Made by a program: the position numbers and the translations under genes. Positions 1 through 64,000 of a stretch of 64,000 nucleotides of DNA are shown piece after piece. The DNA comes from Artocarpus heterophyllus (Eukaryota > Streptophyta > Magnoliopsida > Rosales > Moraceae): NCBI GenBank assembly GCA_025403435.1, contig CM046343.1, forward strand, positions 27,186,742-27,250,741. Reading direction: 5' to 3'. Under the pieces are notes generated by a model, which was not told where the DNA came from, did not search any database, and saw only the letters and a program-made list of their open reading frames with translations. Position 1 is the first letter of the stretch; every line of letters begins with the position of its first letter.

Positions 1-1249
1 CCGGTACCCCACACCGTAATCCCGATCCGCTATACGTTAGCTCCACGGAACCACGAACAATCCTAGATACAAACTAAGTCGATCAATATCTAGTTCGAAA
101 CATTCTATGTTACTAAATCATTCCATGATGTCCTAGTGTGCCATTTGTATCATTAAAATCATCCTATAAGGTTGGGATTTAAATCAGGGTTCAAAACAGT
201 GACATCGGGTAAAAATCACAAAATTTTCCATGCCTCGGTCGGCCTGCCGGACGCCCTGCTTCGGCCTGCCGAACTGCACAGTTCGGCCTGCCGGAAACAA
301 GGTTCGGCCTGCCGAACATTTCCCCAGATTCGGCCTGCCGGTCGGAAGAACACCGGCCTGCCGATCATCACTCCGGCCTGCCGAACATGAACTTCGGCCT
401 GCCGAACTGGGAAGATCCAGAAATCCCAGCCACGGGTTTCTCGATCCCCAAAATCCAAATCTTGTTTCTAACCTGTTTTTCTCAAATCCCAGGCATGAAA
501 AACAACTATAGTTGATAGAAAAACATTCTAGAACATGTTTGGAATCATTTAAACAACATTTAAACTCGAAATCCTCAAAAATCCGAAAATGAGAAAAAGA
601 GGAGAAAAATGAAAATCTTGAATCCAATCCGTTTTCCTTCAATCTAGGATTAGATTCTAGTTGTTCTAAGTTCATTTAACACAAATCCACGGTTTTCTAA
701 GCTAAAACAAACTTAGATTTCAAAAACACACAAAATCAAAAATTTTGTAAAAAGTTTAGAAATTTCGAATCTAACCTCGAATCGAAGCTTCAATCCACGT
801 TCTCGGTGGCCAAATCATGTCCCCGAGCTTCCTCCTTGTCGTTCCGAAGCTTGGATTCAAATGGAGTTCAAAATTTTTTGAAAGAGATTGAGAGAGAGAG
901 GGAGCTGCCGAGAGAGAGAAGAGAGAGAGAGTGAAACGTGAGAGTGAGGAGAGAGAGAGAAGAGGGAAATAAATAGAGAAAATCGGTGGGCGGTTTTACT
1001 GTGCGAAAACCATGTGCCGCCCACGGTTTTGCAAAACAGAGTATTTTTAACATTTTACAAATTGTTGTGTTTTAAAACTCAAAACATCATTTTAAATCCA
1101 TAAGAAATCATTTAAATGTATCAATTTAACAAAACAACCAAAAACTAAAAATCCAACCAAATAATCTAATTAAAGTTAAAACTTTAATTATGGCACACTA
1201 ATTCATCATTTACATTACATTAATGTTAAATAAATTTCGGGACGTTACA
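1..1249 (-). repeat. 3' LTR of Tekay-like Ty3-gypsy element, cut by window start
   Basis: This stretch matches 6905-8167 almost base for base, which is the distal part of the element's other LTR. It ends in ...GGGACGTTACA, so on the minus (sense) strand the LTR starts TGTAACGTCCC. The first ~910 bases of the plus-strand form lie before the window. An array of eight GGCCTGCC-centred near-palindromes lies at about 235-410. Purine-rich GAGA runs occur at 886-965. ORFs called here are translations of these repeats and are not genes. Confidence 0.93.
235..410. repeat. Array of eight near-palindromes (TTCGGCCTGCCGAA type) in gypsy 3' LTR
   Basis: The core GGCCTGCC starts at 241, 263, 285, 306, 332, 355, 375 and 396, giving spacings of 22, 22, 21, 26, 23, 20 and 21 bp. 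The full unit TTCGGCCTGCCGAA is self-complementary except for its centre, so each copy can form a short hairpin in DNA or RNA. Equivalent arrays occur at 7139-7325 and 36232-36410. Confidence 0.9.
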
Positions 1250-1264
1250 ACTCTCCACCCCTAA
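1250..1264 (-). other. Polypurine tract of the gypsy element
   Basis: Directly inside the 3' LTR, the minus strand reads AGGGGTGGAGAGT followed by the LTR start TGTAACG. It is preceded by the block AATTTCGAGGACGAAATTTC, also present next to the LTR at 53923. That block is familiar from the 3' end of Tekay-like chromoviruses. Confidence 0.75.
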
Positions 1265-1297
1265 AAGAAATTTCGTCCTCGAAATTTACAACTCATC

Positions 1298-2617
1298 TCA
1301 AAAGCAAAACAAATGCGGACATAATTCCCGCATACTTGACTCTAATTCCCAAGTGGCTTCATCAACACCGTGATGCTGCCACACGATCTTTACCAACGGT
1401 ATCTCACGATGACGCAAGCTAATCACTTTCCGGTCGATGATCTGAATCGGCACTTCTTCGTACGTCGTATCCTCCTGAACCTGCACATCGCGAAACGATA
1501 CTATCTTACCCTGCTCAGGTGGACACTTCCTAAGCATCGACACATGAAACACATCGTGCACATGAGAAAGTTCGGGCGGAAGATCAAGCCGATAAGCAAC
1601 CACACCAACTCGCTGAGTGATCTCGAACGGCCCAATATACCTCGGCGCGAGCTTCCCACTCACCCCGAACCGCATAGTTCCCTTATGAGGTGACACCCTC
1701 AAGAGAACAAAATCTCCAACCGTGAATTCTAAAGGTCTACGTCTCCTATCCGCGTAACTCTTCTGCCGACTCTGAGCTACCCTCAATCGATCCCGAATCA
1801 CCGTGACTTTCTCGTTGCTGTCACGAATCTCATCTGGCCCAAGAATAACTCTATCTTTCGGCTCGGCCCAACACACAGGTGACCGACACGGTCGCCCATA
1901 CAATGCCTCAAATGGTGCCATACCGATACTCGCCTGATAACTGTTGTTGTACGCGAACTCCGCCAAATGCAAACATTGCTTCCAATTCCCGCCGAAGTCC
2001 AACGCACAAGCACGCAACATATCCTCGAGAACCTGGATAACCCGCTCAGACTGCCCATCAGTCTGAGGATGAAACGCCGTACTGAAGTTCAAATCCGTAC
2101 CCAAAGCCTCCTGAAAACTCATCTAGTACTTAGCATTAAACCTGGTGTCTCGATCAGAGGTGATGGACAAAGGAACTCCATGCAACCTCACAATGTTCTG
2201 CATATACAACTCCCCGAGAATCTTCCTGGAACATGTCGACCTAAACGGAATGAAATGCGCCGATTTCGTCAACTTGTCGACCACAACCCAAACTACATCA
2301 TGCTGCTGCTCCGTCCTCGACAAACCTGTGAGAAAATCCATCGTCACATGCTCCCATTTCCACCCTGGAATAGGAAGCGGCTGCAGCTGACCTGCAGGCT
2401 TCTGATGCTCGGCTTTCACCTGAAGACACGTCGAACACTTGGCCACGTACTCGCGAACATCTTTCTTCATGCCTCTCCACCAATAGTGCCTCTTCAAATC
2501 ACGATACATCTTGGTGCTCCCCGGATGAATAGCAAACTGAGACCTATGAGCTTCGTCTAGAACGGCTTTCGTCACCTCGGCGATAACTGGAACTGCAAGA
2601 CGCTCCCGGAAGTACAA
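1298..2617 (-). pseudogene. Gypsy integrase with C-terminal tail, broken by stop and frameshift
   Basis: The first part (2617-2123) holds the HHCC zinc-binding region and the start of the catalytic core, including SDRDTRF. An amber codon at 2123-2125 interrupts it between NAKY and MSFQEAL, where a tryptophan codon (TGG to TAG) is the likely original. The second part (2122-1298) carries on with HPQTDGQSER and ends with a chromodomain-like tail containing EATWE. A one-base shift at about 2618 separates integrase from the upstream frame. The element is on the minus strand and cannot make full-length integrase as it stands. Confidence 0.9.
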
Positions 2618-2682
2618 CGATCATCTGCATGCACGCTCCATTCCTCGAACTGCTCCCCGTTCTGAATCCGCGACCAAATCCC

Positions 2683-4311
2683 CTACAAATGTCGATCCTG
2701 CCACTGACCTTGCTTCACCATCCGAACAAGAGCTGGAGTCGCTTCCACATGGTACAACAAAACTCGATCACCGTCTTCATGATACTGTAGCCGATACTCA
2801 CTCACTGTCGCATCCCTGCTCCAGTCCTCAAAAATCAAACAAGCGAGAATCCCTGAAGACTTCCTGCTAAGCGCATCCGCTACCACATTAGCTTTTCCGG
2901 GATGATACTGCAACGCGAAATCATAATCCTCCATGTACTCCACCCATCTGCGCTGCCTCAAGTTGAGATCCCTCTGAGTGAACAAATGCCTCAAACTCTT
3001 ATGATCGGAGAAGACCTGAAACGATGCTCCATACAAATAACATCTCCAAATCTTCAGCGCGTAGATCACCGCTGCAAGCTCTAAATCGTGAGTAGGATAA
3101 TTTCGCTCGTGAGGTCGTAGCTGTCTCGATCCGTACGCAACCACACGTCCATGCTGCATCAACACGCATCCAAGTCCGCGCCCTGAAGCATCCGCATAAA
3201 CCTCATACGGCTCGTCACTACTAGGAATAACTAATACTGGAGCTGAAGTCAACCGGTTCTTCAATTCCTGAAAAGCAGACTCACAGTCTTCATCCCACTC
3301 AAACCTGACATTTTTCTTGATCAATCTCGTCAACGGAGCTGCAATCTTCGAAAAGTCCTTTACAAATTTCCTGTAATATCCAGCAAGACCTAAGAAGCTG
3401 CGAATCTCCGCTACATTCCTTGGTCGTTCCCACTCCAATATAGCTTCAATCTTGGATGGATCCACTGAAATACCATGCTCCGAGATGATATGACCCAGAA
3501 ACTTGACCTCAGTCAACCAGAACTCACATTTTTCCCTCTTAGCATACAACTGGTGCTCCCGCAGAGTCTGAAGCACGATCCGAAGATGCTGCTCATGCTC
3601 CTCCCAAGTCTTAGAATACACAAGAATATCATCGATGAACACGATCACAAACTGATCCAGATACGGCCTAAATATCCTGTTCATCAAATCCATAAAAGCT
3701 GCTGGAGCATTCGTCAACCCGAAAGACATAACCAGAAACTCGAAGTGCCCATACCGAGTCCTAAAAGCTGTCTTGGGAATATCCTCTTCCTTGATCCTGA
3801 GCTGATGATAACCTGACCGCAAATCAATTTTCAAGAAGTATCGCGAACCTCCCAACTGATCAAATAGCTCATCAATCCTAGGCAAGGGATACTTGTTCTT
3901 CACCGTAACACGATTCAGCTGTCGATAATCCACACAGAACCTGAGAGTCCCATCGTGCTTCTTAGCAAACAAAACAGGTGCTCCCCACGGAGATGTGCTA
4001 TTCTGAATATATCCTTTATCAGCAAGCTCCTGAAGTTGCTTCCTCAATTCCTTCATTTCTGCCGGCGCCATCCGATAAGGTGCCATAGAAATCGGTGATG
4101 TCCCTGGAAACAACTCAATACCAAACTCAATCTCCCGATGCGGTGGTAACCCTGATAACTCGTCGGGGAAAACATCCTCGAACTCATCAACCACCGAAAT
4201 CGCTACACTACTACTCGAAACATAGGGCTCGCAATCTAGGTTGGCAAGAAAAGTACAACAACTTAGATTCCTTCGCCCTCCTAAACACGACTTTATAAGG
4301 CGCTCACTCAT
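2683..4311 (-). pseudogene. Gypsy reverse transcriptase and RNase H
   Basis: This uninterrupted 542-codon segment runs from the start of reverse transcriptase (palm motif FIDD at residues 225-228; catalytic Asp at [10 protein letters not shown], 161-170) through RNase H ([10 protein letters not shown] near residue 370, and a SDHKSL block). It is in the same frame as gag and protease upstream, so the element originally had one gag-pol ORF. An opal stop at 4315-4317 cuts it from protease, and an amber stop at 2683-2685 ends it before integrase. The sequence type fits the Tekay/Del chromovirus lineage. Confidence 0.93.
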
Positions 4312-4317
4312 TAATCA

Positions 4318-4944
4318 ATCACCACCACCCTGGTAAGTGATTACCGTCCCCCTATCAGACACTAGGGTCACCTTTCTAAGTTGGCAGTCTACAACTGCAC
4401 TATACCTGGACAACCAGTCCATCCCTAAAATCACATCATAGGAACTCATGGGGAGTACAATCAAATCACTTTTCAAAATCTCATCCCCAATCTTTATTTT
4501 ACATGATTTACACATACAATTCACACACACCCGCCCCAAAGGAGAAGTTATAACTAGGGGTTCCTTAAACTCTTCTACTTCTAATCCCAAGGCATGTACA
4601 AAAGAACTCGAAATGAGAGAATGAGATGCACCGGTATCAAATAAAACGCGAGCTAGAGATCTAGAAACCAAAATCATACCATCGACAACCGCGTTACCAA
4701 TCTGAGAATCTGACCCTCCAGATGCCATTGCATGAACCTGCACTGGCGCCTTCCCTTTTCCTCTACCGACATTGCTGGGTCCTGCATTACTCGGCCGATA
4801 CTGCTGAGATGGAGATGACTGCACACTACCTGTACTCGGCGCTCGATACTGAGGAACACTGTGCTGAAAATGCTGCGGCTGCTGTCCCCGTGCCGGATAT
4901 GAGAATTGCTGAGGAGAGAACTGCGGATACTGCAACTGCGGGTA
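4318..4944 (-). pseudogene. Gypsy aspartic protease segment
   Basis: The Gln/Pro-rich linker is followed by a pepsin-like retroviral protease with the active-site triad LFDTGASHSLIS and the downstream MDWLSRY block typical of gypsy proteases. The segment lies between an amber stop at 4945-4947 and an opal stop at 4315-4317, in the same frame as the gag fragments and the RT. An apparent start inside it is only the first start-like codon after the amber stop. Confidence 0.88.
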
Positions 4945-4947
4945 CTA

Positions 4948-5889
4948 CGGAGGCGGAGGTAGGGTCTGAGGCTGAGGCTGAGATGAACGACTGGCATCCT
5001 CCCCGGTCTGCAATCCAAGACGAGCACTCCTGATCGGGCAATTCCTCTTGATGTGTCCGGGCTGCTGACAGAAATGACAATGAAAGCTGTAGGGGTTGCT
5101 ACGCCCACTGCCAGACGAACTGCTGCTACCACTGGTCGCACCGTCTTGCTTGCCTTTCCCCGGAGCTGGACGACTACTGATGCTCTTCCTGCCACTCCTC
5201 TACGGTCCTCCTGAAGCCTTGGCTCGGTCCTCACAATACTGCACGTAATCATTCTCCACGGAGATCGTCGACGACACAAGCTCTCCGAAACCCCTAAGCC
5301 GTAGAGCAACCAGCTGCCGTCGAATAGGAGCCTTGAGTCCTTCCTGAAACTTGATGCATTTCTCGCGCTCCGATGCCACAGCTGATGGAGCAAACATAGC
5401 CAACTCGCTAAACTTTGCCTCATACTCCCGAACTGACATATCACCCTACTGCAATCTATAAAACTCAGCTGCTTTCTGGTCTCTATATCCCTGCGGAAAA
5501 TACCGATCATAGAACAGATCCTCGAACTTGTCCCAACCGATATCGCCACCGCGCTCCAGACCCTTAGTTTGTTTCCACCAGGTGTTAGCGCCACCCTTGA
5601 GCTTATACGCCGCAAACTCCATACGATACTCCTCAGGCACACCAAGAGTATCTAGATGCTTCAAGATCGAATCCAACCAATACTCTGCTAACTGCGGATC
5701 CCCATTGCCATCAAAAGTCGGAATAGACGCCCGCCGAAATTCCTTAAAGAAAGCATGCCGACTACCAACACTGGAGTCTTCCGGTCTAGCCCTGGCTGCC
5801 ATCTGCCGAAAAGCCGCAATCATAGACCTCATCAGGCCCTCATCATTTCCGAACTCGGCGTCAGCTGTCGAACGACGTCTAGGTGCCAT
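4948..5889 (-). pseudogene. Gypsy gag (capsid and nucleocapsid), three in-frame stops
   Basis: ATG at 5887-5889 begins MAPRRRSTADAEF, followed by a Retrotrans_gag domain (SIPTFDGNGDPQLAEYWL, then a TWWKQ...DKFEDLFYDRYFP region). Amber codons interrupt the single frame at 5446-5448, 5200-5202 and 4945-4947. Near 5040-5085 the frame encodes a CX2CX4HX4C zinc knuckle (CHFCQQPGHIKRNC), the RNA-binding nucleocapsid motif. At 5446 and 4945 a CAG-to-TAG change fits the surrounding glutamine-rich context. Confidence 0.9.
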
Positions 5890-5979
5890 TCTCTCACTTC
5901 TGAAAACAAAATTTGGACTGTCAGAGGTATTTCATTGTCAAACCTATGTGTGCACAATTCCCAAGGTTCATAACCTTGA

Positions 5980-5991
5980 GCTCTGATACCA
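5980..5991 (-). other. Primer-binding site, tRNA-iMet (gypsy)
   Basis: The minus strand reads TGGTATCAGAGC, the complement of the 3' end of plant initiator tRNA-Met. It starts three bases inside the 5' LTR, whose sense-strand end is ...GGCGTGACA. Confidence 0.92.
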
Positions 5992-5994
5992 TTC

Positions 5995-8167
5995 TGTCAC
6001 GCCCCGGAGTACGGGAGGTGACGTGGCGGAATATTTAGATTAATTAAAGGAGAATTTAATTGAAATTAAGGGTTTAAAAATCCAATTAAGCAAGAAATTA
6101 AGAAGATTTTCTACCACATTTGATAAACGAATTTATAAATATTTAGCAAATAATAATAAATTGAATAAAAACCACGAATATGGGTTCCACAACCCACAAC
6201 TTGTGCACACACATGGATCTGACAATATCACAAATACAATTACAGTCCAAGTACAAATAAAGTTAAGTCTTACATGCCTTGATTAATAAATACAGAATGT
6301 AAATAAATTCTCCTATTGCTCCTGAGTTCGGTCCGAAGAATCTTCTCCAAACCTAAATGGGAAACCACCTAGAAGGGGGGAAATTTAAAAACAATAAAAC
6401 GTGAGCGAAAGGCTTAGTAGGACTATGTTTTATAAAATAGTTTAACGCAAAGGAACACAGCATTATTAGAAGTTATTCAAAGGAAACTTAAATAAATAAA
6501 TAGATAAACAATCTGAGTAGAACCGTCCTGACACAGAACAGTCTACTCGTCAAATCAAAACACCAGTTTACTTTTACCTAGGCAAACCATGATATCACCA
6601 CCGTAGTGGCCCAGCTGGGTTTCGGGACCTGCCCCCAAGGTCGATCGCTACACGACCCGATCTCTGATATGGCATCATGCCCATGTGTTTATTATCATTA
6701 TCATTCAAAACCCAATTACCAAGTGTTGTCAATTACATTTATTATGAAATTCATTTCATAATCACGGTATATTAAAATATAACCGATAAAACCATTTTCA
6801 AACAACCGTTGAAAATATTTTGATAGAAATCATTTTCAAAGCCAAATCATTTCAAAACCAAGCTACCAAAGAAATAGGATAGAAGTCCTACCTCAGTACT
6901 CGTGCCGGTACCCCACACCGTAATCCCGATCCGCTATACGTTAGCTCCACGGAACCACGAACAATCCTAGATACAAACTAAGTCGATCAATATCTAGTTC
7001 GAAACATTCTATGTTACTAAATCATTCCATGATGTCCTAGTGTGCCATTTGTATCATTAAAATCATCCTATAAGGTTGGGATTTAAATCAGGGTTCAAAA
7101 CAGTGAAATCGGGTAAAAATCACAAAATTTTCCATGCCTCGGTCGGCCTGCCGGACGCCCTGTTTCGGCCTGCCGGACGCCCTGCTTCGGCCTGCCGAAC
7201 TGTGCCAGAAACAAGGTTCGGCCTGCCGAACATTTCCCTAGATTCGGCCTGCCGGTCGGAAGAACATCGGCCTGCCGATCTTCACTCCGGCCTGCCGAAC
7301 ATGAACTTTGGCCTGCCGAACTGGGAAGATCCAGAAATCCCAGCCACGGGTTTCTCGATCCCCAAAATCCAAATCTTGTTTCTAACCTGTTTTTCTCAAA
7401 TCTCAGGCATGAAAAACAACTATAGTTGATAGAAAAGCATTCTAGAACATGTTTGGAATCATTTAAACAACATTTAAACTCGAAATCCTCAAAAATCCGA
7501 AAATGAGAAAAAGAGGAGAAAAATGAAAATCTTGAATCCAATCCGTTTTTCTTCAATCTAGGATTAGATTCTAGTTGTTCTAAGTTCATTTAACACAAAT
7601 CCACGGTTTTCTAAGCTAAAACAAACTTAGATTTCAAAAACACACAAAATCGAAAATTTTGTAAAAAGTTTAGAAATTTCGAATCTAACCTCGAATCGAA
7701 GCTTCAATCCTGCGTTCTCGGTTGCCGAATCACGTCCCCGAGCTTCCTCCTTGCTGTTCGAAGCTTGGATTCGAATGGAGTTCAAAAATTTTTGAAAGAG
7801 ATTGAGAGAGAGAGGGAGCTGCCGAGAGAGAGAGAAGAGAGAGAGAGTGAAACGTGAGAGTGAGGAGAGAGAGAGAGAAGAGGGAAATAAATAGAGAAAA
7901 TCGGTGGGCGGTTTTACTGTGCGAAAACCATGTGCCGCCCACGGTTTTGCAAAACAGAGTATTTTTAACATTTTACAAATTGTTGTGCTTTAAAACTCAA
8001 AACATCATTTTAAATCCATAAGAAATCATTTAAATGTATCAATTTAACAAAACAACCAAAAACTAAAAATCCAACCAAATAATCTAATTAAAGTTAAAAC
8101 TTGAATTATGGCACACTAATTCATCATTTACATTACATTAATGTTAAATAAATTTCGGGACGTTACA
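5995..8167 (-). repeat. 5' LTR of Tekay-like gypsy element (2173 bp)
   Basis: The plus strand runs from TGTCACGCCCC to CGGGACGTTACA, so the sense-strand LTR has TG...CA ends. It matches 1-1249 over its distal half and the solo LTR at 35083-37250 over its full length. The near-palindrome array is at 7139-7325. It abuts copia LTR sequence at 8168 (TTTTCAGATGC), and the intact copia LTR shows the same junction at 15845. Confidence 0.95.
7139..7325. repeat. Near-palindrome array in gypsy 5' LTR
   Basis: GGCCTGCC cores start at 7145, 7167, 7189, 7220, 7246, 7269, 7289 and 7310. Compared with the other LTR of the same element, one 22-bp unit is duplicated at the left and one unit is lost before 7220, so the array changes by unit gain and loss. 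Confidence 0.88.
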
Positions 8168-9882
8168 TTTTCAGATGCTCACTAGAAGAGTATCACTCTT
8201 AATCTCTCAAATTGATCTGAGTAAATCATTAGACTCACTCTCTTTTTATACCTATTGGTCCTAGGGTCAGTCCATATCAGATTTGGTCTCAAAAAATCGA
8301 AACAGAATCAAGTTCGGATCAATATCTGATAAGTTACGCGTGAAAACGCGTAATCTTATCTGCGCTGATAGGCAGGCCGAACTGTCTGATAGGCAGGCCG
8401 AATATGCCAGTTCGGCAGGCCGAACACGTCATCTGGCAGGCCGAACTGCCGAGAAAAAATCTCCGCGAATCTTTTATTTTCCACCCGAGATTCTAAAGGA
8501 TAAAGTCTCAGTTTTGATTCAAATAGCCCAATAGAAAAGATATCTGATCAAAACAAACTTTATCAAGATAATCTCTAAGAAAATAAATCAATTCACAATA
8601 ATTCTACAAGTTTATCTTGTTCTAATTGTCCAAAATTGAAACAACCGATAAACAGACAAGAATTACCCGAACGCAATAATTCAACAAGTTCATCTTGAAC
8701 TAATTTCTTACATAATTAATTCAACCGATAAACAGACATGAATTATTTGATTCTTATAAATTTTAAACCAATCTGATAAATCCGACATAAGTCACCAATT
8801 ATTGGAAAAGCACGCCGTGTCGTTACAGGATTTTATGAGCTATCCAAGGGGACCAAAATGGACCTATAAAGTTCAAGCTCATGATAATTATGAAACCCAA
8901 TATCCCAGATATACATTTCACAATTATCAACTCCAACGCTACTCCACTAAACGCTTGGAGTTGCACTCTCGAACTTTATAGAATTACGAAGCTCGTGTAG
9001 CTAAGTCTCCATGACATATCATAGTGTTTCGTATCCCCATATGATCATCCATAATCGGCTTAAGGACAAGTTCTGTCTTACCTTTCCGATTATTTTTATC
9101 TTACGTTCCATTGTCTCACCATTAGAAAACTTACCATCCAAAGATAGTATACCATTCGGTTACACCTATGTATCCAAATGGTTGAAAGCTCCAGTTTTCC
9201 AATTACAGGACAACGCATATAAGAGGATATCATTACTCCTAAAGAGGAGCTATGGATTACATATCTATGAATAACAAGTCTACGCTATCAAGAGTCATGC
9301 CTCCAACGTACCGACATGCATGCCACTATAGAGATGTGGGAGTCACCCATTGGTACATCAAAAGACACAAGTCGAGACAACGGGCCCATTATTCATCTCA
9401 GGATTAAGATACAATACAAATGATTGTCTAAAGTGAATCGATTTGCCAAGACAGAATTATTAATCCAAATCAATTCACTTTATGTCCCGATCCAACACAT
9501 CGTCACCTATGACAACGTGCCAATGTTTCTATTCATGGAGTCCAACTCCGATGGTCAAGACAAACCATCTCCCAAAAGGGATATAGACAATATAACAATC
9601 TTTACATGAATAAAGTGCCCAACTTTATTCCCTCGATTGCGGATCATATGTTTTAGACCATCACCCTAAGAATTGTGTCTTCCACATAATCATCCCATCA
9701 TATGCCCAATTCTTAAGGTTTAGACTGACAGTCTCAGACTACTGTTTGCTTATCATACATTCAACAAATATGAACGTAAAGAGGACAATATTTGGTATAT
9801 ATAAATGAATAAATTCTTTATTGATAAAAATGTCTCCAAAAACGTATTACATTTTTACTCCTTAGAGCATACATGTCTAACA
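8168..9882 (-). repeat. 3' LTR of Ty1-copia element, distal part (interrupted by gypsy insertion)
   Basis: It matches 15845-17538 throughout, apart from point changes and a ~21-bp duplication at about 8375-8400 that adds one GGCAGGCCGAA unit. It ends ...CATGTCTAACA. The missing ~327 bases of this LTR must lie left of the gypsy element, outside the window, so the gypsy inserted into this LTR after the copia did. Confidence 0.93.
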
Positions 9883-9895
9883 ATCTCCCACTTGC
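9883..9895 (-). other. Polypurine tract of the copia element
   Basis: The minus strand reads GCAAGTGGGAGAT directly before the LTR start TGTTAGACATG. Confidence 0.8.
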
Positions 9896-9896
9896 A

Positions 9897-12800
9897 CTAA
9901 GTGAGTAAATACTGCAAATTTCGCATCTCCATAGCTTCCACATGCCTCTCGAAGACTCTCCCAGTAAGTGTCTTCGTGAATGGATCACCTAAATTGTCCT
10001 CTGACGCGATCTTGCACACCGTGACATGCCCGCTCTCAACGAAGTCCTTTATCAAATGATACTTTCGATCAATATGCTTACTCTTCTTGTGAAATCTTGG
10101 TTCCTTAGCATTAGCTACCGCTGCACTGTTATCACAATACAATGATACTGCCTTATTCATACCAGGAACTACCTCAAGATCCCCAAGGAACTTGCGGAGG
10201 CACACTGCTTCTTTCGAAGCATCACTAGCCGCCACATACTCGGCCTCCATCGTTGAATCTGAAGTGCAATCTTGCTTCGCACTTCTCCAACTGATGGCAC
10301 CGCCATCTAGAATAAACACAAACCCCGAAGTCGATTTCCTAGAATCCAGATAGGATTGAAAATCCAAATCGGTGTATCCTAGAGGAGTTAAATCCTCACC
10401 CGAATACACAAGCATATACCCTCGAGTCCTTCTCAGGTACTTGAAAATATGCTTTACCGCAACCCAATGGTTTGGTCCTGGATCCGCCTGAAATCGACTC
10501 ACAATCCCGACCGCATAGCTAATATCTGGTCGAGTGCAAAGCATGGCATACATGAGACTACCCACTGCCGAAGCATAAGGCACCTTCTTCATGTATTCTC
10601 TTTCCTCATAAGACTTTGGAGAGTCTTTCTTAGAAAGAGTAATTCCAGACCTAGATGGTTGCCCACCTTTCTTGGAATCCTGCATTGCAAACCTCCTGAG
10701 AATTTTATCTATGTAGCCGGCCTGTGACAAAGCTATCATTTTGTTCTTCCTATCCCGAAAGATCTGGATACCGAGAACAAAATTAGCCTCACCTAAGTCC
10801 TTCATGTCAAACTGCTTGGTCAACCATAATTTGACCGATGACAATGCCCCAACGTCATTGCCAATCAGCAGAATGTCATCTACATAGAGTAGTAGAAAAA
10901 CCACCTTCTCATTCTTGATGTGTTTGTAAACACATGGTTCATCCACATTTTGTGAGAACCCATAAGTCTTGATCACTTGATCAAATCTTATGTTCCAAGA
11001 ACGAGAAGCCTGCTTAAGTCCATAAATTGACTTTAGCAGCTTACAAACCTTACCCTCTTGACCCGCGACCTTGAACCCGTATGGTTGTTCCATATAAATG
11101 GACTCATCAAGATAGCCATTTAGAAAAGCCGTCTTGACATCCATCTGCCAAATCTCGTAGTCGAGAGCGGCAGCTATGGACAAGAGAATCCGGATGGACT
11201 TAAACATGGCTACAGGCGAAAAGGTTTCCTCATAATCGATTCCTTCCTTTTGTGTATAACCCTTAGCTACCAGTCTAGCCTTAAAGGTTTCGACCTTTCC
11301 ATCCACTCCTCTTTTCCTCTTGTAGATCCACTTACACCCTATAGGTTTTACCCCTTCGGGAAGATCCACAAGCTCCCAGACCCGATTAGTCTCCATAGAC
11401 TTCATCTCTATGTTCATGGCCTCTGTCCAGAGTCTTGAATCAACATCCTCCATGGCTTCTGCGTAAGTATAAGGATCCCTGTCATGTTCATCCGGTTCAT
11501 CCAAAAAGACTTCTCCATTGAACATATACCTTTCAGGTTGACGCCCGATCCTCCCACTACGCCGAAGCCCCTGAGGTTGTTGTTCAGGTTTGTTTGGTTT
11601 TTCTACACTGATCGGAATGGTTTCTTTCGGAACCTCCAGAGTACACGGATTACCCCTCAACTCCTCAAGCATCACTTTGCTTCGAGGTTTAAAGTCGTTC
11701 ATGTAACTCTCCTCAAGGAAAGTTGCATTAGTTGAAACCACGACTTTATTTTCCTTTGGGTTATAAAAATAACCCCCTTTAGTCCCTTTTGGATATCCTA
11801 CAAACACGCAAACTTCTGAACGTGCTTCCAACTTATTCAGATCCTTAAACAGGACATGAGCTGGACATCCCCATATGCGAATATGGTTTAAGGATGTCTT
11901 TCGTCTTGTCCACAACTCGTGAGGAGTTTTAGGGACCGATTTTGAAGGCACATTGTTCAAAAGATAACATGCGGTTTGTAGTGCATATCCCCAAAAGGAT
12001 AAAGGCAATGATGAATAACTCATCATGGACCGAATCATGTCCAACAAAGTCCTATTCCTTCTCTCCGCTACGCCATTCTGCTGCGAAGTGCCCGGCGCAG
12101 TCAAATGGGATAAAATCCCATTCTCTAACAAGTGTCCCAAGAACTCATCAGAAAGGTATTCCCCACCTCGATCCGATCGAAGTGCCTTTATGGGTTTACC
12201 CAATTGCTTTTCCACTTCAGCCCGAAACTCCCTGAACTTATCATAAGTTTCGCTTTTGTGGTGCATTAGGTACACATACCCATATCTTGAGTAATCGTCA
12301 ATAAAAGTGACGAAATACTCATACCCTCCTCGTGCCCGGATGTTCATCGGTCCGCAAACATCACTATGCACAAGTTCTAGAACCCCTTCGGCCCTATTGC
12401 CCTTAGACCCGTATGGTCTTTTGGTCATTTTACCCTCCAAACAAGACTCACATTGAGGTATAGATTCCACCTTTAAGTGACTTAAAGGTCCATCCCTTAC
12501 CAACCTTTGAATCCTATTCAGGTTAATATGGCCAAGGCGCAAATGCCAAAGATAAGTCTTATTAGAGTGAGAAGTTTTAAGTCTTTTTGAGTCATTATCA
12601 TTTATCTCAGCATTAAGCAATAGGTCCATCTTAGGTTTGATAAAATATAGATTATTTTGCATCCATCCAGAACAGATAAAAGATTTGTTTTTATGAATCA
12701 CCACTTTTTCATTAAAAGATACCACGTAGGAGTCTTTAAATAAAGAAGATACAGAAATTAAATTCCTTTTAAATTTAGGAACATAAAAACAATCTCGCAA

Positions 12801-13226
12801 AATTAAACTCCTATAATTATCAAAATAAAGATGGACATCTCTCACTGCTTCCGCTGAGACCAAGGATCCATCGCCCATCCGAAGCGTTAAGTCTTCACGA
12901 AGTAGGCTTCTCGTTTCTTTGAATCCCTGTAGAGAAACACAAACATGATTAGTTGCACCGGAATCTATGACCCAGATGTCACTGGATTCCTCAACCAAAC
13001 AAGTTTCTAAATATAGAAGATCACACCTACCTCCCTTGGAAAGGAAGTCCTTGCAATGCTTCTTTATATGCCCGACCTTACCACAGAAGAAGCATTTAAG
13101 CTTCTTTGGGTTCTTCTTCTTCTTCTTCTTGCTCTTGATTGCAGGAGGAATAGAAGACTTGCCACTCTTGGCCCGTTGCTTCTTTCCATTCCCAGAGTTA
13201 GGATTTGAACCAGAAGCAGCTACCAT
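9897..13226 (-). CDS. Ty1-copia pol polyprotein: protease, integrase, RT, RNase H
   Basis: This is an uninterrupted 1109-codon stretch. In order it has: a Lys-rich segment; a CX2CX4HX4C zinc knuckle at residues 45-58; protease motif DSGA at 88-91; a GAG-pre-integrase block LWHLRLGH near 225; integrase core ([27 protein letters not shown]); reverse transcriptase with [11 protein letters not shown]; and RNase H ending [13 protein letters not shown]...KHIDRKYH. Protease-integrase-RT order is diagnostic of Ty1-copia. The frame is continuous with gag upstream except for one amber codon at 13281-13283, so the ATG at 13226 is probably internal to an original single gag-pol ORF. It ends four bases from the polypurine tract. 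Activity is unknown. Confidence 0.93.
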
Positions 13227-13280
13227 ATTGGCCTCTCCACCAGCAGGAGACTCCCTGATCAGCAGTTCAAACTCCTGTAA

Positions 13281-13850
13281 CTATTTCATCAGTTCTGTCA
13301 AGGTCATATCCCGTCTATTGCTTAGATTAAAAGTAGCTCTAAACGGAATAAATTCCTTAGACAGAGTCTCAAAGACCATAGTCATCTGAGTTTCAGCATC
13401 GATGTCGGCTCCATTGGTTTGAGCCTCAGCGAGGTAACCCATGACCAACATCATATGCTCCTTTACAGATGTCCCCGGTCTCTGTCTACAGTTTAAGAGT
13501 TTTCGAAGCGCTCCTTGCCGCTTTGTTATGGCTTGGCGTCCAAACATGTCCTCAAGATTATCCAAGATCTGCTTTGCAGTCTCATAATCTTGATGTTGAG
13601 CCTGCAGCACGTTGTTCATGCTAGCCATAACATAGCAGCGGGCCTGATCATTAGCATCTTTCCAGCGGTCGTACGCTTGGAATTGCTCATTACTTGAGTC
13701 TCCCGTAGGCTCGGGAGGACAAGGAGTTGTCAGAACATATTTCAGTTTCTCAAAGGAAAGGACGATGTCCAGGTTCCGTTTCCAATCATTATAATTCTCA
13801 CTGGTTAATTGGTTCTTGTCAAGTATCGATGATAAAGCATTTTTAGACAT
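13281..13850 (-). CDS. Ty1-copia gag, ended by amber codon in frame with pol
   Basis: The ATG at 13850 begins MSKNALSSILDKNQLT, the usual start of copia-type gag (UBN2/gag-polypeptide family), with the conserved YNDWKRNLDIVLSFEKLKYVL region after it. The frame extends further upstream without a stop, but the gag family start favours 13850. After MTLTELMK an amber codon (13281-13283) ends the product. The same frame then continues through [12 protein letters not shown] into pol. Either this copy is dead by one mutation or pol is made by readthrough; nothing in the sequence decides between them. Confidence 0.88.
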   Translation of the reverse strand: MSKNALSSILDKNQLTSENYNDWKRNLDIVLSFEKLKYVLTTPCPPEPTGDSSNEQFQAYDRWKDANDQARCYVMASMNNVLQAQHQDYETAKQILDNLEDMFGRQAITKRQGALRKLLNCRQRPGTSVKEHMMLVMGYLAEAQTNGADIDAETQMTMVFETLSKEFIPFRATFNLSNRRDMTLTELMK

Positions 13851-15502
13851 TTTGAATCTACAATAAAGAATCATATACCAAACATAAGCAAACACATATA
13901 ATAATTTAGTAAGATAACACAATCATGTAAAATCATACAAATGTGTTTATGTGTCAAAACCTTGAAAATATCACAACCTTACAACGATAATTCCCAACTC
14001 AGAATTCAACAAGCTCCTAGGGGAGTCATGCCAAATTCAATCAGGAACACGGATCCCCTCCTGATTAATATATGCCATCCAGGACCTGTATGATCCAGCA
14101 TATACTAATAATCGTTTCTTTTGGCCATTAATTTTATTAACAGAGCTCCTAGGGGAGGTTAATAATAAAATTAACATGAGTGTATAACCACCGTTTCAAT
14201 ATTTTATCTATGATTTATAATCACCACCTAGGAGTGTGCAACCATAAATCATACTAAAATACCTTATCCTTTCAGAGATCCAATCTGGTACATGATAGAA
14301 ATCCCTTCCTAGGGGTCAGGACCACCATGTTCTGCCTATGGACCAACGATGGAGGCCTTAGGTTCTCTCTTTCAAAACCTTCTCCCACTCAATCTTTTGA
14401 AGTCAAGGTTTTATTTTAAAATTATGCATGAACAATTTTAATATGAGCGGCACTCCCTATTCTATATGACATGTTATCAATATACATGGTAAATCATATT
14501 ATAATGCAGACAAGCAAAGCAATCAAGCAAAGCTACAAGCATAATAATAATAATAACCGTAATATTATGGTTCCACCCTAGAGAATAGAAAATTAAGATT
14601 ACAAGAGAATAATCGAGACATTTATCGATTCTTCATCCTTGAATCCTCAAGCTGTATCCTTCTTCATGTAATATCCATCTTCAAGTCCTCAATCCCGTAT
14701 GAATCGAACACTTCATATTTCCGGTCATATCCAAATTTAATGTTTCTCAGAATCGTCCCAAAAATAAAATTAAAACTGCATTGGAAAAATTGCACCTTTT
14801 CTGGACACCTGGCAGCTCTCGGTCGGTAGTCCGATCTGGGTGATCGGTCTGCCGATCATGGTGGTTCGGCCTGCCGAACATGAAGGTTCGGCCTGCCGGC
14901 AGAGCACCAAAATTTATGCCCCACTGTCGGCTTGCCGGACCGTACGTCCGGCCTGTCGATTTGTGACCTTCGGCCTGCCGAACTGTGAGGTCCGGCATGC
15001 CGATCGAGCAGAAGAAACCTTAATCCAGAAAATACAATTTTAATGCAATTCATCAATTTTATTTTCAACAATTCAAAAACATAAAATTAGAGACTCAGGA
15101 AATACCTGGAGACGCCATCATCAATATTTAAGATTCGACTTCTCGTTTTGTTTTCTCCGAATAATTATTTAATTACAAAATTCTTACAAATTAAAAATTA
15201 AATAACAATTCCTAGACGGAGATGATAGTCCGTCATCTAATTACATGAAAAACCTATATACACATTCTAACCTCTAAGGAACCATAACCGGTATTAATTA
15301 ATTAATAAATAATCAAACAACAATTTAATCAACCATAATTAATTAATAAACATTCACCATATAATCCATGATAACATATATATTATATAGAAACCTAGAG
15401 TGCCATCTCTCTATAAAATTTAATTCAAGCATTGGAGAGATTAAGATCACAAAATTTATGCATATAACATGATCACAAACTTGCAAATTTATGTAAAAAC
15501 CT
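13851..15502 (-). other. Copia untranslated leader
   Basis: About 1.65 kb between primer site and gag has no credible ORF. It contains CTCCTAGGGGAG at 14014-14025 and 14146-14157, with weaker relatives near 14224 and 14307. A cluster of GGCCTGCC-type near-palindromes lies at about 14820-15005. Confidence 0.8.
14820..15005. repeat. Near-palindrome cluster in copia leader
   Basis: Units such as TTCGGCCTGCCGAAC recur with variants (GTCGGCTTGCCGGAC, GGTCCGGCATGCCGATC) about every 20-30 bp. The motif is the same as in the gypsy LTR arrays although the two elements belong to different superfamilies. Confidence 0.85.
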
Positions 15503-15515
15503 GGCTCTGATACCA
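15503..15515 (-). other. Primer-binding site, tRNA-iMet (copia)
   Basis: The minus strand reads TGGTATCAGAGCC, two bases inside the 5' LTR. Confidence 0.92.
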
Positions 15516-15517
15516 AT

Positions 15518-17538
15518 TGTTGGAAACAAAGTGCGCAGCGGAATTTTTTAAAAAAATAAAATTTTTCATCAGAGTAATTTCCAAAATACAAGTTTGACAT
15601 GTTATATGTATAAATTAAACAGATCTTACTAACCTCAGTGTGCCGAAGAACCTCTGCGACTTGTGTAGAGAAGTAACGTTCCAGAAGAGCCTCAACCAAC
15701 TGGTCTTCTTTGCTATTCTCTATCCATAACCGGAGTGAGTGTGGGCTCACACGTACAGCTCTTCCACCGGTGACTCTCCTTCCAACCAATAGAGAGAACC
15801 CAAAGCTAGTGTTCGTGATTTGTGAACAAAAGCTCTCAGGGAGTTTTTCAGATGCTCACTAGAAGAGTATCACTCTTAATCTCTCAAATTGATCTGAGTA
15901 AATCATTAGACTCACTCTCTTTTTATACCTATTGGTCCTAGGGTCAGTCCATATCAGATTTGGTCTCAAAAAATAGAAACAGAATCAAGTTCGGATCAAT
16001 ATCTGATAAGATACGCGTGAAAACGCGTAATCTTATCTGCGCTGATAGGCAGGCCGAACATGCCAGTTCGGCAGGCCGAACACGTCATCCGGCAGGCGAA
16101 ACTGCCAAGAAAAAATCTCCTCGAATATTTTATTTTTCACCCGAGATTCTAAAGGATAAAGTCTCAGTTTTGATTCAAATAGCCCAATAGAAAAGATATC
16201 TGATCAAAACAAACTTTATCAAGATAATCTCTAAGAAAATAAATCAATTCACAATAATTCTACAAGTTTATCTTGTTCTAATTGTCCAAAATTAAAACAA
16301 CCGATAAACAGACAAGAATTACCCGAACGCAATAATTCAACAAGTTCATCTTGAACTAATTTCTTACATAATTAATTCAACCGATAAACAGACATGAATT
16401 ATTTGATTCTTATAATTTTTAAACCAATCTGATAAATCCGACATAAGTCACCAATTATTGGAAAAGTACGTCGTGTCGTTACAGGATTTTGTGAGCTAGC
16501 AAAGGGGACCAAAATGGACCTATAAAGTTCAAGCTCATGATAATTATGAAACCCAATATCCCAGATATACATTTCACAATTATCAACTCCAACGCTACTC
16601 CACTAAAAGCTTGGAGTTGCACTCTCGAACTTTATAGAATTACGAAGCTCGTGTAGCTAAGTCTCCATGACATATCATAGTGTATCGTATCCCCATATGA
16701 TCATCCATAATCGGCTTAAGGACAAGTTCTGTCTTACCTTCCCGATTATTTTTATCTTACGTTCCATTGTCTCACCATTAGAAAACTTACCATCCAAAGA
16801 TAGTATACCATTCGGTTACACCTATGTATCCAAATGGTTGAGCGCTCCAGTTTTCCAATTACAGGACAACGCATATAAGAGGATATCATTACTCCTAAAG
16901 AGGAGCTATGGATTCCATATCTATGAATAACAAGTCTACGCTATCAAGAGTCATGCCTCTAACGTACCGACATGCATGCCACTATAGAGATGTGGGAGTC
17001 ACCCATTGGTACATCAAAAGACACAAGTCGAGACAACGGGCCCATTATTCATCTCAGGATTAAGATACAATACAAATGATTGTCTAAAGTGAATCGATTT
17101 GCCAAGACAGAATTATTAATCCAAATCAATTCACTTTATGTCCCGATCCAACACATCGTCACCTATGACAACGTGCCAATGTTTTTATTCATAGAGTCCA
17201 ACTCCGATGGTCAAGACAAACCATCTCCCAAAAGGGATATAGACAACATAATAATCTTTACATGAATAAAGCGCCCAACTTTATTCCCTCGATTGTGGAT
17301 CATATGTTTTAGACCATCACCCTAAGAATTGTGTCTTCCATATAATCATCCCATCCTATGCCCAATTCTTAAGGTTTAGACTGACAGTCTCAGACTACTG
17401 TTTGCTTATCATACATTCAACAAATATGAACGTAAAGAGGACAATATTTGGTATATATAAATGAATAAATTCTTTATTGATAAAAATGTCTCCAAAAACG
17501 TATTACATTTTTACTCCTTAGAGCATACATGTCTAACA
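15518..17538 (-). repeat. 5' LTR of copia element (2021 bp, complete)
   Basis: The plus strand runs from TGTTGGAAACAAAG to CATGTCTAACA. From 15845 it matches the left LTR remnant. Two or three GGCAGGCCGAAC units lie at 16045-16100. The outer flank begins CTTGA; the partner target-site copy is outside the window. Small ORFs inside both LTR copies are shared only because the LTRs are duplicates. Confidence 0.94.
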
Positions 17539-19421
17539 CTTGACCCGTGGACCTGAATTGTCAAACCCTACCTAAAATGGACGGTTTGACTAATCAATAT
17601 CACGTGATTTGAAAAAAAATATATATCAGTAATAATACAACTTTGCTTTGTCATGAAATAGATCATGTGAGTTGAAGGCTGTAATTGCAACGTCAATACG
17701 TCATATCATATGGTCTCCACCATTGAATCATATTTCATAGTGTTTGCAAGCGGTGAACAATGCAAACCACCGTATGATCATAGACATGATTGATAGGTCA
17801 AGGAATATGATTGATCAAGTTGGCAGCAATAAGCGAATTCCGCAAGATATACTTTGTTTTTAAAGCCAATTCAATAATTTCAATCATTATCTATATATGA
17901 TCTACCGCCGACTCTCCCCTATTCACTCACATGAATAAGGCATAATTGCGCATGCGCTCCCACTCCTAGAAAAGAAAACAACATATATAGCTTTTCATGA
18001 GAACGTACCCATGTCAATCGAGCATTACAACAAACTTAATTTTTAATCACAACAATTTTTACTAAAATCTTTAGTCACAATATTTATTATAATTAATTTA
18101 TAATTAGTCACAAATTTTAGTTTAATTTTTTTGTTGTGACTAAAACTTTTAGACATAGAGTTTTCAGTGTTTTCGGGACTAAAAGTTTTAATCACGACAA
18201 AAATTAAAATAAAATTTGTGATTAATTGTACATAAATTATAACTTTTTATTATGATTAAAAATTTTACTAAAAATTGTTGTGACTAAAAGTCCAGTTTTT
18301 TTTTTTTTTTTTTTTAGTGGAGCTTGTATTTACCACTTTAGTGGGCATAGGTGAGGATCCAGACCACTAGGGTACATTTTTAATTGTTAGATATGATCAA
18401 AACTTTACAAACTCGACTGTTAAAAGATAGTCCCATGTTATTTTTTCGATTTTCATTGAGAAATAGCCTCAAAGAAAAAAATGTAAAGAGTTGAATTAAA
18501 TGTATTTACTCAGTCAGTATCTTCTATCTGTATATAATAATATCCGTATGCTGCATTTGTGTGTGTGTATATATATATATATACAAATACGTGTGTATAT
18601 ATATGTAAACATATTCATACGTTCAGAATAATAATTTTATTTGTTTTTTTAGCTGTTTTGGCGTTTTAAGTATATAATTTTTTTAAAGGACGTCATAATT
18701 TTTTAATGTACTCTTAAGTGAGAGATGATGTGAGATGAAATTCTTGTTGTCAACCTAATTAGAATGTGCTAATTTCTCATGAATTGTTTGTTGATCAAAC
18801 AAATGTATATGATATGTTAATAATTGTGCATAGTCATTTGTACCCCAAAAGTTTAGAATTGTTTTCATGATCGTTACTTGTTGCGCTTCAACATTGCCTC
18901 AACCATCTTGCCATCTTGGTTCGTATTTAATTTTATCTCAATCATATGATATGGATCTCGAGATTCTAACTTGTGCTCAAGATATTACAAGCTCTATGTC
19001 ACTTTTGAATTTAAGCTTAAGTTTTTTTTTTTATTATTTACAAAAAATGATTCCTGTGGAATAAAATTTAAAAGTCGTTCTTCCCTAAATCACCCCGAAA
19101 TAGAGTTTGGTATTGGCATCCAGCTAGCCCTTTATTATGGCCGCTATGGTGTATATATATACGTGAACCAAACGGAGAAATATCAATAAGATAATTAGTC
19201 GACATATAATATTAAACCACACATTTCTTCTTTGTTGAGAAATATTTGTTTTTCTATTTGTTACTGTAATTCCTTTTTAGCTTTGACATAGGAACTCCAC
19301 ATAATGTACATCTATCACATTCACAACCCCAAAAACTATTAAAAAAAAAGGGGCATAGAACCACATATAAAAAGAACTCACAAAATCCTCAAACTTGGGT
19401 AGTACTAATCACAGACAGAAT
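17539..19421. other. Intergenic, AT-rich, with MITE relic
   Basis: There is no credible coding sequence. 18024-18327 is a degenerate palindromic element related to the one at 20110. A TA/TG microsatellite is near 18560-18605. The rest is unique-looking AT-rich DNA downstream of the transporter gene. Confidence 0.7.
18024..18327. mobile_element. Degenerate MITE related to 20110-20426
   Basis: Repeated blocks of TTTTAGTCACAACAATTTTTA in both orientations make the stretch an imperfect palindrome ending in a T-run and AGTGG. The left end lacks a clear CACTA terminus. Confidence 0.55.
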
Positions 19422-20920
19422 TTAAATGTTGTCTAACTTGCTTTGCTGGACCGAAATATTCACTTGATCATGATGATGATCACTATCATCGACAAGCCTG
19501 CTCTGATGATCAGTCTCCTCTGCTTGGTAAGTCATGTGGACACCATAAAGCATATAGAACACAGTAATCAAAACCGTCCATATCGCAAATCTTTGAAAGG
19601 AAAGCACCTTAAGGGAGGTCATTAGGAACATATTAAGGAATATAGATAGGGCAGGAGGCCACGGCATGTAGGGCACGGACCATGTCCCGGAAGGGTAATT
19701 AGCTTGGCAATTAGGCACTTTGTAGTGGAAAATACCTATTATGGAGAGAGTGGCCCCACCGAATAGCGGCAGGCCCAGCCACCACGGGTGCTTCCTGTGC
19801 CACGAGAGGGAAAACCCGAGGGCTGCGGAGGAGAGGAGGAAGAGGAAGAGGAGGATTTTGCAGGGAGGGTTGTTGCTGGTGACGACGTAACGGCGGTAGA
19901 TGAGAGCGTTGGCAACTAGGAAGAAGACGACGAGTGTGCCGATTGAGATCATTTGGAGGATTATGTCTAGGTCCACAAAGAGTGCTATTGATGCCGTGCA
20001 AAGTCCTAAAGATGATCATAGGAATTAAAGAGAAACAATATGTCAAAATACGTAGGCGTGAAATGTTACATGCTTTTAAGTTAATTTCTGAACTCAAGAT
20101 ATGTACATACACTATAAAAATATGAAATTTTAGTCACAACAATTTTCAGGACTTTTAGTTACAACAATTTTTAGTAAAACTTTTAATCACAACAAAATAT
20201 TGTGACTAATGTGCAATTAGTCACAAACTTTAGTTTAATTTTCATTGTGACTAAAACTTTTAGCCATGAAGTTTTTAGTCATGAAATGTTTCTGTGACTA
20301 AAAAATCTGTATCTAAAAGTTTTAATCACAATGAAAAAATAAACTAAAATTTGTGATATATATCATTCATAACAAATGTTGTGACTAAAAGTTTTGTTGT
20401 AAATAAAAGTCTAGTTTTTTATAGTGATATTGATCGAATCACATAGTATCGTCATTTTGAATGAGATACCTAGAATTTTAATCAAAGAAAGATTTAAGAT
20501 AAGAAAAATAAATGCATTTAAAAAAAAAATAGAGACAACTAGCGTTAAAAGAAACTAATTGGTTAACACATCATTGCGCTCTGCCAAAAACTCTATCCTA
20601 ATAATGCTAAGATACGCAATATAGATATATTAATTTGCGTGTACGTGAATGTGTATATATGTTATAGATATGTACATTTATGTGAATGTAGGAGTGATTA
20701 AAATCAGTAATGATTCATGATAACTGCATCGACTTCATATATATATATATATAACTAGTGGGGTTTTCTTGTTTTTCTCCTTTTGATTTTTGTTTTGTTT
20801 TTTTTCCCCTTATGATGCTTACAGCTTTATAACAGCTCTTTTTCTGTGCGTGATTTGACTCGTTAAATTGTCATGAAGTCAAAACAATAATAAACACCAA
20901 TTTATAGGGATATTGGCCAC

Positions 20921-20958
<38 letters not shown>

Positions 20959-21748
20959 TTATATATGTATGTACATATTCTTTCCAATGAAATCATGTAC
21001 TCATGTGATGAAAATTAAGCAAAGATAAATAAGAGGCTGTAAGTTTACCAACCAAGGAAGAGTGTAGCGTTCAAGGGTGTGCCAGTTGAAGGATGAACCT
21101 TGGCTAACCAAGTTGGCACCAACCGAGCCCTTCCAATAACACAAAGGTACCTGGCTTGGCCTAACATTGCTACTAGCACAGATGCCACTATTCCCAAGCT
21201 TGCACCTCCCGCCACCACATTCCCTGCCCATTTCCATCCCATGCTTTGGAATGCTACTGAAAATGCTGCGTCTTTATTCTGTGTCAATTGTGTCAATCCA
21301 AAGGAAATTTTCAAAGTTACATATGTATCTAGGAATAGGAGAATTTTCATCGAAGTCATCTCTCAAAACTTACTTTTTATAATTATCCGACATGTTTAGA
21401 TGTAACACAACTTAATAAACATGCAATATGAATAATAATATGGTACTCTTTAAATATGGTATGAATAAACATAATTTTTAAAGTGTAGCATAGCATGTAA
21501 TCTTCTTTTAGGAATATGCATCTATAGTATTATATAATTGTAGAGTTCATGATGAATAACTTTTACGTTTCTTTTCCTATGTGTGTAAAGAATTCGAAAT
21601 TCAACTGTTTTTTATAACTGGTTATAATTAATTTTTAGTTTAGTAATGCTCCATAATAAAGTGAGAAACTTAATGTAAACAAATTTTTATTTGGTGAAGA
21701 CTTATATTAGGTGTTGACTCTCGTGAATTTATTGATTTACGTATGTGT

Positions 21749-21790
<42 letters not shown>

Positions 21791-23901
21791 ATTGATGTTT
21801 CAAGTACTAGTAGAAACAAAAATCAGAAATCAATTTTACACAAAGGTATTGTGTAATTACCATTTTAGACATGCATGTATGTTATTTACATGAACATTGA
21901 TATATATGTACAGAACTGTATACATAATTAGTAATTGGTGTTGATAATTATAATAACTTACCAACTTAGTATAAGGAACCATTAGACTCAAAGACAAGGC
22001 CAAAAGGCAATAAATGACGGAGCTAATGAGAACAGAACCAACAATGCCAATTGGAAGGATCTTTGAAGGATTTTGGATTTCTTCTGCCATTGTTGAAGCT
22101 GAATCATAGCCTATATAGCCAAAGTAGACTATTGCTGCTCCATCAATAATGGGTTTAATCCCAAAAGGAGCTAATCCATTTGGCTTTACCAAGTTTTCCA
22201 CACTCCCTTTGTACAAGCCAGCAATTATTATGAATCCAAAGAAAACCACATGAAACACTGTCATCACCATGTTCAGCAAGGAACTTTCCTTTGTGCTGTG
22301 AATTAATAATAATCACCCACCAAGAAAGAAACACCAGTCACTTTCAAGATCCACTAGAATACAAATATAATACTAATTATTGTGTACATATATATAGGCT
22401 AAAATGTTGATATATAGTAACTTTGAATATTTTTTTAAGAAGAATAATAATTGGGGTAGAGAATTTGATTTCTATTCAAATTAAAATTACTGTTAAACTA
22501 TGTCTACAACAACTTCATACACACACAGATATATATATATATAGATGTAGCACTATGATACAAGAACCAGCATCTATATAAAGATGACAAAACAAAATAT
22601 ATGTATATACATGACACATAAAATAAGTAGTAATTATAAGCTAGCCCATAATTTGATATTCAAATTCGCACCAAAATATATATATAGCCAAACAAAATAG
22701 ATGTATGTTATCAAATTAATAAAGAAAATGAATTAATTGATGATTATGGAGAAAAGCTGAAAGACCTGTGGCATAGGCAGAGAGTGAGGAGGAGAATAAG
22801 GGCAACAGCAGGAAAATCCAACTCATCACAGCCGTCCATCAGTTCTTCCACATGTAGTCTCCAAGCTTTTGCGTCGTTTTCTCCAAACGCAGAGGACAGG
22901 TATTGTGAGAAGCTTCTTGCTGCCCCAGCGTTTGACAATACATACTCCATAAGTATATTTGCTCCAGCAAAATACCCCACAAACTCTCCTGCAACAATTT
23001 ATAAAAGAAAAAAATTTGTGAGTAAAATATAATGAACGCTAATAGCAATTAGTTATCTCCATATATCTAAATTAGTTATTTTGTAATTAATGGCAGAGCT
23101 ATATATAGTCAAGAATAGGCGGTTAAATCTACCTGAATTTTTATTTTTTATTTTTTATGTTTAAATTTGTATATATATTTAGTTGAAATTTATAGTTCGT
23201 CTCCTTTTAAAGTTTGGAATTATATGTCCACCTCGTCACTTATTTTTCTGACTCCGCTACATGTAGAGCTAGTAAATCTGCCATGGAGTTACTAATTATA
23301 TGCCTAATAACATGACAATATTTTATCTCAAAAAAATAAATAAATAACATGACAATATTTCTGATCTCCTCCTGTGTGATTCTTGTTCTAGGGAAGAAAT
23401 AAAATGAATAAATACAAAAACATAAAAAAAAAAAAAAATAATAGTCCAATATAAGTATTTGGTACCAAAGGTCAATCTTAGATAACTGAAGGCACCACCA
23501 GCAACAGGGATTTGAACTGAGAATTCAGCGTAACACAAGGAAGAAAGAAGGGCAGCTATTCCGGCAATGAAGTAAGATATGAAGACGGAAGGACCGGAAG
23601 AAACGGCGACTTCTCCGGTGGCGACGAAGACCCCGACACCGAGCATTCCGCCTAGACCAAGGGCCAAGAGATCATGCCATTTGAGTTTCCTCTTCATGTC
23701 AGCCCCGGACCTTTGCCTCACTTGGTTCAGCTCCTGCTCAGGCGTCCATGTGGCTAGCATTCTCTTCCTAAGCCTGTGGGGTGTTTGGAATAGGGAGTTG
23801 AGATAATTAGAGAAGAAGATATTATTGTTGTTAGTGCTAGTTTGGATATTGGTACTAGCCATATTGTTTGTGAGAGAATGTGTTTTTGTTGGAACTTCCA
23901 T
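19422..23901 (-). CDS. CAT: Cationic amino acid transporter (CAT family), 5 exons
   Basis: Exons: 23901-23466, 22988-22766, 22295-21962, 21278-21053, 20005-19422; together 600 codons with matching phases. CAT proteins are multi-pass APC-superfamily permeases that move basic and other amino acids across plasma or vacuolar membranes. Exon 1 encodes a soluble N-terminus, then KRKLKWHDLLALGLGGMLG (first helix, glycine-rich 82-96) and the conserved IPVAGGAFSYLR. Exon 3 has YFGYIGYDSASTMAEEIQNP, a CAT signature. Exon 5 carries the last helices and a His-rich acidic tail. Wording such as WTPEQELNQVR and SGADMKRKLKW suggests the CAT6/CAT7 group, from memory only. Start at 23901 chosen; in-frame ATGs at 23952 and 23862 are alternatives. 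The exon 4 donor (GTTGGT) is weak. A GA microsatellite lies just upstream. Confidence 0.92.
20110..20426. mobile_element. CACTA-type MITE in CAT intron 4 (317 bp)
   Basis: It starts CACTATAAAAA and ends TTTTTTATAGTG, with ATA flanking on both sides (20107-20109 and 20427-20429), a 3-bp target duplication as expected for CACTA/En-Spm. The interior is an imperfect palindrome of TTAGTCACAA blocks. No transposase is encoded. Confidence 0.8.
20924..20953. repeat. (AT)n microsatellite in CAT intron 4
   Basis: Uninterrupted TA dinucleotides. Confidence 0.95.
21752..21787. repeat. (AT)n microsatellite in CAT intron 3
   Basis: Uninterrupted TA dinucleotides. Confidence 0.95.
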
Positions 23902-23954
23902 GAGATGAGAAGCACAGGTTTGGAGGGGGTTCTTTAAATATACGAATTTCACAG

Positions 23955-23957
<3 letters not shown>

Positions 23958-24005
<48 letters not shown>
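23958..24005. repeat. (GA)n microsatellite upstream of CAT
   Basis: About 24 GA units directly 5' of the coding start (read as CT repeats on the gene strand). CT-rich leaders are common in plant promoters and 5' UTRs; a regulatory role here is inference. Confidence 0.9.
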
Positions 24006-24009
<4 letters not shown>

Positions 24010-25149
24010 TATTGCTTGATTCTCTCACATTAAATGGGGGTCTTTAAATTTTCCTTGGCTTTATTCAAAGTACCTATAGATTGTCCTTTTCAAGTGTGAA
24101 ATGACGGTTACACCCCTACAAAATCAGTCTAATTACTCAACATGTATATAGTTAATATATGCATATACCCAACAAGCAATTGATAATATATTTATACAGC
24201 TTTTTTGAGTGTCCCAAGAGCCCACAACCATAAAGATATGTTCTTGTACATATGTTGTGGGAAGGAAGCATGCAGAGAAAAAGGTCTAAAAAAAGAAAAA
24301 GGCCAGGCCATTTTGAAATGTGCTTTATTATTAATGTAAGAGGAGCCAGTACAATATTTTGTGAAGAAGAGAAGGGAAAGACTGACCCAATTATCTTGTG
24401 GAATTTTGCCCGTCCTCAAAAGTTTGAAAGAAGTGACAAGCATCCTATACACTTTGTTAAAGCAAGTACTCATTAAAGAATCTTCAGAGTCATGAGAATA
24501 AATGGACTTGATTCCGATACAGAATACACAATTTTTATAGCTAATATTACAGTTAACAGTGTGGTCTGCTTGCAGAAAACAGCACTTTGCAGTAATTTGG
24601 AGCCAAACACGTATTAGTGCTCTATCATCTTTTGTTTTGTTCTATTTTTTGTTTTTAGACTTTTTTGTGAGACCTTAGAGGTAGAATGTATTTTGAAACT
24701 ATTAGATCTAATCAAAATTATTTTTTTAAGATATGATGTTAAAAGACAGATACCTATTGTTGAGTACTTTTTTTGTTCCCATTAGAGAATTAATTGCCTT
24801 TTTTTTTCTTCCTTGCTTCATGGTACCACCTAATATATTATTTCATCAATATAATTTAGAAGAATGACACGATCAAGTTAATGGAGCCACATATTTCTTA
24901 TAAACTATGCAATTAAAATTCTGTTCGAGGTGCCAAATGAGTGGTTTTGGGCAGAGAGAGAGAGGAGCTTGGAAGACTAATTATTTTCATTTTTTTTATT
25001 AATGAAACATGTAACTTAAATATTGAACACTTTTTTTCCGAGAGAATATATATCTAGTACTCCTAAAATAATGATTTATATGTGGTTTCATTTCTCCTAC
25101 AAATTAGAAGCCTTAATTTTACTGAAAACTAAAAATTTGCAAACAAAAA

Positions 25150-25520
25150 AAGATAACAACACATGAAATTTATAGTGGTTCATTTTTAATATGAGAGCTA
25201 CGTCTACTTTTAATCGTTGTAAAATAACTCACTATAATGATGAAGAAGTTACAAGAGAAAAATTACACACTCTCTTAAAAATTTTCTCTAGCCTCTTAAC
25301 CACCCAATTTTTTTGAGTTTCACTCTACAAAAAAAAATAATAATAATAATACAACCTATCTATTTATAAGTTTACAAAAAAAAAATAGATAACAAATCTA
25401 AAAAAATCGCAAAACACAAATTTTAGTATGCTGACACACACGATCGTGCAAGATTTGCCTCTACATGAGACAATATTTTGAAAGACGTTAAATTGACTCT
25501 ACACTTTTTTACAGTTACTA
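25150..25520 (-). repeat. Relic LTR fragment, same family as 37251-37755
   Basis: Read on the minus strand it follows the 37270-37710 sequence block by block: the TTTATAAATAG-like promoter, a GAGTGAAA block, then CTTCTT...CATTA and a GTAGACGTAGCT block. Many point changes indicate age. Confidence 0.6.
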
Positions 25521-26404
25521 ATTCTTCTTCTAGACCAGAAACCGAGTACCGATCGTGTCACAGTAGCTTTGAAAAGAACGAAAGCCGAAATAGTACTTCA
25601 TGACTTGGAAATCCTTTGGAATATACAAACATGTATTAACACAAACACATATCTACTGCGTGTGTGAATGTATATATTACTGTTAAAAGTAGTACTAAAT
25701 GCAGACTTTATTTCAACTCTTTTACTGGTATTAACATAATTCTTTTATACGTGTCACCTTAACTTTTTCTTTTTTCTTTTTTCTTTTTTCTTTCTTTCTT
25801 TATTTATTTATTTTTGCTTTACTTAGTCTTTTTATTTTTTGTGTCGATGGTGATGGGTTTTTTTTTTCTTTGATTGCCCTTCTATCTTTGTTATATTTGT
25901 TCTGTTATTGATTTCAGATTTATGTTCCAATGTTGACTTTAGTGAATGTATTTGGCCTTTTTTGGTGGCCACTCGAGTAATTGTATTGACTCTTTTTTTT
26001 TCCTTGTCTTTTTATAGATAATCACGTAAATATTAGGAGACAAAAAATAAACACAGCAAATCTCATAAATTATAGGAAAAAAATTTGGAAGTGATAAAGA
26101 GAGCAATCAATGGAACGTATGCAAAATATTTATTTCCATATAAAAAAAAAAAGAGATCACGTAAATAGTAGAAGGGTGGGGTGTAACATCCATTAAAAAG
26201 AAAAAAAAAGTATAACTGTTTAAATATAAATTTAAAATGGAGTGACACTTTTGTAAATAAGTTTAAAAAATGACTTATTATTAGGTAAGTTTACTTGAGA
26301 AAAATGAGATTACACGTGTCAGATGATTAGGCTAGCATATGTAAAAGACTCTAAACTAGAGTTAATTGTATTTAACACTCCTCTACTGTTAATCTCACAA
26401 AATC

Positions 26405-26790
26405 AAATAGTCCCTGACTTTCTTATATTGCCAATCTAATTTTAATCCTGATATTTAAAACGTCCCAAATTTAGTTCCTTATCTATAACGTGATTTCAAT
26501 TTTAGTCATTTTCATCAGTTAGGTATAAAAAAGATGAAATATATGCAGGTGATATATGCTTCAAGAAAATAGTATTTTATTAATAGAACATATGAATATG
26601 CACATGATTCAGACACAAAAATGTAAAATATCACTCTATTAATTGAATGTTAAATATAGTTTGTTCTATTTTTAATACCCGCATAAAAAAAGACTAGAAC
26701 TGAAACAAAATGATAAATGGGAACTAAGTTTAGGATGTTTCAAAAGTTAGGGAATAAAGTGAGATTGATAATAAAAGTCAGGGACCATTC
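26405..26790. mobile_element. MITE-like element with ~80-bp imperfect inverted ends
   Basis: The left arm (AGTCCCTGACTTT...CCAATCT...TTTAGTTCC) is mirrored at the right end (GGGAACTAAG...AGATTG...AAAGTCAGGGACC). Superfamily not determined. Confidence 0.6.
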
Positions 26791-28151
26791 TTTAAGCTAA
26801 CCTTATATATATATTTATTGTCAAGAGTAATAAAATCACAAAAGAAAAACAAATAGAAGACACACACAAAATTTATAGTGGCTCATGTTAAAATCAGAGT
26901 TATATTCACTTTTAGTTAATTTTAATATTTTCAATATGACCAAAAAAACAGACTATAAGAAAAAAATGCACACCCTTACTACAACAAATTTGTAATAACA
27001 TGACAACAAACAATTAAGCCATGTTAAACCAATTACATTACATCTTCTAATGATTACATTGTCAAATTAATTTGACGAAGACAAACCATACATTAGGATA
27101 TTTGCAACAATTAAGTAAAAGAAACTAAAGTCATTTGCATGGTAGATCTAGTTCTCACAAAAGGTACATACCCAAACATATCCAACCAAACAACAACCAA
27201 ATTCAAGTTGAGAATGATTATGTGGTTGTAGTATGTACGACACACAACAAAAGAAAATGGATGTTATCAATTTAAGTAATCAAGTGACACATATAAATAT
27301 GCTCTCTCAAAACAATGATGTGGCGCAAAACACAGAGGAGACAATTAATTTCTGGTAAGTCAACATTTATGGGAAATTTGGCTCTAGACAATGCAACTAT
27401 TCCACTGGTTATGTACGTATTCAAACGCCAATATAGGGACAAACAGTGTCGTCGAATATCAGCTTTTGGTGCATGCTCAGGGTTTCTATATAGAAAAATG
27501 ATTTTCATTTCGTGGGATTATAATTCTGCTATTTATAAAATTGTAGACCCCAATCTAGTATGTAATATATTTTTTAGACTGAATCTTATTGTTTTATTAA
27601 AAGCAGAGTTATAATCCTATAAGGTTAAATAAGATTGCTCTTCCATATATAATATCAATTTAGGAAATAGCCTTGTCTGCACCTTTGTAGTCACAGTTTA
27701 TCAAATAGACGCTCCAAAAGATTTGGATGGAAAGTCTTGGGTGGATCTAGTGGATGCGAACTTTTCTAAAGATTATAGCATTAAAGCCGATAATGTTTTA
27801 GAAATCAGCAATTGCATGCTTGCTCTTGAAGAAGCGAAAATATTACCTTGAGTTCTTGAAAAAAATTGACAGATCTTGATATCTTGAAAGATAATTCGGA
27901 TAAGAATAAGTCATCCTACAAGCTGAGATATATAAGTGAGAAGGGTTTTAAAATGATCAAATCTATTTTTTTTTTCAATTATATGTTGGTTATTTAGTGT
28001 TCTATCCTTAATTTTGTTTTGTTTTGCTTTTCGTTATCTTGCTTAGCCTCTTATGTTTTAGTTTTATCAGACTTTTTTTTTTGTTTTCTTAATAAAGTTT
28101 CTGATTATTTAGGTAAAAAAAAAAGGTTTCATTTTTACCTCTTGTGTAGAT

Positions 28152-28178
28152 TGTGTGTGTGTGTGTGTGTGTGTGTGT
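28152..28178. repeat. (GT)n microsatellite
   Basis: Uninterrupted TG dinucleotides. Confidence 0.93.
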
Positions 28179-31100
28179 ATGATGTTCTTGGTACATTATA
28201 AATTATTGAAAAATTCTGTATATCCAGAATCAAATCAGAGAGCAAAAGCAATGGACTGGTAAATAATCTATGAGCATTTCGAATATATACACATCTTTCG
28301 TTTGTAGATTATCTCTCTTGAAGACTGATGCCAAAACTGCGCAAGCCCTAGCTAGCTTCTCAAAGCTTTGTTCTAGGGTATATGCCATGGCATTTTCTAT
28401 CCGTACTAGATTGATTCTGAAAAGAGAAACTGTAGTCATTTCAACTAATCAAATCCTCCCCCCCCCCCCCCCAAAAAAAAAAATCAAGGTCCAACTAAAA
28501 CGATAAATTAATGTGTATTTGGTTCCTTAATCTAAATAGAAAGTCTAAATATAAATTTAAATTTTTAAAAAAGAAAATAATGTAATGAAATGATTTCGAC
28601 TGTAATTCGAACCTACAAAACAGAAACACCATTAAGCACATACTAATCTTAAGGTTTGTGGGAATTCGTCCAATAAGGATCTTATATCCTTAAAAAGAAA
28701 GCAACCCAATACCTACTTTTTAGCTTGCTGTTGTGAAAAAGAAATAGAAAATGGATGGGAATCAGGTTGTACGGTTCATAACAGTTATAAGATAAAGTTA
28801 TAAATGTATTAATTCACGCAAGTAGGTATTTGGTGGTGGTGCACTAATAACACCATCATGAGGAGATCATTTGCACTATGGTCTTTTTTTTGTTGGTTTT
28901 TTTTTTTTTTCATTTCTTTTCTTGTAGGTGTACTGATATCAACTTGATGTGTACATATATGTGAAGTCAAAAAGGCTTCCTCCTAGGCATGAATCAAATC
29001 CAATCTTTTAGGCTTTGCATCCGGTGGAGATATTGAGAAGAAAATCAGTAAAACACTCCTTTCTTTACATATAGATACATTTAAAATTCTCTATATTGGT
29101 ACATATATATCGTCACTATCTACCATCATCCCTACAAGTATTAGGTGTATGCTATATACACACATATATATATATGTATGATTTTAATGATTACATTTTT
29201 AATGGGTATTGTTATTATTAGTTATTTTATATAAATTTAATGGTTATATCGAAATAGATGGTGACTATAATTATTTATGATAATTAATAAAATTAAATTT
29301 TAATCACGTCATATTATCAATTATAGCTAGAATATACCTTCATTGAAAAATATGAAAGCATCCATAGATGGCTTGAGAATATTGGTTAAGGAAATATTTT
29401 GAGAGTGGTGCCTGTTCCATACGGTACATATAATTTACATACACACGCGGCAGAGTGGGGATCGACATCCAAGACTCCGACTACTTCGGGACAATTCATT
29501 TTCTGTCAACATCTACACAGGATTTTGTCTTAAAAAAATAATGCGTGGAAGAAAGTCGTCTTGGCATTCTAGCCCAAAAAAAAAAAGAGAAAGTCATCTT
29601 GGCAATACAGTAATTAGAAGATTAATTAATAAGTGACGATGATCAGGAATATTAGCGTCTGAGCGCCTACTAGTGGTCATTTGAATACTAATTAAATTAT
29701 GCTTCTTTTTCAAGGAGAGATCATGAGAAATCCTTGAAGTGGAAGTCATTGTTGATAAAAGTTTCAACTGACGGAGTTATATATAAGTACATAATAATAT
29801 TTCTTTTTTTTTTTTTTAAATTTCCTATCTTACTAATAGAGAGTTTTAGCGAGGCTTTTTCTCAAATCTCCCATTTTTTAACTAAGACTATTAATTCTTT
29901 TTCATTCTGGTTGTTTTTTTTATTTGCCTCTTTTGTATGGGGTTAGTTCTTGTTCTAATTTGTTTTGGTGGCTGGTTTTTGAAAAATAAAAATAAAAAAA
30001 AAATCTGTTATTTGTGTTGCTTTGCCTTTCTCTAATTACAAGAAATTAACGGTCAATAACTTCCCAAAAACAAAAAAAAACAAAAAAAAAGGGGAGGAAG
30101 GAATTCAGTGTCAATGTATCCATGGACTTCTCAAATATCCTTTATAATTTCTTCAAAGTAAAAAAGGAAAACATTTTCTAATTAGGAAATAGTTAGAAAA
30201 AGATAACGAAGTGGAAAAAGTATCAGAAAAACTATCCAACGAATCTAATCAAAAGCATAATTAAGTACTGGCTGACTTAAAAGACAATATTTTTTGCAAC
30301 TTGCTTTGGAATATAAAAGATAAACATTGACTTCACACGATGAGAATGACGATGGCCCCATACTACTGTAGACAAATCCAAAATACGATTAACCATTTGT
30401 CTTGTTATGATTAAATATAAAAAGCATTTGAAGTCATATACAAACATATATATATATACATATATATATATATAACGTATGTGCAGTATAAAACGACATG
30501 ATAGAGACTAGAGTGCATTTCTTGCCACTAGGACTGGATATTAAAAAAAATGGCACAGTAGTAAGCAGAAGAAGGGAATTGATTTTTATATGCTTTTACT
30601 AAGGTGAATTGGTTGTTTGTTGTTGATTATTTTATATGTTACGAGTTTGAGAGCCTTCTGCTTTTGATTTCCACAAGTGGGTCATCCACATTTTCTGTGT
30701 CGTACGCGGTGTGTTGCTAGTGTCCTTTTTAAATTTTTTTTTTTTTTCCCCCTAAAGGAATTTTTCACTAGGTAAACGTCATTTATATTATTTTTAATAA
30801 CATAACAGATATATAAGAATAATAAGGCAAATAAAAGAAAGAAGCCTCACTCAGAGGAAACACAGTGCTTCTTTTTTAGAGTGAAACGGAGAATTGAGTA
30901 TGGATAAAGCAAAATTTTTGAAAAAGAAGGGTTTTCGTTATATGACTCAACATTTAATAAATTCTCATCTCTAAGATTCGATGAGTAAACAAATTTATAT
31001 TTGATTTGTAGGATTCTGGTATAGTTTTTACTGTTTGATTAATGTACGAAAATTTAATAAACAGCTGAGTTTTGAGGATTAAGCTTTTTTTTCTGGCAGC

Positions 31101-31254
31101 ATGTTTTTGCTATTCTTTGGAGTTGTATTCATAAAGCATACTTTTTATAGTTTAGTGCTATATACAAATCTATCTCTGATTTGATGATTGTGAAGTCGTT
31201 TCATACTATTGAAGTTCAATGACATACTTCTGGTTGTATCGAAATAACTTCGGG

Positions 31255-31600
31255 TTGGATCAAAGTAAAGAGTGACGGTACAACTCTTAGAGGCTTTTCA
31301 ATGGTTGCTTCGCTAAACCTTTTCTTTATGCATTCGAAGCTAGGCTTGCGGATGGCATTTATCATTTAGCTTATAGCTGTTTGAATTAGAACTTTGTTTA
31401 GTTTGAACGTGACTCAACATATGTGGTTCATTTGTTGATTTCTAAAAGTAAAAGTTGTCCTCTTTTCTAAAGATTTCTATTGAGTTGGTATACTGTTTTG
31501 AATCTTGATCCGAGTTTCACATATTTTTCAAGAGGGCAACATGTTGCCGATTTTTGAAAGTTTGCCCTCTCACTATATGAATCTACCATGATAGAGACGA
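31255..31600 (+). pseudogene. Decayed RNase H (RVT_3-like) domain, LINE or host RNase H-like
   Basis: Frames shift, but the domain order is readable. There is a GWIKVKSDGT start, then GCFAKPFLYAFEARLADGIY, then ERDSTYVVHLLI, then RGQHVADF. This is the order of the plant RNase H-like domain common at the C-terminus of LINE reverse transcriptases and in stand-alone RNase H-like proteins. Stop codons and frameshifts occur between the blocks. No reverse transcriptase was recognised upstream. Confidence 0.6.
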
Positions 31601-33887
31601 GTAATAAAGCTGTAAGTTAAAACTACTCTAATGGCGAGTTAAATTTGTCCAAACTCTCTAAGCTCTAGAGAGAATTTTTAGAAATAAAGAAAATTCTAAA
31701 TTTTGGCTTGTCTTGAAAAGTGGATTGGACGTCCTTTTTATCGGGTTCATAGGAGACTATGACTTTACTTTTTTTCTCATGTAGGACAAGAGATTTGCTC
31801 ACTTTAATTCTTCAACTTCACATGTGCACATATCCATTTTGGGTGTCAATTTCTCATTCAATATTTTACCATTTTGAACATATAAATATACCAATTCTAT
31901 CTCCATGGAGATGAACAAGTTTCGCCTTTGCCATAATAAGTCCCACTCAAAATTGGTCCTCAAAATGATACTTCAAAATGCTTTTTTTAAGCTATTTTCG
32001 AATACAATCTACCTAATAGACACTTCTTGGAGTTTTTTAAGCCCTATTTTTTGCTTGTTGGCCGTCTATAAAGAAATAGTGGGATTTTCTTGCTTCAGAT
32101 TTTGTAAATAGCTAATTTATTGAAGTGAATATGTACCTAATGATTTTTTTTCCCTCTAGTCTTATTCATATTAGAATTTGACTAGATTGTTTTAAATGAG
32201 ACATAGTTGTAACCTTTTCCTTTGAATTCCAAGTATCAGCTTTGTTTCCCCCTTTCTTTTCTTTAACTCTTTTGTATTTTTTGTCTTTTCTTTTCAATAA
32301 TATTTAGAGGATGATCTCTAACAAATGCCAAGGTAGTTGGTTTGTGCTATTTTTCTCTCAATTATTCCTTCTCACAATTTATTAATAGAATATATTGCTA
32401 CCCTTTGTTCACTGCCACTAATTTAAAAATGGTGATCGTACACTGCATTACTTTAATATTCGTTTTTGTGAAAGACGTAAATTAGTGAAGGGTCAAAAGA
32501 AATCGGACAAGAAGATCATAAAGTGAAAGAAGGAATAATACTACACCCCTATACATACCATACTCTCTCCTTGACAAATTAAAGCGGCCTGCTCATACAA
32601 TAATATGATTAACAACACATTCCCTTTCCATCTATATTGTAAGAGTTGAATAGTACAAGCAAACGAAAAGAAGCCCAATTGTTAAAAGAGATTCATGATA
32701 TTGTGGCTATATAATTGCCCAACTTTCTTTTAACCATTCATTTGATCTCTCTATCCATCAAAATCATTAGCTTGGTATATATGAGTAGCAATTGGACGAA
32801 TGCTATCATTTCCTAAGAGTTCTAGGTCTCCCTTTAATGCCAAAAAGCTCCTTGTTTTCCTATTATTGCCATCACATTGATTCTTTAGAAGTCCATATGC
32901 ACCCAAGCAAAAGCTCTCATAATGTCTTCCAACCCTTCATTGTGTGTGGTGGGAGAATGCAAACACCCTTTTCACATGACGCTCATTTTCAAATATTATA
33001 AAGAGAAAGTGAAGGCATATTTGTTATGGTGTATAATTACTTATCTTCATTACCTTATTAATTAATTTATTTATTTTAGAAAGCCAAAATTCATGGGTCA
33101 CAAATGGGTATAAAGTTGCTCTCCTTCATAGGCCACTGAGGAAATCATTTTTCTTAAAGTCGCATATTTTTTGTTTGTTGGATATGACATATATAGTGAC
33201 TCTAATGACTATAAAGATCATGGGATTCCTTGGTACTCTTCTATATACTTTATAATTGGTATCTAAATACACACATACGGAAAGAGAGATTACTAAGAAC
33301 TAATTTGGATTTCTTTTAACTTGTAAATAGATGATAAAATTCATTTTTCCAATTCATCATACGCAATAGACAGAGAGAGAATACTAAGAGCTAATTTGGA
33401 TTTCTTTTAATTTGTAAATAAATCATTGTATTCATTTTTCAAATCCCTCATGCGCAATAGAATAAAAATATACATATGGAATGCTAGAAGTTGCTATCAT
33501 CTCCTTTAACCACTGACCGGCCATAATTAAATATTGTATATAATGCTATATATTATAGCAAGTAGGAGTACTAGCCTAGTAGTTTCCTATTTGGGCTAAA
33601 ACATTTGTATATTTTGTTCTTTTTCGGATCCATCAAAAAGCATATATTATATTTAATTAAACTCTTGAAACTTTACATAATGGAAGCTTTATCGTGCCCA
33701 TGAACATATTAGTCACCAACATATATATCTATGTCCATAATATGTGTGACTTTAATCTTTCTGTTTCTTCTTTGCTCAAATAATTTGTTCTTCCATCAAA
33801 AGATATTGGCTACAAGATAATGTGTGTCCGCATCCATAATTGAAATGTCTAAATCATGAAGTGCACTCTTACAAGAAAGAGGAATGG

Positions 33888-33925
<38 letters not shown>

Positions 33926-34429
33926 CTAATGATGGGCATGATCCAAAACTAAGATTATTCATGGTGGAAAATGGAAATCAATAAGTACATCATGTATAAA
34001 GTTAAAAAGATGAGGACAAAAAGAAGCCCCATGTCAATTAGAGCTCGAAATCTATGCAAGACAAAAAGATAGCTTATTAATAAGTTTTAATCCTCTCTCT
34101 ATTGAAAGGCCCTTTGTATTCTCATAATAATGGGAAAATAAAAACTTAATCTAATTTAATTAGCAAGATGGTCTGCCATCACCGGCATTAATAATTAAAA
34201 TCCCATACCCAATTCTAATAATTTGTTACTCCCATGCGTAGCTCATCACCAATGGAAAGTTTTCTACTTGCCCTTATTTGCATGAACCTAATTTTTCATG
34301 TTTAATATATAATAAGTGTTAAAGTTTGTGTATATCACATGCTATTGATCAGCAAATCTGTCTTTTCTCCTTTAGGACTTTGACAGATTGGATATCCTAT
34401 AACTCTAGAAGAGTGTATTTATACATACA

Positions 34430-34463
<34 letters not shown>

Positions 34464-34983
34464 TGTTTCTTCACTCTTATGATCACTTATACGTTATATA
34501 CATAAGACATGAATTATGAAAGAAGAAACCACTGAGCGGCTTGTACATTAAATGTATCTAATACCTTAGACCAAAAATAATCACTTTTGAGTCTCCACCT
34601 TTACAGTTGCCATTGTACTAACTCTTTGATATTTGGTTATGTTTTTCACGTTTCTGTCCTTTAGTAAACGCCACAAAAATTCAAGGAGTGGACTTGGCAT
34701 CATATATAATTGGCAAAGAAAGTAATATTTCATGTGTATTGCCACTATATATTGCTTCTCAAAGTACCTCAAAGTCAATTATATCACATCGATGACTTTA
34801 CTCGTTTGTATTCTAGTTAAACGAGCACAGGTTTTGGTCAATATAAATCAAGACCCTTTTCTTCCTTACCACTAAAAATGCTATAACACAGTGCTGATCA
34901 TAGGCTGAATCCGCCATATGGCGGGTGGGGTTAGAGAGTCTGACCTAGGGCTGACCGCAAAAGCCGTCCATATCACACCATAT
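31601..34983. other. Intergenic, AT-rich
   Basis: Nothing coding was recognised. T-rich sequence at 32230-32310 could be the 3' end of the LINE relic. TA microsatellites are at 33893-33923 and 34437-34460. Confidence 0.65.
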
Positions 34984-35082
34984 TGTTAAGAAAAATAGAG
35001 CCAAATTCAACGTCTTATAGAATATCACCCCAGGCAGCTTAGAATATTACTCTAAAAGTGAAAAAAAAAGAGAGTGAAAAAC

Positions 35083-37250
35083 TGTCACGCCCCGGAGTAC
35101 GGGAGGTGACGTGGCGGAATATTTAGATTAATTAAAAGCGGATTTAATTAAAAATCGGGGGTTTGAGAACCCAATTAAGTAAAATTTAAGAAGATCTTCC
35201 ACCACATTTTTATAAAAGAATTTAAAATCATTAATCAAATAACAATAATTGAATAAAAACCGCGAATATGGGTTCCACAACCCACAACTTGTGCACACAC
35301 ATGGTACTGACAATATCATAAATACAATCACAGTCCAGGTACAAATAAAGTTAAGTCTTACATGCCTTGATTTAATAATACTGAATATAAATAAATTCTC
35401 CTAGTGCTCCTGAGTCCGGTCTGAAGAATCTCCTCCAAACCTATATGGAAAACCACCTAGAAGGGGGGGAAATTTAAAACAATAAAACGTGAGCGAAAGG
35501 CTCAGTAGGACTAGGTTTTATAAAATAATTTGATGCAAAGAAACATAACATTATCAGGAGTATACAGAAATAAGACGTTAGATAAATAAATAAATAAATA
35601 AATAAATTGAGTAGAACCGTTCTGACACAGAACAGTCTACTCGTCAAATCAAAACACCAATTTACTTTTACCTAGGCAAACCATGATATCACCACCGTAG
35701 TGGCCCAGCTGGGTTTCGGGACCTGCCCCCAAGGTCGATCGTCACACGACCCGATCTCTGATATGGCATCATGCCTTAGTGTTTGTTATCATTATCATTC
35801 AAACCCAATTACCGAGTATTGTCAATTACATTCATTATGAAATTCATTTCATAATCACGGTGTATTAAAATACTACCGATAAAACCATTTTCAAACAACC
35901 GTTGAAAACATTTTGATAGAAATCCTTTTCAAAGCCAAATCATTTCAAACCAGGCTACCAAAGAAATAGGATAGAAGTCCTACCTCAGTACTCGTGCCGG
36001 TACCCCACACCGTAATCCCGGTCCGCTATACGTTAGCTCCACGGAACCACGAACAATCCTAGATACAAACTAAGTCGATCAATATCTAGTTCGAGACATT
36101 CTATGTTACTAAATCATGTCATGATGTCCTAGTGTGCCATTTGTACCTTTAGAATCATTCTATAAGGTTGGGATTTAAATCTGGGTTCAAAACAGTGAAA
36201 TCGGGTAAAATTCACAAAATTTTTCATGTCTCGGTCGGCCTGCCGGACGCCCTGCTTCGGCCTGCCGAACTGCACAGTTCGGCCTGCCGGAAACAAGGTT
36301 CGGCCTGCCGAACATTGCCCCAGATTCGGCCTGCCGATCGGAAGAACACCGGCCTGCCGATCATCACTCCGGCCTGCCGAACATGAACTTCGGCCTGCCG
36401 AACTGGGAAGATCCAGAAATCCCAGCCACGGGTTTCTCGATCCCCAAAATCCAAATCTGGATTCCAACCTGTTTTTCTCAAATCCCAGGCATGAAAAACA
36501 ATCATAGTTGATAGAAAAACATTCTAGAACATGTTTGGGATCATTTAAACAACATTTTAAACTCAAAATCCTCAAAAATCCGAAAATGAGAAAAAGAGGA
36601 GAAAAATGAAAATCTTGAATCCAATCCGTTTTTCTTCAATCTAGGCTTAGATTCTAGTTGTTCTAAGCTCATTTAACACAAATCCACGGTTTTCTAAGCT
36701 AAAACAAACTTAGATTTCAAAAACACACAAAATCGAAAATTTTGTAAAAAGTTTAGAAATTTCGAATCTAACCTCGAATCGAAGCTTCAATCCGCGTTCT
36801 TGGTTGCCGAATCACGTCCCCGAGCTTCCTCCTTGCTGTTCCGAAGCTTGGATTCGAATGGAAACCAAAAATTTTGAAGAAATTAGAGAGAGGGAGAGGC
36901 TGCCGAGAGGGAGAGTGAAGAGAGAGAGAGAGACGCGTGAGAGTGAGGAGAGAGAGAGGGAAGAGGGAAATAAATAGAGAAAATCGGTGGGCGGTTTTAC
37001 TGTGCGAAAACCATGTGCCGCCCACGGTTTTGTAAAACAGAGTATTTTTAACATTTTACAAATTGTTGTGTTTTAAAACTCAAAACATCATTTTAAAACA
37101 AATGAGAAATCATTTGAATACATCAGTTTAACAAAACAACCAAAATTCAAAATCCAACCAAATAATCTAATTAAAGTTAAAACTTTAATTATGGCACACT
37201 AATTCATCATTCACATTACATTAATGTTAAATAAATTTCGGGACGTTACA
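35083..37250 (-). repeat. Solo LTR of the Tekay-like gypsy family with TSD
   Basis: The full-length LTR (TGTCACGCCCC...CGGGACGTTACA, 2168 bp) matches 5995-8167. AAAAC is present on both sides (35078-35082 and 37251-37255). There is no internal sequence, so the element has recombined between its LTRs. It carries its own array of eight GGCCTGCC near-palindromes at 36232-36410. Confidence 0.94.
36232..36410. repeat. Near-palindrome array in solo LTR
   Basis: Eight GGCCTGCC cores in the same layout as 235-410, with minor base changes. Confidence 0.88.
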
Positions 37251-37755
37251 AAAACACAAGGAAAAAACGGGTTTTTTGAACTCGGGTGCATGCCCTTGCA
37301 GAGAAATGTTTGTGCGATCACGCAGTAAAACAAAAGCTACACGTGGCTGCGCCCTTGAAGTCTCATGGCCGTGCGTGGAGTGAAGCAAGTCGTAATGTGA
37401 GGAAAAATCTTGCATAGTCATGCATGTCAACGTGCTAGAGTTCGTGCTTTGCGATTTTTTAGGGTTTCTTATCAATTCTTTGTAAACCTATTATAAATAG
37501 ATAGTTGTGTTCTTTTTTTTAGAGTGAAAACTCAGAAAATTTGGATGAGGCAGAGGCTAATGAAAATTCTAGAGACAGTGTATGTAATTTTCTCTTGTAA
37601 ACTTCTTTATCATTAGAGTGAATTATTTTGCAGTGACTGAAAGTGGACGTAGCTATCATATCGAGAGTATACCACTATAAGTTTCATGTATTCTTATTTA
37701 TTTTATGTTTGTATATTTTTTATTCTCAGTAGAATTCGACCTTCTAATCACAACA

Positions 37756-39474
37756 CATACCAACCGATATGTTGTGATTTTTAGAGTAACTGTTCAAGGC
37801 ACACCATTTAACCAAGCAGAAGGAAAGAAGAAAAAAATATAAATATGGTTTTAGTAAAGATTACTTTGTTATATGACGGAGCTCAAATTAACCATTCAAT
37901 GATGTGAAGAAACAATTTCAACTATTGAAAAAAAATATTTGGTAAAATGTTTTTAGAATGTTAGAGAGAATGATTCAAACTTTAGAGTTCAGATTGTAAA
38001 TAATATAAAGCATCACATACTACAGCATAAAATAAAAGTATACTATAATATAATACTTCCACATACTACAATATACGATTTAAACTCTACACTTAAAAAC
38101 TCCTCTTTCAAACATCCTATTTATAACTTCAAATAAGTTTTATCATCAAATGACTGAAACTGTGTTATAATAACTTTCTTCATCTACAATAGGTCTTCTT
38201 ATGTTTTTCCTATATATACTTGTGCATTTTAATTTTCAATCATTAGAACCTTTACCGAATAATTAAATTAGTGTATCAAGAAGATCTCTTATTGCAATGA
38301 AAGCTGTCATGAACAGACATCTGCACGTTTATATGCACCCTACCAATTTAGGGCCAGAAATCCACCAACTTTGGTACAAATTGGAGCCATTTCTTTATCT
38401 TCTCCACAACTAAAGTTGACTTTACAGACAATATTACTTAATGATCTAAGAAATCTCAGGAATTCTAAATAAATAAGTAAAATTGTTGAGACATGTATAT
38501 GTGTATGATATTTTGTCACAAAGATTATGATCAGCTTTAATGATCATTAGATTTCCCAAAAGTTAATTGAATTTTCTCACCGGATTGTATTGCTAATTTG
38601 GGGCGACAACAAATAATGTCAAGACATAGTGTGTGTGTGAGCGTTTTTTTTTTTTTTTTAATGCCCCTAACGTGATTGAGTGAAAGATTTGTCACTCTAA
38701 AAATATTAGTTTCCAATTAATTAAAACTTTGGAAATTTTTATGACGTCATAATGTAGATGAATTAACTTTTGATTATATCATGGTCATGTAAAATAAATG
38801 AGAACAAAAACCTCATCACCATGCGTAAAACAAGCGCATACAAATATATATGTCACAACCTGTGTACATGCTTATCTTGAAAATTAATTGTTTGCTACGA
38901 ATTTGAAAGACCGCGAATTATCTTCTTGAGAGGATATTTATAAGAACGATATGGTTATTTTCTGGGATATTATCAATTATTAATTAACATGTTGTAAACA
39001 AAAAAACGAACACTAATATAGAATTATGTGTTGTTTGGTGTGATAGTGTGAACCAATAGTTGTAACCATTTTTATAGTTAGAACCAACTTTGTGGATTAG
39101 AATCAAAATTAAAGTTGTAACTGGTGTTTAGCAATTAGGGTGTTTGACATGGTAGTGTGAACCTTTGGTTGAACTGTTTTTATAATAACATGTGAGAGCT
39201 TTATACTATAGCAATTTTTTTTTTTTTACTGTAGTACGTGAGAGCTTTCTACTATTCGTTTAACACCACTCTTGCCAAACAGATTTTAAGAAGCATCAAA
39301 ATGAGGGCTGTGGAACAGTGCCATCAAGTGGATAAGGTGACCTTTAAAAACGTAAAGTGCTGCCGACGTCTAGTCAAATTGTCATCAACAAGTTTTTTTT
39401 TATCCTTTTTTAACTTAGTGATAAACAAGTTGACTCTTGCTTGGTTCAGTGATATATATATATATACACACATA
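37756..39474. other. Intergenic, AT-rich
   Basis: No coding sequence was recognised. Short segments near 37930-38100 and 39060-39270 share phrases (GAGAGCTTTATACTATAGCAA type) with parts of the hAT MITEs, suggesting fragments of that family. There is a T-run at 38646-38660. Confidence 0.6.
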
Positions 39475-39482
39475 TACATATA

Positions 39483-40266
39483 CAATGGCGGAGCTAGATG
39501 AGGATGAGTGGTGCTACCACCTCTATTCACTTTTTGAAAATTAGAGTTTACTCTTTTAAATTTTATAACTTTTATATTATACCCTCATTGAGATTTAATA
39601 TTTTCATAGATGGCTCTATTGATTTTTAAAGCATCTTTAATACAAATGCTTTAATGTTGTGCCAATATCAAGTATTGATATTTGAGTCTAAAAAGCACTC
39701 TCCAAGACAATGCCATTTCTTATGCCAAATTTGTCATATAATAGACTTGGTAGCTTTTTATACCTTCAAAATACAAGGTATAAAAATGAGAAAATAAAAA
39801 ATATAACTCTGGTGAGAATCCTTATCGTTAGTGCATGTTTCTAAACACAATGTATGGCTAAAATCATATCAAAATTTTAAATATATATATATATGCAAAA
39901 TAAATAAGTATATATATCTATAAGGTGTTTGGGAGCCTTAGAACGGTTTGAACTAATTTAGGTTAAAACTATTGTAGTATGTAAAAGTCTTACATTGTAA
40001 CTCATTTTTCTTGACACTCTAACATGTGAGAGTTTTATACTATCGCAACTAAAAGTTTTAGTTAAAACTGAGAATGCTAAACACTCTAATAAAAATCAAA
40101 CATTTCATAAAAAACCTATTGGTAAGATTTTTTTATAGCATAAAATTCTACATATGTATCTTGTAGTTCTAGAAAAATATTGTGATGCAACTTTTATGTC
40201 ATTAATTATAAAAGAAATAGTGTATGCCACCGTCTCCACACAAGTGAAAAGCTGGCTTTGTATATA
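39483..40266 (+). mobile_element. hAT-type MITE, copy A
   Basis: The left end CAATGGCGGAGCTAG and the inverted right end (TATACAAAGCCAGC on the opposite strand) are degenerate versions of the ends of copy B. Flanks TACATATA and TATATATA agree at 7 of 8 bases, but the right flank lies in a TA microsatellite. It matches copy B in reverse orientation over essentially its whole length. Confidence 0.7.
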
Positions 40267-41253
40267 TATATATAAAAGTTTATTCAAAAAATCAATTCTT
40301 CATATTGGATTTCATATATTTACCCCTACATTTTAAATGTATATTTAAGTTTATTCAAAAAGTGAATCACTCATTTTGAATATCACATATTTACCACTAC
40401 ATTTTAAATGTGTAACAAATTTATACTAACTGATTAATGCTTTTTTTTCTTTTACTATCGAAAATACCAAAATAATTTTGAAGAAAATGGGACCAGAAGA
40501 AAAAAATTGAAACAATTAAAAGCAAAAACATAAAATCTGAACTTTACTTTCTATATATTTTTTTTCTTTAAGGGAATTTTTTTTCATTTAGTTAAAGTCG
40601 AGCATTTACCATTAAGGATATGAAATTGTTATACACTTTAAATGACCTGGAATATATAATAATTTCAAAATAGATTTATATTTTCTAAATAAACCTAAAA
40701 CATAAAGGTAAATTATACAAATTCTTTAATTATACAAACCGTAAACATTATAAAGCTCTCGCATGCTACAATGTAAAGTAAAAATATGATATAAAATAAA
40801 GCTATTATATGTTACAGCATGTGGTTCAAAATTTAATGTGAAACTCTTTTGCCAAACACTCTATACATATCATGGAGACTAATTATTGTGGAATTATGCA
40901 CAATACGAAAGCAAACAGTTGACAGAAAAGGATAAATAAATATATACAAAGAAGCATACAATGTGTCAATAGGGAATACATATAAAAAGGCTAAAATATT
41001 TAAAAGAAACGTCAGTGAGATTATAAGAGGATGAAATTAGTTGTAGGTTAGTCAAGCAACATTTTTTGTTTTAATAAAGACAGTCTTTCATTCTGCTGAA
41101 GTAACATTACAATTTTATATATTTTTGAACAATCTCAAAATTCATTGGAATAATTATACTTTTAATATTGTTGTTATTATTATCACCATTATAGTATACT
41201 AAAAATAAGAGAATTCTTCCATGGAAAGCTACTAATAAAACCGTTTTCCCTGT
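40267..41253. other. Spacer between the two inverted hAT MITEs
   Basis: AT-rich DNA with no ORF of note. A short segment at 40735-40865 resembles the terminal phrases of the MITEs. Confidence 0.65.
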
Positions 41254-41261
41254 AAGGAAAA

Positions 41262-42028
41262 CAGTAGCAGAGCCAGCCTTTCACGGGGAGTGACATACAC
41301 TATTTTTTTTAGAATCAATGATATAAAAATTACATTACAATATTTTTCAAGAACTATTAGATACTTATTTAGAGTTTTATGCAATAAAAATACCCAACCA
41401 ATAGGGTTTTTTTTCATAAAATTTTTTATTTTTATTACGGTTTTTGGCATTCTCAGTTTAACTAAAACTTTTGGTTGCTACAACATACAACTCTCACATA
41501 TTATCGTGTCAAAAAGAAATGAGCTATAATGTAAAGATCTTATACACTACAATAGTTTTAACCCAAATTGAATCAAACCATTCTAATGCTCCCAAAAACA
41601 CTATAGATATATATATCTACATTTATTTATTTATTTATTTTGCATATCTTTTTTTAATTTTGATATGATTTTAGTCATATATAATGTTTAGAAACATACA
41701 CTTACGATAAGAATTCTCAGCAGAGGTTTTTTTTTAATTTTTATACCTTATATTTTGAAGATATAAAAAGCTATCAAATTTAACATATGACAAATTTGAC
41801 ATAAAAAACAGCGTTGCATTAAAGAGTGTTTTTTTATACTCAAATGTTCATACTTGACATTGACACAACATTATAGCATTTGTATTAAAAATGCTCTAAA
41901 AGTCAATGAGACATCTGTGAAAACATTAAATCTCAATATGGGCATAATATAAAATTTATAAAATTTAAAAAGTCGAACTTTAATTTTCAAAAGCCACCCC
42001 CACTCGCCCCCACCTATCTCTGTCACCG
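41262..42028 (-). mobile_element. hAT-type MITE, copy B, with 8-bp TSD
   Basis: Ends CAGTAGCAGAGCCAG and CTATCTCTGTCACCG form a 15-bp imperfect terminal inverted repeat. AAGGAAAA flanks both sides exactly (41254-41261 and 42029-42036), the 8-bp duplication typical of hAT transposons. At 767 bp it has no transposase. It is the inverted relative of copy A. Confidence 0.85.
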
Positions 42029-42036
42029 AAGGAAAA

Positions 42037-44738
42037 TGAACAAAGGCAATGTGTCATCATTCTTTATATACTTTTTTTTAAAAAAAAGAAAAATCTCCTT
42101 AAACACCGTTATATATAGCTTGGAGCAAACTACTAATTGGAAATAAATGAGGGCAAAGAGAACACCCTTTAAAAATTTTTAGAAGTTCAGAATCCAAGGA
42201 AAGGAATTGGAAATTTTTTAAACTTGGTCTGCATATTATACAGGACGCTTCTTGGATATTTCCAATATTGATCATGATATTGGTAATGCAGACATCATCA
42301 TGAGTTGAGATCATTCTGTTTCAGCATACTAGATAGAAATTATTTGGCGAATGAAAAATTTAAGGTATTGTTCAACAATGATGCAAGAAGACAAGACAGT
42401 AATTAATTACAATATTAACCAAAACTATTAATGTCTGTGATGATATAATGTGCTAATATTTGTTTCGATTAATCAGTATCCTTACAGGTCTAACTTAACG
42501 GTAAATCTACGTCTATTCTAATATCAAGATTTCGAGCTTAAATATATTAGTAAGAGAGTTAATAAAAAAGAAAGTCATTGCAAGGGAATTTGATGACCAA
42601 GAAGAAACCCTTTAAGAAAGGAGGAAGAAGGAATTTTTGTGACAAAATTAATGCCACTAATGATAGCTTTTGAGAAAGTAGATCAACAAAGAGAGAAAAA
42701 GATGAAATCCTTGTCCTTGTACAAAATTAAAAGATAATATTGATCACAATATTCCCATTTGGGCAAGGTTGATATGGAGGCATCCCACCAAAGCTGTAAG
42801 GGGAAATTTACTTGGGGGGAAAGGAGTGGTCGAGGAAATAGGGTGGCGGCGGCGGTGGGTTTCATAATATTGGTGCTCATGGGTCATCACAATTTTTTTT
42901 ATTTTTTTATATATGGGGTCCAAAAGATGATTCATCCTAGGTGGTCCATCAGCTGCCACGTGGAGGCATTATCAAGCCTACGTTGAATTATCCATGCCCA
43001 CCATGATCTTTTCTTAACGGGGTTGCCACGCCATTGATGGCCAGGGCAACAAAGAAAGGGTCATTAAATTTAAACTTATGCATCTGATGAAGATAATGCT
43101 GATAATTTAACTCAAAGGTTGTTCAAAAAAGAGATTCTGAAATTCTCTTCTATCTTTACTCAAAAGGGGGGACTGGCAATTATGATACATTATCCATTTT
43201 AAACCGTTGCCTTGTAATGAGGGGAATATATGTCAATGTCTCAAAACCATTCGATATTTGATTCAATCTCAGCAAGATTAGCATTTTATGACTGATAATG
43301 GGTTCACCAAGAGTGATATCGCATACATGGTATCTATCCTTACCAAATTTTTAGTTTTCACTTAATTTGACTAGGTTTTTCACAATAGGTATCGTAATTA
43401 TACGTGTTTTCCTTGTGAACGCAGCTGCCGGTATTGGAACACTCTTGCCGCCTTCGGATCTCTCGACGGGTCGACTCTATATTAGTAAGGCTAAACCACC
43501 TGAACGTTGAAGGACCCTTAAAGGTTCATGCCGTTCGTGGTAGGCCCGGATACCTGGGGTTTCACAAAAAAAAAAAAAATCTGTTCGAAATCACATTAAA
43601 GAAAATAAATAGTGTCGTCTATAGCCCCTCAAGTTTAATGTTTTTCCAACTTTATCTCATAAACTTTAAAAACGCCTATTTTGCCCTCCGAACTTTTTTT
43701 TCTTTTCTATGTAACCCCTTGTATTGAAATTTTCTTTAGAAAAAAAAAACAAAAAAAGGAGTTAAGTGAGCTCATGTAGTCTTTTTTTTGTTTAGTTTTA
43801 ACTTTTAACGGAAAATTTTTGCAGGAGTTTAGTTAGACTGATTTAAAGTTTAGAGGGCAAGTACAAGTTTTTAAAATTTAGGAGTAAAGTGAAAATGATC
43901 CTAAGACTAGAGGCATGGGTTAGAATAATCGAAAAAAAAGTATAAACTAACAGAACCTAAAACCAGTCCCTTACAGATAAAAATAACCCAACTAAAAAAT
44001 TAGGTGCCTATTAACTCATTAGAACTGCTGCTTATTGCTCCATATTCTGGGTTTTCTTTTGAAAGCCTATATGAAACCTGTTATGACCATGTAGCCTAAG
44101 GGTACTTTAAGATTAGTATAACTATGATGAAAGTTCATCAAAACAAGGCAAAATTTAACATCATATGAGGTTTTCAAAAGTGTTTGTTTCCCAATGATTT
44201 CTCGTCTATAAATAATGCTATGTGTGGTAAGAAAGGAGATGCAAAATATCAGAATTTAAAAAGAAAGGAAGCTTTGCTTTCATATTGTTTGAAAGGGGAA
44301 AAAAAAAAAAAGCCCTAATCTAATTTATCTAGAATTATACACTTGTGTAAAAAATAAGAGCTGTGAATATAGTAAAAAATGGCTATTTTTGAATGGCAAA
44401 ATATGCACACAGATATGAATAAGTTGTTGTTAAATATTTACTTTCTTTTCTTTATAAAGTTGAATAGACGCAGAAAACAGCAAGTCCCATGTATTTACAA
44501 CTTCTTACCTTTGCAATATTTTTGCCACCAAACAACTCAAGATTCCCTTTTCTCCTCCAAATTCCTTCCTCCAATTTTTTTCTCTGTTTCCACTCTACCA
44601 AACATAAGCTAAGATTATACGTGGACTATTAAATCATTAGCAAGTTACCATAAATTAAGAAAAGAAGTTCAAAGTGCCAAATTATTGAGTCTTGTACCAT
44701 AACAGAAAATCTGTGCAAATCACAGTCGTTAAATGTGA
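42037..44738. other. Intergenic, downstream of UGLYAH
   Basis: No credible gene. 43615-43918 is a MITE-like imperfect inverted repeat. The GC-richer stretch 43425-43560 has a short open frame but no recognised similarity. Confidence 0.65.
43615..43918. mobile_element. MITE-like inverted-repeat element
   Basis: The left part (GCCCCTCAAGTTTAATG...TTTTGCCCTCCGAAC) is mirrored by the right part (TTTAGAGGGCAAGTAC...AAGTGAAAATGATCC...AGAGGCATG). Confidence 0.5.
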
Positions 44739-47700
44739 CTACAAGGGATTCCTATTTACATCTTTGTACAGCAAGTATCGCGACCGAGTTTTACCCAGTG
44801 CGGCATACCTGAAAAGTTTACGAATTAAGTCGTTATATAAAAATAATTCACAGAAAAGGACTGTTTCAATGGCAAAAACAAGGTACAAGATTGAAGTTTT
44901 TCATACCATTGAGGCACAAACGGCGCCATCCAAATCACATCACCAGCTTGGACAGGGTACCTGTTAAAATATCATTGTCAACGAAAAATCCAATCAAAAC
45001 AGATTGGGCAACGGCAACGAGTAGTAGGTAAAAAATGGTAACAATTAACACGAAACTCAAAACCAAAATATAGCGGCCGAATTGGGAAAAAAAAAGAAGA
45101 AAAAAGAACACAAAAAAAAAGGAGCAAATATAAGAGCATTTAAAATAAAACTCTTACCAGCTATCGCCCAAGCGGTAAATGCCTTGTCCCTCCAAAAGCA
45201 ATAAGCCATGCTGATTATAATGGACCTCCTAAAAAAGCAGATAACCAATAAACGATCATACACTGTACTGTTTGACATAGTAAGATCAGTATAATCTCGT
45301 CAGAAAGCTGGAGAAACCGAGATAACTACAAGAATTCTTGATGTATTAAGTAGTTGAATCTGTACTTTTCGAGTACGAAGAACACTAATGATGACAGTAG
45401 TTAATCTAGTACTAGGAAATAACAACATTATTTAAAGCTTTTCCATAAGAATAACCAACCACAGTACTAGACCAGCTAAACTAGACCAGAAATTTAATCA
45501 AAATCAAAGTTGCAGAGCTCATTTTGTTCAAACTCATGCACTCGCACACAGAGATACCTTAACGTTAAGATATTCCCCAGGCTGAAAATCCATAATCTGC
45601 AAAGACAAGGGTCCAATTCATCAGTGTTAAATTACAACTAAAAGGAAGGCCACAACTGATTTAAACCGAACAGAAAAGATGACTTACATGGATATTGAAG
45701 TCATAAGGAATAGACGCAGGCAGAAGCTTCCTGAGCTCAAAAACCTAGCTTGCATGGGTATGGAACTTTCTTGTCATACTTCATGTGAAAGATTACAACT
45801 CCAAAACAAAGTTATGTGTTAGTTTACCAATCTATCCCAAAAGCTTAGGTGCTTAGGAGATGGACCGACAATAGTTTTTTGTATTTTACAATATTTTTTT
45901 TTAAATTGAGAATGCATAGGAGAGTAGAAGTAAATATAATAATAAATGCAGTGCTTACCTCGCCAGGAGTTTCAAGAAGAGGCTGTTGATCTGTTGAACC
46001 TACAATCTGCTCGGTAACGTGATTCTCTAAAGAAGCATGCCTAAAGAAGAAAGCATATCAGCCACTTTGAAGAGCACTACCAAGACCGTTTAAAAAATGA
46101 GTAGAGGGTAAAACAGATTAGCGAAACATAAAAACCTAGCTATCTCAAAACCAGAAAGACTCTGGATTCTACATATGGAAAAATGTTTATGGACTAAAAA
46201 TAACAATCCGTCTTAATCTTATCACTGTGTTGAAAGATGATTTTGTGAACTCCTGCTGAGCTTGTCATGACAACGGTACGAGATTTAAAGGGATGAGATG
46301 ACAAATATTCACTCGAACTATGAAATTCACAAAGTGGTGAAACAAACCTTCTCTCAAAGACTATAAGAGTAGCAGATGCTTCACACTTGAGTGAATGTTT
46401 GAAGTTAGGAGGTAAATAAGCATATGAATCAACCTGTATTAGAATATGAAGAAGATCAGACTTCCGTTTAGCATTTCTCCATGATCAATTAAATCGTCAT
46501 ACCTTACTAAAAAAATTCAAATCTCAACAGTTCATCTAGTATTCTGATAATTAATACATTGAATATCATTATTGCACTTGAAGTAAATTAATATTCCTTC
46601 AAGACAGTTTAAGCCATGGATTTCAAAAAAATTTTCAAATTCTAAAAAACTCATTGCTTCTAGTTTTTCCCCCTTCTTTCTCCTGATTTTAGTGATTATT
46701 CCACGAGCAGAAAACTAATACGTTCAACTAAAACCATTTAGCTTATTTATGATTTAAGATCGGGAGAAAAGTTGAGGTGGTGCTTCAAGTTTTATTGAGA
46801 AACGGTAACCTCAATTTATTGTTACAGTGAAGACTGATGAGACTTAAGATTATCAGTTCAATAGAATACAAGATAGGTTTAAACAAAAAAGAAATTTAAA
46901 ATTTATTGTCAATTTAAACAAAAAAGACTATGATGAGAAACGGTAACCTAAATTTATCGTCACAGCGAAGACTGATGAGATTTGAGACGATCAGTTCAAT
47001 AAAGTACAGGACAGGTGTAAACAAAAAAAAAAAAAGTTTAAAATGAGCATAAAACGAGCATGCTCTAGTCAAACTTACGAAAAGATGATATAGCTGCAAA
47101 AATGTTCAACAAAAAATTTCATTAGTGATTTTTAAACATCACTCCAGATTTTTACCTTTAGTTTTTGGCTAACACCAGATGCATTAGTCATTGTCACAGA
47201 ACCCTCAACCACAAATATGAACCTAGCAATGTAAAAATGCACAAAAGTAATGAGTAAATTGAAATAAATACAAGAGAATAAAATCCTGGTAAAACTACTT
47301 ACGCTACGGGAAATGCATTTGGACATGTAAAAAGGCAAACCAACAAGGAAAAGAGAGAAATACTACACCTCTCAACATCAGAAGAAGGGTGTCCCAATTG
47401 CGAATTCCCTGCATGGTCAAACCACAAGTCAGAAACCTATAATAGAAAAATAAGCTCCAAATACACATGAATGGCATACAGCGGCTCAACAAACCTTGCA
47501 TCTTTGCAAGGTACATCACAAAGTGTGCACCCATGGCTGGTGTAATCAAATAGGCCACTAATGTATTCGTCCTGTCACATCAATTCAGATTACTGGATCA
47601 ACAAACACAAGATAATACTTTAATTACACTAATACATCATACTGTAGAGCCGAATATTACCATTCCGGCAAACGACTGAAGACATGACTCTCAGGTGTTA

Positions 47701-48642
47701 TCAAAGCATGGTCTCTTTTATAAACACTTCGTGTGAAACCTGGTAAGTCTGCCAAGAAAAAAGAAAAAAGAAAAAAAAAGGAAAAAAAAAAGGCCTCATG
47801 GTGTGAATAAAGTTTCAAAACTGAAACAGGAAAAAATTTCTTACAAAAAAAAAAAAAAAGGTTTCACAGATTCCCATTAACTCATCTTTTTCCTTCTAAA
47901 TAGACAAACATTAGGACACCAAATAGCCATATACGAATATAAAAAGCAATGTTCTCTAAAGGAAACATCAAAAGGCAAAGTTCACATTTTTTTCCCAAGA
48001 TAAAAAGGGATCATTGATGTTAAAGTTCACATTTCTTTCGCCTTTAAGAAATCTTAAAGGCTCACTAATGGAACATAAAAGACATGGCTCAATTCTACTC
48101 AAATGACGAGCTCTGACATTCTTTCCACCACCATCATAAGTTCAAAGTCGCATAGGAAAATCTTTAATTAGACCATAGAGTATCAAACTCAAACTTGTAC
48201 TCATCATGAAAAAGTTCAAATTTTTTTCAGAAGAATGAAAAGTTCACAATTTTATACCATGAAAAGGTTCAACAGCTTTTATATTTTTTTTACGTTTTGG
48301 GACACCCCTAAAACTAAAACCCCCGATTGCCCATATGGTATTTTAAGAAAAAGAACCGAGCTTTGATGTTTTACTGACCTTGAAGATGAGAAGGAGAGAG
48401 AGTGGGATTGGTGACCTTCCAATACAGATTCTTGGAGTCCGAAGGTGAGCTAATCACAGAACCCGCAGAGCAAAACCTGTCTTCAGCCACTCCCAATCCA
48501 GACAGACCTGAAAAGATTGTTATAGATTCAGCATCAAAGTAACAAAAATCCCATCATACAACAAAGGAAAAAATTGAACTCAAACTGAGTTTTCTTTACT
48601 TAAAGCGATCAAAAGGGCGAGAAGAGGTAGTGGTGAATGCAT
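44739..48642 (-). CDS. UGLYAH: (S)-ureidoglycine aminohydrolase, 13 exons, complete
   Basis: Exons: 48642-48600, 48507-48379, 47748-47661, 47571-47495, 47408-47369, 47222-47156, 46433-46348, 46040-45959, 45744-45688, 45596-45558, 45228-45158, 44960-44907, 44808-44739; 300 codons, all GT-AG, phases consistent. The enzyme converts (S)-ureidoglycine to (S)-ureidoglycolate and ammonia in purine (allantoin) breakdown in the ER. A hydrophobic N-terminus (MHSPLPLLALLIAL) fits a signal peptide. HLQDLPGFTRSVYKRDHALI opens the family's conserved region. Two cupin domains follow. The second has the Mn-binding set E237, H239, H243 (EVHYNQH) and Q277 (VPQW), as in the Arabidopsis enzyme. The C-terminus RSRYLLYKDVNRNPL matches the family. 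Length fits (Arabidopsis about 298). No defect is visible. Confidence 0.96.
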
Positions 48643-50600
48643 TGTGAGATCGAAATGTCGTGTTGTGTTGTGGAGTCGGGAAGCCTGGAAGGACTAAAAT
48701 AAGTGAAAAGTGGAGGTGAGTTTTTATGAAGACGACAAATAAGCACACAACTCTCCCCTGCCCACCAATGGGAAGTTGGCGAGTCAGTGGGAGTTTTGTT
48801 TTGTTCTGTTTGGTGACTCAGGAAAATGCTTGTGGGGGTTCTTGGACTTGTTTTTTTATGGTTTTTACTTGTTAAACGACGAAATACATGTCGTACCTGC
48901 AAACGACCAAAAAAGGCATGTCCACGACATGTCGTTTTTAGCTAGACAACAATTTTAATATACGACATGTAGTTTTTACCTCTCTAAAAATTTAAAAAAA
49001 AAAACAAGAAAGAAAGACTAAGGGCCCATTTATTCATGTTTTCAAGATGGGTGAAAATAGTTTTGTTTTAAAAAATAAGAATTTTTGGAAATTATGCTGA
49101 GAGTATTTTTAAAATTTTTGTATCAAAAAACATGCAAAAACATTTTCAAAAACTCCTAAAACAATACCTAACGAGGCGTAAAGTTATATCAGTTTCTGTG
49201 TTCTAAAAGCAATCCCTAACTAGGCCAATATCAACTTATATTCAATGTCCTATATCACTACATGGAAAGTATTTGTATCGTGTTTCTTTAATTTTTGCCC
49301 TTTGTTTTGCTTTTTGTGAATCATGACTAATTTTCTTGCTGTAATTGATTTTAATCCTATTGCTCATTGCGTCATTTTCAAAACTAATATTTTGTTCCTT
49401 GTCAAAAATTTTAAAAAGGAGGGTATTCCTATGGATATAATTCATATTTTAAATGCCTGTGTTGAGATTCCACAGTTCGAGTGTAGTGAGATCTCTCAAT
49501 GTGCATGTTAGCGGTGCCATCGCTCTTTGGGAGTACACTCGACCGTAGAGACTTTGACAGCCATGTTTGAACTTGACGAATACCAGTTGATTTGAACAAG
49601 GAACTTACTGAACTCAAAAATGCTCAGCTGCACAGCAGAGTATGAAAAATCTAACAATTTTATCCATCGTAGATTTTTTGAACAAAAAGAAATAGAGATG
49701 AAACAAACATGCCTTTTGTTAGACCGAATTTATTTCTAAAATATAATTTTCTTCTTGATAAAATTTTCAAGAAAATTTTATTATTCAAAAAGTAACAAAA
49801 CTTAAGATCATTTTTTTTTTAAATTGATGTTTTGTTTTAGAGTTTTATTGTTTTTAATTTCATAGGATTTTTTATTATTGTTTAAAGGTAATTATATCGT
49901 TTGGTTCAATTTTTTCTATTAGAAAGATGAAATTGAAACAAGTTTTTTAGATTTAAAGGATATTTTTATAGTTTTTAAAAATAAATGTACAAATTAAGAA
50001 ATAGTTAAAAATAAGAGATATAATTATGTAACTAATCTATTTAAAAGTTCTTATTATTTGTATTTAATACACCATATATAATTTATATTATGTCATATAA
50101 AATTACAAATGACACATATAAACTTTTATTGTAGTGCATAAAAACTTGCTGCACCCATAAAAGACATCTTGGAAGGCGAGCAGTCGATGTCCAACAAGGC
50201 ATGCATAAAATTGGGCCCAATCTAATGAAACCAACAGACCCAACCGAACTTGGGCCTTTGTTACTAATCAGCTCAAAAGGACAATGGCCCAATCTTTTTG
50301 AAACTAAGCCCATGGGTTGATGTTCGGGCTTAGAGAGGTGCAATCCTGATCAGGCCGACCCAACCCAAAGGCATAATAAAAAAAGGCCTAAAAACTGCTC
50401 TTCCTCATACTCAAACCCCGCACCTTTTTGCATCTAAAAGCGCGTCTTAACACTTTATGCGACCTTCTCCCTTGACAAACTAATTGCATAAAAACATATA
50501 TTAAACTAAACCGACCCAACCCAAGCCAAACCAAGAGGGCTTTTATTTCGGACTCAGTGATTTTTGTACTCAATCCTATGGCATCTATAAGATAGCCAAT

Positions 50601-50641
<41 letters not shown>

Positions 50642-51389
50642 ACCCTAGTTTTGAGACACACCTTGTTCAAGTCTATAAAGTCGATACCCCTTGGAGTCTC
50701 CACTTCTCCAAGTCGTCACCACCCTTTAGAGTTATCACTGCCACTTGGAGTCGTCTCCTCCTCTTGAAGTTGATTAGCTTATGGTCACCTAATAGGGATT
50801 TTTTTTAACTTTGGAGTTCATGTCAAATTGAGTTAAGTTGGTCAATCCGAACACAATGCAATATTGACCCAAATAGGTTTATTATAAATCCAAATTTACT
50901 AACTTTGCATGGTTTTTGTGCTTTGTTGTCGTGTCATGGTCTAAACTATTATAAGTTTAATTAAGGAGAAATTATGTAACGTAGAGCAATTTGTCAAAAC
51001 ATGTTTAAGTGAATAGCATATTTTAAAGTTGCAAAAGTAAATGACATCTTTCTAATTAATAAAATTTATTATTCCACTTATACCACTAGATTTTTTTTCC
51101 TTTTCCCCTTCCTTTCTCTTCTCTCACTTATCAGAGTTAAAAATCCTAAAAATTTTTAGTTTTCCTCTCTCTCTCTCTCTCTCTCTCTAGGCAAGGTTCG
51201 TCGAGAAGCCATCGTTGTCGTCTTGATCGCGGTTGCTCTCTCGTCATCATGACATCATCGCAGGCGACCTTCCCAAAGGAGATTGAAGGTTGGCTGTCGT
51301 TGTTGTCTGCGGCCATCACTCGTCATCTCTAGTTGTCGTTGGCGATGACTCGCAAATTTGTTCCAACGTGAAAGAGAGAGCGCATGAGA
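48643..51389. other. Intergenic, upstream of UGLYAH
   Basis: 48860-48980 contains three variants of CGACATGTCGTTTTTA in both orientations, a small palindromic cluster in the UGLYAH promoter region. An A-run of about 40 lies at 50600-50640. CT repeats are at 51163-51188. No gene was recognised. Confidence 0.65.
50600..50640. repeat. Poly(A) tract
   Basis: About 40 consecutive A. It could mark the 3' end of an old retroposed copy, but nothing recognisable precedes it. Confidence 0.9.
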
Positions 51390-52632
51390 GAGAATGTAAC
51401 GCCCCTATATGGGGGTTAACAGTTTTTAATGAGATAAAATAAAAATAAATAATAAAAGTAAAACCTTAAAAATAAAATTTGCCCGGGACTTAAATGAAAA
51501 CTCTCAACTCAAAAATAAAAAAATATAAACGATAAATAAACCACAGTTTTAATGTAGCACCTTAAATTTAATAATATAAACTGTTGTCATCATCATTTAA
51601 ACCCTCAACACATTGTAATACAGTCACAGAAAGTAACAATTGATGCTTACATTATCATGAAGAACATTCTCAACGATTGAAGCAGTCCCAATGTAATATA
51701 GTTACATCACTTCCTCAACTATATTTCTCGTAGCCACCTCACACTTAGTGAGTCCTGAAAAGATATAAACATAAGGGAATGAGCAACACTATGCTCAGTA
51801 GAGAAAGCTATTACTCACCTCTATCATTACCACATTAAAATCTGCATGGTTAGTAAGTCACATCATATTTCAGATTATGAGGTTTATTATGATCACATCT
51901 TATGGATACCGTAGTTAATCATTACCAAGTGTCATAATTACACATTTATACAAATATTACCAATCATCATTGTTCCTAGGTATCCATGTTAAATTGAGTA
52001 TCACTCAACTCATCGAAACCCAAGTGGGCGCACTTGATCACCCTATAAACATTCCAAGGGTGTTCCGGTGAGGGGACATCAAGCCCCGAGTCCTCACCAA
52101 ATCAATTCCTGTACAGTGTGTTCTGGGACTTTCAACCCAAGGAAGCGTCATCACCTTCCCCCTATTTTACCTTTTTGGGTATTCATGCCCAAGGACGTAA
52201 CCGTCGCTCTCTTCATGTCTCACAATTTCTCTATATTGAATCATTATTAATAGAGTTAGTTTTCCTAACCATGCTTCTCAATTTATAACATGTGTCAATT
52301 CATTATGTTCATCGTCGTACAATACAAGACGAGTCCATATCATAGTTTCATATGTGATACTCATATAATATCAGTTCAACATAGATATATATATTGCGGC
52401 AAAACAATCAATTTTAATTCTATAAAAACCCTACAAAAGATGAGTAATAGAATCCCTACCTTTTAAGCTTATCAACAGTCTCTTAATCCTGGAATCAATT
52501 AACGTTAGCTCCACACTCCCTTGATCTTGAACTCCAAGCAAAACAGATCCAGTTGTATCTCGCTGTATCTACGAAGCATCCTCTGTAGTGCTCCTCGAGC
52601 GACTATGAATGGCTAGGAATGCTTCCTGGAGA

Positions 52633-52992
52633 TCATACATTCTTGAAAACGTCATTCTGGACTCCGATACTGCTGTTTGAATCGCCTCGATTCGCGTGCA
52701 GTCGGTACCGGATGATTTTCATCGGAGTGGAATTTGCTCGAACGGAGGTCACCATTGCATCCAGAGCATCGAAACGAGTCAGGAGGCGGTCTCGGATCTT
52801 CGATCGGAGGTCCGGATCACAAAATCCCATTTTGGCCTTTGACCGGCCGTTAACCGGCGTTGACCACCGTTGACCGGCCGTTGACCGGCGGCGGTTGGCT
52901 CCGTTGAGGGCTGAGCTCGAGCCTACCCCCCCTAATTTGACCCTTCTGAGTTCAATGCTGATGTCAATTTCATTCAATTCGACCTCTAACAT
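52633..52992 (-). other. 119-codon ORF within LTR (paralogue at 59324-59683)
   Basis: It begins at ATG (52990-52992), is on the element's sense strand, and contains a basic segment and a DALDAMVTSVRANS stretch. The two LTR copies differ by three amino-acid changes and no stops. No domain recognised. It may be a leader ORF or chance. Confidence 0.35.
52839..52886 (+). promoter_or_regulatory. Four TTGACC (W-box-like) motifs at helical spacing, 3' LTR copy
   Basis: TTGACC starts at 52839, 52860, 52870 and 52881, with a mutated unit TTAACC at 52850 filling the gap. TTGAC[CT] is the core WRKY binding site. The unit period is 10-11 bp. The same layout is at 59530-59577. Function is inferred from motif only. 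Confidence 0.55.
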
Positions 52993-53922
52993 AGCAAATC
53001 GAAGACGGAATTCACGGCCACAACCGGCGGCTCCGATCTCCTATCTCCGGCGGAGATACCGTGAAATTGAGGTGGGGGAATTGTTCCCCGACCTCCTCTG
53101 AGTATTTCCCCTACGGTGGGGTAGCTCAACACCGCGTGGAACGGCGGCTCCACCTAGCTCCACGGCGGTGCACGACGGAGATGCCGTTCTCCGTCCTCCG
53201 GCCATCATTTCGTGCAATTGAGGTATCGAATTTCTTCCTCTCGGTCCTCTGAAGGTGTTTGTGCCTTCAATTTGGCACAAAACGGCCTAAAATGGCCAAC
53301 CCAACCTCACCCACGGCGACGGTGGCGGGCGTCTTCGTTCTCCGGCGAGGGGCGGCGGAACGGTGCAATTGACCGAGGGGTCTTGCTCGCCGTCGCCCTC
53401 TGATCATTTTGGCACCGGCGGTGTGCTACACCGCTGCCATATGCGGCGGCTCCGACGACGGCTCCACGGCGGCGACGAGGCAGCTCCGGCGAAGCTGTTC
53501 TAGCCAGAATTGAGCTGGGAAATTGGTACCATATTGTTCCTCTCCTCACACTGAGTCCATAGACACCAAAATCACGTCGATTGGTGGTCGGACGGCCGAG
53601 AAACGATGTCGGGAAAATATGGGTTTCACCGCCACTTTGGGCGGCGCGTGAGCCCTCCTCCGGCGGTGTTTTGGGTGGCACGACACCTCGTTGGACTCAG
53701 CTCAACGAGAGCTTCCCACTGGTATGGGAGGTGTCGAAAAATAACGCCAGAATCTCAAACGAGATTTGAGGAGAAAGAGAGAAAATTCTAGAGAGAGAAA
53801 GAGGAGAGAGAAAGTCTCGAGTTTCTCTCAATTTTCTGATTTTTTTATATATATATATATATATATATACTAAAAATTAATCTAATTACCTTAATACCCT
53901 TAGGGGAATAACGGGTGTCACA

Positions 53923-53936
53923 GCTCTACCCCCCTT
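53923..53936 (-). other. Polypurine tract of cargo-carrying element
   Basis: The minus strand reads AAGGGGGGTAGAGC directly before the LTR start TGTGACACC. Confidence 0.8.
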
Positions 53937-54586
53937 AAAGAAATTTCGTCCTCGAAATTTCAATTCTAGTAATACTAGTAAAAATTATGATTCCAATTCC
54001 GGGTCTAAACCGTTAATGTTGTTTGTCCTCCAAATTTAAGCTATCGTATCTCCACTCATTTACTTGCATAATAAATCTTACTCCTAAATCCCTCAATGAG
54101 AGTATTTCTGACAAGTTTCAACTTATAACACCGTATACTAGTCTAAGAATCTGATCAGGCATACATATTGACCATATCATGATTCCAGTCCTTCATTGTC
54201 CATGGACTGTGATTTACAATCACATTTAAGGAGATTGCCAGAGAAATTTTATCTACTTCATCTTTAGGTTCCTTTTCCTTTTTGAGTAAGGAAAAGTCAA
54301 ATATATTTGATTTCATACCTCAACTAATAAACTAAAACATAATCATAAAACATATATCACAAACACTTCTATTCAAAACCATACATTAAACTTATTCATA
54401 GAGTTATTAAGCGGAATCTCTGGTTGCAAACATACCCGACATATTTTTCATTAAACAGCTATCCTCATGACACAAACATTCAACCCAAATAATATACTCA
54501 TATTTCATATGGAATATCCCCATAACTGACTCTGGTACTTCCACATAATATTAACAGAATATTACACATTACAAACATAATACGGA

Positions 54587-54736
54587 TACGTTTCGAGAGT
54601 ACAAGGCACTCCGTATACCAGCTATCCATATCATGCATGCTTAGAGGATACAAAAACATCGATAAACAAAAGATCGGACCTTAAGAAGGATGCGTTTCGA
54701 GAGCATCAAGTACTCCGTATCCAGCCATCCCGGCAT
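54587..54736. repeat. Two ~45-bp direct repeats in the 3' internal region
   Basis: 54589-54630 and 54692-54732 share CGTTTCGAGAG, then CAAG, ACTCCGTAT and CCAGC/CCATCC blocks in the same order about 103 bp apart, just downstream of the LOG-like ORF on the sense strand. Confidence 0.75.
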
Positions 54737-54865
54737 TAGGCTCAATGAATCTAAAAGATTGAACAACAGCGTACCACAAGAAACACAGAATACAAGGCAA
54801 ACGGTTATTCGTAACACACGAAATACGGACACACATGGCTACATGCCAAAGATAAAACAAAAAGA

Positions 54866-55516
54866 TTACAGATGGAGATTCAAATCAATTGGCCGCTCCC
54901 GGCTTTCCCTTTCCCATTCAAGCTTGGATGTTGCAGTGTCGGATTCTGGATGTATGATTTGCATTTTATCTATCAATTCCTCAGCTGTTGAAGCAGTGAC
55001 AAAGATTTGTCTCTCCGATTCTGTAGTGATGTTTTCTTCCACAGCGTAATCTAGAAATTTCAAAAGACCGTCATAAAAACCCTTTACGTTCAGCAGTCCC
55101 AAAGGTTTGGAATAAAAGCCCAACAATTGCCCACAAGCAACTATAAATATTTCCTCAAGAGTACCTAGACCACCAGGTAATGCTATAAAAGCATCAGAAT
55201 TATAGATTATGTCTTTAAAATTTTTAGGGATACTCCTGACTCCTTCTCCCTTACCTATGGCTTCCTTACAAAGGTTTCCTTCAACTGGAATATGAGGCCA
55301 AATTCTTACATCAGTAGCGTCGCTAGACCTAGCTGCTAGTGCCATATTTACCATCATTTTTATACTACCACCCCCATAGATTATGTTAATCTTCTTGCGT
55401 GCTAGGACTTGCCCTAAGTGATTTGCAGCTTCTAAATAAGCTTTATCTTTTCCAAGGCTGGAACCACAAAAGACACAGACATTCTTTATTTTCTTCGTGG
55501 ACTGGGAGGTAGACAT
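54866..55516 (-). CDS. LOG-like protein (cytokinin riboside monophosphate phosphoribohydrolase family), intronless, cargo of LTR element
   Basis: 216 codons from ATG 55516; the frame is open 13 codons further but without an ATG. LOG enzymes release active cytokinin bases from their riboside 5'-monophosphates. Present are CVFCGSSLGK near the N-terminus (14-23), GGGS (48-51), SDAFIALPGG (107-116) and the hallmark GTLEE (118-122). KPLGLLNVKGFYDGLLKFLD then follows plant LOGs closely. Ungapped comparison with plant LOGs puts Asn99 where these enzymes have the conserved Arg of the QRKA block. The glycine loop after GGGS reads IKMMV instead of IGLMG, so activity is doubtful or altered. Plant LOG genes have several introns; this copy has none, pointing to capture through RNA. 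It lies 650 bp downstream of the cysteine-rich ORF on the same strand. No disabling mutation. Confidence 0.85.
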   Translation of the reverse strand: MSTSQSTKKIKNVCVFCGSSLGKDKAYLEAANHLGQVLARKKINIIYGGGSIKMMVNMALAARSSDATDVRIWPHIPVEGNLCKEAIGKGEGVRSIPKNFKDIIYNSDAFIALPGGLGTLEEIFIVACGQLLGFYSKPLGLLNVKGFYDGLLKFLDYAVEENITTESERQIFVTASTAEELIDKMQIIHPESDTATSKLEWERESRERPIDLNLHL

Positions 55517-55555
55517 ATTTGGTTTATAGAAGTGGTTGCTTAATGTCTGCTCCAC

Positions 55556-56165
55556 TTAGACTTCGGGTTCTACATGAGATTTTAAAGATGAGAAATACAC
55601 AAAAAGGGCTAAAGAGATAGACGAGTAGGTAATGAAAAGGTAATCCAAAGATTTAAACAAAATCTTGTGCGGATAAGAAAGTAAGATAAGGTGATTGATA
55701 GTTTACAGAAAATCTGATTCACTTTTTGAAAAAGATTAGACTCTAATTGTATAGCTTTTGACAATTGAGAACAATTCGACAGAAGACCCTCTTGACACAA
55801 CTGTAGACTTTTTGACAAATATACACCAAGTCTAGAAATTTAATATAAACCACAAATACTGTAGAACTTTTGAAATTTGAGACACAAATCTTGAAATATC
55901 TGGATAAGCTTTTCAAAATTCAAACATATTACTGTACCGTATGTAACGTGTCTGATAAGATAATATATTTTATTATATATATATATATATTTAAGAAAAT
56001 CATAAATTAAATAAGATATTAACACTTACTGTATCAATCTAATAATCACAATTATTTCAAACACAAAAGCAAATATTCTGAGTAAAAGAAAAACACAAAC
56101 TGTTGAACATCAGCTAAAACTGCTTCAAATAAGCAAAGACTAAATAACCTTTATAGAGCGATGAC
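55556..56165. other. Spacer between the two cargo ORFs
   Basis: AT-rich, with a TA tract at 55974-55990. No coding sequence and no polyA trace between the ORFs. Confidence 0.6.
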
Positions 56166-56687
56166 TTATTCCCCATCCAGTTTTCTTATGGCTTGACAAA
56201 CAGGATCTAGAAATACCATATTCCTGAGGCGTTGTCTTTCTGTATAAAATTTAGGCCAGAGTTTAAAAATAGCTCCTTGAACATATCCACTAGGGTGACC
56301 GTGGAGAGGAGGATGGATGCTATCCAAGTTCTCCTTTGAAAGTCCATCCCTACAAAACCTTATTTTATCCTCTCTATTCGTAGACATATAACCAGGTGAA
56401 GTACATTTACCGTTACAATTTTGTCTTCCACATTTGTTACAAGTGACCACGATGGCACGAGCTCTTCTTTTCATTGCACTACGACTGGTACCTGTTCCTG
56501 GTAAACCGACATCTTGACTAAAGTCACTCGGACGGATTTTCCCCTCTATCAACATTCTCACATCACAAGGGATGCCAAAACGCATAAGAATCCACAACCG
56601 AGTAATTCTAGCCTTGTATTTCTTTCTGAGAATCTTTTGGGAGAGTGATGGGAAATACTTTCTCAGGTGTTGGTACTTTGGGTCCAT
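56166..56687 (-). CDS. Cysteine-rich basic protein resembling plant Betaflexiviridae nucleic-acid-binding protein (Viral_NABP type)
   Basis: 173 codons from ATG 56687 (MDPKYQHLRKYF); the frame is open to 56825, but that start adds a hydrophobic stretch of unlikely relevance. The arrangement is: a helical basic N-terminus; a RFGIPCDVRMLIEG block (36-49); a GTSRSAMKRRARA basic patch (66-78); then C83-x2-C86-x4-C91-x3-C95 and EDKIRFCRDGL (106-116). In carla-, viti- and allexivirus relatives this small 3'-proximal protein binds nucleic acid and often suppresses RNA silencing. The order basic patch, cysteine cluster, IRF-x-x-x-G is what I recognise; the call is by pattern, without alignment. It is not a retroviral CCHC knuckle (no His). 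The ORF is intact and precedes the LOG-like ORF on the element's sense strand, suggesting an old viral capture kept as cargo. Confidence 0.6.
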   Translation of the reverse strand: MDPKYQHLRKYFPSLSQKILRKKYKARITRLWILMRFGIPCDVRMLIEGKIRPSDFSQDVGLPGTGTSRSAMKRRARAIVVTCNKCGRQNCNGKCTSPGYMSTNREDKIRFCRDGLSKENLDSIHPPLHGHPSGYVQGAIFKLWPKFYTERQRLRNMVFLDPVCQAIRKLDGE

Positions 56688-58057
56688 GATGAGATGAAAG
56701 AAGAGTAAATAGAAAGGAAAAATTAAGATAGTAAATTGCAGAATCCTAGAATTCCTTCTTCTTTTAGAGAAAAAGTGAACTCGGAGAAATAAGCTCCTAT
56801 GCACAGTAAACGTATTTGTAAACAATAATTAAACCACTGTATATGACACGTATAGAGATCACGTGAGAGAGACAGTGTGAATCAAACTGATTTAGGATTT
56901 GAACTAGGCCCAAATGTTCTTAGTTGAAAATGGTCAAGTTGTTTCGGGCCTTAACACATTTAGAACGAGTTAAATAACAAACATAAAATTGAAAACCAAT
57001 TTGTATAAATCTTAAACCCAATTCAAAGTCCACTATAGATAAAGTTAACTATAAACAGCAAATCTAATTTAACGACAACAAGGATCTTCCTGAATGATCC
57101 AGCAACTCAAATAATTTTGTTTTAATCAAAACCTTATTGAACAATGCATACACCCATATGTTATTCATAATACTTAACATCTATCAATGGATTCATCATC
57201 ATTACTACCAAGGGTTTAGAATGTGACTAACCTTGAAATCAATACGATTTACGTCTTTCAACGTAGACCATATCAACGAACAAAGACACTTGATGTTACT
57301 ACTTAAGAACATCTACAATCCCCACAATTCTACTTATACAATATATAATTTCCTCATATAACAAAACCTTAGGTAACCAAAAGATTCACTGATACACTTA
57401 AATACAATGTACGTAACAAAATATTCCAATTTTGAGATTCATGCATTCTAGACTTTACACAGTCTCAACAGACCAAAAGTCTAACATTTATCTCTCTCAA
57501 AATTCAATACCATGATTCCCAACTTATATCATATTCCTCAAATAAATAGAACTTTTAAGAAAAGATATTGACACTTATGTGCTCCATCGAATCCACACAT
57601 AATCATTACTTAGGTTTAAATCAATTACGAAAAATTTGGCATGTCTATGTCAAACTTTAAAATCAATAAATCAAGCCTTATATTTCTTATTGTTTTTCAC
57701 GAGACAAAAGGCTTTTAAATCCTCGTATCTACACGAATTTCTCATCGTTTATACGAATTAAATATGCTTATAGATCCAAATATTATACGAATCTCTCATA
57801 AGCATTCTACTTATAAACTCATTCCATATAATTATCATTCCCTCATAACTATTAATACTTTCCTTCTATATAATTATTGTACTCATATAACTATTAATAT
57901 TTTCATTCTATGGCCTTTCCATGTTACATCCTTCTAGACTGTATAAATCAATGTGAAGGTTCATTTTGATGATGACAATGAAAATTCAGCTTCAAAACCA
58001 TCTCAAAAATATATTTTTTTTAAAGTGGTGCTACACTCCCTAGGTTAACCGAACCTA
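56688..58057. other. 5' internal region of cargo element, non-coding
   Basis: About 1.37 kb of AT-rich leader between primer site and first cargo ORF. Six frames show no long ORF and no gag remnant. Confidence 0.7.
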
Positions 58058-58070
58058 GGCTCTGATACCA
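58058..58070 (-). other. Primer-binding site, tRNA-iMet (cargo element)
   Basis: The minus strand reads TGGTATCAGAGCC, seven bases inside the 5' LTR. Confidence 0.92.
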
Positions 58071-58077
58071 AAAATTC

Positions 58078-60607
58078 TGTAACGCCCCTATATGGGGGTT
58101 AACAGTTTTTAATGAGATAAAATAAAAATAAATAATAAAAGTAAAACCTTAAAAATAAAATTTACCCGGGACTTAAATGAAAACTCTCAACTCAAAAATA
58201 AAAAAATATAAACGACAAATAAACCACAGTTTTAATGTAGAACCTTAAATTTAATAATATAAACTGTTATCATCATCATTTTAACCCTCAACACATTGTA
58301 ATACAGTCACAGAAAGTAACAATTGATGCTTACATTATCATGAAGAACATTCTCAACGATTGAAGCAGTCCCAATGTAATATAGTTACATCACTTCCTCA
58401 ACTATATTTCTCGTAGCCACCTCACACTTAGTGAGTCCTGAAAAGATATAAACATAAGGGAATGAGCAACACTATGCTCAGTAGAGAAAGCCATTACTCA
58501 CCTTTAGGTTTTTATCATTACCACATTAAAATCTGCATGGTCAGTAAGTCACATCATATTCCAGATTATGAGGTTTATTATGATCACATCTTATGGATAC
58601 CGTAGTTAATCATTACCAAGTGTCATAATTACACATTTATACAAATATTACCAATCATCATTGTTCCTAGGTATCCATGTTAAATTGAGTATCACTCAAC
58701 TCATCGAGACCCAAATGGGCGCACTTGATCACCCTATAAACATTCCAAGGGTGTTCCGGTGAGGGGACATCAAGCCCCGAGTCCTCACCAAATCAATTCC
58801 TGTACAGTGTGTTCTGGGACTTTCAACCCAAGGAAGCGTCATCACCTTCCCCCTATTTTACCTTTTTGGGTATTCATGCCCAAGGACGTAACCGTCGCCC
58901 TCTTCATGTCTCACAATTTCTCTATATTGAATCATTATTAATAGAGTTAGTTTTCCTAACCATGCTTCTCAATTTATAACATGTGTCAATTCATTATGTT
59001 CCTCGCCGTACAATACAAGACGAGTCCATGTCATAGTTTCATATGTGATACTCATATAATATCAGTTCAACATAGATATATATATTGCGGCAAAACAATC
59101 AATTTTAATTCTATAAAAATCTTACAAAATATGAGTAATAGAATCCCTACCTTTTAAGCTTATCAACAGTCTCTTAATCCTGGAATCAATTAACGTTAGC
59201 TCCACACTCCCTTGATCTTGAACTCCAAGCAAAACAGATCGAGTTGTATCTCGCTGTATCTATGAAGCATCCTCTGTAGTGCTCCTCGAGCGACTATGAA
59301 TGGCTAGGAATGCTTCCTGGAGATCATACATTCTTGAAAACGTCATTCTGGACTCCGATACTGCTGTTTGAATCGCCTCGATTCGCGTGCAATCGGTACC
59401 GGATGATTTTCATCAGAGTGGAATTTGCTCGAACGGAGGTCACCATTGCATCCAGAGCATCGAAACGAGTCAGGAGGCGGTCTCGGATCTTCGATCGGAG
59501 GTCCGGATCACAAAATCCCATTTTGGCCTTTGACCGGCCGTTAACCGGCGTTGACCACCGTTGACCGGCCGTTGACCGGCGGCGGTTGGCTCCGTTGAGG
59601 GCTGAGCTCGAGCCTACCCCCCCTAATTCGACCCTTCTGAGTTCAATGCTGTTGTCAATTTCATTCAATTCGACCTCTAACATAGCAAATCGAAGACGAA
59701 ATTCACGGCCACAATCGGCGGCTCCGATCTCCTATCTCCGGCGGAGATACCGTGAAATTGAGGTGGGGGAATTGTTCCCCGACCTCCTCTGAGTATTTCC
59801 CCTACGGTGGGGCAGCTCAACACAGCGTGGAACGGCGGCTCCACTAGCTCCACGGTGGTGCACGACGGAGATGCCGTTCTCCGTCCTCCGGCCATCATTT
59901 CGTGCAATTGAGGTATCGAATTTCTTCCTCTCGGTCCTCTGAAGGTGTTTGTGCCTTCAATTTGGCACAAAACGGCCTAAAATGGCCAACCCAACCTCAC
60001 CCACGGCGACGGTGGCGGGCGTCTTCGTTCTCCGGCGAGGGCGGCGGAACGGTGCAATTGACCGAGGGGTCTTGCTCGCCGTCGCCCTCTGATCATTTTG
60101 GCACCGGCGGTGTGCTACACCGCTGCCATATGCGGCGGCTCCGACGACGGCTCCACGGCGGCGACGAGGCAGCTCCGGCGAAGGTGTTCTAGCCAGAATT
60201 GAGCTGGGAAATTGGTACCATCTTGTTCCTCTCCTCACACTGAGTCCATAGACACCAAAATCACGTCGATTGGTGGTCGGACGGCCAAGAAACGATGTCG
60301 GGAAAATATGGGTTTCACCGCCACTTTGGGCGGCGCGTGAGCCCTCCTCCGGCGGTGTTTTGGGTGGCACGACACCTCGTTGGACTCAGCTCAACGAGAG
60401 CTTCCCACTGGTATGGGAGGTGTCGAAAAATAACGCCAGAATCTCAAACGAGATTTGAGGAGAAAGAGAGAAAATTCTAGAGAGAGAAAGAGGAGAGAGA
60501 AAGTCTCGAGTTTCTCTCAATTTTTTGATTTTTTTTTTTATATATATATATATACTAAAAATTAATCTAATTACCTTAATACTCTTAGGGGAATAACAGG
60601 TGTCACA
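58078..60607 (-). repeat. 5' LTR of cargo-carrying element (2530 bp)
   Basis: The plus strand runs TGTAACGCCCC to GGTGTCACA, followed by the GAGAA target duplication. The TTGACC array is at 59530-59577. This is the LTR that would drive transcription through the cargo ORFs (minus strand) and faces away from GDH. Confidence 0.95.
59530..59577 (+). promoter_or_regulatory. Four TTGACC (W-box-like) motifs at helical spacing, 5' LTR copy
   Basis: TTGACC starts at 59530, 59551, 59561 and 59572, with TTAACC between the first and second, the same as in the 3' LTR. Confidence 0.55.
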
Positions 60608-60612
60608 GAGAA

Positions 60613-61704
<1,092 letters not shown>

Positions 61705-61783
61705 TAAATCTTTTACACCCGTTTCTTTGTGCGACGTTCGTTATTTTTCTAACAAATATTATTATAATTAAATTAATTATTAA

Positions 61784-64000
61784 TGTGTCAGTTAAAATTT
61801 TATTTCACTTAAAAATCTATTCTACATTATTTATTTCTATCTATTTTTAAATTTTTAAAAATTTCCTATATCTATTTAGTATATTAACTAAAATACCCTT
61901 GAAACTTTTAAATTATTTCAAAAATACCATTTGGTATTATATGCCCAAAAGTCTCTTAAAGAGACTTGATTATCATTTACTCTCATCCTTTTTGCCCCCT
62001 CTTTCTTTTCTTTTTCTTCCTTTTGTTTCTTCTTATTTCCTTTATTTTCTTGTCTCACGTCAACTCTTTCTTTCTCTCTTGTTTTCTCTTCTTTCTCTCT
62101 CCCTTGTTTGCTTCAAAATCAAGATCATCAACCCAACTTCAAGGTAATCAAGACAAGAATCCAAGCTTAATTTCTTAGATCTTCCAAAATCACAAACCAA
62201 AGAGCAAAGATTTTTGCAACTAAATCACTATTTTTCTTCAAGCTTGAGGCAAGGTTTTTTTAAGTTAAAACTTTGATCTAAATTTATGTTTTGGCATGAA
62301 ATTTGTAAGAAATGTGTTTTAAATATTTGTGGGCAATTATAAACGTTTTTGAAGCTTAATTTACATTGATCTTTGTTTAAAATTAGTTTTGAACTAGTTT
62401 TGAAAAGTTTTATTTTTAGTTTAGATTTGTATGTTGAGTATGAAAATTTTAAGAAAAATGATCTACATGTGTTTAAGTGTGATATTTCATAGTTTTTATG
62501 CATTTTCTATGTCTTGAAAGTTGATAAAAAGGGTCAGATTGAGTTTTAAAGTTTGAAACCTTCGAAAATGGAAAAACTAGATTTCTAGAAATTTTTCTGC
62601 CGGTAGGCTAGACTTGTGAATTTGCAGGCCGAACCCTGCCATGTTCGGCAGGCCAAACCCTGTAGGTTGGTAGACCGAACTCTGCCAGACCGGTAGGCTG
62701 AACATTACAAATTGGCAGGCTTGCAGAAAGATCTAAAATGTGTAATTTAATCGATAGGCTAGAAGTAACTAATCGGCAGGCCGATCAGGTAGTCCAAACT
62801 CATCTGTTTTCATCGTTTTGTGTTACGAAATGTTCTAAGGATTTCATATTAATAATTATGGCACACTAATAAGAATATATGGTAAATTAACATGATTATA
62901 GAATAGGAATTAAGTTAAAGCATGGCTATTTTATACATCGTAGGATAACGAAGTACTTGAAGCTTGCGTGGTGAACTTAGTATCGTAAGCTGGAAGTTAT
63001 CAACATAGTATTTGCCAAAAGGTAAAGAATCTATTACTCATTTTTTGTGAGGTTTTATAGAGTTAAAATTGGTCATTTACATTGTAAGATATATATTGAA
63101 CTATTATTATATAAATATCGCTTGCGAGACAATAGCGTGAACTCCTGCTGTAATGTACAACGAGAAATATATTGATTTGATACGTATTGAATAAATTGAA
63201 AAGCATGGTTACGAAATATACTCTATACATAAAAGTAGTAATTATGAAAGAAATAGTAAGACGTGAAGAGAGCTGCGGCTACATCCTTAGACACGAACAC
63301 CCTAAAAGGTAAAATAGGGGGAGGTGATAACGTTCCCTTAGGTCGAAAGTCCCAGAACGCACTTTACAGAAATTGACATGGTGAGGATTTGGGGCTTGAT
63401 GTCCCCTCACCATGCACTCTTAGATTGATTGTAGAGTGGTTAAGCGCGCCTATTTGAGTTTTGTTAAGTTTAGTGATATGATATTCTATTGCACGGTGAA
63501 TACAGATGAGCATTATTAAATCCTGAACTAATATGTATATATATATGTATGGAACTTGGTAAGAACAATCATATGGTATCCACCAGAAATGAACATGGTA
63601 ATATTAATGAATAATGTTGAAAACTAACTAATCATGTATGTTTTAACGTGGCAATAATAAAAACCTAAAGGTGAGAAATGATTTTCTCTATTGAGCATGT
63701 TGCCGCTCATTTCCCTATATTTTCATCTTTTTAGGACTCACAAAGTATGAGGTGGCAATAAGAGGTATAGTTAAGGAAGCTAAGTATTTGTATTAAGTTG
63801 GAATCTCTTCTTTTACTGAGAATCTTCTCCTTCATAACGTAAGCAGCATATGCTACTTTCTGTGACTGTATTAAGATATATTGAGAGTTGAAATGATGAT
63901 GATGACAGTTTTATATCATTAATTTAAAAATGCTACATTAAACTATGGTTTATTTGTCATTTATATTTTTATTTTGAATTGACAGTTTTTATTTAAGTAT
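61784..64000 (+). repeat. LTR-like sequence in GDH intron 2, distant relative of the cargo-element LTR, runs past window end
   Basis: 63000-64000 is the reverse-complement relative of the LTR at 58078-60607: shared blocks include GGGGCTTGATGTCCCCTCAC (63392-63411), AAAGTCCCAGAACGCACT, and a run near 63730-63990 corresponding to 58100-58440. The proximal part (61784-62900) differs and holds a GGCAGGCCGAA-type cluster at 62595-62790. TGTGTCAG at 61784 is a plausible LTR start, but uncertain. Sense strand plus, same as GDH. Confidence 0.6.
62595..62790. repeat. Degenerate near-palindrome cluster in the GDH-intron LTR-like sequence
   Basis: Units such as GCAGGCCGAACC, TTCGGCAGGCCAAAC, GGTAGACCGAAC and ATCGGCAGGCCGATC recur at roughly 20-35 bp spacing, more diverged than in the gypsy and copia arrays. 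Confidence 0.75.

Follow-up and report, generated by a model that had tools for sequence, protein, structure and literature searches.

An LTR retrotransposon of Artocarpus heterophyllus with a CRP/NABP-like and a LOG-like reading frame and no detectable gag-pol

Structure of the element

The window, the whole 64,000-nucleotide stretch of Artocarpus heterophyllus DNA analyzed here, contains a complete LTR retrotransposon on its minus strand at 51395-60607, with two LTRs, a target-site duplication (TSD), a primer binding site (PBS), and a polypurine tract (PPT). Its features are as follows.

58078..60607, minus strand: 5' LTR, 2530 nt
51395..53922, minus strand: 3' LTR, 2528 nt
51390..51394, unstranded: TSD GAGAA, left copy, directly outside the LTR end
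60608..60612, unstranded: TSD GAGAA, right copy, directly outside the LTR end
58059..58070, minus strand: PBS TGGTATCAGAGC, starting at 58070, 7 nt inside of the 5' LTR
56166..56687, minus strand: ORF 1, NABP/CRP-like, 173 aa from ATG, with a basic stretch and CX2CX4CX3C
54866..55516, minus strand: ORF 2, LOG-like, 216 aa from the first ATG (55516), no intron, PGGLGTLEE kept, MHxRK lost
53924..53960, minus strand: pre-LTR tract with PPT AAGGGGGG (53936-53929), just before the 3' LTR

The LTRs have TG...CA termini and differ at 39 of 2525 aligned sites (98.5% identity; K2P, 0.0156). The primer site TGGTATCAGAGC is presumably a match to tRNA-iMet, and the leader that follows it is common to the element and a gag-pol-bearing relative described below. 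All four parts on which an earlier note had based its claim of a structurally complete element (LTRs, GAGAA duplication, primer site, and PPT) were seen. Its remark that the LTRs differ only modestly is also true, but this carries little weight for the frames being open, since a copy so young would often keep both by chance. The pre-LTR tract is 92% identical over 37 nt to positions 1251-1287 in the window's gypsy element. A reading of this tract as coding for the last pol residues was dropped because the same tract sits after the pol stop in that gypsy element. A diverged, partial related LTR (74% over ∼1000 columns) lies in the opposite orientation at the window edge (63017..63998, plus strand).

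Search for gag-pol in the element

Stop-to-stop translation of the element yields 67 pieces of 30 aa or more, and 29 of these were scanned against Pfam: on the minus strand, all 28 outside of the two frames, and on the plus strand, 1. None of the 29 matched a gag or pol family at E ≤ 0.1. Apart from one piece that matched HTH_psq (E = 0.03) and one that matched Viral_Beta_CD (E = 0.073), the scan gave no Pfam matches. The proteins of the window's gypsy and copia elements matched the element with a best E of 0.41. These results agree with the earlier claim that gag and pol are absent; a gag-pol remnant in the internal region, which the same note had named as evidence against its reading, was looked for and not found. 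The gag, protease, reverse transcriptase (RT), and integrase of an autonomous Ty3/gypsy element were thus not found here but are present in the relative, L014.

Two open reading frames in the internal region

Two intact frames had been claimed for the sense strand, and both are open. ATG frames of at least 173 codons, the length of ORF 1, occurred in 0 of 1000 dinucleotide shuffles of the sense strand of the internal region (longest, 134). ORF 1 shows a feature of the Carlavirus NABP/CRP family, a basic stretch followed by zinc-finger-like cysteines, and PF01623 and PF05515 both match the same segment. The full protein matched PF05515 at E = 0.0096 and PF01623 at E = 0.1. The core, which was excised only after the Pfam match was known, gave E = 0.0052 (17.2 bits versus a cutoff of 23) and E = 0.016 (15.6 bits versus 20.9), respectively. 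ORF 1 differs from carlavirus proteins in scoring below these curated cutoffs and in its location within a retrotransposon. None of eight shuffled NABP controls matched either family, while a third family, MCM_OB, scored similarly (E = 0.02 for the core and 0.09 for the full protein), and in NCBIfam, the longer frame of 219 aa had its best match to an unrelated enzyme (E = 0.0011, 18.5 bits versus a cutoff of 430). The description of ORF 1 as a cysteine-rich basic protein of plant-virus type therefore stands for the basic stretch and the cysteines, while the viral assignment consists of subthreshold Pfam matches. The cysteine cluster is intact in all 12 copies of a set made up of intergenic-chosen copies and the window copy; one of eight LOG-chosen copies has C95Y at its fourth cysteine.

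ORF 2 lies in a frame that is open from 55555 to 54866, and its protein matches PF03641 (E = 1e−21) and TIGR00730 (E = 7e−38). Like the plant LONELY GUY enzymes (Arabidopsis LOG3, 2a33), it belongs to the LOG family by sequence and by its PGGxGTxxE motif. Unlike them, it is intronless, is 41% identical to LOG3 (82/201 residues, gap-free, with no stop), and has lost the MHxRK motif: MHQRK of LOG3 aligns with IPKNF, so that Met, Arg, and Lys are replaced by Ile, Asn, and Phe. Asn was found at the active-site Arg position in 12 of 12 copies, and the score against the NCBIfam equivalog for the LOG enzyme was 85.3 bits versus a cutoff of 300. An excerpt of PMC4979012 names Met96, Arg99, and Lys100 of Corynebacterium glutamicum LOG for AMP binding and catalysis; we equated these with MHxRK by reading the residue spacing. 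Because this Met-Arg-Lys motif is lost, cytokinin activation by the LOG-like protein appears unlikely, and the label "cytokinin-activation homologue" given to it earlier is apt for its homology to LOG but not for its active site.

Single-sequence structure models of the two proteins were poor (mean pLDDT of 35.2 and 43.9, the LOG model being without the first two residues). A search of IMG/VR confirmed no relatives of NABP (10 stretches fit a pattern) or of LOG (3 stretches fit a pattern).

An abundant family in the host genome

The 985-Mb host assembly was searched for further copies. An NABP 39-mer was found at 3,232 places with at most 3 mismatches, while a reversed-pattern control gave 0. 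The best 150 of 6183 LOG candidates were all 100% identical, as were the best 150 of 5822 NABP candidates. LOG and NABP were paired at a fixed spacing at all 10 LOG places among the matches listed on one contig (C1). Both frames are kept in eight of eight LOG-chosen copies, and NABP is broken in 3 of 11 intergenic-chosen copies. Two further full copies, picked from the LOG-identical list, have their own TSDs (L032, AAAAC/AAAAC; L033, GCACG/GCACG) and identical LTR pairs (0 differences in 1971 and 1963 sites, respectively). The earlier note had proposed a search for other copies, with copies lacking both frames counting against it; the further copies do carry both. The element most likely belongs to a nonautonomous Ty3/gypsy-type family that is very abundant and has been active recently.

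Substitution patterns differ between the frames

Codon changes among copies were scored against the commonest codon rather than on a tree, with broken copies retained and one copy (L034) counted for NABP over its aligned part only (152-522). NABP had 17 nonsynonymous and 19 synonymous changes (omega, 0.24 to 0.39; P ≤ 0.0044 for kappa of 1 to 15), and shared changes were 6:7 (P = 0.019). The NABP counts were 12:11 in the eight LOG-chosen copies plus the window copy and 23:18 when the first seven intergenic-chosen copies were added. LOG counts exclude the LOG-chosen copies (L022 to L029) because these were picked for 100% LOG identity; they gave 21 nonsynonymous and 13 synonymous changes (omega, 0.46 to 0.73; P = 0.025 to 0.24), and those common to two or more copies were 7:4 (P = 0.28). 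From these counts, NABP appears to be under purifying selection, while LOG shows a nonrobust trend in that direction. The dN/dS comparison proposed earlier thus gave a ratio below 1 for NABP and one not robustly below 1 for LOG.

A gag-pol-bearing relative and probable mobilization in trans

The relative L014 carries gag, protease, RT, RNase H, and integrase parts in a frame of 1419 plus 163 aa. Its pol matches the chromodomain family PF00385 weakly (E = 0.0023, 18.3 bits versus a cutoff of 25.1). By BLASTN, L014 matches only the first 110 nt (84%) and the last 39 nt (85%) of the element's internal region, and two LTR blocks are shared, one of 818 nt (95%) and one of 210 nt (70%). Neither LOG nor NABP was detected in L014 (best TBLASTN E values of 0.014, over 47 residues, and 2.6). 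The element therefore shares cis sequences with a gag-pol-bearing gypsy element, as a nonautonomous member of the Ty3/gypsy (chromovirus-type) group would. The number of copies, the fixed pairing of the two frames, and the LTR, PBS-leader, and PPT sequences shared with this relative suggest that the two-gene cassette occupies the place that gag-pol has in L014 and that the family is most likely mobilized in trans.

Relationship to known elements

LTR retrotransposons with a LOG-family domain have been described before. PMC9289625, in its available text, reports Gypsy consensuses with a LOG domain (YgdH), found via their RT, in Citrus sinensis and C. clementina and, with a filter off, in Populus trichocarpa, and it cites Steinbauerova 2011 on LOG elements. 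The Artocarpus family differs in that it has a CRP-like frame as well and yielded no RT. The claim of novelty made in the earlier note is thus narrowed: LOG-bearing gypsy elements were already published, while the pairing of LOG with a CRP-like frame in an element without gag-pol looked unreported in our literature searches. The same source text describes orchid Ty3/gypsy elements with a functional AlkB demethylase frame. These too acquired an RNA-related frame and retained it during amplification, but there the frame is an extra one in RT-identified elements, whereas the acquired frames here stand in place of gag-pol. Large nonautonomous LTR elements, TRIM, Cassandra-type elements, and maize Bs1 resemble the family in lacking gag-pol or in having transduced genes (for Bs1, excerpt of PMC7264820); Cassandra forms long tandem arrays (excerpt of PMC7215508). 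Elements of these kinds are, to our knowledge, usually without conserved frames, whereas two frames recur across the copies of this family.

Possible origin and maintenance of the cassette

We consider it probable that the whole is an abundant, trans-copied gypsy-type family in which a virus CRP/NABP-like frame and a diverged LOG frame stand in for gag-pol. The LOG frame would have been captured long ago from a spliced mRNA, the NABP frame would derive from a flexivirus-like RNA virus, and the gag-pol of relatives such as L014 would copy the family in trans through the shared cis sequences.

A rather unlikely alternative is that the family arose by deletion from a LOG-bearing gypsy element of the kind known from Citrus and Populus; a gag-pol parent with this cassette would then exist or have existed. 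The RT-identified consensuses in those three species (PMC9289625, as excerpted) are consistent with such a parent. The single gag-pol-bearing relative seen here has neither LOG nor NABP, and no trace of gag-pol was found in the cassette element. The LOG elements of Steinbauerova are also reportedly Athila-like, and Athila uses a different primer tRNA.

Somewhat less probable is that the cassette is a neutral passenger, captured once, whose frames look intact through a very recent expansion from one or a few sources. Many copies are indeed very young, with 0 LTR differences in both dated full copies besides the window copy. Open frames in such copies are therefore weak evidence, and the LOG changes show no robust departure from neutrality. 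The synonymous skew of the NABP changes argues against this view. So does the LOG frame: it is 41% identical to LOG3 over 201 residues yet has no gap or stop, whereas host LOG genes are closer to LOG3 (mostly ∼70 to 96% identity for main exons at three loci). A frame evolving by drift could hardly be expected to stay open through such divergence.

Chance landing of an RNA virus fragment and a host LOG cDNA in one old LTR element is very improbable: plant genomes do contain sequences of nonretroviral RNA viruses (excerpt of PMC3136472), but thousands of genomic NABP segments, the fixed LOG-NABP spacing, and additional full copies, each with its own TSD and both frames, already refute it.

Possible functions and significance

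For the trans-copied cassette family, we tentatively propose that the CRP-like protein acts on RNA of the element that encodes it: it would bind this RNA and either counteract RNA silencing by the host or deliver the RNA to the Gag of the partner, which would give that RNA an advantage. The LOG-derived protein may be a helper that binds nucleotides and lacks normal cytokinin release. The function of CRP in viruses, as given in an excerpt of PMC12172455, supports the proposed role. The 1390-nt leader that precedes ORF 1 has 34 ATGs, which bears on how ORF 1 could be translated and counts against this explanation. It is more doubtful still that a retrotransposon gave up gag-pol in exchange for an antisilencing protein of viral origin and a hormone enzyme turned into a helper that binds nucleotides, and that it spreads to the detriment of the relatives that do carry gag-pol. 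If true, this would be a parasite of a parasite sustained by stolen counterdefense genes, with both proteins acting on its own RNA.

Nonautonomous LTR elements are usually viewed as passive templates. Here, a family with more than 3,000 NABP segments and no gag-pol has kept a foreign two-gene cassette, and one of the two genes shows signs of purifying selection. This points to accessory proteins as a possible means by which such elements persist, with counter-silencing and RNA escort as candidate roles. With this family, two questions become testable: how a protein made by a nonautonomous element can favor the RNA of that element, and whether transposons acquire silencing suppressors from viruses.

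Structure and coding content of the element

The element on the minus strand at window positions 51395 to 60607 is genuine and sharply delimited. Its LTRs (51395 to 53922 and 58078 to 60607) differ at 39 sites in an alignment of 2525 (K2P 0.0156), a GAGAA target duplication flanks it on both sides, and in its sense orientation the primer site (PBS) runs from 58070, 7 nt past the 5′ LTR, with a polypurine tract (PPT) at 53936 to 53929. An earlier note had described a complete LTR element, and each of these parts was confirmed. Part of the 4155-nt internal region is taken up by two frames that begin with ATG, here called NABP (173 codons) and LOG (216 codons); a frame of at least 173 codons appeared in 0 of 1000 dinucleotide shuffles of the region (sense strand). 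The same note had reported no gag or pol, and none was found in the element by comparison with the window's own retroelement proteins or by Pfam, which was run on 29 of the 67 stop-to-stop pieces: one from the plus strand and all 28 that the minus strand has in addition to NABP and LOG. The leader of this copy, between the 5′ LTR and NABP (56688 to 58077), contains 34 ATGs, so simple scanning cannot account for NABP translation.

Features of the window
1 to 8167, minus strand: gypsy element, PBS at 5991, gag-pol split over five frames (1298 to 5889)
9897 to 13922: copia-type element, 1109-aa pol frame and separate gag-like frame; TGGTATCAGAGC site at 15515
About 19422 to 23952, minus strand: frames that we take to resemble a cationic amino-acid transporter gene
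51395 to 60607, minus strand: element without gag-pol
54866 to 55516, minus strand: LOG frame, 216 aa
56166 to 56687, minus strand: NABP frame, 173 aa
63017 to 63998, window edge, orientation opposite to the element: part of a diverged LTR from the same family, only the 3′ part matching

The PBS of the gypsy element implies a 5′ LTR of ∼2.2 kb (to ∼8160); the left window edge truncates its 3′ LTR, of which the visible part is 96.8% identical.

Proteins encoded by the two frames

Profile matches leave no doubt that the second frame encodes a LOG-family protein (PF03641, E = 1e−21; TIGR00730, E = 7e−38). Its closest solved relative is Arabidopsis LOG3 (2a33), with 82 of 201 residues identical in a gapless alignment. 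PGGxGTxxE is retained, while MHQRK of LOG3 is replaced by IPKNF. In Corynebacterium glutamicum LOG, Met96, Arg99, and Lys100 are listed with the residues that bind AMP or act in catalysis, and alanine at such residues nearly abolishes activity, S19A being the sole exception (PMC4979012). By spacing, we equate these three residues with M..RK of MHxRK. Asparagine replaces the active-site arginine in all 12 LOG copies examined, and the element protein has probably lost the ability to release cytokinin. A degenerate version of the canonical LOG motif matches the host genome at 12 places, against 0 for the reversed control. In the three inspected, all of them LOG genes with several exons, most main exons share ∼70 to 96% identity with LOG3 and ∼35 to 53% with the element protein. 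Compared with these three host genes, the element LOG thus lacks introns and has diverged much further.

Kinship of NABP with viral proteins is likely, not proven. In one segment, the full 173 aa match two plant-virus nucleic-acid-binding families, PF05515 (E = 0.0096) and PF01623 (E = 0.1); the core alone, excised after the first match was seen, gives E = 0.0052 and 0.016, with both scores still below the family cutoffs. None of eight shuffled sequences matched either family, and one matched another (E = 0.18). MCM_OB also matches NABP (E = 0.09 full, 0.02 core), and the top NCBIfam match of a longer version of the frame is an unrelated enzyme (E = 0.0011).

A repeated family in the host genome

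The element is a member of a repeated family, not a one-off accident. The LOG search gave 6183 first-look candidates and the NABP search 5822, and among the best 150 scored in each, all 150 were identical in protein and open; the best 40 scored of 1579 candidates for the intergenic DNA were all 98 to 100% identical. A 39-nt NABP pattern (≤3 mismatches) occurs at 3,232 places genome-wide (1561 and 1671 by strand; reversed control 0), some of which may be allelic. All 10 listed LOG places on one contig (C1) have an exact NABP segment on the same strand at constant spacing. The earlier note had proposed looking for other copies with both frames. Both are open in 8 of 8 copies chosen by LOG and intact in 8 of 11 chosen by intergenic similarity from 39 nonwindow places (LOG, 10 of 11; NABP, 8 of 11).

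Two full copies have target duplications AAAAC and GCACG and LTRs of ∼1.97 kb with no differences in 1971 and 1963 sites; they are likely among the youngest, being from the LOG-identical list. The LTRs of the window copy measure 2.53 kb; this copy is older and belongs to a different LTR subtype. At least two subtypes (1.97 and 2.53 kb) exist in the family, with the 3′ 1.14 kb common at 97% and the upstream parts hardly alike, and the LTR of a gag-pol-bearing relative (L014 with its neighbor L030, on C1) has only a ∼0.8-kb block well matched to the family. This mosaic pattern suggests LTR exchange between elements.

One stretch (L031) reads internal-LTR-internal, with PBS and PPT both at a single LTR, and five LOG places on contig C9 (16537152 to 16564415) are spaced 6.62 to 6.66 kb apart, which indicates tandem arrays with LTRs common to neighbors in the stretch read. 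A partly tandem arrangement holds for the gag-pol relative too. Among 20 place-sampled 10-kb stretches, LTR matches of >700 nt were found in three (L002, L014, and L021), a single 415-nt match at 70% in L003, and short matches only in L011 and L016. With no PBS or PPT adjoining, L002 and L021 resemble solo LTRs.

Tests of selection on the two frames

Substitutions were counted against the commonest codon, with no tree, in 12 copies (the window copy and the 11 intergenic-chosen copies). In NABP, 17 changes are nonsynonymous and 19 synonymous (omega 0.24 to 0.39; P < 0.0001 to 0.0044 over kappa 1 to 15), and in LOG the numbers are 21 and 13 (omega 0.46 to 0.73; P = 0.025 to 0.24 over the same range). 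Changes present in at least two copies number 6:7 for NABP (P = 0.019) and 7:4 for LOG (P = 0.28). Transitions exceed transversions (31:5 in NABP, 30:4 in LOG), which makes the high-kappa values the fairer ones. The dN/dS comparison that had been proposed thus points to constraint on NABP, on which purifying selection probably acts in the source lineage, but is not conclusive for LOG, for which the long gapless divergence is a better argument for constraint than this within-family test.

A gag-pol-bearing relative

L014/L030 contains a Ty3/gypsy element whose gag and pol share a single frame, with 1419 aa of it in L014 and 163 aa in L030. Pfam detects gag, protease, RVT_1 (E = 2.5e−39), RNase H, and integrase parts. 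Scores fall under the cutoffs for the integrase core (26.4 bits) and for the chromodomain (E = 0.0023). Aligned with one full copy (L032), it matches in an 818-nt (95%) and a 210-nt (70%) LTR block and at both ends of the internal region, over the initial 110 nt with PBS and leader (84%) and the final 39 nt with the PPT (85%). No further internal match reaches E = 1e−3. LOG and NABP are absent from it (best tblastn E = 0.014 and 2.6). The common ends place the two-frame cassette between cis sequences of the type required for copying, and the natural inference is that the gag-pol of such a relative copies the family.

Relation to known elements and a possible role

LOG-domain Gypsy consensuses are published from two Citrus species, and from Populus with a filter off (PMC9289625); PMC7264820 reviews frames carried in addition to gag-pol. 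The novelty claimed earlier does not extend to LOG-bearing Gypsy elements as such. What looks unreported is the pairing with a CRP-like frame in an element lacking gag-pol: in titles and abstract openings, covering few subscription papers, we found neither a CRP/NABP-like frame in any LTR element nor a LOG frame in one that lacks gag-pol.

Viral CRPs act in silencing suppression, and one carlavirus CRP has transcription-factor activity that induces hyperplasia (PMC12172455). By analogy, the CRP-like NABP may guard element RNA against silencing or accompany it into the particles of the gag-pol-bearing partner, and the LOG-derived protein may be a nucleotide-binding partner. If the CRP-like protein preferred the RNA of its own element, selection could act on a protein of a nonautonomous element.
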